Shown here: piece after piece, positions 1 to 64,000 of the stretch | Layout of the letters: every line of letters starts with the position of its first letter | How positions within the stretch are numbered: position 1 is the stretch's first letter | DNA from: Alphaproteobacteria bacterium | GTDB lineage: Bacteria; Pseudomonadota; Alphaproteobacteria; Rhodobacterales; Rhodobacteraceae | DNA: 64,000 nucleotides | Reading direction: 5' to 3' | NCBI GenBank assembly: GCA_030429105.1 | Contig: JAUIDE010000006.1 | Coordinates: 1 to 64,000 of the forward strand | Notes under the pieces: model-generated | Seen by the model: the letters and a program-made list of their open reading frames with translations, nothing else | What the model was told of the DNA's origin: nothing | The model's database searches: none | Translations under genes and position numbers: made by a program

Positions 1-834
1 GAGATCTACTTCGTCTCCACCCGCCGGTTCCAGGACCTGAAATGGGGCACGAAGAACCCGATCATGCTGCGCGACCCGGAATTCGGCCCGGTGCGCCTCC
101 GCGCCTTCGGCACCTATTCCGCCCGCGTGATCGACCCGGCGCTCTTCCTGCGGGAGATCGTGGGGACGGACGGGGAGGTGACGACGGACGAGGTGACCTT
201 CCAGCTCCGCAACGTCATCGTCTCCCGCTTCGCCGTGGCGCTGGCGGCGAGCGGCGTCCCCGCGCTCGACCTCGCGGCGAACATGGGCGAGCTGGCCGAG
301 CTCCTGCGGAAGAAGATCGCGCCCGAACTCGCGGAATACGGCGTCGAGACGCCGGCGCTGATGATCGAGAACATCTCGCTGCCCGAGGAAGTGGAGAAGG
401 CGCTGGACCGGCGGACCTCCATGGGCGTCGTCGGCGACCTTTCGAAATACGCGGCCTACACGCAGGCGGAGGCCATGCGCGCCGCGGCGGAGAATCCGGG
501 CGGCGCCGGGGCCGGCATGGGCGCCGGGCTCGGCATGGGGATGGGGATCGCGATGGCTCAGGCGGGTCAGCCCGGCCCCTGGGGCGCCCATCAGGCCGCG
601 CCGCCGCCTCCGCCGCCCCCGGCGCCGGAGCGCGTCTGGCATCTGGCGGAGAACGGCGCGACGAAGGGGCCCTACGGCCTCGGCCATCTCGGCCGCATGG
701 CGGCGGAGGGCGCCTTCTCCCGCGCCACGCTCGTCTGGTCGCCCGGCTACGAGGGCTGGAAGCCGGCGGAGGACGTGCCGGAGCTCGCGCGCCTTTTCAC
801 GGTCATGCCCCCGCCGCCGCCCCCGCCCGCCTGA
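1..834 (+). CDS. SPFH/band-7 family protein with C-terminal GYF-type domain (5' end missing)
   Basis: The reading frame is already open at base 1, so the start lies upstream; 277 residues are visible. The first ~140 residues look like the second half of an SPFH (band 7) domain of the bacterial 'virion core protein'-like class: a beta-rich stretch followed by helices and the motif MIENISLPEEVEKALDRR. Then come a Gly/Ala/Met-rich linker, a proline run, and a ~50-residue domain with W..AENG..KGPYG and LVWSPGYEGWKPA, which matches a GYF_2-type peptide-binding fold. A second proline run ends the protein. The next gene starts 8 bases downstream and encodes a zinc-ribbon membrane protein, a common companion. 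The family is linked to membrane organisation; the exact role is unknown. Confidence 0.75.
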   Translation, partial: EIYFVSTRRFQDLKWGTKNPIMLRDPEFGPVRLRAFGTYSARVIDPALFLREIVGTDGEVTTDEVTFQLRNVIVSRFAVALAASGVPALDLAANMGELAELLRKKIAPELAEYGVETPALMIENISLPEEVEKALDRRTSMGVVGDLSKYAAYTQAEAMRAAAENPGGAGAGMGAGLGMGMGIAMAQAGQPGPWGAHQAAPPPPPPPAPERVWHLAENGATKGPYGLGHLGRMAAEGAFSRATLVWSPGYEGWKPAEDVPELARLFTVMPPPPPPPA

Positions 835-841
835 GCGCGTC

Positions 842-1984
842 GTGAACGAGGCCGCTCCGGAACTCTCCCGCTTTCCCTGCGAAAGCTGCGGCGCCGCGCT
901 CGCCTATGCGCCGGGGGCGCGGCATGTCGCCTGCCCGTTCTGCGGCGCGGAAAACGAGATCGACGCGCCGCCCTCTCCCTGGGCGGTGGCGCGCGGCGAG
1001 GCGAAGGGCGCGCTGGAGGAGCAGGACCTCGCCGCCGCCCTCGCCGGCGCGCTCGACGCTTCGGAGATGGAGGAGACGCGGACCGTCCATTGCGAGTCCT
1101 GCGGCGCCGACGTGGAGTTCGACGAGAAGACCCACGCCGGAACCTGCCCGTTCTGCGCCTCCCCGATCGTCACCGAGACCGCCGCCAACCGCCATATCAA
1201 GCCGAAGGGCGTCCTCCCCTTCGCGCTGACGGAGCGGGACGCCCGGAAGGCGATGAACGACTGGCTGGGCCGGCTCTGGTTCGCGCCCTCCGGGCTAAAA
1301 GATTACGCCCGCGCCGGCCGCCCGATGCAGGGCCTCTACGTCCCCTACTGGACCTATGACGCCGAGACGGAGACGAGCTATCGCGGGCAGCGCGGCGACG
1401 TCTACTACGTCACCCAGCGCGTGCCGGTGACGGTGAACGGCAAGACGCAGATGCAGGCCCGGCAGGTGCCGAAAGTGCGCTGGACCCCGCGCTCCGGCCG
1501 CGTCGCCCGCTTCTTCGACGACGTGCTGGTTCTCGCCTCCCGCTCGCTCCCGAAGAAGCATGCGGACCGGCTGGGGCCGTGGGACCTCTCCGCTCTCCGC
1601 CCTTACCAGCCCGCCTATCTCGCCGGCTTCCGGGCCGAGGCCTACACCGTGCCGCTTGACGAGGGTTGGGCGGAGGCGCGGCGGATCATGGATCAGGTGA
1701 TCGAGCGCGACATCCGTTTCGACATTGGCGGAGACCGGCAGCGGATCGACGCGGCGGAGACGCGGCTCGGGCGGACGAGCTTCAAGCATGTCCTCCTCCC
1801 CGTCTGGCTCGCCGCCTACAAGTATCGGGGGGAGACCTACCGCTTCATCGTCAACGGCCGCACCGGGGCGGTGCAAGGGGAAAGGCCGTATTCCGCATGG
1901 AAGATCGCCTTGGCCGTGATCCTCGGCGCGCTCGCCGCCGGGGCGGTCGGCTATGCGCTCCACGCGACGGGGGCGTTGCGGTAG
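842..1984 (+). CDS. TFIIB-type zinc-ribbon membrane-anchored protein
   Basis: 380 residues from a GTG start 8 bases after the SPFH gene, so the two are probably co-transcribed. Two CxxC...CxxC zinc ribbons are visible: C13/C16 with C31/C34, and a second set around residues 83-104 (CESCGAD and CPFCASP). A long soluble middle part follows, and a single hydrophobic helix lies near the C-terminus (about residues 355-377), so the bulk is probably cytoplasmic and tail-anchored. Automatic pipelines often mislabel such proteins as primosomal helicase because of the zinc ribbons; no helicase motif is present. Function unknown; a role beside the SPFH protein at the membrane is inferred from adjacency. 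Confidence 0.75.
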   Translation: MNEAAPELSRFPCESCGAALAYAPGARHVACPFCGAENEIDAPPSPWAVARGEAKGALEEQDLAAALAGALDASEMEETRTVHCESCGADVEFDEKTHAGTCPFCASPIVTETAANRHIKPKGVLPFALTERDARKAMNDWLGRLWFAPSGLKDYARAGRPMQGLYVPYWTYDAETETSYRGQRGDVYYVTQRVPVTVNGKTQMQARQVPKVRWTPRSGRVARFFDDVLVLASRSLPKKHADRLGPWDLSALRPYQPAYLAGFRAEAYTVPLDEGWAEARRIMDQVIERDIRFDIGGDRQRIDAAETRLGRTSFKHVLLPVWLAAYKYRGETYRFIVNGRTGAVQGERPYSAWKIALAVILGALAAGAVGYALHATGALR

Positions 1985-2070
1985 GTCACTTGAGGCGCTC
2001 CGCGCGCTAGGGGGAGGGAAGGGGTCTTCCCGCCGGTTTCGGCGTGCGTGCGTTTTTTGCGCCTTTTTCT

Positions 2071-2118
2071 GATTTCTTTTTTACTTCAGATAGATGACCC
2101 ACCTGCACACTGTGTGCA
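2071..2118. repeat. Intergenic repeat, copy 1 of 3, with 15-bp palindrome
   Basis: An AT-rich left part (GATTTC, T-run, CAGATA) leads into a palindrome TGCACAC-T-GTGTGCA at 2104-2118. It aligns without gaps to 34165-34212 and 61140-61187. This copy lies about 80 bases upstream of the dapB start and could hold a regulator site or be part of an interspersed repeat family. Confidence 0.6.
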
Positions 2119-2195
2119 CACACCCGTCTTCGGCCCCCGCCCTTGACCCGACGCCGCCGAGAGGCGAGCAGAAGGGCGTCAACGGGAGGGAACCA

Positions 2196-3005
2196 ATGGA
2201 GCCGATGAACGTCGCCGTCACGGGCGCCTCGGGCCGGATGGGCCGGATGCTGATCCGCGCCGTGGAGGAGGCTGAGGGCTGCCGCCTGATCGGCGTCACC
2301 GAACGCCCCGGCCACGAATGGGCGGGGCGCGACCTCGGCGAATGCCTCGGCGGCGCGGCGACGGGCGTTCCTGTGGAGACGGACCCGCTCGAAGTCTTCG
2401 CGAAGGCCGAGGCGGTGCTGGACTTCACCTCCCCCGCCGCGACCGTCGCCCATGCCGAACTCGCCGCGCAGGCCCGCGCCGTCCATGTGATCGGCACGAC
2501 CGGGCTCTCGCCCGCCGATATCGAGGCGCTGGACTCCGCCGCCCGCCATGCGGTGATCGTCCGGGCCGGCAACATGTCCCTCGGCGTCAACCTTCTCGCG
2601 GCGCTGACGCGCAAGGTCGCCGCCGCGCTCGGCCCGGATTTCGACATCGAGATCGTGGAGATGCACCACAACCGGAAGGTGGACGCCCCTTCCGGCACCG
2701 CGCTCATGTTCGGGGAGGCGGCGGCCGCGGGCCGCGGCGTCCGGCTCGACGCGGTGGCGGACCGGGGGCGGGACGGGGAGACGGGCGCGCGGAAGCGCGG
2801 CCATATCGGTTTCGCGAGCCTCCGTGGCGGCGACGTGGTGGGCGAGCATGACGTGATCTTCGCCGGGGAGGGCGAGCGCCTGATCCTCCGCCATGTGGCG
2901 ACGGACCGGATGCTCTTCGCCCGCGGCGCGGTCAAGGCCGCGCTCTGGGGCAGGGGCCGGAAGCCCGGCGCCTATTCGATGATGGATGTGCTCGGGCTTT
3001 CCTGA
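2196..3005 (+). CDS. dapB: 4-hydroxy-tetrahydrodipicolinate reductase
   Basis: 269 residues. DapB reduces 4-hydroxy-tetrahydrodipicolinate with NAD(P)H in the diaminopimelate/lysine pathway in the cytoplasm. The N-terminal dinucleotide motif GASGRMGRM (residues 10-18) and the family signature [15 protein letters not shown] are both present, and the length is normal. The frame is open further upstream (to 2094), but the ATG at 2196 follows GGGAGGG at a good distance and puts the nucleotide motif at the usual N-terminal place; the ATG at 2205 is an alternative. dapD, another gene of the pathway, lies separately at 28.7 kb. The intergenic repeat sits upstream. Confidence 0.95.
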
Positions 3006-3011
3006 GCCGCC

Positions 3012-3326
3012 TCAGAGCAGTTCGAGATCGCCCGCGCCCTCCGCCGCGCCCGCCTCCCCGGCGAGCCGCGCGCGAAGATCGCCGAGCGGCACCGCGGCGA
3101 GGAGCGGGCCGAACTCCGCCCCACCCTCCCGCGCGACCCCGGCCATCCCGCCGACGAAGCCGGAGAGCGCCTCCAGCTCCTGCGTCATCCGGTCAAGGTC
3201 CTGCATCCCGGCGCCGCCTCCCGAGGCCGCGTCCTGCAGGGCGAGCGCGCGGCTGTGCAGCCGCGTCAGCTCTTCCGAAATCCGGTCCAGCGCGAGCGCG
3301 AGCGGCAGGTTCATCCCTCCCGCCAC
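3012..3326 (-). CDS. Small protein of unknown function at the end of chemotaxis operon 1
   Basis: About 104 residues from a GTG at 3326, or 100 from the ATG at 3314. It starts 2 bases after the stop of cheY, so it belongs to the chemotaxis operon. It looks helical, with leucine-rich stretches (LDRISEELTRLHSRALALQD; ELEALSGFVGGM) and ends in Asp/Glu/Leu. I do not recognise a family. Size and place would suit a small adaptor or a phosphatase-like partner of CheY, but no CheZ or CheX motif is visible, so this is only a suggestion. Confidence 0.6.
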   Translation of the reverse strand: MAGGMNLPLALALDRISEELTRLHSRALALQDAASGGGAGMQDLDRMTQELEALSGFVGGMAGVAREGGAEFGPLLAAVPLGDLRARLAGEAGAAEGAGDLELL

Positions 3327-3328
3327 GG

Positions 3329-3715
3329 TCAGAGCGGCCCGGTCACGGCTTCGATGCAGTTCTTGAGGCCGACATCGTTGAACGGCTTCTTGAGATAGTT
3401 GTGCATGCCGAGCCGCTTGCCGAGATCGGCCACCACCGGGTCATGCTCCCCGGTCACCATAATGAAGCCGACCTTCCGCGTCCGCTCGCTCTTGCGGAGC
3501 GCTAGGAGGAATTCGAGCCCGTCCATGCCCGGCATGTTGTAGTCCGAGATGATGAGGTGAACCGGCGTCGTCTCCAGCGCTTTGAGCGCCGCCTGCGGCC
3601 CCGGCATCGGGACGACGTTCTTCACCCCCATCTTGTCGAGGCCCATCGTGATCAGCTGGCGGCTGATGGTCATGTCGTCCACCACCATGATCTTGATCGT
3701 GTCGCGAAGGGGCAT
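3329..3715 (-). CDS. cheY: CheY-type single-domain response regulator
   Basis: 128 residues, one receiver domain. The acidic pocket DD (13-14), phospho-acceptor D58 in SDYNMPGMDG, the switch threonine in MVTGE and the lysine in LKKPF are all present. It should take phosphate from the CheA at 5105-7306 and act on a motor or other output. It lies 24 bases after cheR and 2 bases before the small unknown. It is the second cheY of this operon (the other is at 7318-7683); its insert GVKNVVPMPG makes it different from the other two in the island. Confidence 0.93.
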   Translation of the reverse strand: MPLRDTIKIMVVDDMTISRQLITMGLDKMGVKNVVPMPGPQAALKALETTPVHLIISDYNMPGMDGLEFLLALRKSERTRKVGFIMVTGEHDPVVADLGKRLGMHNYLKKPFNDVGLKNCIEAVTGPL

Positions 3716-3739
3716 TGGCGTTTCCTTGTCTTTGCGCGG

Positions 3740-4627
3740 CTATGCCGCCGGCGCAGGCTTCGCGTTGCGGATGTAGGAGGTCACTCCGCCGCGGTCGAAG
3801 AGCGGGGCCGAAGCCGGGCCCAGCCGTTCGGAATTGCCGAGAAAGAGTCGTGCGCCTTCGGTCGTCGCTCCGGCGAAGCGCCGCAACACGTCGTCCTGCG
3901 TCGGGCTGTCGAAATAGATCAGGACGTTGCGGCAGAAGATCGCGTCGAAGGCGCGGGTGAAGGGCCAGGGCCCCACGAGGTTGAGCCGTTTGAAGGCTAC
4001 GAGCGCGCGCACCGCCTCCCCGGCGCGAAGCCGCGGCGCGCCGTCCGGCCCCGGCGGCGCCGTCTCGAAGCGCCCGCGGACGAGCGCCCCGGGCGCGGGC
4101 TCCAGCGCCTCGGCGAGATAGACGCCCTTGCGGCCGGTCTCGACAACCTCCGGGTTGAGGTCAGTCGCCAGGATCCGGATTCCGAGCGCGGCAGCATCCG
4201 GCGCAAGGTCGAGGAGGCAGAGCGCGATGGAATAGGGCTCCTCGCCCGTCGAGCATCCGGCGGACCAGATCGTCGCCGGCGCGCCGGCGCGGGCGGCGGC
4301 GACGAGGCGCGGCAGGGTCTCCCGCCGCAATTCGTCGAAATGATGCGGTTCGCGGAAGAAGCGGGTGACGTTGGTGGTGAGCGCGTTGACCATCGCCCGC
4401 AGCTCCGCGGCGCCCTCCCGGCTCTCGATCAGGTCGCAGTAGGCGTCGAATCCGTCGAGCCCGAGCGCGCGCACCCGGCGCGCGAGCCGCCCGTGGACGA
4501 GCGCGGCCTTCTCCGGCGCGAGGGCGATGCCCGCCTCTCGCCGCAGGGAAGCGGCGATCCGCCCGAAGGCTTCGGGGCCGATCTCCCGCCGTTTCGCGGG
4601 CGTCTCGAAGGGCAGCGTCACCGTCAT
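3740..4627 (-). CDS. cheR: Chemotaxis protein methyltransferase CheR
   Basis: 295 residues. CheR methylates glutamates of receptors with S-adenosylmethionine. The N-terminal helical domain, the SAM motif IWSAGCSTGEEPYSIA and the late motif FDAIFCRNVLIYF are canonical. The frame is open to 4675, but the ATG at 4627 lies 4 bases past the cheW stop and avoids a long overlap with it, so I choose it. Its partner receptors in this operon include a PAS-MCP ending in DWNEF, a CheR-tether-like tail. Confidence 0.93.
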   Translation of the reverse strand: MTVTLPFETPAKRREIGPEAFGRIAASLRREAGIALAPEKAALVHGRLARRVRALGLDGFDAYCDLIESREGAAELRAMVNALTTNVTRFFREPHHFDELRRETLPRLVAAARAGAPATIWSAGCSTGEEPYSIALCLLDLAPDAAALGIRILATDLNPEVVETGRKGVYLAEALEPAPGALVRGRFETAPPGPDGAPRLRAGEAVRALVAFKRLNLVGPWPFTRAFDAIFCRNVLIYFDSPTQDDVLRRFAGATTEGARLFLGNSERLGPASAPLFDRGGVTSYIRNAKPAPAA

Positions 4628-4631
4628 CCTC

Positions 4632-5108
4632 TCAGGCCGGCTCGGTTTCGACATGCGGCGCGAAGCGATCGACATCCACGATCCGGAGCAGCCTGTCGTT
4701 CAGAAGGATGACGCCGGAGACCATCTCGTTCGTCTCGTCCCCGGCGAGAGCGGGCGTCGGCTGGAAGTCGGTCTCCGGAATCGAGAGGATGTCCGTGACG
4801 GTCTCGACCAGAAGGCCGAGCAGATGGCCGCGCACCTCGACCACGATGGTCGAGTGCCGGCTTGTCGTCACCGTGTCGCCGAGGCCGATCCGCGCCGCGA
4901 AGTCGATCACCGGCAGCACCAGGCCGCGGAGATTGATGACCCCCTTCACGAAATGGGGCGTGCGCGGCAGGCGCGTCGCCTCGCTCCAGCGCCGGATTTC
5001 CCGCACCGAGCCTATGGCGATGCAATATTCGTCCTCGCACACCCGGAAGACGACGACCTCCCGGCGAGCGACCCTGCGATCCTCTTGCGCTTCGTTCATC
5101 TCGCTCAC
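4632..5108 (-). CDS. cheW: Chemotaxis coupling protein CheW
   Basis: 158 residues, a single CheW domain that bridges CheA and receptors at the membrane array. Typical features are the beta strand VVVFRVCEDEYCIAI near residues 18-32, the segment GVINLRGLVLPVIDF around 55-70, and the late strand ILLNDRLLRIVDVDRF. It overlaps the cheA stop by 4 bases (ATGA), which suggests translational coupling. An internal ATG at 5099 is a possible alternative start. Confidence 0.95.
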   Translation of the reverse strand: MSEMNEAQEDRRVARREVVVFRVCEDEYCIAIGSVREIRRWSEATRLPRTPHFVKGVINLRGLVLPVIDFAARIGLGDTVTTSRHSTIVVEVRGHLLGLLVETVTDILSIPETDFQPTPALAGDETNEMVSGVILLNDRLLRIVDVDRFAPHVETEPA

Positions 5109-7306
5109 CCCGTCAACGCCATGACATGCCCCGCCCCGTGCGGGCCCGAGGCCTCGCGCACCAGCGCATCCACATCGAGGATCAGCGCGATGCGCCCGTC
5201 CCCGAGGATCGTCGCGGCGGCGACGCCACGCGTCCGGCCGAAGCCCTCCTCCAGCCCCTTGATGACGACCTGTCGCTGGTCGAAAATATCGTCCACCAGC
5301 AGGGCGCAGCGGGCGCCGCCCTCCGTCTCCGCGACCATCAGCACGGAATCGAGCGGACTTTCGACCGGTGGGCGGAAGCCGAGCTCCGCCCCGATGTCCA
5401 CGATGGGCAGTGGCTCGCCGCGCACGAGAAGCACATGGTCGCGCGGCCCCATCCGCTTCAGGTCGGCCTTCGTCGGCCGGCAGGTCTCCACGATGGCCGC
5501 GAGCGGCGCGACGAGCGTCTGGTCCGCCACGCGGACGACGACGCCGTCCAGCACCGCGAGGGTGAGCGGCAGGCTGATCGAGAAGACGCTTCCCTCCCCC
5601 GGCTTCGAGGAGATGATCGTGCGCCCGCCGAGCGCCTGGATCGCCCGCTTCACCACGTCCATGCCGACGCCCCGGCCCGAAAGGGCGGAGACCTCCTTGG
5701 CGGTGGAGAAGCCCGGCATGAAGAGGAGGTTGTCGATCTCCGAATCGCTCAGCTCCGCATCGGCGGGGATGAGCTTCTTCTCCTTGGCGATGGAAAGGAC
5801 GCGCGGGCGGTTGATCCCCGCGCCGTCATCCGCAATCTCGATCACGATCCGGCCCGAGCGCTGCGCGGCGGAGAGGCGGATCGTCCCCTCCGAAGGCTTG
5901 CCCGCATCGGCGCGCTTCTCCGCGGATTCGATCCCGTGGTCGACCGCGTTGCGGATCATGTGCGTCAGCGGGTCTGCGAGGCGCTCGACGATGGTCTTGT
6001 CCACCTCGGTGCCCTCGCCGTCGGTGACGAGCTTCACCGACTTTCCTGTCGCATGCGCCGCCTCGCGCACGATCCGCGTCATGCGCTGGAACAGCGGGCG
6101 GACGGGCTGCGCCCGGATCGCCATGACGCTCTCCTGAACGTCGCGCGTCAGCATCCGGAACTCGTCCAGCCCCTCGGCGATGGCGGCGTGCCGGGCGAGC
6201 CCGGCCTCGGCGATGCGCTGCGTCAGCATCGCATGGGTGATGACGAGCTCGCCCGCGAGGTTGACCAGCCGCTCGATGCGGTCGGTGTCGACCCGGATGG
6301 AGGCCTTCGCGCCGTCCCCGCCCTTGCCCTCGCCCGCCTTGCCGCCGTCCTCGCCCTTCGGCGCGGAGGCCTTTGCGGGCGCGGGCTCGGCGGGCGCGGG
6401 CTCCGCCGCGGCGGCCGGCTCCGGCGCCGGCTCGAAGGCGGGCGCGTCGAAGGCCGGCGCCGCAAAGTCGGGAATGTCCTCCGCAGCGGCAGCCCCCGGC
6501 CCGCTCTCGGCGGGAACGGCCTCCAGCGCGCAATCGTCGGCGACGAATTCGAAGATCTCGAAGATCTCCTCCTCCTTCGCCTCGGTCTCCAGCCGGATGC
6601 GCCAGGCGAGGCCCGCATCCTCCGGCCCGAGATCGCCGAGCGCGGGCAGCGACTCCGTGTCGAGTTCGATCTCGCAGGGGCCGAGCGCGGCGAGCGCCCG
6701 GAGGAGGAGCAGCGGCTCGTTCCCGCGGGCGTAAAGCCCAGTGGCCGGGCGGAAGGTCAGGAGCCAGACCGCGGGCCCGACCGGCGCCTCGATAGCGGCG
6801 ACCGGCTCGGGCGTGAAGTCGAGCGTCTCCAGCGCGGCGGGCTCGAAGCCTGCCGGCTCGTCCGCCCCGAAATCGAGCGACATCGGCGCATAGCTCTCGT
6901 CGACCTTCTCCGCTCCCGGCTTCACGGGGATGAGCGCGACGATCTCCTCGAGCGAGGCCTCGATCGCGGCGTCGTCCGTCGCCGTCTCGTCGCGCATGGC
7001 GGCCACGAGGTCGGCCAGGATGTCGGAGGCGCGAAGGAACACGCCGATGACATGCTCGCTCTTCGGGATGCGCGCATCCCTCAATTCGTTCAGAGAGGTC
7101 TCGAACTTGTGGGCGAAATTCACGAGAACGTCGAGCCCGAACGCCCCCGCGCCGCCCTTGATCGAATGCACCGCGCGGAAGACGGCGTTCACCGTCTCCC
7201 GGTCGTCGTCGCCGTCTGAGAGCTGCTGCAGCCCTTCGGCGAGGACGGTCAGCAGGTCCTCGCATTCCTCGAAGAAGCCGCCGCGGAGTTCGTCGAGCTC
7301 GCTCAT
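5105..7306 (-). CDS. cheA: Chemotaxis histidine kinase CheA (operon 1)
   Basis: 733 residues. P1 phosphotransfer domain with H47 in FRAVHSIKGGAGAFG; a P2-like domain around 180-260 (TFRPATGLYARGN to EFVADDCALE); an Ala/Pro/Glu-rich linker; dimerisation domain from DRIERLVNLAGELV; ATPase with N box MIRNAVDHGIE, G1 DDGAGI and G2 FMPGFSTA plus GRGVGMDVV; and a C-terminal CheW-like P5 domain ending LILDVDALV. All parts needed for ATP-driven phosphorylation of CheY and CheB are present. It starts 11 bases after cheY and overlaps cheW by 4 bases. The same P2 type occurs in the second CheA of the window, so the two are paralogues. Confidence 0.96.
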   Translation of the reverse strand: MSELDELRGGFFEECEDLLTVLAEGLQQLSDGDDDRETVNAVFRAVHSIKGGAGAFGLDVLVNFAHKFETSLNELRDARIPKSEHVIGVFLRASDILADLVAAMRDETATDDAAIEASLEEIVALIPVKPGAEKVDESYAPMSLDFGADEPAGFEPAALETLDFTPEPVAAIEAPVGPAVWLLTFRPATGLYARGNEPLLLLRALAALGPCEIELDTESLPALGDLGPEDAGLAWRIRLETEAKEEEIFEIFEFVADDCALEAVPAESGPGAAAAEDIPDFAAPAFDAPAFEPAPEPAAAAEPAPAEPAPAKASAPKGEDGGKAGEGKGGDGAKASIRVDTDRIERLVNLAGELVITHAMLTQRIAEAGLARHAAIAEGLDEFRMLTRDVQESVMAIRAQPVRPLFQRMTRIVREAAHATGKSVKLVTDGEGTEVDKTIVERLADPLTHMIRNAVDHGIESAEKRADAGKPSEGTIRLSAAQRSGRIVIEIADDGAGINRPRVLSIAKEKKLIPADAELSDSEIDNLLFMPGFSTAKEVSALSGRGVGMDVVKRAIQALGGRTIISSKPGEGSVFSISLPLTLAVLDGVVVRVADQTLVAPLAAIVETCRPTKADLKRMGPRDHVLLVRGEPLPIVDIGAELGFRPPVESPLDSVLMVAETEGGARCALLVDDIFDQRQVVIKGLEEGFGRTRGVAAATILGDGRIALILDVDALVREASGPHGAGHVMALTG

Positions 7307-7317
7307 CGCCGCCCCCT

Positions 7318-7683
7318 TTACGCCGCCACGCGCCGGATGGCGGCGACGAGCTTGTCCTTGTCGAAAGGCTTCACGATCCAGCCCGTGGCCCCGGCCTCGC
7401 GCGCGCGCTGCTTCATCTCCGGCGCACTCTCCGTGGTGAGGGTGAGGATCGGGATGCGCCCGCGCCGCGCGTCGCCGCGCACCGCCTCGATGAAGCCGAA
7501 GCCGTCCATCCGCGGCATGTTGATGTCCGTGATGATGACGTCGGGCGCGCAGGTCTCGAGCGTCTCCAGCCCGTGCACGCCGTCATCCGCGGTGTGGACG
7601 GTGAAACCGGCCTCCGAAAGCGCCTTGCGCAGCAGGTCGCGCATCGTGCGCGAATCGTCCACCGCGAGCACGGTCAGCGTCAC
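7318..7683 (-). CDS. cheY: CheY-type response regulator
   Basis: 121 residues, one receiver domain with D9/D10, phospho-acceptor D53 in ITDINMPRMDG, the threonines in TLTTES and K in VKPFDKDKL. The start is a GTG at 7683 whose bases overlap the stop of the STAS gene (GTGA), giving a 4-base overlap; the longer open frame upstream belongs to a different reading frame of that gene. It lies directly before cheA. It closely resembles the CheY at 17377-17742, which suggests that the two operons share ancestry. Confidence 0.93.
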   Translation of the reverse strand: MTLTVLAVDDSRTMRDLLRKALSEAGFTVHTADDGVHGLETLETCAPDVIITDINMPRMDGFGFIEAVRGDARRGRIPILTLTTESAPEMKQRAREAGATGWIVKPFDKDKLVAAIRRVAA

Positions 7684-7985
7684 GCCGCCGCCTCCTCGAG
7701 TTCGGCGAGGAGCGCCGCCGCGCCCATCGTCGCGGCGTCCGCGCGGAACGCCTCGGAGGGCGCCGCGAGCGTGAGTTTGGCGCCGTCCTGCTTCCAGGCC
7801 GCTGCGCCGGCGAGCAGCGCCTGCAGGCAGGCCGCGCCGAGCGATTCGACCTTCGACGCGTCGAGCCGCAATTCGGCCCCGCGGCTCTCCCGCAGCGCCT
7901 CGATCAATCCGGCGGCCGCGCCCGTGCCCAGCGCCGCCTCGAGTTCGATGGTCTTCACGACTGGCTCCTTCGACTTCTTCGCCAC
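7680..7985 (-). CDS. STAS-domain protein in the chemotaxis operon
   Basis: 101 residues from a GTG at 7985 behind GGGAGGCGAAAG; a second GTG lies nine codons in. The sequence fits a STAS (anti-sigma-factor-antagonist-like) fold: IELEAALGTGAAAGLIEAL, then LDASKVESLGAACLQALLAG, which carries the serine where a phosphorylatable residue sits in the family. It overlaps cheY by 4 bases. STAS proteins occur in some alphaproteobacterial and related chemotaxis operons, but their job there is not settled. No partner kinase of the RsbW type is visible nearby. Confidence 0.75.
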   Translation of the reverse strand: MAKKSKEPVVKTIELEAALGTGAAAGLIEALRESRGAELRLDASKVESLGAACLQALLAGAAAWKQDGAKLTLAAPSEAFRADAATMGAAALLAELEEAAA

Positions 7986-8106
7986 CTTTCGCCTCCCACA
8001 CACCCTTGAAAGTCGCTCCGGGCGTCGGCCCCGCGCTTCCGGGCTTATAGGGCGGGCGGCCTTAAGAAGACGCGAACGGGCGCCCGCCGCGCCCCATCCC
8101 CGCGGG

Positions 8107-8652
8107 TCAGAAGAGTTCGACATGGCCATTTCTTGGCTCCTTCGGCTCGGCCGCGCGGATCGGCGGCAGCGACTCGATTTCGGCGATCGGGCGGGTCCTC
8201 GCCACGCCCGTCGCCGGATGAAAGCGGAGATGGAGCCCGCGCCGCCCGCCCACATTCTCGGCGATCAGAGGCACTCTCTCGTCCATGAAGAAACGTCGCG
8301 CGAAGGCGACGTTCGCCTCGCCGATTCGGCTGAGGCCGGAAACCACTCTCGCCCCGCCGAACAGTTTAGCGACGAGTCGCTCTTTCCGGGCGCCGAGATG
8401 GAGAAGCTCGTTGACGAGCAGCTCCATCAGATGGGCGCCATAAAGCCGCGCGCGGGTGTCGTCGGTTCCGGTCTCCGGCAGGAGAAAATGGTTCATGCCT
8501 CCGAGCTTCGCGACCGGGTCATGCAGGCAGGCGGCGACGCAGGAGCCGAGCAGCGTTGCGAGAATGGCGTCGGGGTCCGCGGAAACGGCGTACTCTCCCT
8601 GCATCACATGTCGAAGGGTCTGCGCCTGCGAGAGTGGCCGCTCGTCGCTCAT
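8107..8652 (-). CDS. cheD: Chemoreceptor glutamine deamidase CheD
   Basis: 181 residues. CheD deamidates receptor glutamines and in some bacteria works with CheC. The catalytic pair is visible as C38 in LLGSCVAAC and H55 in GGMNHFLLP. The start codon overlaps the cheB stop by 4 bases. The C-terminus ends in an acidic/hydrophobic tail, NGHVELF. There is no cheC in the window, and the second chemotaxis operon has no cheD. About 120 bases without a gene separate it from the STAS gene downstream. Confidence 0.95.
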   Translation of the reverse strand: MSDERPLSQAQTLRHVMQGEYAVSADPDAILATLLGSCVAACLHDPVAKLGGMNHFLLPETGTDDTRARLYGAHLMELLVNELLHLGARKERLVAKLFGGARVVSGLSRIGEANVAFARRFFMDERVPLIAENVGGRRGLHLRFHPATGVARTRPIAEIESLPPIRAAEPKEPRNGHVELF

Positions 8653-9677
8653 GCCGGATGCGGGGAGGCGGCGCAGGCGCGGAGCAGCGCTTCCCGCATC
8701 TTCTCGAGCGGGAGGACGCGCTCCGCCCCGCCCGCCTCCGCCGCCGCCTTCGGCATTCCATAGACGACGGAGCTCCCCTCATCCTGCGCGAAGGTCCGCG
8801 CGCCGGCGTTTCGCAAGGCGCGCAATCCGTCAGCGCCGTCGCGGCCCATGCCCGAGAGCACGGCGGCGGCGACGCGGGCGGCAGTGGGCTCGCCCGAGGC
8901 GAAGAGCCGGTCCACCGCCGGGGAGACGCCGTGCATCTTCGGCCCTTCGACGAGCCGGCAATGCAGCCCGGCCGAATCGACCTCGAGATGCAGCGGCCCG
9001 CCCGGCGCGATATAGACGACTCCGGCGCGAAGCGGCGCGCCGTCCGCCGCCTCCATCACCCGCGGCGCGGCGGCGACGTCAAGCCGCGCAGCCAAGAGCT
9101 TGGTGAAGCCCACCGGCATGTGCTGCACGATCAGGGTCGGCGGGCAGTCGGCCGGCCAGCCGCCGAGAATGGCGCTGAGCGCGTCCACCCCGCCCGTGGA
9201 GGCGCCCAGCATCACGATCCGGTCGGGCGCGAAGGGCATGGCGGCGGCGGCCGGCCGCGCCCCCGCGGGGGCCGGCCCGCGCAGCCGCGCGCGCGCCGCC
9301 TGCTTCACGATCCGCGGCAACGCAGCGAAGCTTTCCCCGTCATCGCCGTGGCCCGGCTTGCAGACGCATTCCACCGCGCCCTCGACCAGCGCCTCGATTG
9401 CGACGGCGGCCCCCTTCGCCGTGAGCGTGGAGACCATGACGACCGGCGTCGGGCGCAGCCGCATCAGCTTGCGGAGGAAGGATATGCCGTCCATCCCCGG
9501 CATCTCCACGTCCAGCGTCAGCACGTCGGGCGAAAGAGCCTTGATCGCCTCGCGCGCCTCGTAGGGATCCCCGGCCTCGCCGACGACCTCGATATCGGGA
9601 TCGCGCAGCAGCGTCGCGGCGATCAGCCGGCGCATCGTGCGCGAATCGTCTACGATCAGAACCCTGGTCTTGCGCAT
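8649..9677 (-). CDS. cheB: Chemotaxis protein-glutamate methylesterase CheB (operon 1)
   Basis: 342 residues. Receiver domain with D56 in TLDVEMPGMDG, linker, then the methylesterase domain with the serine in MLGASTGGVDAL, the histidine in IVQHMP and the aspartate in SGMGRDGADG. It removes methyl groups from receptors and is activated by CheA. It follows the PAS-MCP by 25 bases and overlaps cheD by 4, so the modification enzymes B and D are translationally linked. Confidence 0.96.
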   Translation of the reverse strand: MRKTRVLIVDDSRTMRRLIAATLLRDPDIEVVGEAGDPYEAREAIKALSPDVLTLDVEMPGMDGISFLRKLMRLRPTPVVMVSTLTAKGAAVAIEALVEGAVECVCKPGHGDDGESFAALPRIVKQAARARLRGPAPAGARPAAAAMPFAPDRIVMLGASTGGVDALSAILGGWPADCPPTLIVQHMPVGFTKLLAARLDVAAAPRVMEAADGAPLRAGVVYIAPGGPLHLEVDSAGLHCRLVEGPKMHGVSPAVDRLFASGEPTAARVAAAVLSGMGRDGADGLRALRNAGARTFAQDEGSSVVYGMPKAAAEAGGAERVLPLEKMREALLRACAASPHPA

Positions 9678-9702
9678 CGCTCAGCCCCCGGTCTTCCGAG
9701 CC

Positions 9703-11574
9703 TCAGAACTCGTTCCAGTCCTCGTCCGGATCGGCGGCGAGGGCGGCGGAGCCTTCGGTCCGCAAGGCGCGGCGCGCCGGGGCGGGGCTCGCCTCGCGCC
9801 CGCCGCCGTCGCCGACGCCGAACTGGCCGATGATCTCCCCGAGCCGGTTCGAATCCTCGCGGAGCTCATGGCCGGCCGCCGTCATCTCCTCGACCATCGC
9901 GGCGTTCTGCTGCGTCACGCCGTCGAGCTGGTCCATCGCCGCCATGATCTCGCCGACGCCGGAGGATTGCTCGCGCAGCGCGCCCGCGATGGCGGCGACG
10001 AGCGCGTTGATCTCGCCCACCGTCGCGATGATCTCCTCCAGCGCGGAGCTGGTCTGCCCCACATATTTCGCGCCTTCCTCGACCTGGCGGGCGCTGGAGG
10101 AGATCAGCGTCTTGACCTCCTTCGCCGCGTCAGAGCAGCGCTGCGCCAGCGCGCGAACCTCGGAGGCGACGACGGCGAAGCCGCGGCCCGCCTCGCCCGC
10201 CCGAGCCGCCTCCACCCCGGCGTTGAGCGCGAGGAGGTTGGTCTGGAAGGCGATGTCGTCGATCACGCCGATGATCTGCGCGATCTTGCCGGAAGATTCC
10301 TCGATGTTCCGCATCGCGTCGAGCGAATGGCCCACGACCTCGCCGTTGTCGCGGGCGTTGGCGGCGGCGGCGGCGATGAAGTCGTCCGCCTTGGCGGCGT
10401 CCGCCGCCGCGGCGCGCACGCTGTCGGTGAGCTGCTTCAGCGCCGCGACCGTCTCCTCCTGCGCCGCGGCCTGGCTCTCGGTCCGGCGGGAAAGGTCCTC
10501 CGCCGCCTGGCTGATCTCGCCGGCGCCGGAGCGGATGCCGCCGGCCCCGGCCGCGATCTCGCGCAGAACGTCCGAAAAGCGCGCGCGCGTCGCGTTGAAG
10601 TCATGCCTGAGCTGCTCGTGTTCCTCGGGGAACGGCTGGTCGATCGGCAGCGAGAGGTCGCCGGCGGCGAGCCGGGCGAGGCCGCCCCGGAGCCCGGCGA
10701 CGACGCGGGAGAGCGCCGAATCCGCCCGATCCAGCTCCTTGCGCGCCTCCTCGCGCTCCGTCTCCTCGCCCGTCGCGTCGCGGCCGATGAAGACGATCCG
10801 CGCCACGGCGCCTGATACGTCCGCGATCGGGCGCCATCCGCCGCGAAGATGCGCCGCCCCGCCGTCCTTTGTCTCGTGGCGGAACGCGCCGTCCACCGCG
10901 TCGCCCCGGAATAGATGCTCCCAGAGATCCCTGTAATCGAGCGATTCGCGCTCGGCGTCGTCGACGAGGAGCGAGTGGGGCTTGCCGACGATCTCCTCCA
11001 GCTCATAGCCCAGCGCCTCGAGGAAGAGCGGATTGGCCCGGACGAGCACGCCCGAAGGGTCGAACTCCGCCACCGCCTCGCGCGCCTCGATCGCGAGGAT
11101 GAGCGCGCGGTCGCCGAAAGCCGCCTGCATCGCCCCGGTCATGTCCCGAAGCTCGACCGCAAAGCCCGCCCGCCCGTCCTCTTCCGGCGAGAGCGGGGCG
11201 GGGTTCAGCTCGACGACGATGCCGCCGAACGCCGCGTCCGCCGGCTCGCCCGCGGCGAAGAGCCCGGCCTGCTTGCCCTTCGTTCCGGGAAAGAAGTCCA
11301 GCTTAGCGCCGATCGGCTTCGCCGGGTCGAAATCGCGGGAAAGAGCCCGGAAAGCCTCCGCCCGCTCGGCGAAGAAGCGCAAAGCCGCCTCGTTCGCCTC
11401 CACGAGCCGCATCTCCGCGTCGAGCAGGACGAGCGCCGAACGGGTCCGGCGGAACGCCGCGGTCGCAGGGGCCGGCGCCGCGGCGGGCGGCGGGAGGAGT
11501 TCGGCCGGCGCCGCCGGGGCGGTCTCCGCCGCGGCTTTCTTGCCCGAGGGTGAGAGTCTGGCGAGGAGGTTCAT
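9703..11574 (-). CDS. Soluble PAS-type methyl-accepting chemotaxis protein with CheR-tether-like tail
   Basis: 623 residues, no membrane segment and no signal peptide. After a Pro/Ala-rich lead come two PAS-like domains (about 40-150 and 155-275; the second has [20 protein letters not shown] and [10 protein letters not shown]), a HAMP-like linker (about 290-340), and the MCP signalling domain with the hairpin [19 protein letters not shown]. The last five residues, DWNEF, match the xWxxF pentapeptide that tethers CheR/CheB in other bacteria. The architecture resembles energy/redox-type cytoplasmic receptors (Aer/BdlA-like), but no residue proves a flavin or haem cofactor. Confidence 0.9.
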
Positions 11575-11722
11575 GATCGACGTTCCGTTCCTGTGCTGGC
11601 GTTTCGTGCCGCTTTCCGGCCCCGGGTCGCTCCGGGGTCGGCGGGGGCGAAGTTCGGGCGCCCCGCGTTGTGCTTCTCTGCCCCCGACTCGCTGAAATCT
11701 TCCTTAAGCGGGGCGCGCCCGC

Positions 11723-14170
11723 TCACGCTTCGGCGGCGGCGAGGGCTCTTTCCGGGGCGGCTTCCGGCTCCGCCTCCTCCGCCGCGCCGCGCCCGTCCGC
11801 CGCATCCCTGTCGGCGTCGTCGATCGTCGCCGTGAGGTCCTGCGCCTGGAAGGAAAGGTCCTGCGCCGTCTCCAGCGCCGCCGCGGCGGCCGAGAGGTTC
11901 CGCTCCACCACCTCCGCGAGAGCCCGGATGGCGGAGTCGATCTGCTCGGCGCCGGTGGATTGCTCCCGCGTCCCGAGCGAGATCTCCTTCACGAGGCCGG
12001 ATGTCTTCTCCACCTTCGGCGAAAGGTCGTCGAGCAGCGCCCCCGCCTCGCGGGAGAGGGTCACCGTCCGCGACGCGAGCTCGTTGATCTCCTCGGAGGC
12101 GGCGCGGCTCCGTTCCGCCAGCTTCCGGACCTCGGCGGCGACGACCGCGAAGCCGCGCCCGCTTTCCCCCGCCCGCGCCGCCTCGACCGCGGCGTTGAGC
12201 GCGAGGAGGTCGGTCTGCCGCGCGATCTCCCGCACGATGGAGATCCGCTCGGCGATCTGCGTCATGGCCCCGAGCGCCTCCCGCACCGTCGCGCCGGAGC
12301 GGTTCGCGGCTTCGGCCATCTCCCGCGCGATCCGGTCGGTCGCCTCGGAATTGTCCGCCATGAGCCGGAGGCTGGAGGACATTTCGGTGATCGCCGCGGA
12401 AGCCTCCTGCGCGGCGCTGGATTGCCGGACCGTGCCATCGTTGATCGCCTCCGCATTCTCCCGGAGGCTTTCGCTGACCCCGGCGACGGATTGCGCGCTC
12501 ATCCGCGCGCGCCGGAGCACCGATTGCAGCCGCGTCTCCAGCGCCATGGAGCGCGCGAGATTCTCCCGGAAGACGACGAGCGCCGCCCCCATCTCGCCGA
12601 TCTCGTCAGTTCGGTCCTCGAAGCCGGAGATCGGCGCGAGGTCTCCGGCCGCCAGCGCCCGCGTCCGCGCCGAGAGCGACCGGAGCGGCGCGACGACCGC
12701 GCGCCCGACCATCCGGACGGCGAGCGCCCCGATCACGACGCCGAGCGCGCCGACGAAGGCGAGGGCGATCTGCGCGGTCATGATCGCGGCGTTCACCTCT
12801 GCGCCCGCCTCCTCGATGCCGGCCACTGCGCCGTCGATCTCCATTTGGGCGCTTGCCGCGAGTCTCGCCATCGCCTCCTCGGCCTCCCGCGCCGCGCGCA
12901 GCGCGGCGTCCGCCGCCTCGATCTCCCGCAGGCGCATCGAGGCGACGCCGATCTCGGGGTCGGCCGAGGCGAGAATGCCGTCGATGGTCTCCGACAGCGG
13001 GCCGATATCCCCGCCCGCGTCGCGCGCGGCCCTCAGCGCGTTGCGGCCCAGCTCCAGCGGCTCGATGGCCGCGAGCGCCGCCGCGCGGTCCGCCGCGCCG
13101 CCCGCGCCGTACACCGCGGCGACCGTCTCATGGATGAAACTGTCGATCTCCAGGCGGTTCTGCATGAGCCTGAAAGGCCCGTCCATGAGCGCCTTCAGGG
13201 TCCCCTCGGTCGCGGCGATGGAGTCCTCCGTCCGGATCGTGAGCTCGAACACCTTGTCGTCCAGCAACGAGTCCACCGTCAGTTCGAGTTCACGCGCCGC
13301 GTCTAGCACCGCCCTCTGGACAAGCGAGCTGCTTCCCGCCGAGCGCACCTTCATCGCTTCCGCAATCAACGCCTCGCTCGGCGCGTCGAGGGTGCTCGCT
13401 GAAGAAGGGTCGAGCGTCCGCAGCTCCTCGAGCGCGGCCGCAAGCCGACCCTCGGCGCTCGTCGCCGAATCACCAAGTATGCTTTTGACGGACGGGTCGA
13501 ACACCGTGCTCTGCCCGATGGCCGATCCGGCGAGGAGGTTCGCCGCCGCCCGCACGCGAAGGGCGTATTCGACCTTCCGCACGTCCGTCTCCACCAACTC
13601 GCGCACCGTCGTCGCGGCGTTGTCCGAGACGCCCTCGACCCCGAGGACCATCTCGAAATTCGCTTCGTCCACGATGGGATGCAGCTGCTCCTCCGCGCGC
13701 TCGGCGAGGGCGATGAGCCGCCCGATCGCCGCTTCCCGGTCGGCCTCGGCCGCAAAATCCGCGCGCTGCGCGGAGAGGAGCGCGTCCCCCTCGCGCCGCG
13801 CCGCCTCGGCGCTGGCGGCGAGGCCCTCGTCGATCTCGCCCGCGCGCGCCGCGAGTGTTTCGTCCAGCACCCGGAGCGCCGCGGCGAAGGCCTGCGCGCC
13901 GGTTTCCAGCGCCGCCTCGTCCCGCGCGCGGCGCATCGCCTTGAGCGCCAGGTCAAGGTCCGCCACAGCGGTCAGCGTATCCTTCGCGCCGACGAGGGCG
14001 CCGACCCGCTCCTCCCGCAGCCGCTCCACGGCGCCTGAAATCACGAGGAACGCCGCCATCGCGACGCCGGCGCAGACGAGGGTTAGCGCGACCGCGCCGC
14101 CGAGCCCGAGGTAGATCCTGCGGCCGACGCCGCCACCGGTCTGCGTCTGCACTTCAGCATCCTGCGACAT
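11723..14170 (-). CDS. Transmembrane methyl-accepting chemotaxis protein with large periplasmic domain
   Basis: 815 residues from the ATG at 14170. The frame is open to 14212, but MSQDAEVQ has a better upstream AAAGG and keeps the first membrane helix N-terminal. TM1 lies at about residues 19-41, a helical periplasmic part of roughly 420 residues follows, TM2 at about 465-487, then HAMP, then the signalling domain with [20 protein letters not shown]. The periplasmic part is about twice the usual size, rich in alanine, arginine and acidic residues, and could be a bimodular helical bundle. The gene lies directly after an orphan LivK-type binding protein, which may present a ligand to it. No xWxxF tail. 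Confidence 0.92.
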   Translation of the reverse strand: MSQDAEVQTQTGGGVGRRIYLGLGGAVALTLVCAGVAMAAFLVISGAVERLREERVGALVGAKDTLTAVADLDLALKAMRRARDEAALETGAQAFAAALRVLDETLAARAGEIDEGLAASAEAARREGDALLSAQRADFAAEADREAAIGRLIALAERAEEQLHPIVDEANFEMVLGVEGVSDNAATTVRELVETDVRKVEYALRVRAAANLLAGSAIGQSTVFDPSVKSILGDSATSAEGRLAAALEELRTLDPSSASTLDAPSEALIAEAMKVRSAGSSSLVQRAVLDAARELELTVDSLLDDKVFELTIRTEDSIAATEGTLKALMDGPFRLMQNRLEIDSFIHETVAAVYGAGGAADRAAALAAIEPLELGRNALRAARDAGGDIGPLSETIDGILASADPEIGVASMRLREIEAADAALRAAREAEEAMARLAASAQMEIDGAVAGIEEAGAEVNAAIMTAQIALAFVGALGVVIGALAVRMVGRAVVAPLRSLSARTRALAAGDLAPISGFEDRTDEIGEMGAALVVFRENLARSMALETRLQSVLRRARMSAQSVAGVSESLRENAEAINDGTVRQSSAAQEASAAITEMSSSLRLMADNSEATDRIAREMAEAANRSGATVREALGAMTQIAERISIVREIARQTDLLALNAAVEAARAGESGRGFAVVAAEVRKLAERSRAASEEINELASRTVTLSREAGALLDDLSPKVEKTSGLVKEISLGTREQSTGAEQIDSAIRALAEVVERNLSAAAAALETAQDLSFQAQDLTATIDDADRDAADGRGAAEEAEPEAAPERALAAAEA

Positions 14171-14252
14171 GATCTGTAACCTTTTATCGCGCACGGAAAA
14201 TCGCCAAACCACGCAGCCGCGCGCGGGGCGCGGCTGCGGTTTTCTCTTCGGC

Positions 14253-15410
14253 TCAGGCGCCGGGGCCCTTCACCGGGGCGAAGGCGCCGGAGGCGTCGAT
14301 CCGCGTGAGGAACACGGCGTCGAGGCCTTGGTTGTCGCCCGGGCCGAAGCTGAGCGTGACCCCGCCGAGATCATGCGCCGTCATCCCCTGCACCGCGGCG
14401 AGGAAGCCCGCGCGGGTCGGCTCCGCCCCGGCCGCGTCGAGGGCGGCGATGGCCATGAGCCCGGTCAGATAGCCTTCGAGCGAGACGAAATCCGGCTCCT
14501 GCCCCGGCGCATGGGCCGCGAGCGCGGCCTGGTACCGGGCGACGACCGGAACGCCCGCGTCCCAGGGCGAGGGCACGACCTGGCTGACGATCACCCCGTC
14601 CCCGTCCGGCCCGAGCTCCCCCGCGAGGGCCTTGGAGCCGACGAAGGAGATGTTGACGAAGGTCGGGTTGAATTTCAGCTTGCGGGAAAGCTTGATGAAT
14701 TCCGCCATCGGCTTGTAGGGGCCGACCATCACCACCGCCTCGGGCTCCGCCTTGCGGATCTCGAGCAGGGCCGACTTCACCGCGACCGTGTTGCGGGTGA
14801 AGGTGCCTTCGGCGATCAGCGTCATCCCGCGCTTCGAGAGCGCGGCGTTGACGCCGTCGAGCCCGGCCCGGCCGAAGGAATCGTCCTGATAGAGGATCGC
14901 GATCTTCGTCAGCTTCTCCTGGTCGACGAGATGCGCGATCCAGGCCTCCGTCTCGGCGCCGTAGCTGGCGCGGAGGTTGACCACATTGCCGAACTCCGGA
15001 TTGCGCAGGAAGCCGGCGCCGGTGAACGGCCCGACGAAGGGCACGCCCGCCGTGGTGGCGAGCGGCTGGGTCGCGGCGGAGGTGGGCGTGCCCACCGGCC
15101 CGATCAGGCCGAAGATCGAACCCGAGTTGAGCATCGCGCTCACCGCCGCCGCTGAGGCGTTCGGCTCGTAGCCGTCATCCGCCGTGACGAGCTCGAGGGT
15201 CCGGCCATGCACGCCGCCGGCTGCGTTCGCCTCCGCGAAGGCGATCTCGATGCCCGTCCGCACCCCGGTTCCGAGCGCGGCTGCGGGGCCTTCGAAGGCG
15301 GCGACCTGCCCGAACGTCACCTTGTCGGCTGAGACGCCGGGGTCGGCGAAGGCCGCGAAGGGCACGGCGAGGGCGAGGGCGGTACGCACGGCGATCTGTC
15401 GTAATGACAT
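14253..15410 (-). CDS. Branched-chain-amino-acid-type (LivK-like) periplasmic binding protein without a transporter
   Basis: 385 residues. A signal peptide of about 22 residues (MSLRQIAVRTALALAVPFAA) is followed by a type I periplasmic binding fold: VTFGQVAAFEGPAAALG, LELVTADDGYEP, IGPVGTPTSAAT, AILYQDDSFGRAGLDG and YLTGLMAIAAL. The family binds amino acids, amides or small organic acids for ABC uptake. No LivHMFG genes are near; instead it sits inside a chemotaxis operon, 82 bases before the large membrane MCP. A role as a ligand-presenting protein for that receptor is inferred. Confidence 0.9.
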   Translation of the reverse strand: MSLRQIAVRTALALAVPFAAFADPGVSADKVTFGQVAAFEGPAAALGTGVRTGIEIAFAEANAAGGVHGRTLELVTADDGYEPNASAAAVSAMLNSGSIFGLIGPVGTPTSAATQPLATTAGVPFVGPFTGAGFLRNPEFGNVVNLRASYGAETEAWIAHLVDQEKLTKIAILYQDDSFGRAGLDGVNAALSKRGMTLIAEGTFTRNTVAVKSALLEIRKAEPEAVVMVGPYKPMAEFIKLSRKLKFNPTFVNISFVGSKALAGELGPDGDGVIVSQVVPSPWDAGVPVVARYQAALAAHAPGQEPDFVSLEGYLTGLMAIAALDAAGAEPTRAGFLAAVQGMTAHDLGGVTLSFGPGDNQGLDAVFLTRIDASGAFAPVKGPGA

Positions 15411-15485
15411 GTGGGTCTCCCATCCGTGTTGAACGTCGCTTTCTGAGCCTGTTCAGGTTTCCTCGGTGTTTACGCTCGACTGCTT

Positions 15486-15510
15486 CTTTTCGATCCGAAA
15501 TATCGAAAAG
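15486..15510. other. Perfect 9-bp inverted repeat after the receptor-like gene
   Basis: CTTTTCGAT and ATCGAAAAG are separated by 7 bases. It begins 1 base after the stop of the gene that ends at 15512 on the minus strand. It could be a terminator-like hairpin, but no T-run follows on either strand; an operator in the gap before the LivK-like gene is the alternative. Confidence 0.45.
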
Positions 15511-15511
15511 C

Positions 15512-17173
15512 TCAGAAAAGTATGTCCGCCAGAGCGTCCTCGGCCGCTGCCGCGGCCTCGGTCGCCGGCTTCGGCGGCGGCGGGTCCCGTCGCCGCGCCA
15601 CGCCGCCGCCGACGAGCGCGAGGTGCACCTCGCGCTCCCGCTCCATCGTGTAGAGGTCGAAAAGGTCCTCGAGCTGCGCCGCCGGCGGCGGCGAGGGCGG
15701 CGCGTCGGCGCGCATCTCCCGCGCGATCTCGCCGAGCCCGGAGGCCGCCGCCGTGACCTGGGCCAGCGCCTCCCGCGCGCCGCGGACCGCCGGCAGCAGC
15801 CGGCCCGAGGCCTCGGCCGCCTCGCCCCGCATCGTCTCGAACGCCGCCAGCGCCTCCTCCGCGTCCCGCAGCCGCTTCTCCGTCTCTTCGAGCGCGGCGG
15901 AGAAGGCGGACGAGGTCTCGACAATGGCCGCCCCCCGCTCCGGCGCCGCGGATTCGGAGAGCCGGCGCAGCGCCTCGCTGCACTCGCCGCCTCGCGCAGC
16001 GCATTCCTGCGCGCATTCCCGCACCGCGTCGGAGAGGACGCCGAGCGCCGCGCGCGAGGCGCCGCTGCGCGCGGTCAGCAGCATGGCGTTGATCGCGGAA
16101 AGGTTGATGCCGGCGGAGCTTCGCGTCAGCCCGGCGAACCGCTCCTTCGCCTCGGACAGAAGCGCGCGCACGCTCGCGCCCGATTCCGAGGCGATCCGGG
16201 CCGCGTCCGCCGCCGCCCCGCGCTGCGCGGCGATCTTCTGGAGGTCGGAGCGGCGGAAGCGGAGCGCCGCGCCGGCGGCGCCCTCGTCTTCCGCCGCGCC
16301 GAACACGTCCCGCACATGCACGCCCTCGGAGGCGAGGCGCGACATCGACCGGTCCGCGCCGGCGGCGGAGGCGCGCGCGTCGGCGGCGAGCGCGTCGAGC
16401 TGCGCGGCGACGAGAGCGCGCACCGCGCCCTCCCGCCCCTCGGCCCGGTCGATCATCGTCGTCACATGCTCGACCCGCTGCGCCAGCGAATCGGAGAACT
16501 GGATCGCGGCGACGAGCGAGGAGGTCTCCCGCGACACCGCCTCGGCGTAGGAGCGCGCTGCGCCGCCGAGCCCGCGCAGGAGTTTCGTCGCCTCGCTGCG
16601 GATCGCCTCGCGCCGCGCCTTGCCCGCCTCGATCGAGGCGCCGGCGGAGCGGAGCGCGCGGGCGGCCCGCCGCCCGGCCTCGTCCGCGTTCCCGAGCGCG
16701 GCGCCGACGCCCTCGATCGCACGCCCAAGATGCCCGCACTCGGAGGAGAGCGCGCTGATCAGCCGCCGAAGATCGACGACATAGACGTCGAGCCCGTTCG
16801 CCCCGAGCGAACCTGCCGTGACGACGGTGATGGAGGCGATGGCCCCGAGCTCCCGCACCTCCCGCACGATCTGGTCGAGCGAGGCGATGGCGAGTTCGAG
16901 ATCGGCGAAGGCGGAGGCGCGGTCCGCCCCGCCGCCGGCGAGCGCGGCGCCGAGCGCGCGCGCGGCCGACGCGACAGGGCCGACCGGGTCTCCGTCGATC
17001 TCCTGCGCGGCGAGAAGGGACGAAAGCCGGTCGAGCTGCCGTCCGAGCGCGCCGAGCTCTCCATGCACATGCCGAAGCCTGTCAGCCGCCTCGGCGAAGG
17101 CCCCGACGCTGCGGTTCGCCTGCTCCGCGACATTGGCCCTCGCCGCGTCGAATTCCGTGCGCCTTGCCATCAC
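15512..17173 (-). CDS. Soluble coiled-coil protein with a degenerate chemoreceptor hairpin
   Basis: 553 residues, no membrane segment, almost wholly helical with long Ala/Glu/Arg heptads. Around residues 355-385 the sequence INLSAINAMLLTARSG then VLSDAVREC can be aligned with the conserved MCP tip ([17 protein letters not shown], then VVASEVRAL). The glutamate of NAAxE is replaced by leucine and the AGE glutamate by alanine, so normal CheA/CheW contacts are doubtful. Cysteines cluster after it (RECAQECAARGGEC). It is the first gene of chemotaxis operon 1, divergent from cheY of operon 2. It may be a cytoplasmic receptor relic turned adaptor, or a competitor for receptor arrays. Confidence 0.7.
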   Translation of the reverse strand: MMARRTEFDAARANVAEQANRSVGAFAEAADRLRHVHGELGALGRQLDRLSSLLAAQEIDGDPVGPVASAARALGAALAGGGADRASAFADLELAIASLDQIVREVRELGAIASITVVTAGSLGANGLDVYVVDLRRLISALSSECGHLGRAIEGVGAALGNADEAGRRAARALRSAGASIEAGKARREAIRSEATKLLRGLGGAARSYAEAVSRETSSLVAAIQFSDSLAQRVEHVTTMIDRAEGREGAVRALVAAQLDALAADARASAAGADRSMSRLASEGVHVRDVFGAAEDEGAAGAALRFRRSDLQKIAAQRGAAADAARIASESGASVRALLSEAKERFAGLTRSSAGINLSAINAMLLTARSGASRAALGVLSDAVRECAQECAARGGECSEALRRLSESAAPERGAAIVETSSAFSAALEETEKRLRDAEEALAAFETMRGEAAEASGRLLPAVRGAREALAQVTAAASGLGEIAREMRADAPPSPPPAAQLEDLFDLYTMEREREVHLALVGGGVARRRDPPPPKPATEAAAAAEDALADILF

Positions 17174-17376
17174 GCCTCCCCTTGTTCGCAGGCGCAGGGA
17201 TGGCCCCGAAGTCCTGACAAGCGGTGAAAGGCGGCGCCGCCGATGCTTCGAGTTTTAAGCGCCGGTGAACCGATCCTTCACCTCCTCCAAGCAGAAGGTC
17301 GCCCCATCGGACGACCGACAGGCGCGTGTCTGAACGCCACGCCCGACTGCGGATCAGGAAGCGAAGGAGAGGCGGC
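17174..17376. promoter_or_regulatory. Divergent control region between the two chemotaxis operons
   Basis: These 203 bases hold no convincing gene and must carry the start signals for both operons. Visible are an inverted repeat GGTGAA-N7-TTCACC near 17263-17281, and AGGAGAGGCGGC before the cheY ATG at 17377. I could not find a clear sigma-28 pair (TAAA and GCCGATAA at normal spacing). Confidence 0.5.
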
Positions 17377-17742
17377 ATGGGCCGGACCGTTCTGACGGTG
17401 GATGACAGCAAGGCGATTCGCGACATGGTCGCGTTCACGCTCGAACCCGAAGGCTACCGCGTGATCGGCGCGGAACACGGGGCCGACGGTCTGGAGAAGT
17501 TCCGGTCGGAAGCGGTCGATTTCGTGATCACGGACCTCAACATGCCGGTGATGAACGGCATCGACTTCATCAAGAATCTCAGGGCCGATCCGAAGGGCGC
17601 CGGGGTTCCGGTGGTGATGCTCACCACCGAGTCGAAGCCGGAGATGAAGGCGGAGGGCAAGGCCGCCGGCGCCACCGGCTGGATTTCCAAGCCTTTCGAC
17701 GCGGCGATGCTCGTCGCCGTCGCCAAGAAGCTGGCGGGGTGA
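17377..17742 (+). CDS. cheY: CheY-type response regulator (operon 2)
   Basis: 121 residues from the ATG at 17377, which follows GAAGGAGAGG; an upstream in-frame start would add an arginine-rich lead unlike CheY. Receiver residues D9/D10, D53 in ITDLNMPVMNG, the threonines in MLTTES and K in SKPFDAAML are present. It is the first gene of the plus-strand chemotaxis operon and ends 4 bases before cheA. Its close likeness to the CheY at 7318-7683 suggests duplication within the island. Confidence 0.94.
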   Translation: MGRTVLTVDDSKAIRDMVAFTLEPEGYRVIGAEHGADGLEKFRSEAVDFVITDLNMPVMNGIDFIKNLRADPKGAGVPVVMLTTESKPEMKAEGKAAGATGWISKPFDAAMLVAVAKKLAG

Positions 17743-17746
17743 TGCC

Positions 17747-19762
17747 ATGAGCGCGATCAATCCCGTCATCGCCACCTTCATCACCGAGGCGCGCGAACAG
17801 CTCGAAGGGCTCGAGGCTCTGCTTCTCGATCTCGAATCGGACCCGGCGGCGGAGAAGGTGGACGCCGTCTTCCGTGCGCTTCACACCGTGAAGGGCTCGG
17901 GCTCGATGTTCGGCTTCACAGTGCTCGCCCGCTTCACCCACCACTTCGAGGACGCGTTCGACCGGGTGCGCGAAGGGCGCCTCTCCGTCACCCCCTCGCT
18001 CGTCGATCTCTCGCTGAAGGCGCGGGACCACATGACCGCGCTCCTCGAGCTCGGCGGCGACGGGCCGGAGGCGGAGGCGCTGGCCGCCGCGCCAGACGCG
18101 GCCGCTCTGCTCGCCGCCCTCGCGCGGCTTGTCGGCGGCGACCACGCAGAAGATGCCGAACCCGCCGCCCCGGAGGCGAAGGCGGAGCCGGCGGCGAAGC
18201 TGCGCCGCTGGACGATCCGCTTCCGCCCGGCGCCGGACGCGCTGAGGAACGGGATGCGGCCGGATCTGCTCCTGGCCGAGCTCGCCGCGCTCGGGACCGC
18301 GGAGATCGCGGTCGACACCGAGGCGCTGTCGCCTCTCGAAACGCTCGATCCGACGGTTTCCCAGCTCGCATGGACGGTCGGTCTCGAAACCGCGGAGCCG
18401 CGCTCCGCCATCGAGTCCGTGTTCGTCTTCGCGGACGACGCCGATCTCTCCATCGCCGAGGTCGCCGACGAGGCCCCGTCGCCGGAGACGCCCGCCGCGC
18501 CTGCGCCGCAGCAGCCGACGCAGGCCGCCGCCGCGCCCGCCGCGGCGGCTCCGGCCCCTCGCGAGGCCGGCGGCAAACGCCCCGCCGCCGCGAACGGCTC
18601 CGACCAGGTCCGCATCCCCGCGGCGCGGCTCGACGAGATCATGGACCGGCTCGGCGAGCTCGTGATCGCACAGGCCCGCCTCCGCCAGATCGCCGACCAG
18701 AGCGCGGAGCCCGAGCTCGCCGGCGTCGTAGAGGAGGTGGATCGCCTCGTCTCAAGCCTCCGCGATTCGACTCTCTCGATCCGGATGCTCCCGATCGAGA
18801 CCGTCTTCGGCAAGTTCCGCCGCGTCGTCCGCGATCTCTCGTCCGAGCTCGGCAAGGATGTCGACCTCATCGTCGAGGGCGGCGAGACCGAGATCGACAA
18901 GACCGTGCTGGACAAGCTCTCCGAGCCGCTCGTCCACATGATCCGCAACAGCATGGACCACGGGATCGAGCAGGCCGAGCGCCGTCGCGCGGCGGGCAAG
19001 CCGGCGCAGGGCCGCCTCCTTCTTTCCGCCCGGCAGGAAGGTGGGGAAGTGCTGATCTCCATCGAGGATGACGGCGCCGGGCTCGATGCGGAGGCGATTC
19101 GCGCGAAGGCGCTGGAGCGGGGGCTCCTGACCGCCGATTCGACGCCGACCGAGGCGGAGCTGCACCAGCTCATCTTCGCCCCCGGTTTCTCTACCGCCAA
19201 GCAGCTCTCCTCCGTCTCCGGCCGCGGCGTTGGAATGGACGCCGTGCGGACGGCGGTGGACGCGCTCCGCGGCTCCATCGACGTCCTCTCGCGCGCCGGC
19301 TCCGGCACGCGGGTGACGCTGCGCCTCCCCGTGACCCTCGCCATCGTCGAGGGGCTTCTGATCCGGCTCGGTGAGGCCGCCTATGTGCTGCCGCTCTCCG
19401 TCGTCGAGGAATGCGTGGAGTTCGACCCGAAGGAGAGGAGCCACGAATCGGGCCGCTCCGTGCTCCTGATTCGGGAGCATCTGGTGCCCTTCCTCGACCT
19501 GGTGGACGCTTTCGGCGAGCCGCCTTCGGAGGAGACCCGCCGTCGCGTCGTCATCGCACGGGCGGACGGAAAGCGCATCGGCCTTGTGGTGGACGACATC
19601 CTCGGCCAGCACCAGACCGTCATCAAGACGCTCGGCCCGCTCCACCGCGAGGTCGAGGGCTTCGCCGGCGCCACCATCCTCGGGGACGGCTCCGTCGCCC
19701 TCATCATCGATGTCGCCGCCCTCTCCCGCCGCGCGCTCTCGTCGCGGCGCGACGCCGCCTGA
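17747..19762 (+). CDS. cheA: Chemotaxis histidine kinase CheA (operon 2)
   Basis: 671 residues. P1 with H46 in FRALHTVKGSGSMFG; P2-like domain about 155-240 (IRFRPAPDALRNGM to VFADDADLSI); Ala/Pro-rich linker; dimerisation helices from RLDEIMDRLGELV; kinase with MIRNSMDHGIEQ, DDGAGLD, FAPGFSTAKQ and GRGVGMDAV; and CheW-like P5 ending ILGDGSVALIIDVAAL. It phosphorylates the adjacent CheY and CheB. The same unusual P2 type as in the first CheA shows common descent, so crosstalk between the two pathways is a real question. Confidence 0.96.
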   Translation: MSAINPVIATFITEAREQLEGLEALLLDLESDPAAEKVDAVFRALHTVKGSGSMFGFTVLARFTHHFEDAFDRVREGRLSVTPSLVDLSLKARDHMTALLELGGDGPEAEALAAAPDAAALLAALARLVGGDHAEDAEPAAPEAKAEPAAKLRRWTIRFRPAPDALRNGMRPDLLLAELAALGTAEIAVDTEALSPLETLDPTVSQLAWTVGLETAEPRSAIESVFVFADDADLSIAEVADEAPSPETPAAPAPQQPTQAAAAPAAAAPAPREAGGKRPAAANGSDQVRIPAARLDEIMDRLGELVIAQARLRQIADQSAEPELAGVVEEVDRLVSSLRDSTLSIRMLPIETVFGKFRRVVRDLSSELGKDVDLIVEGGETEIDKTVLDKLSEPLVHMIRNSMDHGIEQAERRRAAGKPAQGRLLLSARQEGGEVLISIEDDGAGLDAEAIRAKALERGLLTADSTPTEAELHQLIFAPGFSTAKQLSSVSGRGVGMDAVRTAVDALRGSIDVLSRAGSGTRVTLRLPVTLAIVEGLLIRLGEAAYVLPLSVVEECVEFDPKERSHESGRSVLLIREHLVPFLDLVDAFGEPPSEETRRRVVIARADGKRIGLVVDDILGQHQTVIKTLGPLHREVEGFAGATILGDGSVALIIDVAALSRRALSSRRDAA

Positions 19763-19772
19763 GGACAAAGCC

Positions 19773-20252
19773 ATGACCGAAGAAGCCAAAGCCGCCGCCT
19801 CCGGCCGCGAGACCCTGCTCGTGTTCCGCCTCGCCGGGGAGGCCTTCGCGCTCCCCGTGCTCTGCGTGCACGAGATCATCGACCCTATCCGCGTGACCCG
19901 CGTGCCGCACGCGCCCGCCTGGGCGCCCGGCCTCGTGAACGTCCGCGGCGCCGTCATCCCGCTGATCGACATGCGCCGCCGGCTCCGGATGCCGCCGGCC
20001 GAGGCCGGGGCGGAGGCGCGGATGATCGTGGTCGAGATCGACCTCGCCGGCGCGCCCGCCCGCCTCGCCCTTGGCGCGGACGCGGTGGAGGAGGTGCTGG
20101 AGGCGGACACGTCCGCGCTCCGACCGCTCCCCGAGCTCGGCGCCCGCTGGCCCGAAGCCTTCATCCGCGGCGTCGCGCCGCGCGGGGAGGGCGTCGTTGT
20201 CCTCCTCGATCCCGAACCGCTCTTCCGCTCCGACGCAGCGAAGGCCGCCTGA
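19773..20252 (+). CDS. cheW: Chemotaxis coupling protein CheW (operon 2, first copy)
   Basis: 159 residues from the ATG at 19773, 10 bases after cheA; the frame is open upstream only as a shadow of cheA. It has a single CheW domain: [20 protein letters not shown] near 19-38, [18 protein letters not shown] and [19 protein letters not shown]. It couples CheA to the two receptors encoded just after it. A second cheW, clearly different in sequence, lies at 24667. Confidence 0.95.
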
Positions 20253-20275
20253 ACGATCCCAAAGGGGAGACTATC

Positions 20276-22528
20276 ATGACCATCCGCCTCAAGCTCTTCG
20301 CCGCCTTCGGCGCGATGATCCTCCTCATCGCCGCCTCCACGCTCTTCGGCCAGCTCGGCCTGACGCGGATGGAGGAGCAGGTCCGCGTCCTCACGGAGGA
20401 GACCGGCCGCTCCATGCGGCTCGCGCAGCAGATGCGGAGCGAAGCAATCGGCGTGCAGCTCGCCGCCCTGATTTACATCGATGACGCCATCGCCACGGAT
20501 CATTCCGAGATGATCGACTCGGCGGTGCGGGACGCGGACGCGCGCATCGCCCGCATCGAGGAAAGCCGGGAAGCCCTGCGCGCGCTGGAGACTCCGGAGA
20601 CGGCCAGCCATCTCGCGGCCTTCGACGCCGGCTGGGCCCGGTATCGGGAAGCTGAGGCCGGCGTGCGCGCCGCCGCGCTTGAACGCTCGAACCTGCGCGG
20701 CGAGACTATCGCGCTGGGCGAGGGGGCGGAGGCCTATGCGCGCCTCACCGAGGCGATGGACCGCGCGCTGGAGACGAGCCGCGATCAGATCGCCGCGACG
20801 GGCGGTGAAAACGCAGCGCTGGTCGAAACGGAACAAGCATTGGATATCGGCTTCGACGATGTGCGCGCCTTGCAAGACGCGTCGAAGACCATCCTCATCT
20901 CGACGAGCGAGGGTATCCCCGCCGCCGTCGCCGAAGCCCGCGGCCACATGGAGGCGGCGGAGCACAGGATCGCATCGGCCGAGGCCGCAGGCGTGGCCTC
21001 GCTCCGCGCCGAACTCGCCGCCCTGCGCGCGGCGTGGGACGCCTACAGCGCGCTCTCCACGGAGATGATCGGGAGCATGGAACGCGACAGCAAGGGCGAA
21101 GCCTATCGCCTCCTCGCCGATGCGGACCTTGTCTTCTACGAGGTCGCCGCGTCGCTCGATGCGCTGGTGGAGGCCGCCGCCGCGGCCTCCGCCGCAGCGC
21201 GGACCGAGGCGAAAGCGACACAGGAATCCTCCGTCGCCACCCTCCTCTCCGTCGCCGCCGCCGCGATCCTGATCGCGATGCTGGTCGGCTTCTTCCTCTC
21301 CCGCTCCATCTCCCGCGGCCTCGCCCGCGCCGTCTCGGTCGCGCGAGGAGTCGCCGCGGGCGACCTGACGATGGACGCCTCGACGAGCGCGAAGGACGAG
21401 GTGGGCGACCTCCTCCGCGCGATGGAGGAGATGCAGCTTTCGCTCCGCAAGCTGGCGACGAGCGCGGATGTCATCGCCCGCGGCGACCTCGAAACCGCGC
21501 TGAACCGCCGGTCGGATGCTGACACGCTCGGCGTCGCGCTCGAACTCATGCTCGCGAAGCTGCGCGAGGTGGTGACGAAAGCCTCGCAGAGCGCCAACGG
21601 CGTCGCCGAGGGTGCGCAGTCGGTCAGCGCCGCCGCCGAGCAGATGAGCCAGGGGGCGACCGAGCAGGCAGCAGCCGCGGTGCAGGCCTCCGCCAGCATG
21701 GAGGAGATGACGGCGACGATCCGCCAGACCGCCGACAACGCGGCCCAGACGGAAAAGATCGCCGGCCAGGCCTCCGGCGAGGCCGCCGAGACCGGCAAGG
21801 CGGTGGACGAAGCCGTCCTCGCCATGCGGACCATCGCGGAGAAGATCACCATCGTGCAGGAGATCGCGCGGCAGACGGACCTTCTGGCCCTCAACGCCGC
21901 GGTCGAGGCCGCGCGCGCCGGGCAGCACGGCCGCGGCTTCGCCGTCGTCGCCTCCGAGGTGCGGAAGCTCGCGGAACGCAGCCGAGAGGCCGCGGCGGAG
22001 ATCGGGCAGCTTTCCGGCCGCACGCTCCAGGTGAGCGAGAGCGCGGGCGAGAAGCTGCGGGCCCTCGTCCCCTCCATCCGCCGCACGGCGGACCTCGTGC
22101 AGGAGATCAGCGCCGCGGCGCGGGAGCAGAACGCGGGGGCGGAGCAGATCAACGCCGCAATCCGCGAGCTCGACTCGGTGATCCAGCAGAACGCCGCCGC
22201 CTCCACCGAATCCGCCTCCATCGCGGAAAGCCTCGCCAATCAGTCCGCCGAACTCCGCTCCGCCCTCGGCTATTTCCGTCTCGGCGGGGAGAAGGCTGCG
22301 GCGAAGCCGGGGTCGAAACCCGGCGCGAAACCGGCCGCGTCGGAGCCCGTGAAACCCGCCGCGCCGGCCAAGGCCTCCCGCACGCCGAAACCGGCGGTCG
22401 TGAAGGCCGAACCTGCCGCCGCGCCCGCGGAAGCGGCCGAAGCCGCTCCCCGGCAAGTCGCGATGAAGGTCGCCGGCGGCCGCGGCGTCGTTCTGGATCT
22501 CGGGGACGACGCCTTCGAACGGTACTGA
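20276..22528 (+). CDS. Transmembrane methyl-accepting chemotaxis protein (operon 2, first)
   Basis: 750 residues. TM1 at about 9-28, a helical periplasmic domain of ~290 residues, TM2 at about 321-342, HAMP plus a second HAMP-like segment, then the signalling domain with [21 protein letters not shown] Lys/Ala/Pro-rich linker leads to a conserved end, [14 protein letters not shown]. That tail resembles the CheR-tether pattern (aromatic-x-x-aromatic) but with F and Y in place of W and F. The hairpin region of 68 residues is identical to that of the next receptor. An SD-like AAAGGGGAG precedes the ATG. Confidence 0.94.
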
Positions 22529-22564
22529 ACGGCGCCCAGTTGAGCGCCAGATAGGACAATTGTA

Positions 22565-24619
22565 ATGCGTAACCTGAAGATCAGGACCAAGCTCTCCCTC
22601 GCGTTCGGGACGGTCCTCGTTTTTCTCGCGGCCCTGGCCGTATTCTCGCTCGACCGGCTGTCCGCCTCAAAGGAGCGGCTGGAACTGCTGGTCGAGCGGG
22701 ACGCCGAGGCGATCCTCCTCAGCGCGGAGTTGAAGGAGGCCTATGTCTCCGTCGGTCTGGCGCTGGGCGAGCATATTCTCGCCCCGAACGAAGCGGAGAT
22801 GGCCGGGCGCGAGGAGGAGATCGAAGCCGCCCTCGCCGCCGCCGAACGGTTGACCGGGGCGCTTTCCGGCGTCGTCGCGACGGAGGAGACGAAGGCGCTT
22901 GTCGCGTCGGTCGAGAGACTCGATGCCGAGGTGCGGGAGGCTGTCGCGAAGGTTCTGGAAGCGTCGCGCATCCGGTCAGACGCAAGGGCTGCGGAGATCA
23001 TTGACGGCGAGAGCCACGACGCCGCCGCCGCCTTCGAGGAAAGCCTCGCCGCCGCCCGCGCCGCCGCCGCCGCCCTCGCCGAGCCGCTGCCTGCGGAACG
23101 CCTCATGACGGAAGCGGAGCGCGCCTTCCTTCATGCCTTCATCGGTCTCCACGGTCTCCTCATCGCGCAGGATGATGCGTCTCTTGAGGCGGAGCGGAGA
23201 GATATGGTCGCGGCGCTCGACTCCGCCGCATCCGCGATCTCCGGGCTCGATCGCGCCTTTGGTGGAGCCGCCTTCGCAGAACGGCGTCGCCTCGATGAGT
23301 CCTTCGGCGCCGTCCGCTCGTCCTTCGAACGGGCCGCCGAGGTCGCGCTGCTCAACAGCGATTATCGCGCCCGCGCCGCGCAGCATGATGAAGCTGGCCC
23401 GCGTCTGGAATCGACCATTGCGGAACTGAGGACCCTGGTGCAGCTCAGCGCGGATGCGAAGCAGGAGGCGACGGAGGCGGCGGGTGCGGCTTTCGAGTCC
23501 AGCCGCCTGATGATCGCCTCCCTCGCCGGCCTCGCCATCCTCGCCGCCATCGCCGCCACGATCGCCGTCACCCGGATGATCGGCCGGGGGCTCGCCGCCG
23601 CAATCGGCGCGGCGCGCAACGTGGCCGCAGGCGATCTGACCGAGGACGTGAAGGCTACGTCGCGTGACGAGATCGGCGACCTGCTTACCGCCATCGGCGA
23701 GATGTCGGAGCGCGTCCGCGACGCGGTGACGAGGGCCGCGGCCAACGCGGACGGGCTCACCGGAAACGCCCAGGCCATGGCCGCGACTTCGGAGCAGCTG
23801 AGCCAGGGCGCGACGGAACAGGCCTCCGCCGCAGTCCAGGCATCGTCCAGCATGGAGGAGATGGCGGCGACGATCCGCCAGGCCTCCGAGAACGCGTCCG
23901 AGACGGAGCGCATCGCCGCCGCCGCCGCCACCGAAGCTGCGGAGACGGGGCGGTCGGTCGGCGAGGCGGTCAACGCTATGCGGACCATCGCGGAGAAGAT
24001 CACCATCGTGCAGGAGATCGCCCGGCAGACGGACCTTCTCGCGCTCAACGCCGCGGTCGAGGCCGCGCGGGCCGGGCAGCACGGCCGCGGCTTCGCCGTC
24101 GTCGCCTCCGAGGTGCGGAAGCTCGCTGAACGCAGCCGCGAGGCCGCGGCGGAGATCGGGCAGCTTTCGGGCCGCACGCTCGAAGCGAGCCAGTCCGCCG
24201 GGGAGCGGCTCCAGGCGCTGGTGCCGAACATCCGCCGCACCGCCGATCTGGTGCAGGAGATCAGCGCCTCGGCGCGGGAGCAGGACGCGGGCGCGGAGCA
24301 GATCAACGCCGCCATCCGGGAGCTTGACGTGGTGATCCAGCAGAACGCCGCCGCCGCGACGGAATCGGCCTCCATCGCCGAAAACCTCGCGGAGCAGTCG
24401 GTCGATCTGCGCGCGGCCCTCGCCTATTTCCGCATCTCGAAGGAGAGCGCGGCTCTGGCTTCGAAGCCCGCAGCCGCGCCGGCCCTCGCGGTCCGGCTCG
24501 ACGCCCCGTCCCGCCGGCCCGCTGCTCCGGAGCGGGCGCAATCGCCCGCCCGCCTGAGAGTCGCCGGAGGGGGCGGCGTCGCGCTCTCCCTCGGGGACGA
24601 GGCCTTCGAAAAATACTGA
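22565..24619 (+). CDS. Transmembrane methyl-accepting chemotaxis protein (operon 2, second)
   Basis: 684 residues. TM1 at about 8-28, a periplasmic helical domain of ~285 residues that shares little with the first receptor, TM2 at about 315-338 ([20 protein letters not shown]), HAMP, then a signalling domain nearly identical to that of the preceding gene. It ends [14 protein letters not shown], the same tail type as its neighbour. The pair arose by tandem duplication, with the sensory part diverging and the output part kept or homogenised. Confidence 0.94.
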
Positions 24620-24666
24620 ATGAACCGAAACGCTGCGACCTAGTCCAACACCCCAAGGAGCCCGTC

Positions 24667-25170
24667 ATGCCCCTCTCCCTAGACGCCGCCGTGGAACGCG
24701 GCCCGGCCTTCGCCGAGGCCGCGGCCGCCGCCCATCTCGCCTTCGAGCTGTCCGGGCAGATCTTCGCCGTGGACGTGGTCGGCGTTCGCGAGATCCTCGA
24801 CGTGCAGCCTGTCGCCGCGCTGCCGAACGCGCCGATGGAGCTTCTTGGCATGATCGACGTGCGCGGTCAGGGCGTCGCCGTGGTCGACCTCGCGGCGCGG
24901 CTTGGCCTCGGCCAGGGCGACCGGTCCGAGGCGCGCATCCTTGTCTTCGAGGTCGGGCCCGACGCCGCGCCCATCGCCGCCTTCGCGGACCGCGTTCTCG
25001 CCGTCACGGAAATCGCGGCGGGCGAGATCGAGCCCGCGCCGAAGACGACGACCGGCTGGAACGGCGCCGCGCTCCGCGGCGTCGTCCGGCTCGACGGGCG
25101 GATCGCGATGATCCTCGACATGGAGGCGCTGCTCGGCTCCGCCGCCTCCGACCCGTTCGCCTTCGAATGA
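24667..25170 (+). CDS. cheW: Chemotaxis coupling protein CheW (operon 2, second copy)
   Basis: 167 residues behind CCAAGGAGCCC. CheW domain: HLAFELSGQIFAVDVVGVRE near 25-44, MELLGMIDVRGQGVAVVDLA and GVVRLDGRIAMILDMEALL. It differs strongly from the other CheW of the operon, and its C-terminus overlaps the cheR start by 4 bases (ATGA). Two different coupling proteins in one operon suggest mixed arrays or a second receptor group. Confidence 0.94.
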   Translation: MPLSLDAAVERGPAFAEAAAAAHLAFELSGQIFAVDVVGVREILDVQPVAALPNAPMELLGMIDVRGQGVAVVDLAARLGLGQGDRSEARILVFEVGPDAAPIAAFADRVLAVTEIAAGEIEPAPKTTTGWNGAALRGVVRLDGRIAMILDMEALLGSAASDPFAFE

Positions 25171-26042
25171 AGCCCTTTGCAGACCCGCATGCGGGGATAG
25201 GCGTCGCGCCGCGGATCACCGCCGCGCAGGCGGCCGAGATCGTTTCCCGCCTCCGGGCGGCATCCGGCATCTCGATCGGGGCGGACAAGCACGCCTTCAT
25301 CGAACTCCGCGTCGGCCGGCGGCTGCGCGAACTCGGCATCGCTGATTTCGGCGCCTACATGGTCCGCCTCTCCGGCCCGGAGGGCGCGGCGGAGCTGGCC
25401 GCGCTGATCGATTGCCTCGCCACGAACACCACGAGCTTCTTCCGTGAGGGGACGCATTACGACTGGCTGGAGACGGAGGGCGCGCCGGAGCGCGTCGCCG
25501 CCGGCGCCGGGCGCGAGCGCGACTTTGTCATCTGGAGCGCGGCGTGCTCGCTCGGCGCCGAACTCTGGAGCGCAGGCATGGTGCTGGAGAAGCTCTCCGC
25601 CGGCCCGCTCGGCCGGCTCCGCTACGCGCTCCACGGCACGGACGTCTCGACGACGGTGCTGGAACGCGCGAAGGCCGCGATCTTCTCGGAGGAGGAACTG
25701 ACGGGCCTGCCCGAACCGATCCGCAAGCGCCATCTCCTCCGCTCGAAGGCGCCGGTCGGCGGCCGAACGCTCTACCGGATCGAGCCGGACCTGCGCCGCC
25801 GCGCCGCTTTCGCGTACGCCAACCTGATGAAGCCGGAAACGGCCCCGCGGATCGAGGCGGACGTCGCCTTCCTCCGCAACGTGCTGATCTATTTCGAGCC
25901 GGACGGCCAGCGCCGCGCCATCGAAGGCGTCGCCGCGCGGCTGAGACCCGGCGGATATCTTCTCCTCGGCCACGCGGAATCGCTGCCTAGCCCTATTCCG
26001 GGCCTCACCCAGCGCGGTCCCGCGATCTATCGAAAGGACTGA
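25167..26042 (+). CDS. cheR: Chemotaxis methyltransferase CheR with an altered SAM-binding loop (operon 2)
   Basis: 291 residues, overlapping cheW by 4 bases and cheB by 1 base (TGATG). N-terminal helical domain and the segment [12 protein letters not shown] are typical. The SAM loop, however, reads [17 protein letters not shown] where the family has STGEEPYS, and the late motif is FLRNVLIYF where CRN is usual. Overall length is normal and the rest reads as CheR. Methylation activity is likely but not certain; the substrates are presumably the two receptors upstream. Confidence 0.88.
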
Positions 26043-27145
26043 TGATGAGCGACGCCAGCGGCCGCCGGCGGTGGCGGGTTCTGATCGTGGACGACAGCGC
26101 GGTGGTGCGGCAAACCCTCGCCGACCTCATCTCCTCCGATCCCGATCTCGAGGTGATGGGCATGGCCGGTGACCCGTTCATCGCTGCGGCCCGGATCCGG
26201 GAGGAGAAGCCGGACGTCATCACGCTCGACGTGGAGATGCCGCGGATGGACGGCGTGACCTTCCTCCGCAAGCTGATGGCCCAGCATCCGATCCCCGTCG
26301 TCGTCTGTTCCTCTCTCGTGGAGGCGAAGAGCGAGACGCTCTCCCAGGTGCTCGCGGCCGGCGCGGTGGAGGTGATCTGCAAGCCGCAGGTCGGCGTGAA
26401 GGCCTTCCTGGAGGAGAGCCGCACCCTCGTCTGCGACGCGGTGAAGGCCGCGGCGCAGGCCCGGCTCAGCCAGATGAAGCGCCGCGCGGCGCCCCCCGCC
26501 GGCGTCGAGGCGAAGCTCTCGGCCGACGCGATGCTGCCGCCGCCCGGCGTAAGCGCGATGGCGCGGACGACCGAATCCGTCATCGCCGTCGGCGCCTCGA
26601 CGGGCGGAACGGAGGCGCTCCGCGTCTTCCTCCAGGCCATGCCGATCGACTGCCCGGCGATCCTCATCGTCCAGCACATGCCGGAAGGCTTCACCGCCGC
26701 CTTCGCCAAGCGGCTGGATCAGGAATGCGGCGTCTCCGTCAAGGAGGCGAAGGACGGGGACAGGATGCTCCGCGGCCACGCCCTCATCGCCCCCGGCAAC
26801 AAGCACACGCTCCTGAAGCGGAGCGGCGCCGCCTACATGGTGGAGGTGCGGGACGGCCCCCTCGTCTCCCGTCACCGCCCCTCGGTGGACGTGATGTTCC
26901 GCTCCGTGGCGCAACATGCCGGCCGGAACGCCATCGGGATCATCATGACCGGCATGGGGGATGACGGAGCCAAGGGCCTGAAGGAGATGCGGGACGCGGG
27001 GGCCCGCACCCTGGGCCAGAACGAGGCGAGCTGCGTCGTCTACGGCATGCCCAAGGAGGCGATGAAGCACGGCGGGGTGGAGGAGGAAATGCCCCTCGAA
27101 CGCCTCGCCCCGGCGGCGATCCGGCTGGCGTCTTCCGGGCGGTGA
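26042..27145 (+). CDS. cheB: Chemotaxis protein-glutamate methylesterase CheB (operon 2)
   Basis: 367 residues. Receiver domain with D63 in [11 protein letters not shown]; linker; methylesterase domain with the serine in [12 protein letters not shown], the histidine in IVQHMPEGF and the aspartate in [10 protein letters not shown]. It ends the plus-strand chemotaxis operon. The sequence differs clearly from the other CheB (8649-9677), as expected if each CheB serves its own receptors. No terminator-like hairpin is evident before the convergent toxin gene 4 bases away. Confidence 0.96.
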
Positions 27146-27149
27146 GCGG

Positions 27150-27470
27150 TCAGCGGCGTTCGAGCCGCGCCCGGAACCAGTCGACAAGCTCCGAAAACCC
27201 GATCTCGCCGGCGGCCACGGCCACGACGAGATCGTCCACCGGCTCGTCGTCCGGGATCGCGAGGCGCCAGCCGCTCCTGTCGATCAGTAGCTCGACAAGC
27301 AGCCACGCCGTCCGCTTGTTCCCGTCGACGAAGCCGTGATTGCCGACGACGCTGTGAAGTGTCGCAGCGGCCTTGTGCGCCAGCGGCTTGTGATAACCGG
27401 AATAGGGGCGGGCGAGCGCCGACTGGATCAGGTGAAGGCTGCTGACGCCGGGGCGACCGCCATACGCCAA
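27150..27470 (-). CDS. doc: Doc-type (Fic-fold) toxin, start codon uncertain
   Basis: About 106 residues from a TTG at 27470. The catalytic motif NHGFVDGNKRTAW matches Doc/Fic, which phosphorylates or AMPylates targets such as elongation factor Tu. Coding-like sequence (RHYRLTLIDALAAHDKA) continues upstream of 27470 and matches the usual Doc N-terminus, but the open stretch back to a TGA within the antitoxin gene contains no ATG or GTG; CTG at 27503 or the TTG are the only near-standard choices. It lies just after a small gene that is the probable antitoxin. Either a rare start codon or loss of the start is implied. Confidence 0.8.
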   Translation of the reverse strand: MAYGGRPGVSSLHLIQSALARPYSGYHKPLAHKAAATLHSVVGNHGFVDGNKRTAWLLVELLIDRSGWRLAIPDDEPVDDLVVAVAAGEIGFSELVDWFRARLERR

Positions 27471-27522
27471 CGCTTTGTCATGCGCCGCAAGCGCATCGAT
27501 CAGGGTTAACCGGTAATGGCGC

Positions 27523-27708
27523 CTAGCGATCCGCCAGCCGCTTCAGCGCGGCGCTCCGCCGTGACGAAGCCTCCTGAAGCGCGAGTTCAGAAGACGCACG
27601 CGCTTTCGATACGCCCTTCTCGGTGCGCACAGCGACCAGACGGTCGGTCGTCGCCTCCCTTACGACCCATCCGCCCTTCACTGGAGTCTCCACGCAGCGC
27701 TTCGCCAT
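27523..27708 (-). CDS. Probable antitoxin paired with the Doc-type toxin
   Basis: 61 residues from the ATG at 27708, behind GCGAGGCGACC. The sequence has GGWVVREATTDRLVAVRTEK, then a helical, serine/alanine-rich end (KARASSELALQEASSRRSA). It resembles small DUF2188-like proteins rather than the classic Phd antitoxin. Its stop is followed directly by the Doc coding stretch, so the pair is probably translated together. The role as antitoxin is inferred from position, size and charge. Confidence 0.65.
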   Translation of the reverse strand: MAKRCVETPVKGGWVVREATTDRLVAVRTEKGVSKARASSELALQEASSRRSAALKRLADR

Positions 27709-27782
27709 GGTCGCCTCGCAATCTTTGTGAAGGATATGCAGCCGGCGCTCGCCCTTCGCAAGCCGCAATCCTCGCCAATCCC

Positions 27783-28595
27783 TCAAACCCGCCCCTTGAT
27801 CGCCCCCCAGGCCTCCTCCGCCGTATCCACGAACTCGAAAAGGTCGAGATCCTCCGGGGAGATCGTGCCCGCCTCCGCCAGCATCTCCCAGTTCACCAGC
27901 CGCTTCCAGAAATCGGAGCCGAAGAGCAGCACCGGCATCTTCTCCATCCGGTCCGTCTGGATCAGCGTCAGCGCCTCGAAAAGCTCGTCGAGCGTGCCAT
28001 AGCCGCCGGGGAAGACGGTGATCGCCCGCGCGCGCATCAGGAAATGCATCTTCCGGATCGCGAAATAGTGGAAATTGAGCGAGAGCGAGGGGGTGACGTA
28101 AAGGTTCGGCGCCTGCTCGTGCGGCAGCACGATGTTGAGGCCGATGGAGCGCCCGCCCGCCTCCTCCGCGCCGAGATTGCCCGCCTCCATCACCCCCGGC
28201 CCCCCGCCGGTGCAGACGACAAGCTCCCGCCCGCCGCGGGCGAGGCTCTCCTTCGTCACCAGCCGGGCGAAGCTCCGCGCCTCCTCGTAATAGCGGGAAA
28301 GCTCGGCGAGCATCGGCGTCTTCGCCGAGGCCTTCTCGCCCGGCGGCGGAATCCGCGCGCCGCCGAACATCACCACCGTCGTCTCCACCCCCTCATTCGT
28401 GAGGATGCGCTCCGGCTTCTCCAGCTCCAGCTGCAGCCGCACGCCGCGGAGCGGGTCCGAACGCATGAAGTCCGGGTCCACATAGGGAAGCCGATAGGCC
28501 GGATGCGCCGTCTGCGGCGTCAGCGGAACGCGCGCGGTATGGTCGAGGTCCTCCTCCAGCGGGGTGAGGGCGGAATGGCGGTCGCGCGGGGTCAT
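27783..28595 (-). CDS. LOG-family protein (cytokinin riboside 5'-monophosphate phosphoribohydrolase type)
   Basis: 270 residues. Rossmann-like LOG fold with the two family signatures [14 protein letters not shown] and [18 protein letters not shown] enzymes hydrolyse nucleoside monophosphates to base and ribose phosphate; many bacterial members are nucleotide 5'-monophosphate nucleosidases involved in purine turnover. The ~70-residue N-terminal extension before the first motif is typical of the larger bacterial class. It is divergent from dapD with about 100 bases between them. Confidence 0.88.
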
Positions 28596-28696
28596 TTCGG
28601 CGTCGGGTCCTCTCGGCGCGGGCGGCTCGATTGCGCGGCCCGAAGCTTCACCGTATAGCCTCGCCCCGACCGAAAACAGAGTTGAGGACCGCCCCG

Positions 28697-29524
28697 ATGA
28701 CCCATTCCGCGCTCGAATCCGCCATCGAAGCCGCCTGGGAGGCGCGGGAGGGGATCAGCCCCGCCACGAAGGGCGAGACGCGCGAGGCGGTCGAGGCCGC
28801 GCTCGACCTGATGGAGACGGGCGCGCTCCGCGTCGCCGAACGCGAGGAAAGCGGCGCGTGGCGCGTGAACCAGTGGGCGAAGAAGGCCGTCCTCCTCTCC
28901 TTCCGCCTCAATGACATGGCCCCGATCTCCGGCGGCCCCGGCTGCTCGACCTGGTGGGACAAGGTGCCCTCCAAGTTCGACGGCTGGGGGGAGGCCGAAT
29001 GGCGCGCCGCCGGCTTCCGCGCCGTGCCGAACTGCGTCGTCCGCCGTTCCGCCTATATCGCGAAGGGCGTCGTCCTCATGCCCTCCTTCGTCAATCTCGG
29101 CGCCCATGTCGGCGAGGGGACGATGGTGGACACATGGGCGACCGTCGGCTCCTGCGCGCAGATCGGCCGCAATGTGCACCTCTCCGGCGGCGTCGGCATC
29201 GGCGGCGTGCTGGAGCCGATGCAGGCTGGCCCGACCATCATCGAGGACGATTGCTTCATCGGCGCCCGCTCCGAAGTGGTCGAGGGCTGCATCGTGCGGG
29301 AGGGCTCCGTGCTCGGCATGGGCGTCTATATCGGCCAGAGCACGAAGATCGTGGACCGGGAGACGGGCGCGGTGATGTATGGCGAGGTGCCGGCGGGCTC
29401 CGTCGTCGTCTCGGGCTCCATGCCCTCGAAGAACGGTGTCAACCTCTACTGCGCCGTGATCGTGAAGCGGGTTGACGCGCAGACCCGCTCCAAGACCTCG
29501 ATCAACGAACTCCTGCGGGACTGA
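28697..29524 (+). CDS. dapD: 2,3,4,5-tetrahydropyridine-2,6-dicarboxylate N-succinyltransferase
   Basis: 275 residues. DapD transfers succinyl from succinyl-CoA in the succinylase branch of diaminopimelate synthesis. The left-handed beta-helix is visible as hexapeptide repeats ([35 protein letters not shown]), and the C-terminus [20 protein letters not shown] is typical. The ATG at 28697 fits the known N-terminus better than the open frame upstream. Works in the same pathway as dapB at 2.2 kb but is not linked to it. Confidence 0.95.
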
Positions 29525-29527
29525 GCG

Positions 29528-29770
29528 ATGGGCTGGATCGGCGCCATCGTCATCGGCGGGCTCGCCGGCTGGATCGCGGAGAAGATCATGGGGGCGAACC
29601 ATTCGCTCCTCCTGAACATCGTGCTCGGAATCGTCGGCTCGGTCGTGGCGAACTTCCTGCTGATCCAGCTGACCGGCGCGACCTTCGGCGGGTTCTTCGG
29701 GCGCCTCGGCGTCGGGATCGCCGGCGCCTGCCTCCTGATCGCCGCGGCGCGGCTCCTCCGCCGCGCCTGA
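29528..29770 (+). CDS. GlsB/YeaQ/YmgE-type small membrane stress protein
   Basis: 80 residues, 3 bases after dapD. Three hydrophobic helices separated by short loops: GWIGAIVIGGLAGWIAEKIMG, NIVLGIVGSVVANFLL and GVGIAGACLLIAAARLL. This is the transglycosylase-associated (YeaQ/YmgE) family of the inner membrane, often stress-induced; its molecular role is not known. Pairing with dapD looks incidental. Confidence 0.88.
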   Translation: MGWIGAIVIGGLAGWIAEKIMGANHSLLLNIVLGIVGSVVANFLLIQLTGATFGGFFGRLGVGIAGACLLIAAARLLRRA

Positions 29771-29774
29771 AGCC

Positions 29775-31253
29775 TCAGCGGAAGGCGAGCGTCCCGTCAT
29801 CGAGCCGGGCGGCGCCGATCGTCTCGCGCTCGTCCTCGTAGTCCTGGCTGAAGAGCCAGGGCTGCCGGTCCCCCTGTTTCGGAAAAAGGTCGATGCTCCG
29901 CTGGATGTATCCGGCGCTGAAATTCTCCGGCTCGATCAGGAGCCGCTTCTCCATCCCCTCCTCCCCCGGCCTGAGCCGCGGCTCCACCACCTCGCGCCCC
30001 TCCGCCTGCATGTGGGCGAGAAGCCGGCAGACGAAGCCCGCCACGAGATCGGCCCTGAGCGTCCAGCTCGCGCGGAGATAGCCGAAGATCCACGCGAGGT
30101 TCGGCAGCCCTTCGAACAGGATCCCCCGATGCGCGAATGCCTGCGAGAAGTCGAAGGGCGCGCCATCGACCGTGAAGGGAATGTCCCCCATCACGCTCAT
30201 GCGGAGCCCCGTGGCGGTGACGATCACGTCCGCCGCCACGATCTCCCCGCTTTCCATCTCGATCCCCGTCTCCGTGAAGGTGCGGATCGCGCCGGTGACC
30301 ATGGAGACGCGCCCGGCCCGGATCGCCGCGAAGAGGTCCCCGTCGGGGACGACAGCGAGCCGCTGCCGCCAGGGCCGGTAGGAGGGCGAAAAATGCGGGT
30401 CGACCGGCGCCGCGCCGCCGAGCAGCGCCGCCGCCGCGCCGATCAGCTCCGCCCGCACCGCCTCCGGCTCCTCCATGCAGCGGCGGGTGAAGGTCGTCTG
30501 GTCGTGGATCGCCTTCCGCCGCATGATCTCGTGGAACATCTGCGGCGGCAGGTCGAGCGGGCGGAGGAGCGCGGCGAGTTCGGTCTCGTTCGGCTTGGCG
30601 TAGAAATAGGTCGGCGAGCGCTGCACGATGGAGACATCCGCGCCCAGCGCCGCTAGCGCGGGCGCCAGCGTCGCCGCCGTCGCGCCCGAGCCGATAACCG
30701 CGAAGCGCCGCCCCGCTGCCTCCAGTCCCTCCTGCCAGCGTTGCGGATGCACGATCGGGCCGCGGAAGCGCCCGGCGCCGGGGAAGTCGGGCTCATGCCC
30801 CCGGTCATGGTCGTAATAGCCCTGGCACATCCAGAGGAACCGGCAGGAGAGCGCGCGCCCCGTCCCGCCTTCCTCGACCTCCAGCGTCCAGCGCCGCCCC
30901 GCCTCGCTCCAGGCGGCGGCGCGCACGGCGCAGCCGTAGCGGATGAGCGGCGCCAGTCCCTCCTCCTCCACCGCCTCTTCGAGATAGGCGAGAATCTCCT
31001 GCGCCGTAGCGTAGGGCCTGCCCATCCACGGCTTCCAGCCGAAGCCGAAAGTGGAGAGGTCGCTGTCCGACCGCGCGCCGGGATAGGCGTGGAGCCGCCA
31101 TGTGCCGCCGAGCGCGTCGGCGCGTTCGAGCATCGCGAAGCGGAGCCCCGGCAGGAGCCGGCGGAGATGCCGCCCGGCGCTGATCCCGGATATCCCGGCG
31201 CCGACGATCAGCACGTCGAAATCCGGCGGCGTGGCGGCGTCGTCGCGGGGCAT
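29775..31253 (-). CDS. Flavin-containing monooxygenase, Baeyer-Villiger type
   Basis: 492 residues. FAD motif GAGISGISAGRHL at about 18-30 and NADPH motif GSGATAATLAPAL in the middle. The segment FRGPIVHPQRW fits the Baeyer-Villiger fingerprint FxGxxxHxxxW exactly. Such enzymes insert oxygen into ketones or oxidise N/S atoms using NADPH and O2 in the cytosol. The substrate cannot be told. It is convergent with the YeaQ-like gene (4-base gap), and its upstream region is a 322-base gap full of inverted repeats. Confidence 0.92.
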   Translation of the reverse strand: MPRDDAATPPDFDVLIVGAGISGISAGRHLRRLLPGLRFAMLERADALGGTWRLHAYPGARSDSDLSTFGFGWKPWMGRPYATAQEILAYLEEAVEEEGLAPLIRYGCAVRAAAWSEAGRRWTLEVEEGGTGRALSCRFLWMCQGYYDHDRGHEPDFPGAGRFRGPIVHPQRWQEGLEAAGRRFAVIGSGATAATLAPALAALGADVSIVQRSPTYFYAKPNETELAALLRPLDLPPQMFHEIMRRKAIHDQTTFTRRCMEEPEAVRAELIGAAAALLGGAAPVDPHFSPSYRPWRQRLAVVPDGDLFAAIRAGRVSMVTGAIRTFTETGIEMESGEIVAADVIVTATGLRMSVMGDIPFTVDGAPFDFSQAFAHRGILFEGLPNLAWIFGYLRASWTLRADLVAGFVCRLLAHMQAEGREVVEPRLRPGEEGMEKRLLIEPENFSAGYIQRSIDLFPKQGDRQPWLFSQDYEDERETIGAARLDDGTLAFR

Positions 31254-31575
31254 GGCTCCTCCTCGCGGCAGCCTAGCGCGGGCGATGGCGGGCGCAAGCG
31301 GCGCGCGTTCGCCGTTCTTGTCCCCGGCCTCGATCAGCGGCCTTCCAGTGGAAGGCCGCAGAGGCCGTCGCCCGGAGGCGCAAGCCGCAGGGCGAGGGGC
31401 GCCAAGCCGCCGCGTCGGTCGAAGATCGGACCGCGGACGCCGCGGTGGCCGCGGAAACGCGGCCGCCGGAGGGGCGGCGGCCGCGGGCAGATCAGCCGCG
31501 GGTCTGATCTGCCGGGCGCACCTGACGACGTTGTGCGAAAGACCGCGCTTGAAATCGGTGGAAGTCCTGCCTCCC
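31254..31575. other. 322-base gap with clustered inverted repeats
   Basis: No convincing gene. Inverted repeats seen: GCGGCCTTCCA-G-TGGAAGGCCGC (31337-31359); GGCCGCG-GAAA-CGCGGCC (31447-31464, a GNRA tetraloop if RNA); CGCGGCCGCC with GGCGGCCGCG (31459-31485); and GGCAGATCAG-N8-CTGATCTGCC (31486-31513). The region lies after the quinone oxidoreductase stop and before the monooxygenase start on the minus strand. A structured leader, a terminator array or a decayed element are all possible. Confidence 0.5.
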
Positions 31576-32574
31576 TCACATCGTCAGCACGATCTTCCCG
31601 ATATGGGTCGAGCCCTCCATCAGCCGGTGCGCCGCCGCCGCCTCCGCGAGCGGGAAGGACGCCGCCATCACTGGCTTCACCCTGCCGGAGGCGATCAGCG
31701 GCCAGGCCTTCTCCCGCAGGCTCTCGGCGATCGCCGCCTTCTCCGCCACGCTCCGCGGGCGGAGCGTCGAGCCGGTGATCGTCAGCCGCTTCACCATCAC
31801 CTGCGCGAAGTTGAGCGAAACCTCCGGCCCCTGCAGAAACGCGATCTGCACGATCCGCCCGCTCTCCGCCGCGAGCTTCACGTTACGGGGGATGTAGTCG
31901 CCCCCCACCATGTCTAGGATCAGGTCCACGCCCTTGCCGCCCGTCGCCTCGCGCAACGCGGCGACGTAATCCGCCTCCCGGTAGTTCACCGCGATCTCCG
32001 CGCCGAGCGCGCGGCACGTCTCCGCCTTGTCCGCCCCGCCGACCGTGGTGAAGACGCGGGCGCCGAACGCCCTGGCGAGCTGGATCGCCGTCGTCCCGAT
32101 CCCCGAAGAGCCGCCATGCACGAGGAACGTCTCCCCCGCCTTCAGCCGCCCCCGGTCGAAAACGTTGGTCCAGACGGTGAAGAAGGTCTCCGGCAGCGCC
32201 GCCGCCTCCTCCATCGAGAGCCCGGCGGGAACGGAAAGCGCATGATCCTCGTGGCAGGCGGCGTATTCCGCATAACCGCCGCCGTTGAGAAGCGCGCAGA
32301 CCCTGTCGCCCACCTTCCAGCGCGTCACGGAGGCGCCGATGGCGACGACCTCGCCGGAAGCCTCCAGCCCCGGCAGGGGCGAGGCGCCGGGCGGCGGCGG
32401 GTAGGCGCCGGCGCGCTGCAGGCAATCGGGCCGGTTCACCCCGGCGGCCGCGACGCGGATCAGCACCTCGTCCGCCCCCGGCGCCGGAACCGGGCGCTCG
32501 CAGGGGGCCAGAACCTCCGGCCCGCCGGGCTTCGTGATCTCGACGGCGCGCATCGTCTCGGGCAGTGCGGTCAT
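31576..32574 (-). CDS. NAD(P)H quinone oxidoreductase, zinc-independent MDR family
   Basis: 332 residues from the ATG at 32574. GroES-like N-terminal part with RVAAAGVNRPDCLQRAG; NADPH-binding motif GSSGIGTTAIQLARAFGA; and the C-terminal AHRLMEGSTHIGKIVL typical of the PIG3/quinone oxidoreductase group. No structural-zinc cysteines are present. It reduces quinones or enones with NADPH in the cytosol. It is divergent from the DUF1353 gene with about 86 bases between starts; an ATG seven codons in is a possible alternative start. Confidence 0.9.
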   Translation of the reverse strand: MTALPETMRAVEITKPGGPEVLAPCERPVPAPGADEVLIRVAAAGVNRPDCLQRAGAYPPPPGASPLPGLEASGEVVAIGASVTRWKVGDRVCALLNGGGYAEYAACHEDHALSVPAGLSMEEAAALPETFFTVWTNVFDRGRLKAGETFLVHGGSSGIGTTAIQLARAFGARVFTTVGGADKAETCRALGAEIAVNYREADYVAALREATGGKGVDLILDMVGGDYIPRNVKLAAESGRIVQIAFLQGPEVSLNFAQVMVKRLTITGSTLRPRSVAEKAAIAESLREKAWPLIASGRVKPVMAASFPLAEAAAAHRLMEGSTHIGKIVLTM

Positions 32575-32660
32575 CCGGCTTTCCATCCCTTCGGCTTCGT
32601 GAGAGTCTTCGCGCCGTTATGGCCGCGAACGCGCGCCGGCGAAACCCGAAAGGGGAGGCG

Positions 32661-33302
32661 ATGGAGGAGCCCGTCTCGATCACCCGCGCCGCCTTCCAGG
32701 CGGCGATCAACTATGAGGGCCTGAGCTCGGAGCAAAGGCGCGCCCGCCGGGCGGACTCGCGCGGAAGCTGGCTTCCGCCCGGCGTCATCGCCCCGAACTG
32801 GGTTACGGAGAAGAGCTTCTTCTACGATGTCGGCCGGCCCGGCTCCGGCGACCGGCATGTGGTCGGCAGGGGCTTCGAATTCGACGGCGCCTCCGTGCCT
32901 TTCCCGCTCACCCTTTTCGTCCCGCAGACCCATTCGCTCTACCTCGCCGCCGCCGCCCTGCATGACTGGCTCTACGCCGTCGAGCACGAGACGGTGGAGC
33001 GCGAACGGGCGGACGCGATCTTCCGCGAGGCGATGATCGTGCTCGGGCTCAACTGGTTCTGGGCCGGGCTGATGTGGCGCGCCGTCCGCGCCGGCGGCTG
33101 GGCGCCCTGGTATGCGCGAAAGCCGGGGACGCTGGCGTGGAAGGTGCTGCAACTCCCCTCGCCCCTGCGCTTGCCCCTCGTCTGGGCGATCACCGTTATC
33201 CGCGGCTTCTGGGGCGTCGTCGCCTATGACCTCTGGCATTGGGGCGCATTCCGGGAGGAGGCGGCGCGCATCCGCGCGCTCGACGCGCCGGAAGGGCCCT
33301 GA
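32661..33302 (+). CDS. DUF1353 family protein
   Basis: 213 residues from the ATG at 32661, directly behind AGGGGAGGCG. The DUF1353 core is visible: FDGASVPFPLT, a histidine-containing AAALHDWLYAVE, then RADAIFREAMIVLGLN. A hydrophobic stretch follows (PLRLPLVWAITVIRGFWGVV), so the C-terminal part may sit in or on the membrane. The family is found in phages and bacteria and its function is unknown. The next gene, an SDR, follows after 60 bases. Confidence 0.8.
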   Translation: MEEPVSITRAAFQAAINYEGLSSEQRRARRADSRGSWLPPGVIAPNWVTEKSFFYDVGRPGSGDRHVVGRGFEFDGASVPFPLTLFVPQTHSLYLAAAALHDWLYAVEHETVERERADAIFREAMIVLGLNWFWAGLMWRAVRAGGWAPWYARKPGTLAWKVLQLPSPLRLPLVWAITVIRGFWGVVAYDLWHWGAFREEAARIRALDAPEGP

Positions 33303-33362
33303 CGGTCTTGCGCCCCGCGCCTGCCCGCGTCAGGTTCGCGCGAAAGAGAGAGGGAGGGACGC

Positions 33363-34103
33363 ATGGCGAAGACGGCTCTGGTGACGGGCGCGGGCAGCGG
33401 GATCGGGCGGGCCTCCGCCCGGCTTCTGGCGCAGGCGGGCTGGCGCGTCGCGCTGGTCGGGCGCCGGCGGGACGCGCTGGAGGCGACGGCGGCGGAATGC
33501 GGCGCGGGCGCCCTCGTCCTCCCCTGCGACATCGCGAAGCCCGACGAAGTCGAGGCGATCTTCGTCGAGGTGGCGAAGGAATTCGGCCGGCTCGATCTTC
33601 TCTTCAACAATGCCGGCCGCGGCTCCCCGCCGAAGGACATCGACGAGACGAGCCTGGAGGACTGGTTCGGCGTGGTGGACGCCAATCTCCACGGCTCCTT
33701 CCTCTGCGCCCGCGCCGCCTTCGCGCTCATGCGCCGGCAGGCGCCGAAGGGCGGGCGGATCATCAACAACGGCTCGATCAGCGCCTATGCGCCCCGCCCC
33801 GGCTCCGTCCCCTACACGGTGACGAAGCACGCGATCACCGGCCTTACGAAAACGCTCTCGCTCGACGGGCGGAAGCACGACATCGCCGTGGGCCAGATCG
33901 ACATCGGCAACGCGCTCACGGAAATGGCCCAGAAGATGACGGAGGGCGTGCCGCAGGCCGACGGGTCGATCCGGATCGAGGCGGTGATGGACCCGGAGCA
34001 TGTGGCGCAATCCGTCCTCCACATGGCCTCGCTGCCGCTCGAATCGAACGTCCTCTTCATGACGGTGATGGCGACGAAGATGCCCTTCGTCGGCCGCGGT
34101 TAA
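33363..34103 (+). CDS. SDR-family NAD(P)-dependent oxidoreductase
   Basis: 246 residues. Classical short-chain dehydrogenase: [15 protein letters not shown] near the N-terminus, NNAGRGSPP, catalytic serine in [10 protein letters not shown] and the YxxxK motif as YTVTK. GAGAGGGAGG precedes the ATG. The substrate is unknown. An intergenic-repeat copy lies just after it. Confidence 0.92.
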
Positions 34104-34164
34104 GCCCGATGACTGGTCCCGGCCTTGAGCCGGGACCCCGACAGCGTGAGCGCCCTGTTTCACA

Positions 34165-34212
34165 GATTTCATAACAGAAACAGAGAGATAAACCCCCTGC
34201 ACACCGTGTGCA
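34165..34212. repeat. Intergenic repeat, copy 2 of 3, with 15-bp palindrome
   Basis: GATTTC, an AT-rich stretch and CAGAGAGATAAACCCCC lead to TGCACAC-C-GTGTGCA at 34198-34212. It aligns without gaps to 2071-2118 and 61140-61187. It lies between the SDR and the convergent sbtB stop, 13 bases from that stop. Confidence 0.6.
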
Positions 34213-34224
34213 TCGCTCGCTTCG

Positions 34225-34536
34225 TCAGAACCTCTCCGCCCGCAGCACCTCGCAATCGGTGACGCAAATCACCCCGATATGCCGCTCCACCACGCGATAG
34301 GCGGCCTCCAGCAGCGCGTCGAGCCGCTCTTCCCGCACGATGCAGACGAATGCGTTCATGCCCCCCGCCCGCGTCACCTGCCCCTCCCGGCTCCAGGGGC
34401 CGGAGCGGCCCGAGCCGCCCTCGACGGGGAGGACGGTGAAACCCGTCACCCCCGCCTCCGTCAGCGCGGCGGCGAGGCGGCGGGCCATTATGGCCTCGAT
34501 CACGATCTCCACCCGTTTCGCCTTGTGGCGGATCAT
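34225..34536 (-). CDS. sbtB: PII-like regulator next to the bicarbonate carrier (SbtB-like)
   Basis: 103 residues from the ATG at 34536, one base after the sbtA stop. Ferredoxin-like PII fold: KRVEIVIEAIMARRLAAAL at the start, a flexible T-loop-like segment with GGSGRSGPW, then NAFVCIVREERLDALLEAAYRVV. SbtB proteins bind adenine nucleotides and close or regulate SbtA. The C-terminal cysteine loop (R-loop) known from cyanobacterial SbtB is absent here. The call rests strongly on the operon partner. Confidence 0.85.
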   Translation of the reverse strand: MIRHKAKRVEIVIEAIMARRLAAALTEAGVTGFTVLPVEGGSGRSGPWSREGQVTRAGGMNAFVCIVREERLDALLEAAYRVVERHIGVICVTDCEVLRAERF

Positions 34537-34537
34537 C

Positions 34538-35521
34538 TCAGCCTCCCGCGAGGGCGACGGCGGCCGCAATATAGAGCGGGATGCCGACCGTCAGGTTGAA
34601 GGGGAACGTGACGCCGAGCGAGAGCGTCAGATAGACGGAGGGGTTCGCCTCCGGCAGCGCCACGCGCATCGCCGCCGGCACGGCGATGTAGGAGGCGGAG
34701 GCCGCCAGCGTCGTCATCAGCGCCGCCCCGCCCGGCGAGAGCCCGATGAGGAGCGCGGAGGCGAGCCCCGCCGCGCCGCCGATCAGCGGCATCAGGAGCC
34801 CGAAGCCGATCAGCGCCGGGCTCACCGGCCCGCCGCGCCGCATCTCCCTGAGGCCCCGCCCCGCGATCAGGCCCATGTCGAGCAGGAAGAGGCAGAGGAC
34901 GCCCGTGAAAGGCGCGACGATGAAGCTCTCGATCTTCGCCAAACCCTCCGCCCCCGTCGCGACGCCGATGAGGAAGGAGCCGACGAGGAGCACGATGGAG
35001 CCGTTCAGCAGCACTTCCCGCAGCAACCCCTCCTCCTGCTCCGCCGCGCCGCCCTTCCGCGCCACGAGCCAGAGCGCGGAGAGGATCGCCGGCGCCTCCA
35101 TCGCCGCCGCGACGGCGACCATCCAGCCCTCGTAGGCGATGCCCTGCGATTGCAGCGCCGCCGTCGCGGCGACGAAGGTGACGATGGAGATGGAGCCGTA
35201 ATGCGCCGCCACCGCCGCGGCGTCGACGACCGAGAGGCGGGAGACGACGCGGAGAAGCGCGAAGGCGACGAGCGGTATGGCGAAGGAGAGGATCACGCCC
35301 GCGAGGAGGCCGAGCGCCAGCGTCCCCCCGAAGCCGCTCTCCGCCACCGCCGCGCCGCCCTTGAAGCCGATCGCGAAGAGCAGATAGATCGAAAGCGCCT
35401 TCGCTGCCGCCTCCGGCACCGAAAGGTCGGACCGCGCCAGCGCCGCGAGAAGGCCGAGCGCGAAGGAGAGGATCACCGGCGAGACGAGATTCGCCGCCGC
35501 GAGCGCGAACACGCTGTCCAT
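34538..35521 (-). CDS. sbtA: Sodium-dependent bicarbonate transporter SbtA
   Basis: 327 residues from the ATG at 35521, which follows GGAGAGGGGGG; the open frame continues upstream but is arginine-rich and not membrane-like. About ten hydrophobic helices are visible, with GFKGGAAVAESG, HYGSISIVTFVAA and FLLDMGLIAGRGL typical of the family. It would take up bicarbonate with sodium across the inner membrane. The regulator gene sbtB follows with 1 base between. A role in anaplerotic CO2 fixation or in autotrophy cannot be decided from this window. Confidence 0.88.
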   Translation of the reverse strand: MDSVFALAAANLVSPVILSFALGLLAALARSDLSVPEAAAKALSIYLLFAIGFKGGAAVAESGFGGTLALGLLAGVILSFAIPLVAFALLRVVSRLSVVDAAAVAAHYGSISIVTFVAATAALQSQGIAYEGWMVAVAAAMEAPAILSALWLVARKGGAAEQEEGLLREVLLNGSIVLLVGSFLIGVATGAEGLAKIESFIVAPFTGVLCLFLLDMGLIAGRGLREMRRGGPVSPALIGFGLLMPLIGGAAGLASALLIGLSPGGAALMTTLAASASYIAVPAAMRVALPEANPSVYLTLSLGVTFPFNLTVGIPLYIAAAVALAGG

Positions 35522-35745
35522 GCTTCCCCCCTCTCCGGCCGCCTTCACCGCCTCTTGGGGCGCCCTGCGCGCGATGACAAGGGCGCGGGCGAGGGTCCGG
35601 CCGGGCACGGCCGTTGCGCTCCCCCCGCTTCCCCTCGCCCGCGCCCCTCCGCGCGCCGCTCGGGCGCGGGCCGGCCTCTTCGCCAGCGCCAGACGGTTCC
35701 GTCCGGCCGGAATCCGATCTAGCCTCCGCCCCGAAGGAGTGCGCA

Positions 35746-36435
35746 ATGAACATCGTCATCCTCACCGGCGCCGGCATATCCGCCGAGAGCGGCCTCGGCA
35801 CCTTCCGGGATGCGGGCGGGCTCTGGACGCGCTATCCGCTGGAGGACGTGGCGACGCCGGAGGGCTTCGCCCGCAACCCCGTCCTCGTCCATGACTTCTA
35901 CAACGAGCGCCGCCGCCTCTGCCGGGAGGCGCGGCCCAATGCGGCGCATGAGGCGCTGGCCCGGCTGGACGCAGAATGGCGCGGCGGCCTCCTCCTCGTC
36001 ACGCAGAACGTGGACGACCTCCATGAGCGGGCGGGCTCGCGCCGGCTCCTCCACATGCACGGCGAGCTCCTGAAGCGCCTCTGCGCCGCCTGCGGCGCGC
36101 GGGGCGAGGCGCCGGGCGATCTCTCGACGGCGAGCGAATGCCCCGATTGCGGCGCGCCCGCGCTCCGCCCGGACGTCGTCTGGTTCGGAGAGATTCCCTA
36201 TCACATGGAGGAGATCGCCGCCGCGCTCGCCGACGCCGATCTCTTCGTCTCCATCGGAACCTCGGGCGAGGTCTATCCCGCCGCCGGCTTCGCGAGGGAG
36301 GCGGGTTTCGCCGGGGCGCGGACCCTGGAGCTCAACCTCGAAGCCTCGGGCGCCCGGTTCGACGAGGCCCGCGAGGGCCCCGCCACCATTCTCGTCCCCG
36401 CCTGGGTGGAGGAGCTTCTCTCCGCTCAGTCGTGA
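35746..36435 (+). CDS. cobB: NAD-dependent protein deacylase (CobB-type sirtuin)
   Basis: 229 residues from the ATG at 35746 behind AAGGAG. Sirtuin motifs: GAGISAESGLGTFRDAGGLW, TQNVDDLHERAG, catalytic histidine in HMHGEL and four zinc cysteines (CAAC and CPDC). The segment VHDFYNERRR carries the Tyr-x-x-Arg of class III sirtuins, which favours succinyl- and malonyl-lysine as well as acetyl. The last 10 bases overlap the convergent copper chaperone gene. Confidence 0.93.
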   Translation: MNIVILTGAGISAESGLGTFRDAGGLWTRYPLEDVATPEGFARNPVLVHDFYNERRRLCREARPNAAHEALARLDAEWRGGLLLVTQNVDDLHERAGSRRLLHMHGELLKRLCAACGARGEAPGDLSTASECPDCGAPALRPDVVWFGEIPYHMEEIAAALADADLFVSIGTSGEVYPAAGFAREAGFAGARTLELNLEASGARFDEAREGPATILVPAWVEELLSAQS

Positions 36436-36917
36436 GAATGGCCGGAATGGCCGTGCGCCGGCTTCTCGCCCCGCTCGATCACCGGAACCTCGACGGTGAG
36501 CTCCGCCCCGCTCTCGAAGACGAGCGTGACGGGGATCGTCCCGCCCGCCTCCAGCGGCGTCTTCAGGCCCATGAACATGACATGATAGCCGCCAGGCTTC
36601 ATCTCGATGGCGCCGCCCTCGGGCAGGTCGATCCCCTCGACCTCGCGCATCTTCATCACGCCATCCTCCATCCGGTGCTCATGGACCTCGACGCGTTCCG
36701 AGACGTCCGCGCGGGCGCCGACGAGCCGGTCCGCCGGGCCCTTGTTCTCGAGGCTGACATAGGCCCCGCCCGCCTGCGCGCCCGGCGCGGAGGCGTAGGC
36801 GAAGGGATAGACGGCGTGGATATGGCCTTCCTCGCCGTGCTTGTGCTCGCCATGCGCCGAAGCCGCGCCGGCGAGGGAGAGGAGCGCCGCGAAGGCGGCG
36901 GGAATCATGCGGTTCAT
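36426..36917 (-). CDS. Periplasmic copper chaperone PCu(A)C
   Basis: 163 residues. Signal peptide of about 21 residues ending ASA-HGEHKHGEE; then the PCu(A)C fold with the copper motif spread over EHRMEDGVMKM and GGYHVMFMGL. Both ends are histidine-rich (HGEHKHGEEGHIH; HGHSGHSHD). It delivers Cu(I) in the periplasm, typically to cytochrome c oxidase. It lies 35 bases after a DUF2946 gene, so the two probably form a small copper operon. Confidence 0.93.
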   Translation of the reverse strand: MNRMIPAAFAALLSLAGAASAHGEHKHGEEGHIHAVYPFAYASAPGAQAGGAYVSLENKGPADRLVGARADVSERVEVHEHRMEDGVMKMREVEGIDLPEGGAIEMKPGGYHVMFMGLKTPLEAGGTIPVTLVFESGAELTVEVPVIERGEKPAHGHSGHSHD

Positions 36918-36952
36918 CTGGTGGTCCTTTCGGTCTGATCGTGAGAGGGGGA

Positions 36953-37267
36953 TCAGGCCGGAAGGGGTGGGCCGCGAGGCCGGGCGGAAAGAACGACGGG
37001 GCCGTGCGGCGGCGCGGCGGGCGCGGCCTCCGCCGCCGGCTCCGCCGAGACCCGGGGGCCGGGCAGGGCGGGCGCATCGGGCGGCGGCGCGGCCTTGGCG
37101 AGCGTGCAATGGTCGCACCGCTCCGCCTCCGGCGCCGCCGGCGCGCCCCGTTCGAAATCGTAGGCGACGAGCCCCTCGGCGCCGCAGATCACCTCCCCGC
37201 CCGCGGCGAGGCGCGGTCCGAGGCCGAGCGCGACGGCGAGAATCAGGAAGAGGCGAAGGAGGCGCAT
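36953..37267 (-). CDS. DUF2946-like secreted or membrane protein
   Basis: 104 residues from the ATG at 37267. A hydrophobic N-terminus (LLRLFLILAVALGLGPRLA) is followed by EVICGAEGL, a CDHC pair and a Pro/Ala-rich tail. This is the DUF2946 pattern, often found beside copper-handling genes, here directly upstream of PCu(A)C. The cysteines could bind copper. Function is inferred from context only. Confidence 0.72.
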   Translation of the reverse strand: MRLLRLFLILAVALGLGPRLAAGGEVICGAEGLVAYDFERGAPAAPEAERCDHCTLAKAAPPPDAPALPGPRVSAEPAAEAAPAAPPHGPVVLSARPRGPPLPA

Positions 37268-37335
37268 GGCCCGAAAATGCCGGCGGCGGCCTGCGCCTTC
37301 AAGCGCCGGGCCGCCGCAGGGGACAGGCGAGGCGA

Positions 37336-37623
37336 TCAGGCGGAAGCCTGCGCCTTCGCGATTTCCTTCTTCACCTTCAGCGCGGCGGGCGAGAGATCCT
37401 CGTCCCGCGCCTTGGCGAGATAGGCGTCGAGCCCGCCGCGATGGTCGACCGAGCGGAGCGTCGAGGTCGCGATGCGGAAGCGGAAGCTCCGGCCCAGCGT
37501 CTCGCTGTCGAGGCTGACGGGCGAGAGGTTCGGCAGATAGCGCCGGCGGGTCTTGATGTTGGAATGGCTCACGCGGTTGCCCGAAAGGACACCCTTTCCG
37601 GAAAGCTCGCAACGACGGGACAT
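37336..37623 (-). CDS. rpmB: 50S ribosomal protein L28
   Basis: 95 residues. The family start [20 protein letters not shown] is followed by [13 protein letters not shown] and [18 protein letters not shown]. It belongs to the large ribosomal subunit. It is transcribed alone, divergent from the DUF1294 gene, with a 154-base promoter region between. Confidence 0.96.
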
Positions 37624-37777
37624 CGGATCACCTCGGCATACGGACTGGGCCGCCGCGGAGGCGCCCTGATTGGAGTTGTGTCTTTTAGGCGCGAGTCGGG
37701 AGGGCGTCAAGCGCGGGGGCGTGCTGGACAGGCGGCCTTTCCCGCGCCACGCTCGCGGCGATTTAACGGGCCCCAAC

Positions 37778-38062
37778 ATGCAGACGATCTCCTACGCCTT
37801 TCACGCCTCTCTCTACTTCGTCAACATGGCGGCGTTCCTGATGTTCTTCGCCGACAAGCGCGCCTCGCTCCGCGGCGACTGGCGGACGAGCGAGGCGGCT
37901 TTGCTGGCGGTCGCGCTTGCGGGCGGCTCCCTCGGCGCGAAACTCGGCCAGCGCCTCCTCCGTCACAAGACCCGGAAGGAGCCGTTCCGGACCCGGCTCA
38001 ACCGGGTCGTGGCGCTGCACGTCTTCACGCTGGTTCCGCTTTTCGCGCTCACGCTGCTTTGA
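37778..38062 (+). CDS. DUF1294 family small membrane protein
   Basis: 94 residues from the ATG at 37778. Two or three hydrophobic helices; the family motif is [24 protein letters not shown], with the HKTRK core. DUF1294 proteins are of unknown function, sometimes fused to cold-shock domains. The stop is 2 bases from the convergent MFS gene. Confidence 0.85.
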
Positions 38063-38064
38063 GT

Positions 38065-39288
38065 TCAGGCCGCTGCGGCCCGGAGCGGCGCACGGGGCCG
38101 CGACCGGAGGATGAGCGCGAAGGCAACGGCGAGGTTCACGACGTTCCAGGCGACGCCATTCAGGAAGGCGAGCGTGTAGGAGCCGGTGAGGTCGTAGATC
38201 CAGCCCGAAACCCAGCCGCCGAGCGCCATGCCGACTATGGTCGACATGATGACGACGCCCACCCGCGCCCCCGCCTCCGCCGGCGGCAGGTATTCCCGCA
38301 CGATGATCGCATAGGCCGGCACCAGCCCGCCCTGGCTCAGCCCGAAGACGAGCGAGACGACATAGAGCGAGGCCAGTCCGTCGAACGGGATGTAGAGCAG
38401 GAGCGCGAGGCATTGCAGCGCCGAGCCGACGATCAGCATCCGCACCCCGCCGATCGCGTCCGCCAGCACGCCCGAGGCGATGCGGGAGACCACACCGCCC
38501 ATCAGCATGAGCGAAAGCATCTCCGCCCCCACCGCCGGACCGAAGCCGAGATCGACGCAATAGGCGACGATATGGACCTGCGGCATCGCCATCGCCATGC
38601 AGCAGCCGAGCCCGGCGAGGCAGAGAAGGAGCTGGAGCGAACGGGGCGAGAGCCCCGCGCTCATCGAATTCGCCGCCGCCTTCGCCCCGGCCGCCGCCAT
38701 CGCCTCTTCCGGCGCGCGGCGGCGAAGGAGGAGCGCGAGCGGAACCACGGAGGCGGGCACGATGACCGCGAGCGCGAGGTAGAAGGCGCGCCATCCCTCC
38801 TCCGCCAGCAGCCCCGAGAGCGCCCAGGGCCAGAGCGCGCCGGCGATGTAGTTGCCCGAGGCGGCGACCGTCACCGCGATGCCGCGCCGCCGCATGAACC
38901 AGTGGCTCACATCCGCCATCAGCGGCCCGAACCCCGCCGCCGAGCCGAAGCCGATGGCGAAATGCAGCAGGGTGAAGACCGCGAGGGAGGGCGCCAGCGT
39001 CGAAAGCGCGAAGCCCGCCGAAAGCAGGCACGCCGCGCCGATCAGAGAGGGCACGACGCCGAGCCGGTCCACCATCCGCCCGACTAAAAGATTGCCGAGC
39101 GCGAAGCCCAGCATCGAGACCGCATAGGGAATGGAGGCCCCGCCCCGCCCGAGCCCGAACTCCGCCTGCGCCGCCGGCAGGATGGCGATGAAGGCCCAGA
39201 TCCCGACGCTGGAGACCGAACCGATGGCGAGGGTGATTCCGAGGCGGCCCCAGGAATAACGGCTGTCAAGAACGGTGGGCGCGGTCAT
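38065..39288 (-). CDS. MFS transporter
   Basis: 407 residues from the ATG at 39288; a GTG at 39327 would add 13 residues. Twelve hydrophobic helices are visible, starting WGRLGITLAIGSVSSVGIW. Loop 2-3 reads GNLLVGRMVDRLG, a major-facilitator signature. The sequence resembles the monocarboxylate/oxalate-formate-type branch (DUF-free). Substrate unknown. It is followed by nothing on the same strand for a while, and the methyltransferase upstream is about 60 bases away. Confidence 0.88.
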   Translation of the reverse strand: MTAPTVLDSRYSWGRLGITLAIGSVSSVGIWAFIAILPAAQAEFGLGRGGASIPYAVSMLGFALGNLLVGRMVDRLGVVPSLIGAACLLSAGFALSTLAPSLAVFTLLHFAIGFGSAAGFGPLMADVSHWFMRRRGIAVTVAASGNYIAGALWPWALSGLLAEEGWRAFYLALAVIVPASVVPLALLLRRRAPEEAMAAAGAKAAANSMSAGLSPRSLQLLLCLAGLGCCMAMAMPQVHIVAYCVDLGFGPAVGAEMLSLMLMGGVVSRIASGVLADAIGGVRMLIVGSALQCLALLLYIPFDGLASLYVVSLVFGLSQGGLVPAYAIIVREYLPPAEAGARVGVVIMSTIVGMALGGWVSGWIYDLTGSYTLAFLNGVAWNVVNLAVAFALILRSRPRAPLRAAAA

Positions 39289-39346
39289 GGTGGAGAAAGC
39301 GGTAGCCGAGGGCGAGGGGATTGTCACGCGTCCCGCGCGTCCCGGC

Positions 39347-39982
39347 TCAGACCGCCTTCGCGACGATGAACCGCCCCCGCCCCGGCGCGCCGTGATCCTC
39401 GGTAGCGACGAGGGAGAACCCTGCCGCCTCGATGGCCGCCTCCACCTCCGCGACCGGCCGGAAGACCACCGCCGGCGCCTTGCCGAGCGCCTGCATGACG
39501 GGGACGATCAGGCGGATCAGCCGGAAGGAGAGCGGCTGGGGCGAGGGCAGGGCGGCGCTCTTCGAGATGAAGAGCCCGCCCGGCTTCAGCAGCGCGCGGA
39601 CGCGCCGCGCCGCGGCGGGCAGGTCCTCCAGCAGATGCAGCAGGTTGAACGCCAGCACGGCGTCATAGGGCTCCCCGTCGAGCGCCGCGTCGGAGAGGCC
39701 GGCGCGCAGGAGCCGCACATTCTCCGCGCCCGCCTCCGCCGCCCGGCCTTCCGCAATGCGGATCATCTCGCCGGAGAGGTCGGTCGCCGTCAGCGAGGCG
39801 ACGGACGGCGCGAGCCGCAGCGCGGTCGTTCCCGTGCCGCATCCGATCTCGAGCGCCCGGTCCCCGGGGCGGAGGCGCTCCGCCGTCCGCCGCAGCGTCA
39901 GCTCGTAGGTTTCGGGGTCGGAGACCTTGCGCGCGGCGTAGCGCTCCGCGATCCCGTCCCAGAATGTCGCGGCGTCCCGCAT
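39347..39982 (-). CDS. Class I SAM-dependent methyltransferase
   Basis: 211 residues from the ATG at 39982, which has a near-perfect AAAGGAGG. Motif I is ALEIGCGTGTTALRLAP, motif II LTATDLSGEMIRIA, then DAVLAFNLLHLLEDLP. A C-terminal hydrophobic part PVMQALGKAPAV precedes AAGFSLVATEDHG. It is a methyltransferase of the type 11/25 fold; substrate unknown. Divergent from prpE. Confidence 0.9.
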   Translation of the reverse strand: MRDAATFWDGIAERYAARKVSDPETYELTLRRTAERLRPGDRALEIGCGTGTTALRLAPSVASLTATDLSGEMIRIAEGRAAEAGAENVRLLRAGLSDAALDGEPYDAVLAFNLLHLLEDLPAAARRVRALLKPGGLFISKSAALPSPQPLSFRLIRLIVPVMQALGKAPAVVFRPVAEVEAAIEAAGFSLVATEDHGAPGRGRFIVAKAV

Positions 39983-40086
39983 CGCTGCCTCCTTTCGCGG
40001 CGCCGCCGCCCGCGTCGCGGGGCGGGACCGCCCTTGCCGTCCGGCCCATATCATGCTTCCCCTCAGGAAAATCGAGGGGAAGCGCT

Positions 40087-41988
40087 ATGGGCTATCGCGA
40101 GGCATATGAAGGCTGGAAGGCCGATCCGGAAGCTTTCTGGATGGAGGCCGCGAAGGCGGTGGAGTGGAGCCGCCCGCCCTCCCGCGCGCTCTTCCCCGAA
40201 CGCGCGCCGCTCCACGAATGGTTCGTAGACGGGGAGATGAACACCTGCTTCAACGCGGTGGACCGTCACGTCGCCGCCGGGCGCGGCGACCAGGCGGCGA
40301 TCGTCCATGAAAGCCCGATCACCGGCTCCTCCCGCACCGTCACCTACGCCGAGCTGCAGGACCTGACCGCCCGCCTCGCCGGCGCGCTTGCCCGGCGCGG
40401 CGTCGCGAAGGGGGACCGGGTGGTGATCTACATGCCGATGGTGGCGGAGGCGGCGGTGGCCATGCTCGCCTGCGCGCGGATCGGCGCCGTTCATTCCGTC
40501 GTCTTCGGCGGCTTCGCGGCGAACGAACTCGCCGTGCGGATCGACGATTGCAAGCCGAAGGCGGTGCTCGCCGCCTCCTGCGGGATCGAGCCGGGCCGGG
40601 TGGTGGACTACAAGCCCCTGCTCGACGGCGCGATCGACATCGCGAAGCACAAGCCCGACTTCTGCGTGATCTTCCAGCGCCCGGAAAAGCCCGCCGCGCT
40701 CGTCGAGGGGCGGGACGCGGAGTGGTTCGCCTTCCAGGAGGGCGCCGCGCCGGCCGCGCCCGTTCCCGTCGGCGGGGCCGAGCCGCTCTATGTGCTCTAC
40801 ACTTCGGGGACGACCGGGCAGCCCAAGGGCGTCGTGCGCCCCTCCGGCGGCCATGCGGTCGCGCTGCACTGGACCATGCGGAACCTCTACGGCGTCGGGG
40901 CGGGGGACGTGTTCTGGGCCGCGTCCGACGTCGGCTGGGTCGTCGGCCATTCATACATCGTCTATGGCCCGCTCCTCGCCGGCTGTACGTCCGTTCTCTT
41001 CGAGGGAAAGCCCGTCGGAACGCCGGACGCGGCGACCTTCTGGCGCGTCATCGCGAAGCACAAGGTGAAGAGCTTCTTCACCGCCCCCACCGCCTTCCGC
41101 GCCATCAAGCGGGAGGATCCTGCGGGCGCGCTCGTCGCCGGGCATGACCTATCCTCCCTCAAGGCGCTCTATCTCGCGGGCGAGCGGTCGGACACCGACA
41201 CCGTGAACTGGGCCGCCCGCCTCCTCGGCGTCCCCGTCGTGGACCATTGGTGGCAGACGGAGACGGGCTGGGCGATCACCGGCGTCCCGCTGGGCCTTGA
41301 GCCGGGCTGCGAGATCAGGCTCGGCACGACCGGCCTCGCGATGCCCGGCTATGACGTGCGGATTCTTGACGAGGGCGGGCACGAAGTCCCGCCCGGCACG
41401 CTCGGGGCCGTGGCGGTGAAGCTCCCGCTCCCGCCCGGAACGCTGCCGACGCTCTGGAACGCCGAGGCGCGCTTCGTGAAGTCCTACCTCACCACCTTCC
41501 CCGGCTGGTACGAGACCGGCGACGCCGGGATGAAGGATGCGGAGGGCTATCTCCAGATCATGGCGCGGACGGACGACGTCATCAACGTCGCCGGCCACCG
41601 CCTCTCCACCGGGGCGATGGAGGAGGTGCTCTCGGATCATCCCGACATCGCGGAATGCGCCGTGGTCGGGATCGCGGACGAACTGAAGGGCCAGGCCCCG
41701 CTCGGCTTCCTCTGCCTCAACAAGGGCTGCAACCGGCCGCACGGGGAGATCACGTCCGAGGCGGTGAAGCTGGTGCGGGATCGGATCGGCCCCGTCGCCG
41801 CCTTCCGCCTCGCCGTGGTGGTGGACCGCCTGCCGAAGACGCGCTCGGGCAAGATCCTGCGCGGGATCATGGCGAAGATCGCTGACGGGGAGAGCTTCCG
41901 CCAGCCCGCGACGATCGACGACCCGGCGATCCTCGACGAGATCGCCGCCGCCCTTGCCGGCCTCGGCCTCCCGCCCGCGCGCCGATGA
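40087..41988 (+). CDS. prpE: Propionyl-CoA synthetase
   Basis: 633 residues. Acyl-adenylate-forming enzyme close to acetyl-CoA synthetase. P-loop-like YTSGTTGQPKGVVRPSGGH, adenylation motif GDAGMKDAEGY, RTDDVINVAGHRLSTGAMEE and the catalytic lysine in PKTRSGKILRGIM. The N-terminal YREAYEGWKADPEAFW is typical of PrpE. It activates propionate to propionyl-CoA for the methylcitrate or methylmalonyl route. The gene stands alone; the ATG at 40087 matches the known N-terminus. Confidence 0.92.
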   Translation: MGYREAYEGWKADPEAFWMEAAKAVEWSRPPSRALFPERAPLHEWFVDGEMNTCFNAVDRHVAAGRGDQAAIVHESPITGSSRTVTYAELQDLTARLAGALARRGVAKGDRVVIYMPMVAEAAVAMLACARIGAVHSVVFGGFAANELAVRIDDCKPKAVLAASCGIEPGRVVDYKPLLDGAIDIAKHKPDFCVIFQRPEKPAALVEGRDAEWFAFQEGAAPAAPVPVGGAEPLYVLYTSGTTGQPKGVVRPSGGHAVALHWTMRNLYGVGAGDVFWAASDVGWVVGHSYIVYGPLLAGCTSVLFEGKPVGTPDAATFWRVIAKHKVKSFFTAPTAFRAIKREDPAGALVAGHDLSSLKALYLAGERSDTDTVNWAARLLGVPVVDHWWQTETGWAITGVPLGLEPGCEIRLGTTGLAMPGYDVRILDEGGHEVPPGTLGAVAVKLPLPPGTLPTLWNAEARFVKSYLTTFPGWYETGDAGMKDAEGYLQIMARTDDVINVAGHRLSTGAMEEVLSDHPDIAECAVVGIADELKGQAPLGFLCLNKGCNRPHGEITSEAVKLVRDRIGPVAAFRLAVVVDRLPKTRSGKILRGIMAKIADGESFRQPATIDDPAILDEIAAALAGLGLPPARR

Positions 41989-42001
41989 GCGCAGCCAGTT
42001 A

Positions 42002-42018
42002 ATTTGCGATTTGCAAAT
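42002..42018. promoter_or_regulatory. Inverted repeat before the REC-Hpt gene
   Basis: ATTTGC-N5-GCAAAT in an AT-rich patch directly after the prpE stop and about 58 bases before the ATG at 42077. It is a candidate operator or promoter element for the two-gene signalling operon; no matching regulator is known to me. Confidence 0.4.
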
Positions 42019-42076
42019 AGCCGCTAAGAGGAGGCACGGTAGGGCAGGGACGGCGTATGCGGAGGGACCGGGGTCC

Positions 42077-42868
42077 ATGAGCGTGGATACGGATAGCGGG
42101 CTGGAGAGGCTGAAGGGGATGTCGATCCTCCTCGCCGAGGACAACGTGACGAACCAGCTCGTTGCGACGCAGATGCTGCAGACCCTTGGCGCCGAGGTGG
42201 ACATCGCCTCCGACGGCGCCATCGCGCTCGAACGGCTGAAGGAGCGTGTCTATGACGTGCTCCTCATCGACATCGAGATGCCCCGCGTCTCCGGCCTCGA
42301 CGTGATCCGCGCGATTCGCGCCGATTCCGGGCCGCTCGCGGAGGCGCCGGTGATCGCGCTCACCGCCTACGCGATGCAGGAGCATCGGGAGAAGATCGCC
42401 AAGGTCGGCGCGGACGGGCTGATCGCGAAGCCGATCACCTCGATCCGGCAGTTCGGGCTCGACATCCTCACGCTGATGGACGGCCGGCGCTCCCGCGCTC
42501 CGAAACCGGCGGAAACCGCCGGCCTCATCGAGCGCACGATCTATGACAGCCTCGCCGCCTCCATCGGGGAGGAGGTGATGGGCGAGCTTCTCTCCCGCGT
42601 GGAGGCCGACCTCGCCTCCGTCCGCGCCCGGATCGACATGGCGGCGGAAGAGGGCGACGTGGACGAGATGCGCGGCGCCAGCCACATCCTCGTCAGCGTC
42701 GCCGGCGCCGTCGGCGCCGTCCGGCTCCAGCGCCATGCGGAAAAGCTGAACCGCCTCGCCAACGATCAGGACATGGAGGGCGCCGCCGCGCTCGCCGCCG
42801 AGGCGCTGCCGGAGCTCGACGGAGTGATGCGCTTCGTCGCCGCGGAGCGAAAGGCCAAGACCGCGTGA
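42077..42868 (+). CDS. Receiver-Hpt phosphorelay protein
   Basis: 263 residues from the ATG at 42077. Receiver domain at about 14-135 with the acidic pocket ED (21-22), D65 in LIDIEMPRVSG and the lysine in IAKPI. A C-terminal Hpt-like helical bundle follows (about 160-255), with the histidine in GASHILVSVAGAVGA. This REC-Hpt order suits a phosphorelay middleman that takes phosphate from a hybrid kinase and passes it on. It overlaps the sigma-54 response regulator by 4 bases, so that is the likely receiver. Confidence 0.85.
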   Translation: MSVDTDSGLERLKGMSILLAEDNVTNQLVATQMLQTLGAEVDIASDGAIALERLKERVYDVLLIDIEMPRVSGLDVIRAIRADSGPLAEAPVIALTAYAMQEHREKIAKVGADGLIAKPITSIRQFGLDILTLMDGRRSRAPKPAETAGLIERTIYDSLAASIGEEVMGELLSRVEADLASVRARIDMAAEEGDVDEMRGASHILVSVAGAVGAVRLQRHAEKLNRLANDQDMEGAAALAAEALPELDGVMRFVAAERKAKTA

Positions 42869-44265
42869 GCGAGGCCCCGCGAGCGCCGATCCTTCTGGTC
42901 GAGGACACGCGCTCGCTCGCCCTCGTCTATGAGGGCGTGCTGAAGCGGGAGGGCTACGCCGTCGAATGCGCCTATCTGGCGGAGGAGGCGCGGGCCCGCC
43001 ATCTCGGCGCGGCTGCGCGCCTTGTGCTCCTTGATCTCATGCTGCCCGACGGGGACGGGCTCGACCTTCTGACGGAGATGCGGGCGGCGGACCCGGCGGG
43101 AAAGATCATCGTCATCACCGCCAACGGCTCGATCAACCGCGCAGTGGAGGCGATGAAGCGCGGCGCGTTCGACTTCCTCGTGAAGCCGTTCGACGAGCGG
43201 CGCCTCCTCTCCGCCGTCTCCAACGCGATGGAGGAGATCGGCGCGCCCGAGCCCTCGGCCCGCGCCCGCGGCGACGTGGAGGGCGGCGTCTTCCACGGCT
43301 TCATCGGCCGATCCCCCGCGATGCGGGAAGTCTATCGCCTGATCGGGGAGATCGGGCGCTCTACCGCCACCGTCTTCATCACCGGGGAGAGCGGCGCGGG
43401 CAAGGAGGTCGCCGCGCAGGCGATCCATGCCGAATCGGGCCGTGCGAAGGGCCCGTTCATCGCCCTGAACTGCGGCGCGATACCGCGCGACCTCCTCGAA
43501 TCGGAGGTCTTCGGCCATCTCCGCGGCTCGTTCACCGGAGCCATCGCGGACAAGCCGGGCGCCGCCGCGGCAGCCGACGGCGGCACGCTCTTTCTTGACG
43601 AGATCTGCGAGATGGACCTCGCGCTCCAGACCAAGCTCCTCCGCTTCCTCCAGACCTCGACCGTCACGCCCGTCGGCGCCACGACGCCGCGGAAGGTGGA
43701 CGCGCGGATCATCTGCGCGACGAACCGGGACCCGATGGCGGAAGTCCGCGCCGGCCGGTTCCGGGAGGATCTCTTCTATCGCCTCCATGTCGTGCCGATC
43801 CACCTGCCCCCGCTCCGCGACCGCGGGGAGGACGTGATCGAGGCGGCCGAGGCGTTCCTCCGCCGCTATGCGCGGGAGGAGGGCAAGCGCTTCGCCCGCC
43901 TCTCTCCCGCGATGAAGGACGCGCTCCGCGCAATGCCGTGGCCTGGCAACGTCCGCCAGCTCCAGAACGTGATCTGGAATGTCGTGCTGCTCCATGACGC
44001 GGAGGAGGCGACGCCGGAGATGCTCCCCCCCGGCCTCGCCGGCCCCGTCTCCCCGCCGCCCGCGCCTGGCCCGGCCGCCGCCGCGCCGCTGGATTTCTCG
44101 GCCCGGATCGAAAGCCTCGTCGGCGCGACGATGGCGGAGGTGGAGCGCGAATTCATCGAGGCGACGGTCGCCGCGCACGGCGGCTCCGTCCCCAAGGCCG
44201 CCCGCGTGCTCGACCTCAGCCCCTCCACGATCTACCGCAAGCGGGAGAGCTGGACGAAAGGGTGA
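42865..44265 (+). CDS. Sigma-54-dependent response regulator (NtrC/LuxO type) with GSFTGA
   Basis: 466 residues. Receiver domain with D57 in LLDLMLPDGDG; AAA+ domain with Walker A GESGAGKE and sigma-54 contact loop GSFTGA (GAFTGA in most members); Walker B GGTLFLDEICEMD; and a C-terminal Fis-type HTH, GSVPKAARVLDLSPSTIYRK. It should activate sigma-54 promoters when phosphorylated. The N-terminal overlap with a REC-Hpt gene recalls LuxU-LuxO pairs, but that link is inference. A GATA-rich, low-GC stretch with brnTA follows. Confidence 0.92.
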   Translation: MSEAPRAPILLVEDTRSLALVYEGVLKREGYAVECAYLAEEARARHLGAAARLVLLDLMLPDGDGLDLLTEMRAADPAGKIIVITANGSINRAVEAMKRGAFDFLVKPFDERRLLSAVSNAMEEIGAPEPSARARGDVEGGVFHGFIGRSPAMREVYRLIGEIGRSTATVFITGESGAGKEVAAQAIHAESGRAKGPFIALNCGAIPRDLLESEVFGHLRGSFTGAIADKPGAAAAADGGTLFLDEICEMDLALQTKLLRFLQTSTVTPVGATTPRKVDARIICATNRDPMAEVRAGRFREDLFYRLHVVPIHLPPLRDRGEDVIEAAEAFLRRYAREEGKRFARLSPAMKDALRAMPWPGNVRQLQNVIWNVVLLHDAEEATPEMLPPGLAGPVSPPPAPGPAAAAPLDFSARIESLVGATMAEVEREFIEATVAAHGGSVPKAARVLDLSPSTIYRKRESWTKG

Positions 44266-44295
44266 GCGGGCGGCGGTTGACGCGCGCGATACGAT

Positions 44296-44305
44296 TGTAT
44301 ATACA
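44296..44305. promoter_or_regulatory. Palindrome TGTATATACA upstream of brnT
   Basis: A perfect 10-bp palindrome in a locally AT-rich stretch 101 bases before brnT. BrnA antitoxins are DNA-binding and repress their own promoter, so this is a candidate BrnA operator. Confidence 0.45.
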
Positions 44306-44405
44306 TCTTGTTCAGAGCGGCGACGACTTCAATGACCGCTCCCGCAATACCTGCGAAGAAAGCGAAAGCACGGGAACATCATGAATACAAAGGATAAAAA
44401 TAAAG

Positions 44406-44690
44406 ATGTCTCGGCTCTTCGAAGAATTCGAATGGGATGATGAAAAGCGCCTCAAGAACCTCGCCAAGCACGGCATCGCCTTCGAAGACGCGATCCTCGT
44501 CTTCGAAAATCCTCTGCTCGAATTCGCCAGTCCGCGCGAAGGCGAGGAACGCTTCGTCGCGATAGGCCCGCTCGGCGGCGTCTTCATCGCGGTTATCTTC
44601 ACGATGCGGGGCGAGACCAGAAGGATCATTTCGGTCAGGAGGGCGAGACGTGGCGAAATCGAGAAGTATCACGAAGCTTACGCTCTCTGA
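44406..44690 (+). CDS. brnT: BrnT-type ribonuclease toxin
   Basis: 94 residues. RelE-like BrnT fold with the start FEWDDEKRLKNLAKHGIAFEDA and the end IISVRRARRGEIEKYHEA, both family signatures. BrnT cleaves RNA and blocks translation. The start region is AT-rich and lower in GC than the neighbours, which suggests transfer. It overlaps the antitoxin gene by 41 bases, the usual BrnT-BrnA order. Confidence 0.92.
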   Translation: MSRLFEEFEWDDEKRLKNLAKHGIAFEDAILVFENPLLEFASPREGEERFVAIGPLGGVFIAVIFTMRGETRRIISVRRARRGEIEKYHEAYAL

Positions 44691-44946
44691 GGCGAGGAAG
44701 CTAAAGGGCGTGACGGATTGGGAGGCGCTGCGCGCCCTGCCCATCCCTGAGGACTCCGAAGCCGAGAACGACGACGAGGACGAGGTCTTCGACTGGGCGA
44801 ACGCCGAAATCGTCCACCCCGTTCCGAAGGAACTCGTCTCCATCCGGCTCGACAAGGATGTGCTCGATCATTTCCGCGCCGGCGGCAAGGGCTACCAGAC
44901 CCGCATCAACGCGGTCCTCAAGGCTTACGTAAAGGCGCAGCGTTAG
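44650..44946 (+). CDS. brnA: BrnA-type antitoxin
   Basis: 98 residues from a GTG within brnT. An acidic middle (SEAENDDEDEVFDWANAE) is followed by the ribbon-helix-helix end KELVSIRLDKDVLDHFRAGGKGYQTRINAVLKAYV. BrnA neutralises BrnT and represses the operon. The palindrome at 44296-44305 is its likely site. Confidence 0.9.
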   Translation: MAKSRSITKLTLSEARKLKGVTDWEALRALPIPEDSEAENDDEDEVFDWANAEIVHPVPKELVSIRLDKDVLDHFRAGGKGYQTRINAVLKAYVKAQR

Positions 44947-45034
44947 GCGCTGCATCGGCTCTTGCGGCGCCGCAGCGAATGGTGTTGTGTTTTCGCAATC
45001 ACAACGCCCCAAGGGCGCGCCGACAGGGAAGCGT

Positions 45035-46040
<1,006 letters not shown>

Positions 46041-46051
<11 letters not shown>

Positions 46052-47027
46052 CGCAGCGAAGACGGAGACGCTGGTCAGCGTCCGCGGGCTCTCGATGCAT
46101 TTCCCGATCTACGCCGGCATCTTCCGCCGGCAGGTCGGAGTCATCAAGGCGGTGGATGACGTGAGCTTCGACATCGGCCGGGGCGAGACGCTCGGCGTCG
46201 TCGGCGAATCGGGCTGCGGCAAGTCCACGACCGGCCGCGCCGTGATCCGGCTCTACAAGCCCACCGCAGGATCGATCTTCATCGACGGCAAGGACATCTC
46301 GAAGACGGAGGGTGACGCGCTCCGCCGCCTCCGCCCCTCGATGCAGATGATCTTCCAGGACCCTCAGGCCTGCCTCAACCCGCGCATGACCGTCGGCTCC
46401 ATCATCGCCGAGCCGCTGGACGAACACCGGCGGGACATGAGCCGCGCGGAGCGGCAGGAAAAGGTCCGCGCCCTGCTCGACCAGGTCGGCATGAACCCCG
46501 ATTTCGCGAACCGCTATCCGCACGAATTCTCAGGTGGGCAGCGGCAGCGCATCGGCATCGCCCGCGCGCTGGCGCTCGACCCGAAATTCATCGTCTGCGA
46601 CGAGCCCATCGCCGCGCTGGACGTCTCGATCCAGGCCCAGGTCGTCAACCTGCTGGAGGATTTGCAGGATCGGCTGGGCCTGACCTATCTCTTCATCAGC
46701 CATGACCTTTCCATGGTCCGCCACATCGCGGACCGGGTGGCGGTGATGTATCTCGGGAAGCTGGTGGAGCTCGCGAGCCGCGACGCGCTCTACGAGAGTC
46801 CGCGTCATCCCTACACGAAGGCGCTGCTCTCCGCCGTGCCGACGGTGGAGAAGCGGAGCGTCGAGCGCATCATCCTCCAGGGCGACGTGCCCTCGCCCGC
46901 CAACCCGCCCTCGGGCTGCGTCTTCCGCACCCGCTGCCCGATGGCCGAGGCGCGCTGCGCGGCCGAGGTCCCCGCCTTCCGGAAACTGGCGGACGGGCGC
47001 GGCGTCGCCTGCCATTTCGCAGCATGA
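46041..47027 (+). CDS. Peptide-type ABC transporter ATPase (OppF/DppF-like)
   Basis: 328 residues from the ATG at 46041, overlapping the first ATPase by 11 bases. Walker [23 protein letters not shown], signature SGGQRQRI, Walker [13 protein letters not shown] and C-terminal [16 protein letters not shown]. It pairs with the preceding ATPase below two membrane subunits. Spacing to the binding-protein gene is 112 bases, enough for a separate promoter. Confidence 0.93.
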
Positions 47028-47139
47028 AGGCGGGAATTCGCCCTTCCGCCGCGCGGAGCATCCGCTATCGTCGCGGCAGGGCCGCCCGCGCAGGCGGCGC
47101 CGACATCATCACAAGGTCAACAGACAGGGAGCCTGAACA

Positions 47140-48855
47140 ATGACCGGACTGAAACATCTACTCGCCGCGAGCACGGCGCTGGCGTTCTGCGCCGGCCCCG
47201 CCCTCGCCGAGCGGGGCGCCGACGGCGAACTGAAGATCATCTACTGGCAGGCGCCGTCCACGATGAACCCGTTCCTTTCGGGCGGGACGAAGGAGGTCGA
47301 GGCGGCGTCGATGGTGATCGAGCCGCTCGCCCGCTACTCGAACACCGGCGAGATCATCCCGGCGCTGGCCGCAGAGATCCCGACGCTGGAGAACGGCGGC
47401 ATTTCCGAGGACCTGAAGTCGATCACCTGGAAGCTGAAGACGGACGTCCTCTGGTCGGACGGCACGCCTTTCACCGCGGCGGACGCGATCTTCACCTGGC
47501 AGTATTGCACCAACCCCGAGGGCGGCTGCGCGCAGGGCGCATATTTCGACGGCGTCGCCAATATGGAGGCCCTCGATCCCCACACGCTGAAGATCACCTT
47601 CACCGAGGCGAAGCCGTTCCCCTACACCGCCCTCGTCGGCTCCGAGAGCCCGATCATCCAGGCCGCGCAGTTCGCGGAGTGCACCGGCTCCCGGGCTCCG
47701 GAATGCACCGAGCAGAACTTCAACCCGATCGGCACCGGCCCGTTCCGGGTCGTCGAATTCCGCGCCAACGACGTGATCACGCTCGAGGCGAACCCGAATT
47801 ATCGCGACCCGGCGAAGCCCGCCTTCGCGACCGTGACCTTCAAGGGCGGCGGCGACGCCGAGTCCGCGGCGCGCTCCGTCCTCCAGACGGGCGAGTTCGA
47901 CTACGCCTGGAACCTCCAGATCAGCCCGGAAGTGCTGAACGAGATGGAGGCGGCGGGCCAGGGCAAGGTCGTCGTCGCCTTCGCAACGTCGGTCGAGCGC
48001 ATCCTCGTCAACTTCACCAACCCCGACCCGGCGCTCGGGCCGGACGAGCGGTCCGTCTGGAAGGAGGACGGTTCGAACGCGCATCCGATCCTCTCGGACA
48101 TCCGGGTCCGCAAGGCGCTCTCCCGCGCCATCGACCCCGTGATCCTCACGGAGATCGGCTACGGCAAGACGGGGCGGCCGACCTGCAACGTGCTGCCCGG
48201 GCCGGATATCTACGTCTCCACCGCCAACGAGGCATGCAAAACGCAGGACCTCGAGGAGGCCAAGGCGCTTCTTGACGAGGCCGGCTGGGTCCCCGGCCCG
48301 GACGGCGTGCGCGTGAAGGACGGCAAGCGCCTCTCCTTCCTCTACCAGACCTCCACGAACGCCGTTCGCCAGGAATTCCAGGCGATCATCAAGGAATGGT
48401 GGAGCGAGATCGGCGTCGAGACGGAGCTGCGGAACATCTCCGCCAGCGTCTTCTTCGGCGGCGACCCGAACTCGCCCGACACGTTCCAGAAGTTCTACGC
48501 CGACATCGAGATGTACACGAACAACTTCTCGGGCGTCGATCCGGAGGCCTACATGGCCCAGTGGACCTGCGAGAAGGCGCCGCGTCCCGCGACGCAGTGG
48601 CAGGGCGAGAACATCAACCGGTTCTGCAGCGCGGAATACGATGCGCTCGCGGCGGAATTCTCCCGCACCGCCGGCCTCGAGGCGCGCGCCGAGATCGCCA
48701 AGAAGATGAACGACATCCTCATGCAGGAATACGTCATCATCCCGCTCATCCACCGCGGCGGCACCTCGGCGCATGCGAACTCGCTGGGCGGCGTCCTGAT
48801 CAACGACTGGGACAGCGAACTCTGGAACATCGCGGACTGGCACCGCGTGAAGTGA
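47140..48855 (+). CDS. Family 5 periplasmic binding protein of the peptide-type ABC transporter
   Basis: 571 residues. Signal peptide ending GPALA-ERG at about residue 23. The fold is that of DppA/OppA: STMNPFLSGG near the start, VLWSDGTPFTAADAIFTWQ, and NPIGTGPFRVVEF. It binds peptides, opines or related solutes in the periplasm; the substrate cannot be told. ACAGGGAGCC precedes the ATG. A hairpin with a T-run follows, so this gene may be made in excess of the permeases. Confidence 0.92.
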   Translation: MTGLKHLLAASTALAFCAGPALAERGADGELKIIYWQAPSTMNPFLSGGTKEVEAASMVIEPLARYSNTGEIIPALAAEIPTLENGGISEDLKSITWKLKTDVLWSDGTPFTAADAIFTWQYCTNPEGGCAQGAYFDGVANMEALDPHTLKITFTEAKPFPYTALVGSESPIIQAAQFAECTGSRAPECTEQNFNPIGTGPFRVVEFRANDVITLEANPNYRDPAKPAFATVTFKGGGDAESAARSVLQTGEFDYAWNLQISPEVLNEMEAAGQGKVVVAFATSVERILVNFTNPDPALGPDERSVWKEDGSNAHPILSDIRVRKALSRAIDPVILTEIGYGKTGRPTCNVLPGPDIYVSTANEACKTQDLEEAKALLDEAGWVPGPDGVRVKDGKRLSFLYQTSTNAVRQEFQAIIKEWWSEIGVETELRNISASVFFGGDPNSPDTFQKFYADIEMYTNNFSGVDPEAYMAQWTCEKAPRPATQWQGENINRFCSAEYDALAAEFSRTAGLEARAEIAKKMNDILMQEYVIIPLIHRGGTSAHANSLGGVLINDWDSELWNIADWHRVK

Positions 48856-48867
48856 CGCGCTGAACGC

Positions 48868-48898
48868 GGGGGCGGCCTTCCGGGGCCGCCCCCTTTTT
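48868..48898 (+). terminator. Hairpin plus T-run after the binding-protein gene
   Basis: GGGGGCGGCC and GGCCGCCCCC form a perfect 10-bp stem with a 6-base loop, followed by TTTTT. It stands between the binding-protein gene and the permeases of the same operon. It would act as a partial terminator that raises binding protein over membrane subunits, or stabilise the upstream mRNA end. Confidence 0.75.
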
Positions 48899-48923
48899 CC
48901 CACGGGATCGCACGGGACCATCG

Positions 48924-49937
48924 ATGCTCCGATACGCCGCAAGACGCCTCCTGATCTCGATCCCGACATTGCTCGCGATCAGCTTCATCGTCTTCGCGCT
49001 GCTCGATCTCGCGCCCTCGGATCCGACGGCGAACCTGCCGCTCACCATTCCGCCCGAGGTGCGGGAGAAGATCCGTCTCTCCCTCGGCCTCGGCGAGCCC
49101 TTCATCATCCGCTATTTCAAATGGCTGGAGCAGTTCCTCATCAACGAGCCGCTCGCCGTCCTCGAGCAGATGACCGGCCTGACGATCGGGGACAGCGAGA
49201 ACCGCCTCCGCGTCCTCTCCTGGGCCACCCGCTCCCCCGTCACCGACCTCATCGTGGAGCGCCTGCCGCAGACGCTCTGGGTCGTCGGCATGTCCTATGT
49301 CGTCGCCGTGGTGATCGCCGTGCCGCTCGGCGTCATCTCCGCCTACCGGCAATATTCGCTGTTCGACCAGATCGGCACCTTCATCTCGATGCTCGGCTTC
49401 TCGATCCCGACCTTCTTCACCGGGCTCCTGCTGATCGTGATCTTCTCCGTCTGGCTCGGCTGGCTGCCATCGATCTACGACACCACTCATGTCGTTGAGG
49501 ACTGGGACAGTTTCTGGTTCCAGGTGAAGCAGATGGCCATGCCCACCATGGTCCTCGCCCTCGCCAACGCCAGCCAGATCAGCCGCTTCATGCGCGCCTC
49601 GATGCTCGATAACCTGACGCAGGACTATGTCCGCACCGCCCGCGCCAAGGGCGTGCGGGAGCGGACTGTGGTGCTCCTCCACGTCCTCCGCAACTCGCTC
49701 ATCCCAGTCGTGACCGTGATCGCCCTCGGCGTGCCGACGATCTTCGGCGGCGCCATCGTGACGGAGCAGATCTTCCGCGTGAACGGCATCGGCGCGCTGC
49801 TCATCACCGGCATAGAGTCGAATGACATCCCGCTCGTCCAGACGCTGACCTTCATCTTCGCGATCCTGATCGTCGTCTTCAACCTGATCGCCGATCTCCT
49901 CTACGGCGTGCTCGACCCGAGGATTCGCTATGACTGA
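48924..49937 (+). CDS. Peptide-type ABC transporter permease (DppB/OppB-like)
   Basis: 337 residues, six hydrophobic helices starting with LISIPTLLAISFIVFALLD. The permease EAA-type loop is visible as DYVRTARAKGVRERTVVLLH, which docks to the ATPases. It overlaps the second permease by 8 bases. A long periplasmic insert (about 60-125) is normal for the family. Confidence 0.94.
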   Translation: MLRYAARRLLISIPTLLAISFIVFALLDLAPSDPTANLPLTIPPEVREKIRLSLGLGEPFIIRYFKWLEQFLINEPLAVLEQMTGLTIGDSENRLRVLSWATRSPVTDLIVERLPQTLWVVGMSYVVAVVIAVPLGVISAYRQYSLFDQIGTFISMLGFSIPTFFTGLLLIVIFSVWLGWLPSIYDTTHVVEDWDSFWFQVKQMAMPTMVLALANASQISRFMRASMLDNLTQDYVRTARAKGVRERTVVLLHVLRNSLIPVVTVIALGVPTIFGGAIVTEQIFRVNGIGALLITGIESNDIPLVQTLTFIFAILIVVFNLIADLLYGVLDPRIRYD

Positions 49938-50850
49938 CGCGACAGCCTCGGCGCCCGTCGCCGCCGCGCCGGCGCATCGCTCGCTCTGGGCCGATGTCTG
50001 GCGCCAGTTCCGCGCGCATCGCGGCGCGATGATCGGCGCGGGCGTCTTCGGCTTCATCCTCCTCGCCGTGATCTTCGGCCCGATGCTCTGGACCATCGAC
50101 CCCGGCGAGACCAATCTCCGCGCCCGCAACCAGCCGATGAGCTGGGCGCATCCCTTCGGCACGGACAATGTGGGGCGGGACATGCTGGCCCAGGTGCTGG
50201 CCGGCGGGCGCGTCTCGCTCGCTGTCGGCATCACCGCCATGGCCGTCTCCATGCTGATCGGCGCGGCGATCGGCGTCCTCGCCGGCTATTTCCGTCGGCT
50301 CGACGGGCCGCTGATGCGGCTTACCGAGCTGTTCCTCGCCCTCCCGATCCTCCCGCTCCTCCTCGTCGCCATCCTCCTCTTCCGCGACACGCTCCGCGCC
50401 AATTTCGGGCCGGAGGCCGGCGTCTTCCTCCTCATCGTCCTCATCATCGGCATCACGAGCTGGATGCAGACGGCGCGCATCGTGCGCGGCGAGGTGCAGA
50501 CGCTGAAGGAGCGGGAATTCGTCCTCGCCGCGCAAAGCATCGGCACGAAGGAAGGCCGCGTCATCACGCGGCACATCCTCCCCAACGTGCTCTCGCCCAT
50601 CATGGTCTCCGCGACCATCGGCATCGCCGCGGCGATCATCACGGAATCCACGCTCTCCTTCCTAGGCCTCGGCTTCCCCCCCGATTTCCCGACCTGGGGG
50701 CGGCTCCTCTTCGACGGCAAGGATTTCATGACGCGGTCGCCCGGCCGCGTGATCTGGCCGGGGCTGTTCATCAGCCTGACGGTGCTCTCCGTGAACTTCA
50801 TCGGAGACGGGCTCCGCGACGCGATGGACCCGCGGATTCGCGGGCGGTAG
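49930..50850 (+). CDS. Peptide-type ABC transporter permease (DppC/OppC-like)
   Basis: 306 residues, six helices. N-terminal cytosolic lead of about 40 residues (DVWRQFRAHRGAMIGAGVF), then HPFGTDNVGRDMLAQVLAGG typical of the DppC branch, and the EAA loop EREFVLAAQSIGTKEGRVI. It forms the channel with the preceding permease. The next gene starts 9 bases later and may be co-transcribed. Confidence 0.94.
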   Translation: MTDATASAPVAAAPAHRSLWADVWRQFRAHRGAMIGAGVFGFILLAVIFGPMLWTIDPGETNLRARNQPMSWAHPFGTDNVGRDMLAQVLAGGRVSLAVGITAMAVSMLIGAAIGVLAGYFRRLDGPLMRLTELFLALPILPLLLVAILLFRDTLRANFGPEAGVFLLIVLIIGITSWMQTARIVRGEVQTLKEREFVLAAQSIGTKEGRVITRHILPNVLSPIMVSATIGIAAAIITESTLSFLGLGFPPDFPTWGRLLFDGKDFMTRSPGRVIWPGLFISLTVLSVNFIGDGLRDAMDPRIRGR

Positions 50851-50859
50851 GAGGCGCGC

Positions 50860-51234
50860 ATGCACGACCATCACCATCACCACGATCATGCCGAGGAAGA
50901 GGGCCGCCGCTGGCATGACATGGGCGGCCTCCCGCCCGCCGACCCGTCCATCGACCCGGCGCAGCACGATTACGCCCTCTGGGAAAAGCGGGTGGACGCG
51001 CTGATGGTGCTCGCCACCTCAAAGGGCCTCTTTACCGTGGACGGCCTCCGCCGCGTTCTGGAGGACATGGGCCCGGAGGCGTTCGAGACGCAGAGCTATT
51101 ACGAGCGCTGGATCCAGGCTGTCACGCAGAACCTGATGGAGGCCGGCGCCTTCACCCCTGGCGAGCTTGGCGCGAAGATGGCTGAGGTCGAGGCGCGCGG
51201 CGAGACCTACGGCGAGTGCTCGCTCGGGCGCTGA
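50860..51234 (+). CDS. Stand-alone nitrile hydratase beta-like N-terminal protein with His-rich start
   Basis: 124 residues. Starts [14 protein letters not shown], then [30 protein letters not shown] and [20 protein letters not shown], which match the N-terminal helical half of nitrile hydratase beta (GGMDGF; WE.RVFAL; SYYE.WL.AL). The beta-barrel half of the beta subunit and any alpha subunit are missing. The histidine tract suggests metal binding. It follows the ABC permeases by 9 bases and overlaps the convergent truA by 28 bases. Function unknown; a metal-handling accessory role is a guess. Confidence 0.7.
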
Positions 51235-51977
51235 ACCCCGTCATATTTCACCGCCACGAGATACAGCCCCTGCGGCGGCGCGACCGGCCCACAGGCTGAC
51301 CTGTCCCGCGCTTCAAGCGCGGCGGCCACATCGTTCGGCGCCCATGCGCCGGCCCCGACCCGTTCCAGCGTGCCGACGAAGCTCCGCACCTGATTGTGGA
51401 GGAAGCTCCGCGCCCGCGCGACGATGTGGATCTCCTCCCCCACGCGGCTCACCCGCAGCTCGTCCACCGTCTTGACCGGGCTCTTCGCCTGGCAGAGCGC
51501 GGCGCGGAAGGTGGTAAAGTCATGCCGCCCGACCAGCGCCTGCGCCGCCCTGTGCATCGCCTCCGCGTCGAGCGGCTGGCGCAGATGCCAGACGCGCCCG
51601 CGGTCGAGCGCGGGCGGCGCGCGGCGGTTGAGGATGCGATAGAGATATTCCCGCTCCGTCGCGTCGAACCGCGCATGGAACTCCGCCCCCGCCGCCTCCG
51701 CCCTGAGGATGGACACGGGCGCGGGGCGGAGGTGGTGGTTCAGCGCCTCCATGAGCCGGAACGGCTCCCAATCCCGCGAGAGATCGAGATGCGCGACCTG
51801 CCCTAGCGCATGGACGCCCGCATCGGTGCGCCCCGCGCCCTGCACATGCGCCGCCTCCCCGGTGAGCCGGAGAACCGCGTCCTCCAGCGCCTGTTGCGCG
51901 GAGGGCCGGTCCGCCTGCCGCTGCCAGCCGGAGAAAGGGGAGCCGTCATATTCGAGGGTCAGGCGGTATCGCGGCAT
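51207..51977 (-). CDS. truA: tRNA pseudouridine synthase A
   Basis: 256 residues from the ATG at 51977. TruA makes pseudouridine at tRNA positions 38-40. Family start [19 protein letters not shown], the catalytic aspartate in [14 protein letters not shown], and [15 protein letters not shown] late. The last codons overlap the convergent nitrile-hydratase-like gene. Confidence 0.96.
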
Positions 51978-52080
51978 GGGCGGGGGATAGCGCGGAGCGC
52001 GGATCGGGGAAAGGGGCGGCGGGGAAAGGCGAAGGGGCGCGCGATCCCTCGCGCGCCCCACCCGTCCCTCGCGATCGGCC

Positions 52081-52575
52081 TCAGTGCAGCTTGGCCGAAA
52101 CGTCCTTGATCGCCTGCGCGAGATAGGCTTCCGCCGCCTCGCCCGTCATCTTGCCGGCGATGACCTTGCCGGCCGCCTCGATTGCGACGGCGACGGCGCG
52201 GTCCTTCACCTCACGGATCGCAGCGGCCTCGGCCGAGGCGATCTGCTCGTCGGCCTTCTTCAGCCGCCGGGCGATGGAGGCTTCGAGCTCGGCGCGGCCC
52301 TGTTCGGCGGCGCGGGCCGCCTCGGCGCGGGCGCGGGTCACGATCTCCTGCGCCAGCTCCTCGACCTCCTTCTGCTTACGCTCGTAGGAGGCGAGGAGCG
52401 CCTGCGCCTCCTCACGGAGCCGCCGCGCCTCGTCCAGTTCCTTCGCGATCTTGTCGGCCCGCGCGTCGAGCATCGCGGCGACCTTGCCGGGCACCTTGAG
52501 ATAGACGATCAGCGCGATGAAGAGGAGGCTGGAGAGGCCGACCACCAGGTCGCTGTTTCCGAAGAAGCTCATCAT
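52081..52575 (-). CDS. atpF: ATP synthase F0 subunit b
   Basis: 164 residues. One N-terminal membrane helix ([17 protein letters not shown]), then [31 protein letters not shown], the long stator coiled coil. It forms the peripheral stalk with b'. It follows the b' gene by 4 bases. This is the last F0 gene of the operon; the F1 genes are not in the window. Confidence 0.95.
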
Positions 52576-52579
52576 CGCC

Positions 52580-53161
52580 TCACCTCCCGAGGAGTTCGGA
52601 GACGGCGGCGCGCGCCGCCTTGTCGTCGCCCATGCCGGGCGCGACCGCCTCGATAACGGCGCCGGCCGTGTCCGCCGCGACCTCGCTGACGGCCTCCGCC
52701 GCGCTCTCGCCGATCTCTGCGATCCGCTTCTCGCCCTCTGCGGCGCGGGCGGCGATCTCGGCGTCCGCCTTCGTCACTGCGGCGGCGTAGTCGGCCTGCA
52801 CGGCGTCCTTCGCCCCCTGCGCGATCTCCTGCGCCTTGGCGCGAGCGTCGGCCAGCGCCTTCTCGTAGGCGGCCTCCGCCTCCTCCGCCTGCCGGCGGAA
52901 GGTCGCGGCGCGGTCGAGATCGTCCTCGATCTTCTCGGAACGCTCCTCCAGCCCCGCGGCGATGCGCGGGAGGATCACGTTCTTCATCAGGAGAAAGAGC
53001 ACGACGAGCGAGACGACGAGCCAGAAGATCTGGCTCCCCCAGCTCTCGAAATTGAGCTGCGGCATGCCGCCCTTCTTCTCGCCCTCGGTCGCCGCAAGGG
53101 CGGGGGCGGCGAGAAATGCGGCGCCGCTGGCCATGACGGCCGAAATGCGCATGTGGACCAT
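52580..53161 (-). CDS. atpX: ATP synthase F0 subunit b'
   Basis: 193 residues. A signal-like lead (MVHMRISAVMASGAAFLAAPALA) precedes FESWGSQIFWLVVSLVVLFLLMKN, the membrane helix, and then a coiled coil rich in Ala/Glu/Lys. This divergent second b subunit is typical of alphaproteobacteria and photosynthetic bacteria and pairs with b in a heterodimeric stalk. Confidence 0.93.
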   Translation of the reverse strand: MVHMRISAVMASGAAFLAAPALAATEGEKKGGMPQLNFESWGSQIFWLVVSLVVLFLLMKNVILPRIAAGLEERSEKIEDDLDRAATFRRQAEEAEAAYEKALADARAKAQEIAQGAKDAVQADYAAAVTKADAEIAARAAEGEKRIAEIGESAAEAVSEVAADTAGAVIEAVAPGMGDDKAARAAVSELLGR

Positions 53162-53232
53162 CCGGCCCTCCCGATCGTTTGGGCCGCGCGCCCCGTCGGC
53201 GCGCAGCCCTGTCGCCTTGGAAATGTCCGCCG

Positions 53233-53472
53233 TCAGACGGCGAACATCAGCAGCAGCGCGATCAGGAAGCCGAAGATGCCGAGCGCCTCGGCGAAGGCGA
53301 TGCCGAGGAACATGGTCGCCGTCTGGCCCGCGGCCGCGGCGGGGTTGCGCAGCGCGCCGGCGAGGTAGTTGCCGACGACGTTCCCCACGCCGATGCCGGC
53401 GCCGGCCATCGCGGTGCAGGCCAGGCCCGCGCCGATATACTTGCCCAGGAGGGCCGCAGCTTCAGCTTCCAT
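53233..53472 (-). CDS. atpE: ATP synthase F0 subunit c
   Basis: 79 residues, two helices with a polar loop (RNPAAAAGQ). Helix 1 has the glycine motif GAGIGVG (24-30), and helix 2 the ion-binding carboxylate E62 in [13 protein letters not shown]. It forms the rotor ring that carries protons. GGAGAC stands before the start. Confidence 0.96.
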
Positions 53473-53511
53473 CTTTCGTCTCCTTGAATGGATGGATTGG
53501 GATGCGCCCGC

Positions 53512-54273
53512 TCAGTGGTGCGAGTGGAGCGCGTCGTTGAGATAGATGCAGGTGAGGATCGAGAAGATGTAGGCCTGCACCACGGATACGAGGAGTTCGA
53601 GCGCCGTCATCCCCATCATGCCGACGATGGGCAGCACTACGAGCGGGCCGAGCCCGGCGGCGACGATCATCGCCGCCAGCCCCGCGAAGACCTTCAGCAC
53701 CGCATGGCCCGCCATCATGTTGCCGGCGAGACGGATCGAGTGGCTGAGCGGCCGCACGAAGAAGGAGATGACCTCGATCACGGCGAGCACGGGGCGGAGC
53801 GCGGGCGGCGCGCTCGTCACCCAGAACATGCCGAAGAAGCCGATCCCCTGCCGCATCACGCCGATGACGATGACCGAACAGAAGACGGCGAGCGCGAGCA
53901 CGCCCGTCACCGCCACATGGCTCGTCGTCGTGAACGAACCCGGGATCATGCCGAGCAGGTTCGAGAATAGGATGAACATGAAGAGCGTGAAGATGTAGGG
54001 GAAGAACTTCACCCCCTCATGGCCCAGCACGTCCGTGCACATCTGGCGGATGAAGCCGTAGAGGATCTCCGCCACCGAGGTCATCCGGGTCGGCACGAGG
54101 TTTCGCCCGCGCCCGCCGAGGAGCAGGAGCGTGGCGACGGCGGCGACGGCGAGCGCCATCCAGAGCGTCGAGTTGGTGATCGTGAAGAGGCCAAGCTCGT
54201 CTCCGAAGAGCGGCTTGATCTCGAACTGGTGCATGGGGTCGATGACAACCTTGCCGTCAGGTCCCGTCGCCAT
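53512..54273 (-). CDS. atpB: ATP synthase F0 subunit a
   Basis: 253 residues, five to six membrane helices. The essential arginine is in [19 protein letters not shown], and [32 protein letters not shown] closes the protein. It forms the proton half-channels against the c ring. It overlaps the end of atpI by 17 bases. Confidence 0.96.
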
Positions 54274-54607
54274 GATCTTCCCTTCTCTTCTCCGGCGCGC
54301 TGTGCGCCGGATGGTCCTTCTCGTAGTCCCGCGCCGAGCCCAGCATCACGCGGACGCCGGCGGCGAAACCGAACATCGTCATGACGATCAGGAAGAGGGG
54401 CAGGGTGCCGAAAAGGCTGTCCATCCCCCATCCGAGCCCCGCGCCGACGAGAATGCCGGTCACCAGGTCGATCGTCATGCGCCAGCCGAACCCGGCGGCG
54501 GAAAACTTGCCCTTCGGCGCGGGCGGCGGCGGTTTCCGCGCCTCGCGCGCCGCCTCGATCCGCGCGGCGAGGGATTTGAGGGGGTCATCCGGGGGTCGCG
54601 TCGTCAC
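54257..54607 (-). CDS. atpI: ATP synthase assembly protein AtpI
   Basis: 116 residues from a GTG at 54607 behind GGAGGCGGCG; an ATG at 54658 would add 17 arginine-rich residues. The two helices are [20 protein letters not shown] and [19 protein letters not shown], as in AtpI, which helps c-ring assembly. First gene of the F0 operon. Confidence 0.88.
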
Positions 54608-54803
54608 GTCGCGCCGCCTCCGCTCGCCTCTGGGGCCTCTCCTCGCCGGGGCGGACATTAGGCCGGCCGGGTGCGCTGCGTCAATGCCGCATGCGGATTT
54701 GGCGAAAAGCCTCAAGTATATGAAATCAATATGCAATACCTTGCCTGCGACAGGCCGGCGCAGGGGCGGCGCAGAATCGCCCTTGCGGCGGCGCGAACAA
54801 ACC

Positions 54804-54817
54804 ATACCATACGGTAT
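54804..54817. promoter_or_regulatory. Palindrome ATACC-N4-GGTAT before the TetR gene
   Basis: ATACCATACGGTAT lies 28 bases before the ATG of the TetR-type regulator. It is a candidate self-operator. An AT-rich stretch at about 54715-54740 upstream may hold the promoter. Confidence 0.5.
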
Positions 54818-54844
54818 TGCACGAACGGAGCCGGAGGAACACGA

Positions 54845-55288
54845 ATGGCGCGCCTCGGGCGGGAGGACTGGCTGGCGCTCGGGCGCTTGGCGCTGGAGGA
54901 GGAGGGGCCTCCGGGCCTGACGGTCGAGTCGCTGACCCGCCGGGCGGCCCGCACCCGCGGCTCCTTCTACCACCACTTCGAGAGCCAGGGCGCCTTCCTC
55001 CGCGCGCTGGCGGAGGAATGGGCCGCGTCGGGGGGCGAGGGGCTGGCGGCGGAGCGCGGCCTCAGGCCTATCCCCGAGGCGGCGGAGGCCGTCGCCGCCG
55101 CCGACGCCGCCCGCCTCGCCCGGTTCCGCGCCGCGCTCCCCGCGCCGGGCCCGGAGGCCGGGGCCTATGCCGAAATCGCCCTCGCCCTCCGCCTCGGCGC
55201 CGTGCTCATGCCCGCGATGAATGAGGCGCGGCTCGCCGAACTTCAGGCCCTCCTCGCCGCGATGGTCGAGGCGCACTGGCACGAATGA
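54845..55288 (+). CDS. TetR-family transcriptional regulator (short)
   Basis: 147 residues from the ATG at 54845 behind CGGAGGAAC. The HTH is LTVESLTRRAARTRGSFYHHFESQGAFLRAL. The ligand domain is short (about 90 residues), since TetR proteins usually exceed 180. The open frame upstream reads through the palindrome and is not used. The genes it controls are unclear; it is divergent from the F0 operon by about 190 bases. Confidence 0.85.
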   Translation: MARLGREDWLALGRLALEEEGPPGLTVESLTRRAARTRGSFYHHFESQGAFLRALAEEWAASGGEGLAAERGLRPIPEAAEAVAAADAARLARFRAALPAPGPEAGAYAEIALALRLGAVLMPAMNEARLAELQALLAAMVEAHWHE

Positions 55289-55294
55289 GCCGCC

Positions 55295-55765
55295 CTAAAG
55301 CGGCAGCGCCGTCGAGTATTTCAGCTCCTTGAGCGAGAAGGAGCTGGAAGCCGACGCGACGGAGGGATGCGCGAGCAGCCGCTCCATCAGGAACGCCTCA
55401 TACTCCGCCACGCCCGCCACGCGGATCTTCAGTAGGTAGTCCCGCCCGCCCGCGGTCGAATGGCATTCCATCACCTCCTCCGCCGCGGCGACGAAGCGCT
55501 CGAACGTCGCCCGCTTCTCCCCCGCATGATCGCGCAGCGTCACGTCCGCGAAGACGCAGAGCCCCCGACCGGCCTTCGCCGGGTCGAGGAGCGCGACCCG
55601 GGCGCGGATCAACCCCGCCTCCTCCAGCGCCTTCACCCGCCGCCAGGCCGAGGCGGGGGAGAGCCCGGCCGCCTCCGCCAGCCGCTCCAGCGTCGCCCCC
55701 GATTCGGCCTGCAGCCGGCGCAGGAGCGCGCGGTCGGCCGGCGAGAGGGGGATTTCTTCGCTCAT
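55295..55765 (-). CDS. Lrp/AsnC-family transcriptional regulator
   Basis: 156 residues. N-terminal HTH (ALLRRLQAESGATLERLAEAAGLS, SPASAWRRVKALEEAGLI) and a C-terminal RAM effector domain with HSTAGGRDYLLKIRVAGVAEYE. It is divergent from phhA, 109 bases away, so it most likely senses phenylalanine or a related amino acid and controls phhA. CGAAA-N3-TTTCG at 55777-55789 is a candidate site. Confidence 0.92.
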   Translation of the reverse strand: MSEEIPLSPADRALLRRLQAESGATLERLAEAAGLSPASAWRRVKALEEAGLIRARVALLDPAKAGRGLCVFADVTLRDHAGEKRATFERFVAAAEEVMECHSTAGGRDYLLKIRVAGVAEYEAFLMERLLAHPSVASASSSFSLKELKYSTALPL

Positions 55766-55776
55766 TTTAGCCTACT

Positions 55777-55789
55777 CGAAAGGATTTCG
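55777..55789. promoter_or_regulatory. Palindrome CGAAA-N3-TTTCG between the Lrp gene and phhA
   Basis: It lies 11 bases before the Lrp gene start and about 86 bases before the phhA start. Lrp/AsnC proteins bind short palindromes with AT-rich centres; this is a candidate, not a proven site. Confidence 0.4.
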
Positions 55790-55874
55790 CGCAGCATGCC
55801 TCAAGTGCGATCGGTTTGAAAAGAATTTCCGCCGCTTTCGCGGCACTCTCCCCGAAAGCCAGAGGAGAGACGCC

Positions 55875-56741
55875 ATGCCAGCCGAACCCGCCCGCATCCG
55901 CCGCGAGACCGGCCCCGTCGCCGCCGATTTCACCATCGACCAGCGCTGGAGCGCCTATTCCCCCGAGGAGCACGCGCGGTGGGACGCGCTGACGGCCCGC
56001 ATGATGCGCCTCCTCCCCGGCCGCGCCTCCGCCGCCTTCCTGAAGGCGACGGAGAGCCTCTCCCTCTCCGAAGGCGGCATCCCCGATCTCGAGCGCCTGT
56101 CGGACCGGCTTGAGGCGCGGACGGGCTGGCGCGTCGTCGGCGTGCCGGGCCTCGTGCCGGACGAGGTGTTCTTCGACCATCTCGCCAACCGCCGCTTCCC
56201 CGCCGGCTGCTTCATCCGCGACGAGGACGAGATGGATTACATCGAAGAGCCCGACATCTTCCATGACGTCTTCGGCCATGTCCCGCTCCTCGCCGATCCG
56301 GCCTACGCCGCCTTCATCAAGGCCTATGGCGAGGGCGGCCTCCGCGCCCTGAAGATCGGGCGGCTGACCGAACTCGCCCGGCTCTACTGGCACACGATCG
56401 AATTCGGCCTCGTGCGCGAGGCGGAGGGGCTTCGCATCTTCGGCGCCGGGATCATGTCCTCCCCGTCCGAAACGGTCTTCGCGCTGGAGGACGCTTCGCC
56501 GAACCGGATCGAGTTCGACCTCGAACGCGTCATGCGCACCGAGTACCGGATCGACGATCGGCAGCAGACCTATTTCGTGATCGAGAGCTTCGAGGCCCTT
56601 CTCGAAGCCGCGATGGCGGATTTCGGCCCGCTATACGCCCGGCTGGCGGATGGCGCCGCCTTCCGCCCCGGCGAGATCGCGGCGGGGGACAGGGTGGTCC
56701 ATCGAGGCACGATGGCGGCCTTCGGCGCGAAGGCGGCCTGA
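55875..56741 (+). CDS. phhA: Phenylalanine 4-hydroxylase
   Basis: 288 residues behind GAGGAGAGACGCC. It hydroxylates phenylalanine to tyrosine with tetrahydrobiopterin and O2. The iron ligands are visible: two histidines in FHDVFGHVP (about residues 130-135) and the glutamate in YWHTIEFGL (about 174). Length and order fit the bacterial, regulatory-domain-free type. Divergent from an Lrp regulator that probably controls it. Confidence 0.95.
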   Translation: MPAEPARIRRETGPVAADFTIDQRWSAYSPEEHARWDALTARMMRLLPGRASAAFLKATESLSLSEGGIPDLERLSDRLEARTGWRVVGVPGLVPDEVFFDHLANRRFPAGCFIRDEDEMDYIEEPDIFHDVFGHVPLLADPAYAAFIKAYGEGGLRALKIGRLTELARLYWHTIEFGLVREAEGLRIFGAGIMSSPSETVFALEDASPNRIEFDLERVMRTEYRIDDRQQTYFVIESFEALLEAAMADFGPLYARLADGAAFRPGEIAAGDRVVHRGTMAAFGAKAA

Positions 56742-56807
56742 ACTTCCTCACGAAGTCGTGAGCGCCCGCGCCTCGCCCGCCCCGGGCGGGGCGCCAGCTA
56801 TTGCGGC

Positions 56808-57080
56808 ATGACCAGATTCGCCCCGCCGCTTCTCGCGCTCGCCCTCGCCGCCTGTTCCGGCGCGCCCGGCGTCAGCGTCGCGCCGGACGGAGCGATCAGC
56901 CGAAACACCTGCAACACGCTGGACTGGCGCGCGGTGGGCTTCAACCACGGCTATCGCGGGCTCGATCCGGAGGCGTCCTTCACGATGATGGAGAACCGCT
57001 GCGCCGGGCACGGCTTCCATGCGGACCGGGACGGGTATTTCGAGGGCCACGCCGCCGGAACGGCGCGGGCCGGCGGCTGA
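56808..57080 (+). CDS. Small lipoprotein, DUF2799-like
   Basis: 90 residues. Signal peptide with lipobox LALAAC (Cys at about residue 16). The mature part has NTCNTLDWRAVGFNHGYRG, then NRCAGHGFHADRDGYFEGHAAG; the C...W...G...G pattern recalls DUF2799 lipoproteins of unknown function. It ends before a strong bidirectional terminator. Confidence 0.72.
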   Translation: MTRFAPPLLALALAACSGAPGVSVAPDGAISRNTCNTLDWRAVGFNHGYRGLDPEASFTMMENRCAGHGFHADRDGYFEGHAAGTARAGG

Positions 57081-57085
57081 GGGCA

Positions 57086-57120
57086 AAGAAAAACGCCGCC
57101 CCGGAGGGGCGGCGCTCTTT
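57086..57120. terminator. Bidirectional intrinsic terminator
   Basis: Stem CGCCGCCCC / GGGGCGGCG with a 3-base loop (57094-57114). The plus strand is followed by CTCTTT, and the minus strand by a T-run (read from AAAGAAAAA before it). It ends both the lipoprotein gene and the convergent cold-shock gene. Confidence 0.85.
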
Positions 57121-57135
57121 CGGCGAAAGCCGAAT

Positions 57136-57342
57136 TCAGCCGGAGATCGAGCTGACGGCGGTCTTGCCGCTGCGCTTGTCGATCTCGGTCTCGAACGTGA
57201 CCTTCTGGCCTTCCTTGAGCGAGCGCATGCCCGCGCGCTCCAGCGCGGTGGCGTGGACGAACACGTCCTTGCCGCCGTCATCCGGCTGGATGAAGCCGTA
57301 GCCCTTGGTCTCGTTGTAGAATTTCACGGTTCCGGTCGTCAT
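57136..57342 (-). CDS. Cold-shock domain protein
   Basis: 68 residues, one cold-shock domain with RNP1 KGYGFI and RNP2 VFVHAT. It binds single-stranded RNA and DNA and acts as an RNA chaperone. The start is preceded by GAGGACGACCCA. The long region upstream (57343-57480) holds two hairpins that may be a leader. CspA-family member; which paralogue cannot be told. Confidence 0.95.
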
Positions 57343-57421
57343 TGGGTCGTCCTCTAGTCGCGCCTGCCGCGGGATTGCGGCTTTGCGGCGCAGTCCGATC
57401 TAGGAAACCCAACTCCTCCCG

Positions 57422-57472
57422 CGGGTCGAAACCCGTGCGTCATCGTCAGATAGTCCAGCCATCGTCTGGACT
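57422..57472 (-). promoter_or_regulatory. Two hairpins in the leader region of the cold-shock gene
   Basis: CGGGT-N4-ACCCG (57422-57435) and AGTCCAG-N7-CTGGACT (57452-57472) lie 80-130 bases upstream of the start. Long structured leaders are known for cold-shock genes, so this may be an RNA thermosensor-like 5' region if transcription starts upstream of 57472. Confidence 0.4.
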
Positions 57473-57507
57473 CTCCTTATCCGAAACCGGGCCGGAAAAC
57501 AAGGCGA

Positions 57508-58254
57508 TCACCGGAGCTTCGGCGGCCCCGCCAGCGGCGCGGGCGGTTGCGGGGCCGCCGGCTCGAAGCCGAAGCCGACCCGCCGCGCCGCCTCCAGCCG
57601 CCGGTCCCCCTCGTCCAGCACGGCGATGGCGAAGGCCGCCCGCTCCCCGCCGGCGAAGCGCGCCGTCTCCGCCAGCGCCGCCACCGCCGCGCGTTCCGCC
57701 GCCGGCTCCGCCAGCCGGAGGCAGAGCAGCAATCCCTCCCCCTCCGCCCCGCAGAGCCAGGCCTCCGCCAGCGCCGGCCCGAGCCCGGCGAGCCGCGCGT
57801 CTATCCGCGCGAGAAGGTCGGGCTCCGCCCCGAACGGCTTCGTCAGCGTCACGCCGTCGCCCCGCGCCGCCTCGATCGGCTGGCGCAGCGCCTCCGCCGC
57901 CCATGCGAGGGCGGAGAGCGGCAGCACCGTGGCCGAGGGCGCATCGCCGAGATTGAGGCCGAGCTGCGCGCCGGCGCCCGCGCACATCTCCGCCAGCGCC
58001 CGCCCCGAAAGCGTCAGATGCGCAGCCTCGTCCCCCATGAAGGAAGCGAGCCGCGCCTCCGTGTCGAAGGCGAGCGCCGTCTCCGCTCCCTCCACGGGGA
58101 AAGTGAGCGGCCGCGGCGCTTCGTCTGAGAGCGTCGCCGGGTCGATGGCGAGGAAGAGCTCCGTCGCCGCGAAGATCTCCCAGAACCGCGCCGTCTCCGC
58201 ATCGCCCCCCGCCTCGGAGGCCGCCCAGGCCCGGTCCAGAACCGTCTCCGTCAC
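57508..58254 (-). CDS. SseB-like protein
   Basis: 248 residues from a GTG at 58254 behind GGAGGCGAG; its first bases overlap the stop of the hydrolase gene (GTGA). N-terminal SseB-type domain: FWEIFAATELFLAIDPATL, then FPVEGAETALAFDTEARLASF, PYLTLSGRAL-like GRALAEMCAGAGAQLGLNLG. A Pro/Ala-rich tail closes it. SseB was linked to serine tolerance and secretion in enterics; the role here is unknown. Confidence 0.78.
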   Translation of the reverse strand: MTETVLDRAWAASEAGGDAETARFWEIFAATELFLAIDPATLSDEAPRPLTFPVEGAETALAFDTEARLASFMGDEAAHLTLSGRALAEMCAGAGAQLGLNLGDAPSATVLPLSALAWAAEALRQPIEAARGDGVTLTKPFGAEPDLLARIDARLAGLGPALAEAWLCGAEGEGLLLCLRLAEPAAERAAVAALAETARFAGGERAAFAIAVLDEGDRRLEAARRVGFGFEPAAPQPPAPLAGPPKLR

Positions 58255-59162
58255 GATCTCGCCTCCATCCATTCCGCCGCGTCGCGCCAGACCCGCTCCC
58301 GCTGGAGATCGCGGAAGAGGAGATGCCACCCCTCCGGATAGAGGATCAGCGCCTTCTCCCCCCCGAGCGCCTCATGGAGCGCGAGCACGGCGTCCCGCTC
58401 CGCCACCTCGTCCCGCTCTCCGTAAAGCGTGAGCGAGTCGAGCGAAAGGCGCGGCGCCGCCGCCACTGCCCGGTCCATGAGCCGCACGAGGCCGAAAAGC
58501 TCCCGGCTCGAAGGCCGCCCGAGATAGAGCGGGTCGCGCCCGAGCGCGATCAGCGCCGCGTCGTTGTCCGAGGCGCGGATCGTGACGATCCCCTCGCCCG
58601 TCCAGCGCGTCTCGGGGAAAAGGAGCGCGCCCGCCCAGGCCGCGGCTCGCCACGGGAGCGGCAGCATCGCCCCGCCCTGCGCCGCCGGCGCGGCGAGGAT
58701 CAGCCCGTCCGTCCCCCCGCCCTCCGCCAGCCCCGCCAGCGCCACGGCCCCGCCCATCGAATGCCCGACGACGAAAAGCGGCAGGCCCGGATGACGCGCC
58801 CGGAGCGCCGCCGCGACGGCCCTGAAATCCGCGATCAGCGCCTCCGCTCCTGGCCAGCGCCCGCGGCTCGCGTTCCGCCCGAATCCGCGCTGGTCATAGG
58901 CGTAGACGAGAAAGCCCCGCCCGGCCCAGAATTCCGCCGGGCCCGCGAAGGTCGAGGGCCCGTAATCCCCGAACCCGTGCACGGCGAGGACGACCGCCCG
59001 CGGCGCCCCCGCCGGCTCCCAGACCGACAGCGCGAGCCGCTCGCCCCCAGCCCCCGCCACGGCTCCCGCTTCCACCGCCGCGGGCGCGAGCGGCGGCGCC
59101 TCGCCGAGCGGCCCGCCCGCGCAGCCGGCGAGGAGGAGGAGCGCGGCGAACGCGGCCCTCAC
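58251..59162 (-). CDS. Lipoprotein alpha/beta-hydrolase (lysophospholipase-like)
   Basis: 303 residues from a GTG at 59162 that overlaps the UDG stop. A lipobox is visible in VRAAFAALLLLAGCAGG. Hydrolase motifs: LAVHGFGDYGPS (oxyanion), VVGHSMGGAVALAG with nucleophile serine, and the late histidine in YPEGWHLLFRD. It resembles monoacylglycerol lipase/lysophospholipase L2. Being a lipoprotein, it would act from the periplasmic face. Confidence 0.85.
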   Translation of the reverse strand: MRAAFAALLLLAGCAGGPLGEAPPLAPAAVEAGAVAGAGGERLALSVWEPAGAPRAVVLAVHGFGDYGPSTFAGPAEFWAGRGFLVYAYDQRGFGRNASRGRWPGAEALIADFRAVAAALRARHPGLPLFVVGHSMGGAVALAGLAEGGGTDGLILAAPAAQGGAMLPLPWRAAAWAGALLFPETRWTGEGIVTIRASDNDAALIALGRDPLYLGRPSSRELFGLVRLMDRAVAAAPRLSLDSLTLYGERDEVAERDAVLALHEALGGEKALILYPEGWHLLFRDLQRERVWRDAAEWMEARS

Positions 59163-59749
59163 AGCCACGCCGCGATCCGCGCCCGCAACGCCGGCAGCGC
59201 CTCCGCCTCGAACCACGGGTTGCGCTTCAGCCAGCCCGTGTTCCGCCAGGAAGGATGGGGCAGGGGGAACGCCGCCTCCCCGAACTCCCGCCAAGCCGCG
59301 ACAGTCTCCGTCATCCCCCGCCGCGCGCCGAGGGCCCAGCCCTGCGCATGAAGCCCCACGAGCAGCGTGAGCCGCAGCTGCGGCATCAGCGCCAGCGCCT
59401 TCTCCCGCCAGAGTTCGGCGCAGAGCTTCGGCGGCGGCAGGTCCGCCCCCTTCGCGTCATAGCCCGGAAAGCAGAACGCCATGGGCAGGATCGCGATGCG
59501 CGCCCGGTCATAGAACGTCTCCCGGTCCACCCCAATCCACTCCCGCAGCCGGTCGCCCGACCGGTCGTCGAAGGGCAGTCCGGATTCGTGCACCCGCAGC
59601 CCCGGCGCCTGCCCCGCGATCAGGATGCGCGCCGTATCGGAAAGCCGGGTCACGGGCCGCGGCGCATGCCGCGTTTCCGTCGCCGCGAAGCGCTCGGCGC
59701 AGGCGCGGCATCCGGCGATCTCGGCTTCGAGGGAGAGGAGGGCGCTCAT
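59159..59749 (-). CDS. Uracil-DNA glycosylase-superfamily protein
   Basis: 196 residues from the ATG at 59749. The motif GQAPGLRVHESGLPFDDRSG fits the UDG superfamily; CRACAERF near the start may bind an iron-sulphur cluster with later cysteines, but the set is incomplete. A late motif LPHPSWRNTGWLKRNPWF resembles motif 2. It might excise uracil or be an inactive relative. It starts a tight GTGA-overlapping string with the lipoprotein hydrolase and SseB-like gene. Confidence 0.82.
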   Translation of the reverse strand: MSALLSLEAEIAGCRACAERFAATETRHAPRPVTRLSDTARILIAGQAPGLRVHESGLPFDDRSGDRLREWIGVDRETFYDRARIAILPMAFCFPGYDAKGADLPPPKLCAELWREKALALMPQLRLTLLVGLHAQGWALGARRGMTETVAAWREFGEAAFPLPHPSWRNTGWLKRNPWFEAEALPALRARIAAWL

Positions 59750-59792
59750 CGCTGCGGAGGATGCGCGGGGGCGCCCGCCTGTCAAGCAGGGG

Positions 59793-60587
59793 TCAGGAAC
59801 AGGAGGCCGCCGCCCGCTCCTTCCAGTCCGGATGCCAGCGGGAGAGGGGCGGGCGGTTCTCCGCGACGTCCCCCGCCGCCCAGAGGATGCGCTTGCGGTC
59901 CATCTCCTCCGTCGTCTCGTCGTCCGGGCAGAGGATGTAGAAATCGCCCGCCGCGAGCCCCGCCAGCATCCGGTCGACGACCTGCTCCGGCAGCCATGCG
60001 CCCGGCCGGTGCGCCATGTCCCCCGTCGTCGTCCAGCCCGGGATCAGGAGATGGGCGGAGACGCGCGGGCCGTCCCGGCCCCTCAACTCATGCTCCAATC
60101 CCTCCGTCCAGCTCTTCAGCGCGGCCTTCGCGGCGTTGTAGATCGGGTGGCCCGGCGGGTTGGTGATCCCCTGCTTGGAGCCTGTGTTGACGATCGCGCC
60201 GCCCGCCTCCGCCATGTCGGGCAGGAAGATGCGGCAGGCCTCCGCCACCGCCCAGAAATTCACCTCGAAGGCGGCCCGCCAGTCCTCCGGCGCCGCGTCG
60301 AAGCCCCGCCCGGTACGGGATGCGGCGTTGTTCATCAGGAGCGCCGGCGCCCCCAATGCGGGCAAGAGCGCTTCCCGCATCGCCGCCGCCGCGCCTGGGC
60401 GGGAAAGATCGACCTCGATCTTGAGCCCCCCGGCCTCCTTCGCCGCCGAGTCGAGCTTCTCGCCCGGCAGGTCCGCGAGCGCCACACGCATGCCACGGGC
60501 GGCGAGGGCGAGGGCCGCGGCGCGGCCGATGCCGCTCGCGGCGCCGGTGATCAGCGCGACGGCGCCGGGTTTCACGGGGTCGGGCAT
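59793..60587 (-). CDS. SDR-family oxidoreductase
   Basis: 264 residues. Nucleotide motif TGAASGIGRAAALAL, NNAASRTGRG, serine in NTGSKQGITNPPG and YNAAK catalytic pair. Different from the SDR at 33.4 kb. The C-terminus contains CPDDETTEEMDRKRILWAAGD. Substrate unknown. Nine bases separate it from the ogt gene upstream, which suggests one operon. Confidence 0.92.
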   Translation of the reverse strand: MPDPVKPGAVALITGAASGIGRAAALALAARGMRVALADLPGEKLDSAAKEAGGLKIEVDLSRPGAAAAMREALLPALGAPALLMNNAASRTGRGFDAAPEDWRAAFEVNFWAVAEACRIFLPDMAEAGGAIVNTGSKQGITNPPGHPIYNAAKAALKSWTEGLEHELRGRDGPRVSAHLLIPGWTTTGDMAHRPGAWLPEQVVDRMLAGLAAGDFYILCPDDETTEEMDRKRILWAAGDVAENRPPLSRWHPDWKERAAASCS

Positions 60588-60596
60588 GGGAACCTC

Positions 60597-61049
60597 TCAG
60601 ATCAAGAGCGAATAGGCGCCTTCATGGCGGAGGAGCCTCACCTTCGTCTCCGCCCCGCCTGGCGCGGAAAAACCGCCGAGCCCGTTCGCCCCCGTCACCC
60701 GGTGGCATGGAATGACGACCGGGATCGGATTGGCCCCGCAGGCCTGCCCCACCGCCTGCGCCGGGGCGGAGACGAGCGCGGCGATCTCGCCATAGGTCCG
60801 CGTCTCCCCGAACGGAATCGCCCGCATCGCCGCCATGACGGCCTGCTGCAGCGGCCCGCCCGCAGGCGCGAGCGGCAGGTCGAAATCGCGGAGCCGCCCC
60901 TCCCCATAGGCGCGAAGCTGCGCCTCCGCCTCGTCCAGCAGGGGAGAAGCGTCCGCCCCTTCCCCGCCGAAGCGAAGCGAGACGATGGCGCCCCCCGCCT
61001 CGGTCAGGGTCAGGCGCCCGAACGGCGTTTCGGCGGCGCGGCTGAGCAT
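60597..61049 (-). CDS. ogt: Methylated-DNA--protein-cysteine methyltransferase
   Basis: 150 residues. The methyl-acceptor C115 is in IPCHRV, with GETRTYGEIAALV before it and GFSAPGGAETKVRLLRHEG after it. It repairs O6-methylguanine in DNA. Shorter than Ada: the N-terminal domain is absent, as in Ogt. Its upstream region holds the third intergenic repeat. Confidence 0.95.
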   Translation of the reverse strand: MLSRAAETPFGRLTLTEAGGAIVSLRFGGEGADASPLLDEAEAQLRAYGEGRLRDFDLPLAPAGGPLQQAVMAAMRAIPFGETRTYGEIAALVSAPAQAVGQACGANPIPVVIPCHRVTGANGLGGFSAPGGAETKVRLLRHEGAYSLLI

Positions 61050-61139
61050 GGGGCGATGATGGCGGCTTTCCGCCGGGGCGCAAGGGCGAAGGCGCCCACC
61101 GCCTTTCCGTCGGGCGAACCAGTGCGAACCACAGGTTCT

Positions 61140-61187
61140 TATGTCTATTTCAAATCAGATACATAACCGCCCTGCACGCCGTGTGCG
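61140..61187. repeat. Intergenic repeat, copy 3 of 3
   Basis: CAGATACATAACCGCCC leads into TGCACGC-C-GTGTGCG at 61173-61187, an imperfect palindrome. It aligns without gaps to 2071-2118 and 34165-34212 and is the most diverged copy. It lies upstream of ogt and downstream of the ABC exporter. Confidence 0.55.
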
Positions 61188-61197
61188 CACGCCGCCC

Positions 61198-63039
61198 TCA
61201 GGCCGCCTCCAGCCCGATGAACCCGCCCGATTGCCGCGCCCAGAACCGGGCGTAGAGCCCGCCCGCGGCGACGAGCTCCGCATGGGTCCCCGCCTCCGCC
61301 ACGCGGCCCGCATCCAGCACCACGATCCGGTCCATCCGCGCGATGGTGGAGAGGCGGTGGGCGATGGCGATCACCGTCTTGCCCTCCATCAGGCCGATCA
61401 GGCTCTCCTCGATGGCCGCCTCGACCTCCGAATCGAGCGCCGATGTCGCCTCGTCCAGAACGAGGATCGGCGCGTCCTTGAGCACGACGCGGGCGAGGGC
61501 GATGCGCTGCCGCTGCCCGCCGGAGAGCTTCACGCCCCGCTCGCCCACCATCGCGTCGAGCCCGCTGCGCCCTTCCGGGTCCCGGAGGTCGGGGATGAAC
61601 TCCGCCGCCGCGACCTTCCGCGCCGCCGCCATGATCTCCTCGTCCGTCGCGTCCGGCTTGCCATAGGCGATGTTGTCCCGCACCGAGCGGTGGAGCAGCG
61701 AAGTGTCCTGCGTCACCATGCCGATGGCGGCGCGGAGGCTCTCCTGCGTCACCTCAGCCACATCCTGCCCGTCGATCTCGATCCGCCCCGCCTCCCGGTC
61801 GTGGAAGCGGAGGAGGAGGTTGACGAGGGTGGACTTCCCCGCCCCCGACCGCCCGACGAGCCCGATCCGCTCCCCCGGCGCGATGGAAAGGTCCACCCCG
61901 GCGAGGGCGGAGCGCGCCCCGCCGCCATATCCGTGCCGCACACCCGAAAAGCGGATCGCCCCGCCCGAGACCTTCAGCGCCGGCGCGCCCGGCCGGTCGT
62001 TCAGCGTGATCGGCGCGGCGATGGTCTCCATCCCCTCCGCGATCACCCCGAGATTCTGGAAGAGGGAGGAGAGCGCCCACATGATCCAGCCGGTCATCGC
62101 GTTGAGCCGCATCACCAGCGCCGTCGCCGCCGCCACCGCGCCCACCCCCGCCTCGCCGGTGGACCAGAGGAAGATCGCCCAGCCGACGACGCCGACCATC
62201 AGCAGCCCGTTGATGATGACGAGCCCGAAATCCATCCCCGTCACCAGCCGCATCTCGTCCGCGAAGGTCCTCCGCCCGCGCTCGATCGCCTCCCTGGCGT
62301 AGGCCTCCTCCCGCGCGCCGTGGGAGAAGAGCTTCACCGTCTGGATGTTGGAATAGGAATCGACGATCCGCCCGGTGATGGCCGAGCGCGCATCCGAAAA
62401 CGCCTGGCTCGCCCGCCCGATCCGCGGCGTCAGCCAGGCGAGCAGCGCGATATAGGCCGCCGCCCAGAGGATGAGCGGCAGCATCAGCCGCGCGTCGACA
62501 TCCCCGAGCAGGATCAGCGCGCCGATCAGATAGATCGCGGCGTAGACCAGCGCGTCGAAGATCTGGAACGTCGCCTCCCCCATCGAGGGCGCCGTCTGCA
62601 TGACGCGGGAAGCGACGCGCCCCGCGAAATCCGCCTGGAAGAAGCCGACCGACTGCCGCAGCATCCGCCGGTGCGCCCGCCAGCGCATCAGCGTCCCGAT
62701 ATTCGGCATCACCGCCTGATTGAGCAGCGCGACGTCGATGAACTGGATCGCCGGGCGCACGAACAGGATGAGGAGCGCGACGAACGCCAGCTCCATCCCG
62801 TGCGCCGCGAAAAAGGCCGAGGGCTCTGAGGCGGCGAGCAGGTCCACCACCCGCCCGGCGTACCAGATCAGCGCGATCTCCATCAGCGTCACCGCCGCGG
62901 TGAACGCCGCCGTGAAGCCGAGCACCGCCCGGAACGGCCTGAGGTGATGGAGGATGAACGGCCAGAGCTTCGCCGGCGGCGGCGCCGAGGGGTCGTGCGG
63001 CCCGTAGGGGTCCACGAGGTTTTCGAACAGGCGGAACAT
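61198..63039 (-). CDS. ABC exporter (fused permease-ATPase)
   Basis: 613 residues from the ATG at 63039. Six membrane helices in the first ~330 residues, then an ATPase with Walker A GRSGAGKST, signature LSGGQRQRI, Walker B LVLDEATSALD and switch histidine AHRLST. It is of the MsbA/lipid or drug exporter type and works as a homodimer or heterodimer; no partner gene is next to it. Substrate unknown. Confidence 0.92.
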   Translation of the reverse strand: MFRLFENLVDPYGPHDPSAPPPAKLWPFILHHLRPFRAVLGFTAAFTAAVTLMEIALIWYAGRVVDLLAASEPSAFFAAHGMELAFVALLILFVRPAIQFIDVALLNQAVMPNIGTLMRWRAHRRMLRQSVGFFQADFAGRVASRVMQTAPSMGEATFQIFDALVYAAIYLIGALILLGDVDARLMLPLILWAAAYIALLAWLTPRIGRASQAFSDARSAITGRIVDSYSNIQTVKLFSHGAREEAYAREAIERGRRTFADEMRLVTGMDFGLVIINGLLMVGVVGWAIFLWSTGEAGVGAVAAATALVMRLNAMTGWIMWALSSLFQNLGVIAEGMETIAAPITLNDRPGAPALKVSGGAIRFSGVRHGYGGGARSALAGVDLSIAPGERIGLVGRSGAGKSTLVNLLLRFHDREAGRIEIDGQDVAEVTQESLRAAIGMVTQDTSLLHRSVRDNIAYGKPDATDEEIMAAARKVAAAEFIPDLRDPEGRSGLDAMVGERGVKLSGGQRQRIALARVVLKDAPILVLDEATSALDSEVEAAIEESLIGLMEGKTVIAIAHRLSTIARMDRIVVLDAGRVAEAGTHAELVAAGGLYARFWARQSGGFIGLEAA

Positions 63040-63134
63040 CCGGCGCTCCCTCGCGGCGCGGCGGGGCCGCCGCTTGCCCGGCGAGATAAGGCGCCGGGCG
63101 GCGGCGGGCAAGGCGGGCGGTGGCTTGACGGAGA

Positions 63135-63149
63135 TGTAATAAGATAACA
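63135..63149. promoter_or_regulatory. Zur-like box before the COG0523 gene
   Basis: TGTAATAAGATAACA, an imperfect palindrome in an AT-rich patch 28 bases before the ATG at 63177, resembles proteobacterial Zur sites (TGTtATAnTATaACA). Zur would repress the metallochaperone when zinc is plentiful. It also lies between divergent genes, so the ABC exporter could be affected. Confidence 0.6.
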
Positions 63150-63176
63150 TAACACTGACGAAACAGGAGCCCCCGC

Positions 63177-64000
63177 ATGACCGCGCATGACCCTCGCCTG
63201 CCCGTCACCGTCCTTTCCGGCTTCCTCGGCGCCGGGAAGACGACGCTCCTGAACACGATCCTCAATAACCGGGAAGGGCGGCGCGTCGCCGTCATCGTCA
63301 ACGACATGGCGGAGGTGAACATCGACGCCGATCTCGTCCGCGCCGGCGGGGCGGAGCTCTCCGCGCGGGAGGAAAAGCTCGTCGAGATGACCAACGGCTG
63401 CATCTGCTGCACCCTGCGGGAGGACCTCTTGAAGGAGGTGCGCCGCCTCGCCGCCGAAGGTCGGTTCGACGCGCTCCTGATCGAATCCACCGGCATCTCC
63501 GAGCCCCTCCCCGTCGCCGCCACGTTCGAGTTCCGGGACGAGGCGGGCGAAAGCCTCTCCGACGTCGCACGGCTCGACGCGATGGTGACGGTGGTGGACG
63601 CCGCGAACCTCCTCGCCGATTATTCGAGCCATGACTTCCTTTCGGACCGGGGCGAAACGGCCGGGGAGGGGGACGAACGGCGCCTCGTCGACCTCCTCGT
63701 CGAGCAGATAGAGTTCGCCGACGTCGTGATCCTCAACAAGGTGAGCGACGCCGGGCCGGAGCGGGCCGATGCGGCGCGGAAGATCATCCGCGCGCTGAAC
63801 CCGGACGCGCGCCTGATCGAGACGGATTACGCCGCCGTCCCGCCCGCCGCCGTGCTCGACACCGGGCTCTTCGACTTCGAGAAGGCGCATGAGCATCCGC
63901 TCTGGGCGAAGGAGCTCTACGGCTTCGCGGATCATGTGCCGGAGACGGAGGAATACGGCATCGCCTCCTTCGTCTATCGCGCCCGCGCGCCCTTCGACCC
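63177..64000 (+). CDS. COG0523/CobW-family GTPase metallochaperone (3' end missing)
   Basis: The frame starts at the ATG at 63177 behind AAACAGGAG and stays open to the end of the window (274 residues seen). Walker [13 protein letters not shown] at about 16-27, the metal-binding CxCC motif in [11 protein letters not shown] and the nucleotide-base motif LNKVSD. This family hands zinc (or cobalt) to proteins under metal shortage, e.g. ZigA/ZagA. The Zur-like box upstream favours the zinc-linked branch. Confidence 0.93.

Follow-up and report, generated by a model that had tools for sequence, protein, structure and literature searches.

In the textbook cases of chemotaxis stimulated through a binding protein, the chemoreceptor borrows the binding protein of a transporter. 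The initial annotation of the locus described here took such borrowing to be the norm, which turned out too strong: linked binding proteins are less unusual than thought, and of the characterised couples in one source, 10 of 11 with a sensor kinase and 3 of 11 with a chemoreceptor are encoded by neighbouring genes (PMC11113362). Receptors read through a binding protein are an established kind that includes TorT–TorS, XylFII–LytS, LuxP–LuxQ, PstS–CtpL, LsrB–Tsr and the maltose-binding protein (MBP) with Tar; the paper that names these describes TorT, LuxP and XylFII as binding their receptors with and without ligand and cites a TorT/TorS-LBD structure (PMC6321045).

We analysed a stretch of 64,000 nucleotides from an alphaproteobacterium of the family Rhodobacteraceae, called the window below, in which a binding-protein gene stands directly before the gene of a membrane-bound MCP. 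On the minus strand the order runs from 15512-17173 through the binding-protein gene to the MCP gene at 11723-14170, with these features:

15512-17173, minus strand: upstream gene for a soluble, helical protein of 553 aa that carries IQFSDSLAQRVEHV; no Pfam, NCBIfam or PHROGs match
14253-15410, minus strand: secreted type-I binding protein of a Peripla_BP_6 subfamily (Pfam, AF2 model, 4kv7 matches)
14212-14238, minus strand: 11-bp stem-loop directly 3' of the binding-protein stop codon, before the MCP (folding energy)
11723-14170, minus strand: transmembrane MCP, presumed partner, 815 aa from the ATG (HAMP 9.2e-09, MCPsignal 1.5e-27)
12773-14038, minus strand: periplasmic sensor of this MCP (about residues 45-466), predicted to be all-helical and TorS-like (AF2 and VIA-align)

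The placement of a secreted binding protein directly before a membrane MCP, as proposed in the initial annotation, was borne out. The open reading frame at 14253-15410 encodes 385 aa from an ATG start, and its product matches Peripla_BP_6 with an E value of 7.6e-60 (203.8 bits against a curated cut-off of 31.7; Pfam); by eye its N terminus, MSLRQIAVR-TALALAVPFAAFA before DPG, reads as a Sec signal peptide. The MCP gene begins 82 bp downstream on the same strand, a GTG at 14212 being a possible alternative start, and its product classes as a transmembrane MCP by two hydrophobic segments about 420 residues apart together with the HAMP and MCPsignal domains. We consider it likely that 14253-15410 encodes the dedicated periplasmic ligand-sensing subunit of the adjoining chemoreceptor, making the pair a TorT/TorS-like input wired to chemotaxis. 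The binding protein would be exported and close on a small molecule, and would act on the MCP through its long helical sensor in the periplasm, as TorT acts on TorS; the conformational change would then reach the signalling tip via TM2 and HAMP, where it would alter the activity of CheA. Physical contact, ligand-driven signalling, the CheA that is fed and the sign of the response are parts of this picture that we infer.

The AF2 model of the binding protein, built from 20 aligned sequences, reached a pLDDT of 91.4 and a pTM of 0.90. Its closest solved relative is 4kv7 (sequence 2.3e-63; fold TM 0.88/0.87; Foldseek 9.4e-36), a possible Leu/Ile/Val-binding protein of Rhodopirellula baltica that shares the FTGA and SFVG stretches with the window protein. 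The model of the MCP sensor, built from 18 sequences, consists entirely of helices, the longest spanning 108 residues, at a pLDDT of 86.8 and a pTM of only 0.59. A Foldseek search with it returned McpZ (8f7n) on the top row at 1.4e-05, followed by chains of TorS–TorT at 5.2e-03 and weaker, and VIA-align superposed the predicted model on TorS 3i9y with a Z of 18.1 (221 of 229 residues, rmsd 2.7) and on 3i9w with a Z of 17.4 (264 of 270 residues, rmsd 3.2), TorS within TorT complexes scoring 16.1-16.3. McpZ, known here from its entry title as a chemoreceptor and similar in its extended helical periplasmic domain, scored 16.4 over 346 residues at an rmsd of 12.3, with no rigid-body superposition on the MCP sensor. 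XylFII–LytS (5xsj) appeared on row 9 with a Z of 15.4 over 111 residues. Other rows held domains of PilJ, NarQ, Tsr and Tar, talin (Z 13.1), catenin and further bundles, which we took as general helical background, in keeping with the tool's note that helical models may reach a Z of 13-14 via common arrangement. TorS therefore stands above the background, with McpS-type direct binders close behind (Z 16.2 for 2yfa, and 15.9), and as helical bundles generally score high, the predicted TorS fold counts as support, not proof. In Pfam searches with E values up to 0.1, the window MCP matched neither TorS_sensor_domain nor the HBM profile, 2yfa being an HBM-fold row; the partner MCP of one relative (L031) matches TorS_sensor_domain above the cut-off at 1.3e-9, and the receptors of L086, L093 and L098 match it below the cut-off.

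The likeness to TorT–TorS of E. coli and Vibrio lies in the gene layout, a type-I binding protein being encoded beside a receptor whose long periplasmic domain is all-helical. The output differs: TorS acts as a sensor kinase, whereas in the window the receptor is an MCP (HAMP plus MCPsignal), kinase outputs being found in relatives; the window binding protein belongs to Peripla_BP_6, and the predicted sensor spans about 420 residues compared with 270 in 3i9w. XylFII–LytS likewise has a binding protein that presents ligand to a helical sensor, but with a kinase output and a shorter sensor. In MBP–Tar, PstS–CtpL and LsrB–Tsr, as in the proposed pair, a periplasmic binding protein acts on an MCP (PMC6321045); they differ from the window, where the binding protein lacks a linked transporter. 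With LivJ and LivK the window protein shares the fold and the Pfam family, but identity is 18-22%, the residues aligned with ligand contacts differ and no LivHMGF genes lie beside the window gene. A literature search, centred on papers free of subscription, found nothing on this subfamily or on a pairing of a TorS-type MCP with Peripla_BP_6, and as far as that search reaches, the combination of a Liv-less Peripla_BP_6 subfamily with TorS-like MCPs in many alphaproteobacteria, and with other outputs in relatives, is new.

Co-occurrence of the two genes in other genomes, the check proposed in the initial annotation, was found in near relatives. Among 19 loci from named genomes, collected by a contig scan with the binding protein, an MCP lay directly downstream on the same strand in 17 (exceptions L029 and L035). 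In 41 genomes comprising the window's own and its nearest relatives, 11 had a match to the binding protein at 1e-20; these include the window and four matches of 46-64% identity, followed by an MCP in L026, L036 and L037 and by a histidine kinase in L038. The remaining matches, at 25-30% identity, are distant homologues, and LivH/LivM-like genes occurred in all the distant-homologue stretches tested (L040, L041, L042 and L043). Across 385 alphaproteobacterial genomes, 31 carried the binding protein at 1e-60 in 32 places, 26 of which had a receptor directly downstream: 14 MCPs, 9 histidine kinases, a receptor cut by a contig end (L077, with the sensor matched), a guanylate/adenylate-cyclase receptor (L086) and a SpoIIE-phosphatase receptor (L098); in 6 places there was no receptor. 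This class set overlaps with the near sets, L079, L082 and L026 being contigs of L031, L032 and G020. In two of the receptor-less loci, L029 (8297-9877) and L081 (4874-6445), the preceding gene encodes a secreted protein of similar size, the one in L029 combining a PBP-like with an OmpA domain.

When the search was turned round and the 385 genomes were scanned with the MCP-sensor profile A1, 21 gave hits at 1e-20. Both genes were present in 14 of them, against a chance expectation of about 1.7, and were adjacent in all 14 (12 times with an MCP, once with the cut-off receptor and once with the cyclase receptor); the MCPs of the remaining 7 genomes have no binding protein of this kind beside them. 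These counts are to be read with the make-up of A1, whose 18 sequences come from partnered sensors and favour partnered ones, and with the scoring of only about four to five first-look candidates per genome, which limits both. The 7 solitary receptors, like the McpS score above, fit an MCP that senses its ligand directly in the manner of McpS, next to a binding protein that serves an unlinked ABC transporter and is a mere neighbour. We regard that as quite unlikely given the adjacency at 17 of the 19 named-genome loci, at 26 of the 32 class places and in every class genome that has both genes.

Farther out, 52 of 398 genomes of the phylum set carried the binding protein in 57 places. Among the 48 newly examined ones, 15 had a receptor directly downstream (8 MCPs and 7 diguanylate cyclases or GGDEF-EAL proteins), 2 were cut by contig ends (L179 and L194) and 31 had no receptor, as judged by our queries and lists of open reading frames; one of the 8 MCP loci, L197, was identical to L025 in the compared proteins. 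With no receptor directly downstream in 31 of the 48 places, dedication to receptors characterises the nearer relatives but does not extend to the family as a whole. All 21 relatives at least 58% identical to the window protein have a receptor next to them (one of them cut off), and the first unpaired member appears at 57.7%, the line at 58% having been drawn after the table was seen. Correlated gene distances were left aside as proof of contact because neighbours share their history regardless. An open frame of 1293 codons in G052 suggested a fusion of binding protein and receptor, which was ruled out, as the receptor is a separate reading frame 96 bp downstream. In L179 (3-5558) the binding-protein gene lies behind CheA-, CheY- and CheW-like genes and the contig ends 222 bp downstream of it.

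No transporter genes were said to lie near the binding-protein gene, and this was confirmed. The genome has 16 Peripla_BP_6 matches and 36 matches to BPD_transp_2, the LivH/LivM family; a comparison of the two lists by hand placed 13 of the 16 genes within 3 kb of a BPD_transp_2 permease match, the other three being 14253-15410 and two genes on contigs C74 and C180 that have no permease match. The nearest BPD_transp_2 match to 14253-15410 is 65 kb off on the same contig, and no LivH/LivM-like reading frame was found across the 64-kb window; with 201 contigs in the assembly, such counts take in linkage within contigs. No other Peripla_BP_6 match lies within about 59 kb of an MCP on its contig. 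Relatives beside LivHMFG genes, which would have pointed to a transporter, were also looked for: LivH/LivM-like reading frames occurred in 1 of 100 stretches with members of the family (the window included, a few duplicates among them, with flanks of median length about 4.5 kb and eight places below 2.5 kb on one side), and controls were positive in 7 of 7 (two overlapping). Membership of 14253-15410 in a Liv operon is ruled out by the 65-kb distance and by this survey.

The one positive stretch, L024 from Oceanicella, holds a complete urtABCDE urea operon (3979-13895, all genes above the NCBIfam cut-offs) that ends 57 bp before the reading frame of the binding protein. A pair that follows a transporter operon would suit a binding protein working in transport beside a directly sensing MCP, but the urea operon already comes with a UrtA, which gives the signalling pair the look of an appendage. 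The binding protein might also supply an unlinked permease and signal as well, like the maltose-binding protein with Tar, a reading that overlaps with the one we prefer. The 36 BPD_transp_2 matches leave room for such a dual role and many members in the phylum set have neither a receptor nor a Liv transporter, but 13 of the 16 Peripla_BP_6 genes already sit beside permease genes and the gene of the near relatives keeps to receptors, not permeases, making a dual role rather unlikely.

A sister genome of the same genus, G002, retains the operon on contig C508 (L205), which begins within the last part of the upstream gene and extends to CheA. Identity to the window is 86% over the last 71 residues of the upstream gene, 96.8% for the PAS-type MCP, 96.5% for the CheB-like protein, 96.7% for CheD, 91.1% for the STAS protein, 97.6% for CheY and 95.9% for CheA. 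The MCP downstream of the upstream gene is 94.2% identical in its signalling part and 63.8% in its sensor; along the protein, identity is 60% over residues 1-25, 96% over the next 25, 36-88% over 51-525, 92-100% over 526-775 and 76-87% over the remaining C-terminal residues. No binding-protein gene lies between the upstream gene and this MCP (L205 150-900): residues 1-62 of the binding protein match there at 47% (E 3e-6), a match of residues 269-332 is at chance level (E 0.2), and the frame, open over about 186 codons, is elsewhere unlike the binding protein. We read this as loss of the binding protein in G002, replacement or an assembly fault also being possible in an assembly that is 66% complete and consists of 650 contigs. 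The two other genomes of the genus had no match to the MCP at 1e-20.

In the few control pairs, four in number (three with MCPs, one with kinases), that keep the binding protein and have signalling or kinase parts 93-94% identical, the sensors are 79-95% identical, compared with 63% for the G002 pair. Sensors of pairs that keep the binding protein and whose signalling parts are 86% identical are only 49-70% identical, so a sensor identity of about 63% is unusual only in comparison with the closest pairs. An MCP kept without a binding protein is what direct sensing would allow, and a receptor operon retained with no more than a brief resemblance to the beginning of the gene might mark that gene as a relic or passenger with no role in chemotaxis. 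The latter is highly improbable, as the window copy is an intact frame within a conserved subfamily and the sensor is the part of the MCP that drifted most in G002, as coupling to the binding protein predicts. For a dedicated sensing subunit, this receptor without a binding protein provides a natural comparison.

Downstream of the pair, the operon continues with genes for chemotaxis proteins:

9703-11574, minus strand: second MCP of the operon, PAS-type, with C-terminal DWNEF (Pfam; alignment)
8649-9677, minus strand: CheB-like protein (phmmer 3e-72 to ORF 26042-27145; name from reading the sequence)
8107-8652, minus strand: CheD (Pfam CheD 7.1e-23)
7680-8255, minus strand: STAS-domain protein (Pfam STAS_2 2.3e-10)
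7318-8001, minus strand: CheY-type receiver (Response_reg 1.6e-28, residues 111-223; listed start probably too far upstream)
5105-7306, minus strand: CheA, presumed output kinase (phmmer 4e-106 to CheA 17747-19762)
4632-5108, minus strand: CheW-like protein (phmmer 1e-11 against another CheW-like reading frame in the window; name by reading)
3740-4675, minus strand: CheR-like protein (phmmer 2e-34 to ORF 25167-26042; name by reading)

The spacing of the genes suggests co-transcription, and the CheA at 17747-19762, the reference for the operon's own, has the Pfam domains Hpt, H-kinase_dim, HATPase_c and CheW. By alignment, the signalling domain of the PAS-type MCP exceeds that of the MCP at 11723-14170 by 14 residues, and the latter equals in length those of two MCPs in the divergent che cluster at 20276-24619; because receptors that differ in length class may assemble into separate arrays, more than one CheA may be the target of the binding protein's presumed partner. 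The DWNEF end of the PAS-type MCP looks like a tether for CheR or CheB. It had been suggested that the binding protein would define the stimulus of the pathway, a claim that goes too far: with a second MCP in the operon and nine MCPsignal matches in the genome (four inside the window), the binding protein and its MCP can define one input among several.

The gene upstream of the binding protein had been described as receptor-like. Its position is as described and its product is helical, but no family match and no transmembrane segment were found, and an identity as an MCP is ruled out (no match in Pfam at E up to 0.1 or in NCBIfam). Its IQFSDSLAQRVEHV resembles the D-x-x-x-Q motif of the CheZ phosphatase, a lead by which the product could possibly be a CheZ-like protein. 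A homologue of 28% identity, located next to a different che cluster, retains most of this motif and of a YTM stretch at the C terminus.

The 60 nucleotides after the stop codon of the binding-protein gene, read on the coding strand, have a folding energy of -30.4 kcal/mol (z -2.7), and the stem-loop at 14212-14238 could be an attenuator or a stabiliser of the mRNA. A terminator scan placed this stem on the plus strand only and found terminator-like sites no more numerous than in shuffled sequences. A z of -2 or lower after the stop occurred in 14 of the 36 places paired with an MCP, in none of the 13 paired with another receptor and in 4 of the 8 that are unpaired, a comparison that amounts to a hint since the groups differ in GC content and relatedness and the set omits ten receptor-paired loci (L189, L190, L198 and seven GGDEF loci). 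Where another receptor is the partner, the binding-protein and receptor genes mostly overlap by 4 bp. On the simplest view, the stem-loop arrangement would let the cell make more binding protein than receptor.

The description of the binding protein as amino-acid-type held for the fold and failed at the residues aligned with the ligand contacts of LivJ. S79, D121 and E226 of LivJ, which we take to be its amino-acid contacts, correspond to Thr, Tyr and Ser in 20 of 20 members of alignment A2 (a sequence alignment with E. coli LivJ and LivK, from which the pocket is placed), and in the wider set the Tyr at the D121 position is replaced in two members, L038 and L096. A signature of 33 residues is largely kept in members paired with MCPs, kinases, the cyclase and the SpoIIE phosphatase as well as in unpaired members (the minimum being about 24 of 33, in L096, by eye), and is not kept in proteins of Liv operons; the phylum loci have 25-33 of 33, with the exception of a tandem paralogue in L165 (13). 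The columns were picked after viewing A2, where their constancy is uninformative, so the fair test lies in the loci fetched later. Because receptor-less members retain the signature too, it is a mark of the subfamily rather than of dedication to a receptor. Conservation of the signature across the subfamily, together with the replaced LivJ contacts, makes it probable that its members bind ligands of a single kind, other than a plain alpha-amino acid gripped as in LivJ. The pair in the window, whose two genes mostly remain neighbours in related bacteria, probably senses a small compound.

Neighbouring genes in other genomes provide a weak lead toward urea, amides or N-acyl compounds: the urea transporter of L024, M20 amidohydrolases in L165 and L192, and a protein in L086 that weakly resembles caprolactamase, far below the cut-off. 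In L165 (3951-8804) three tandem binding-protein genes are followed by the M20 amidohydrolase. Single-linkage clustering of 1634 neighbouring reading frames, some of whose clusters we took for shadow frames, recovered receptors in 65 loci, ABC ATPases in 16 and membrane-protein-like frames in 11, and smaller clusters, the M20 amidohydrolases among them, were confined to sets of related distant genomes. No third neighbour besides the receptor recurred across the MCP-paired loci, and the idea of an amide or urea is kept as a lead for that reason.

It is conceivable, at somewhat less than even chances, that one subfamily with almost invariant signature residues supplies an exchangeable periplasmic input to MCPs and kinases as well as to a nucleotide cyclase, a SpoIIE phosphatase and diguanylate cyclases or cyclase/phosphodiesterases. 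Should the signature mark the ligand site, the same compound would be wired in many bacteria to movement, gene expression and second messengers independently of its uptake. The signals of most chemoreceptors are unsolved, partly because receptors that read a binding protein seem blind alone. In the present case gene linkage points out the soluble half, which is also conserved, and a single soluble protein could therefore serve to screen for the ligand of a whole receptor class; since relatives stand in front of kinases and cyclases, that one ligand might account for several signalling systems. In the kinase-paired loci L087, L088, L089, L091, L093 and L094, the binding-protein gene follows a gene for a receiver-SpoIIE phosphatase, and in L087, L091 and L094 a small reading frame that appears ATPase-like by eye lies between the two; taken together, these gene arrangements resemble a partner-switching pathway.
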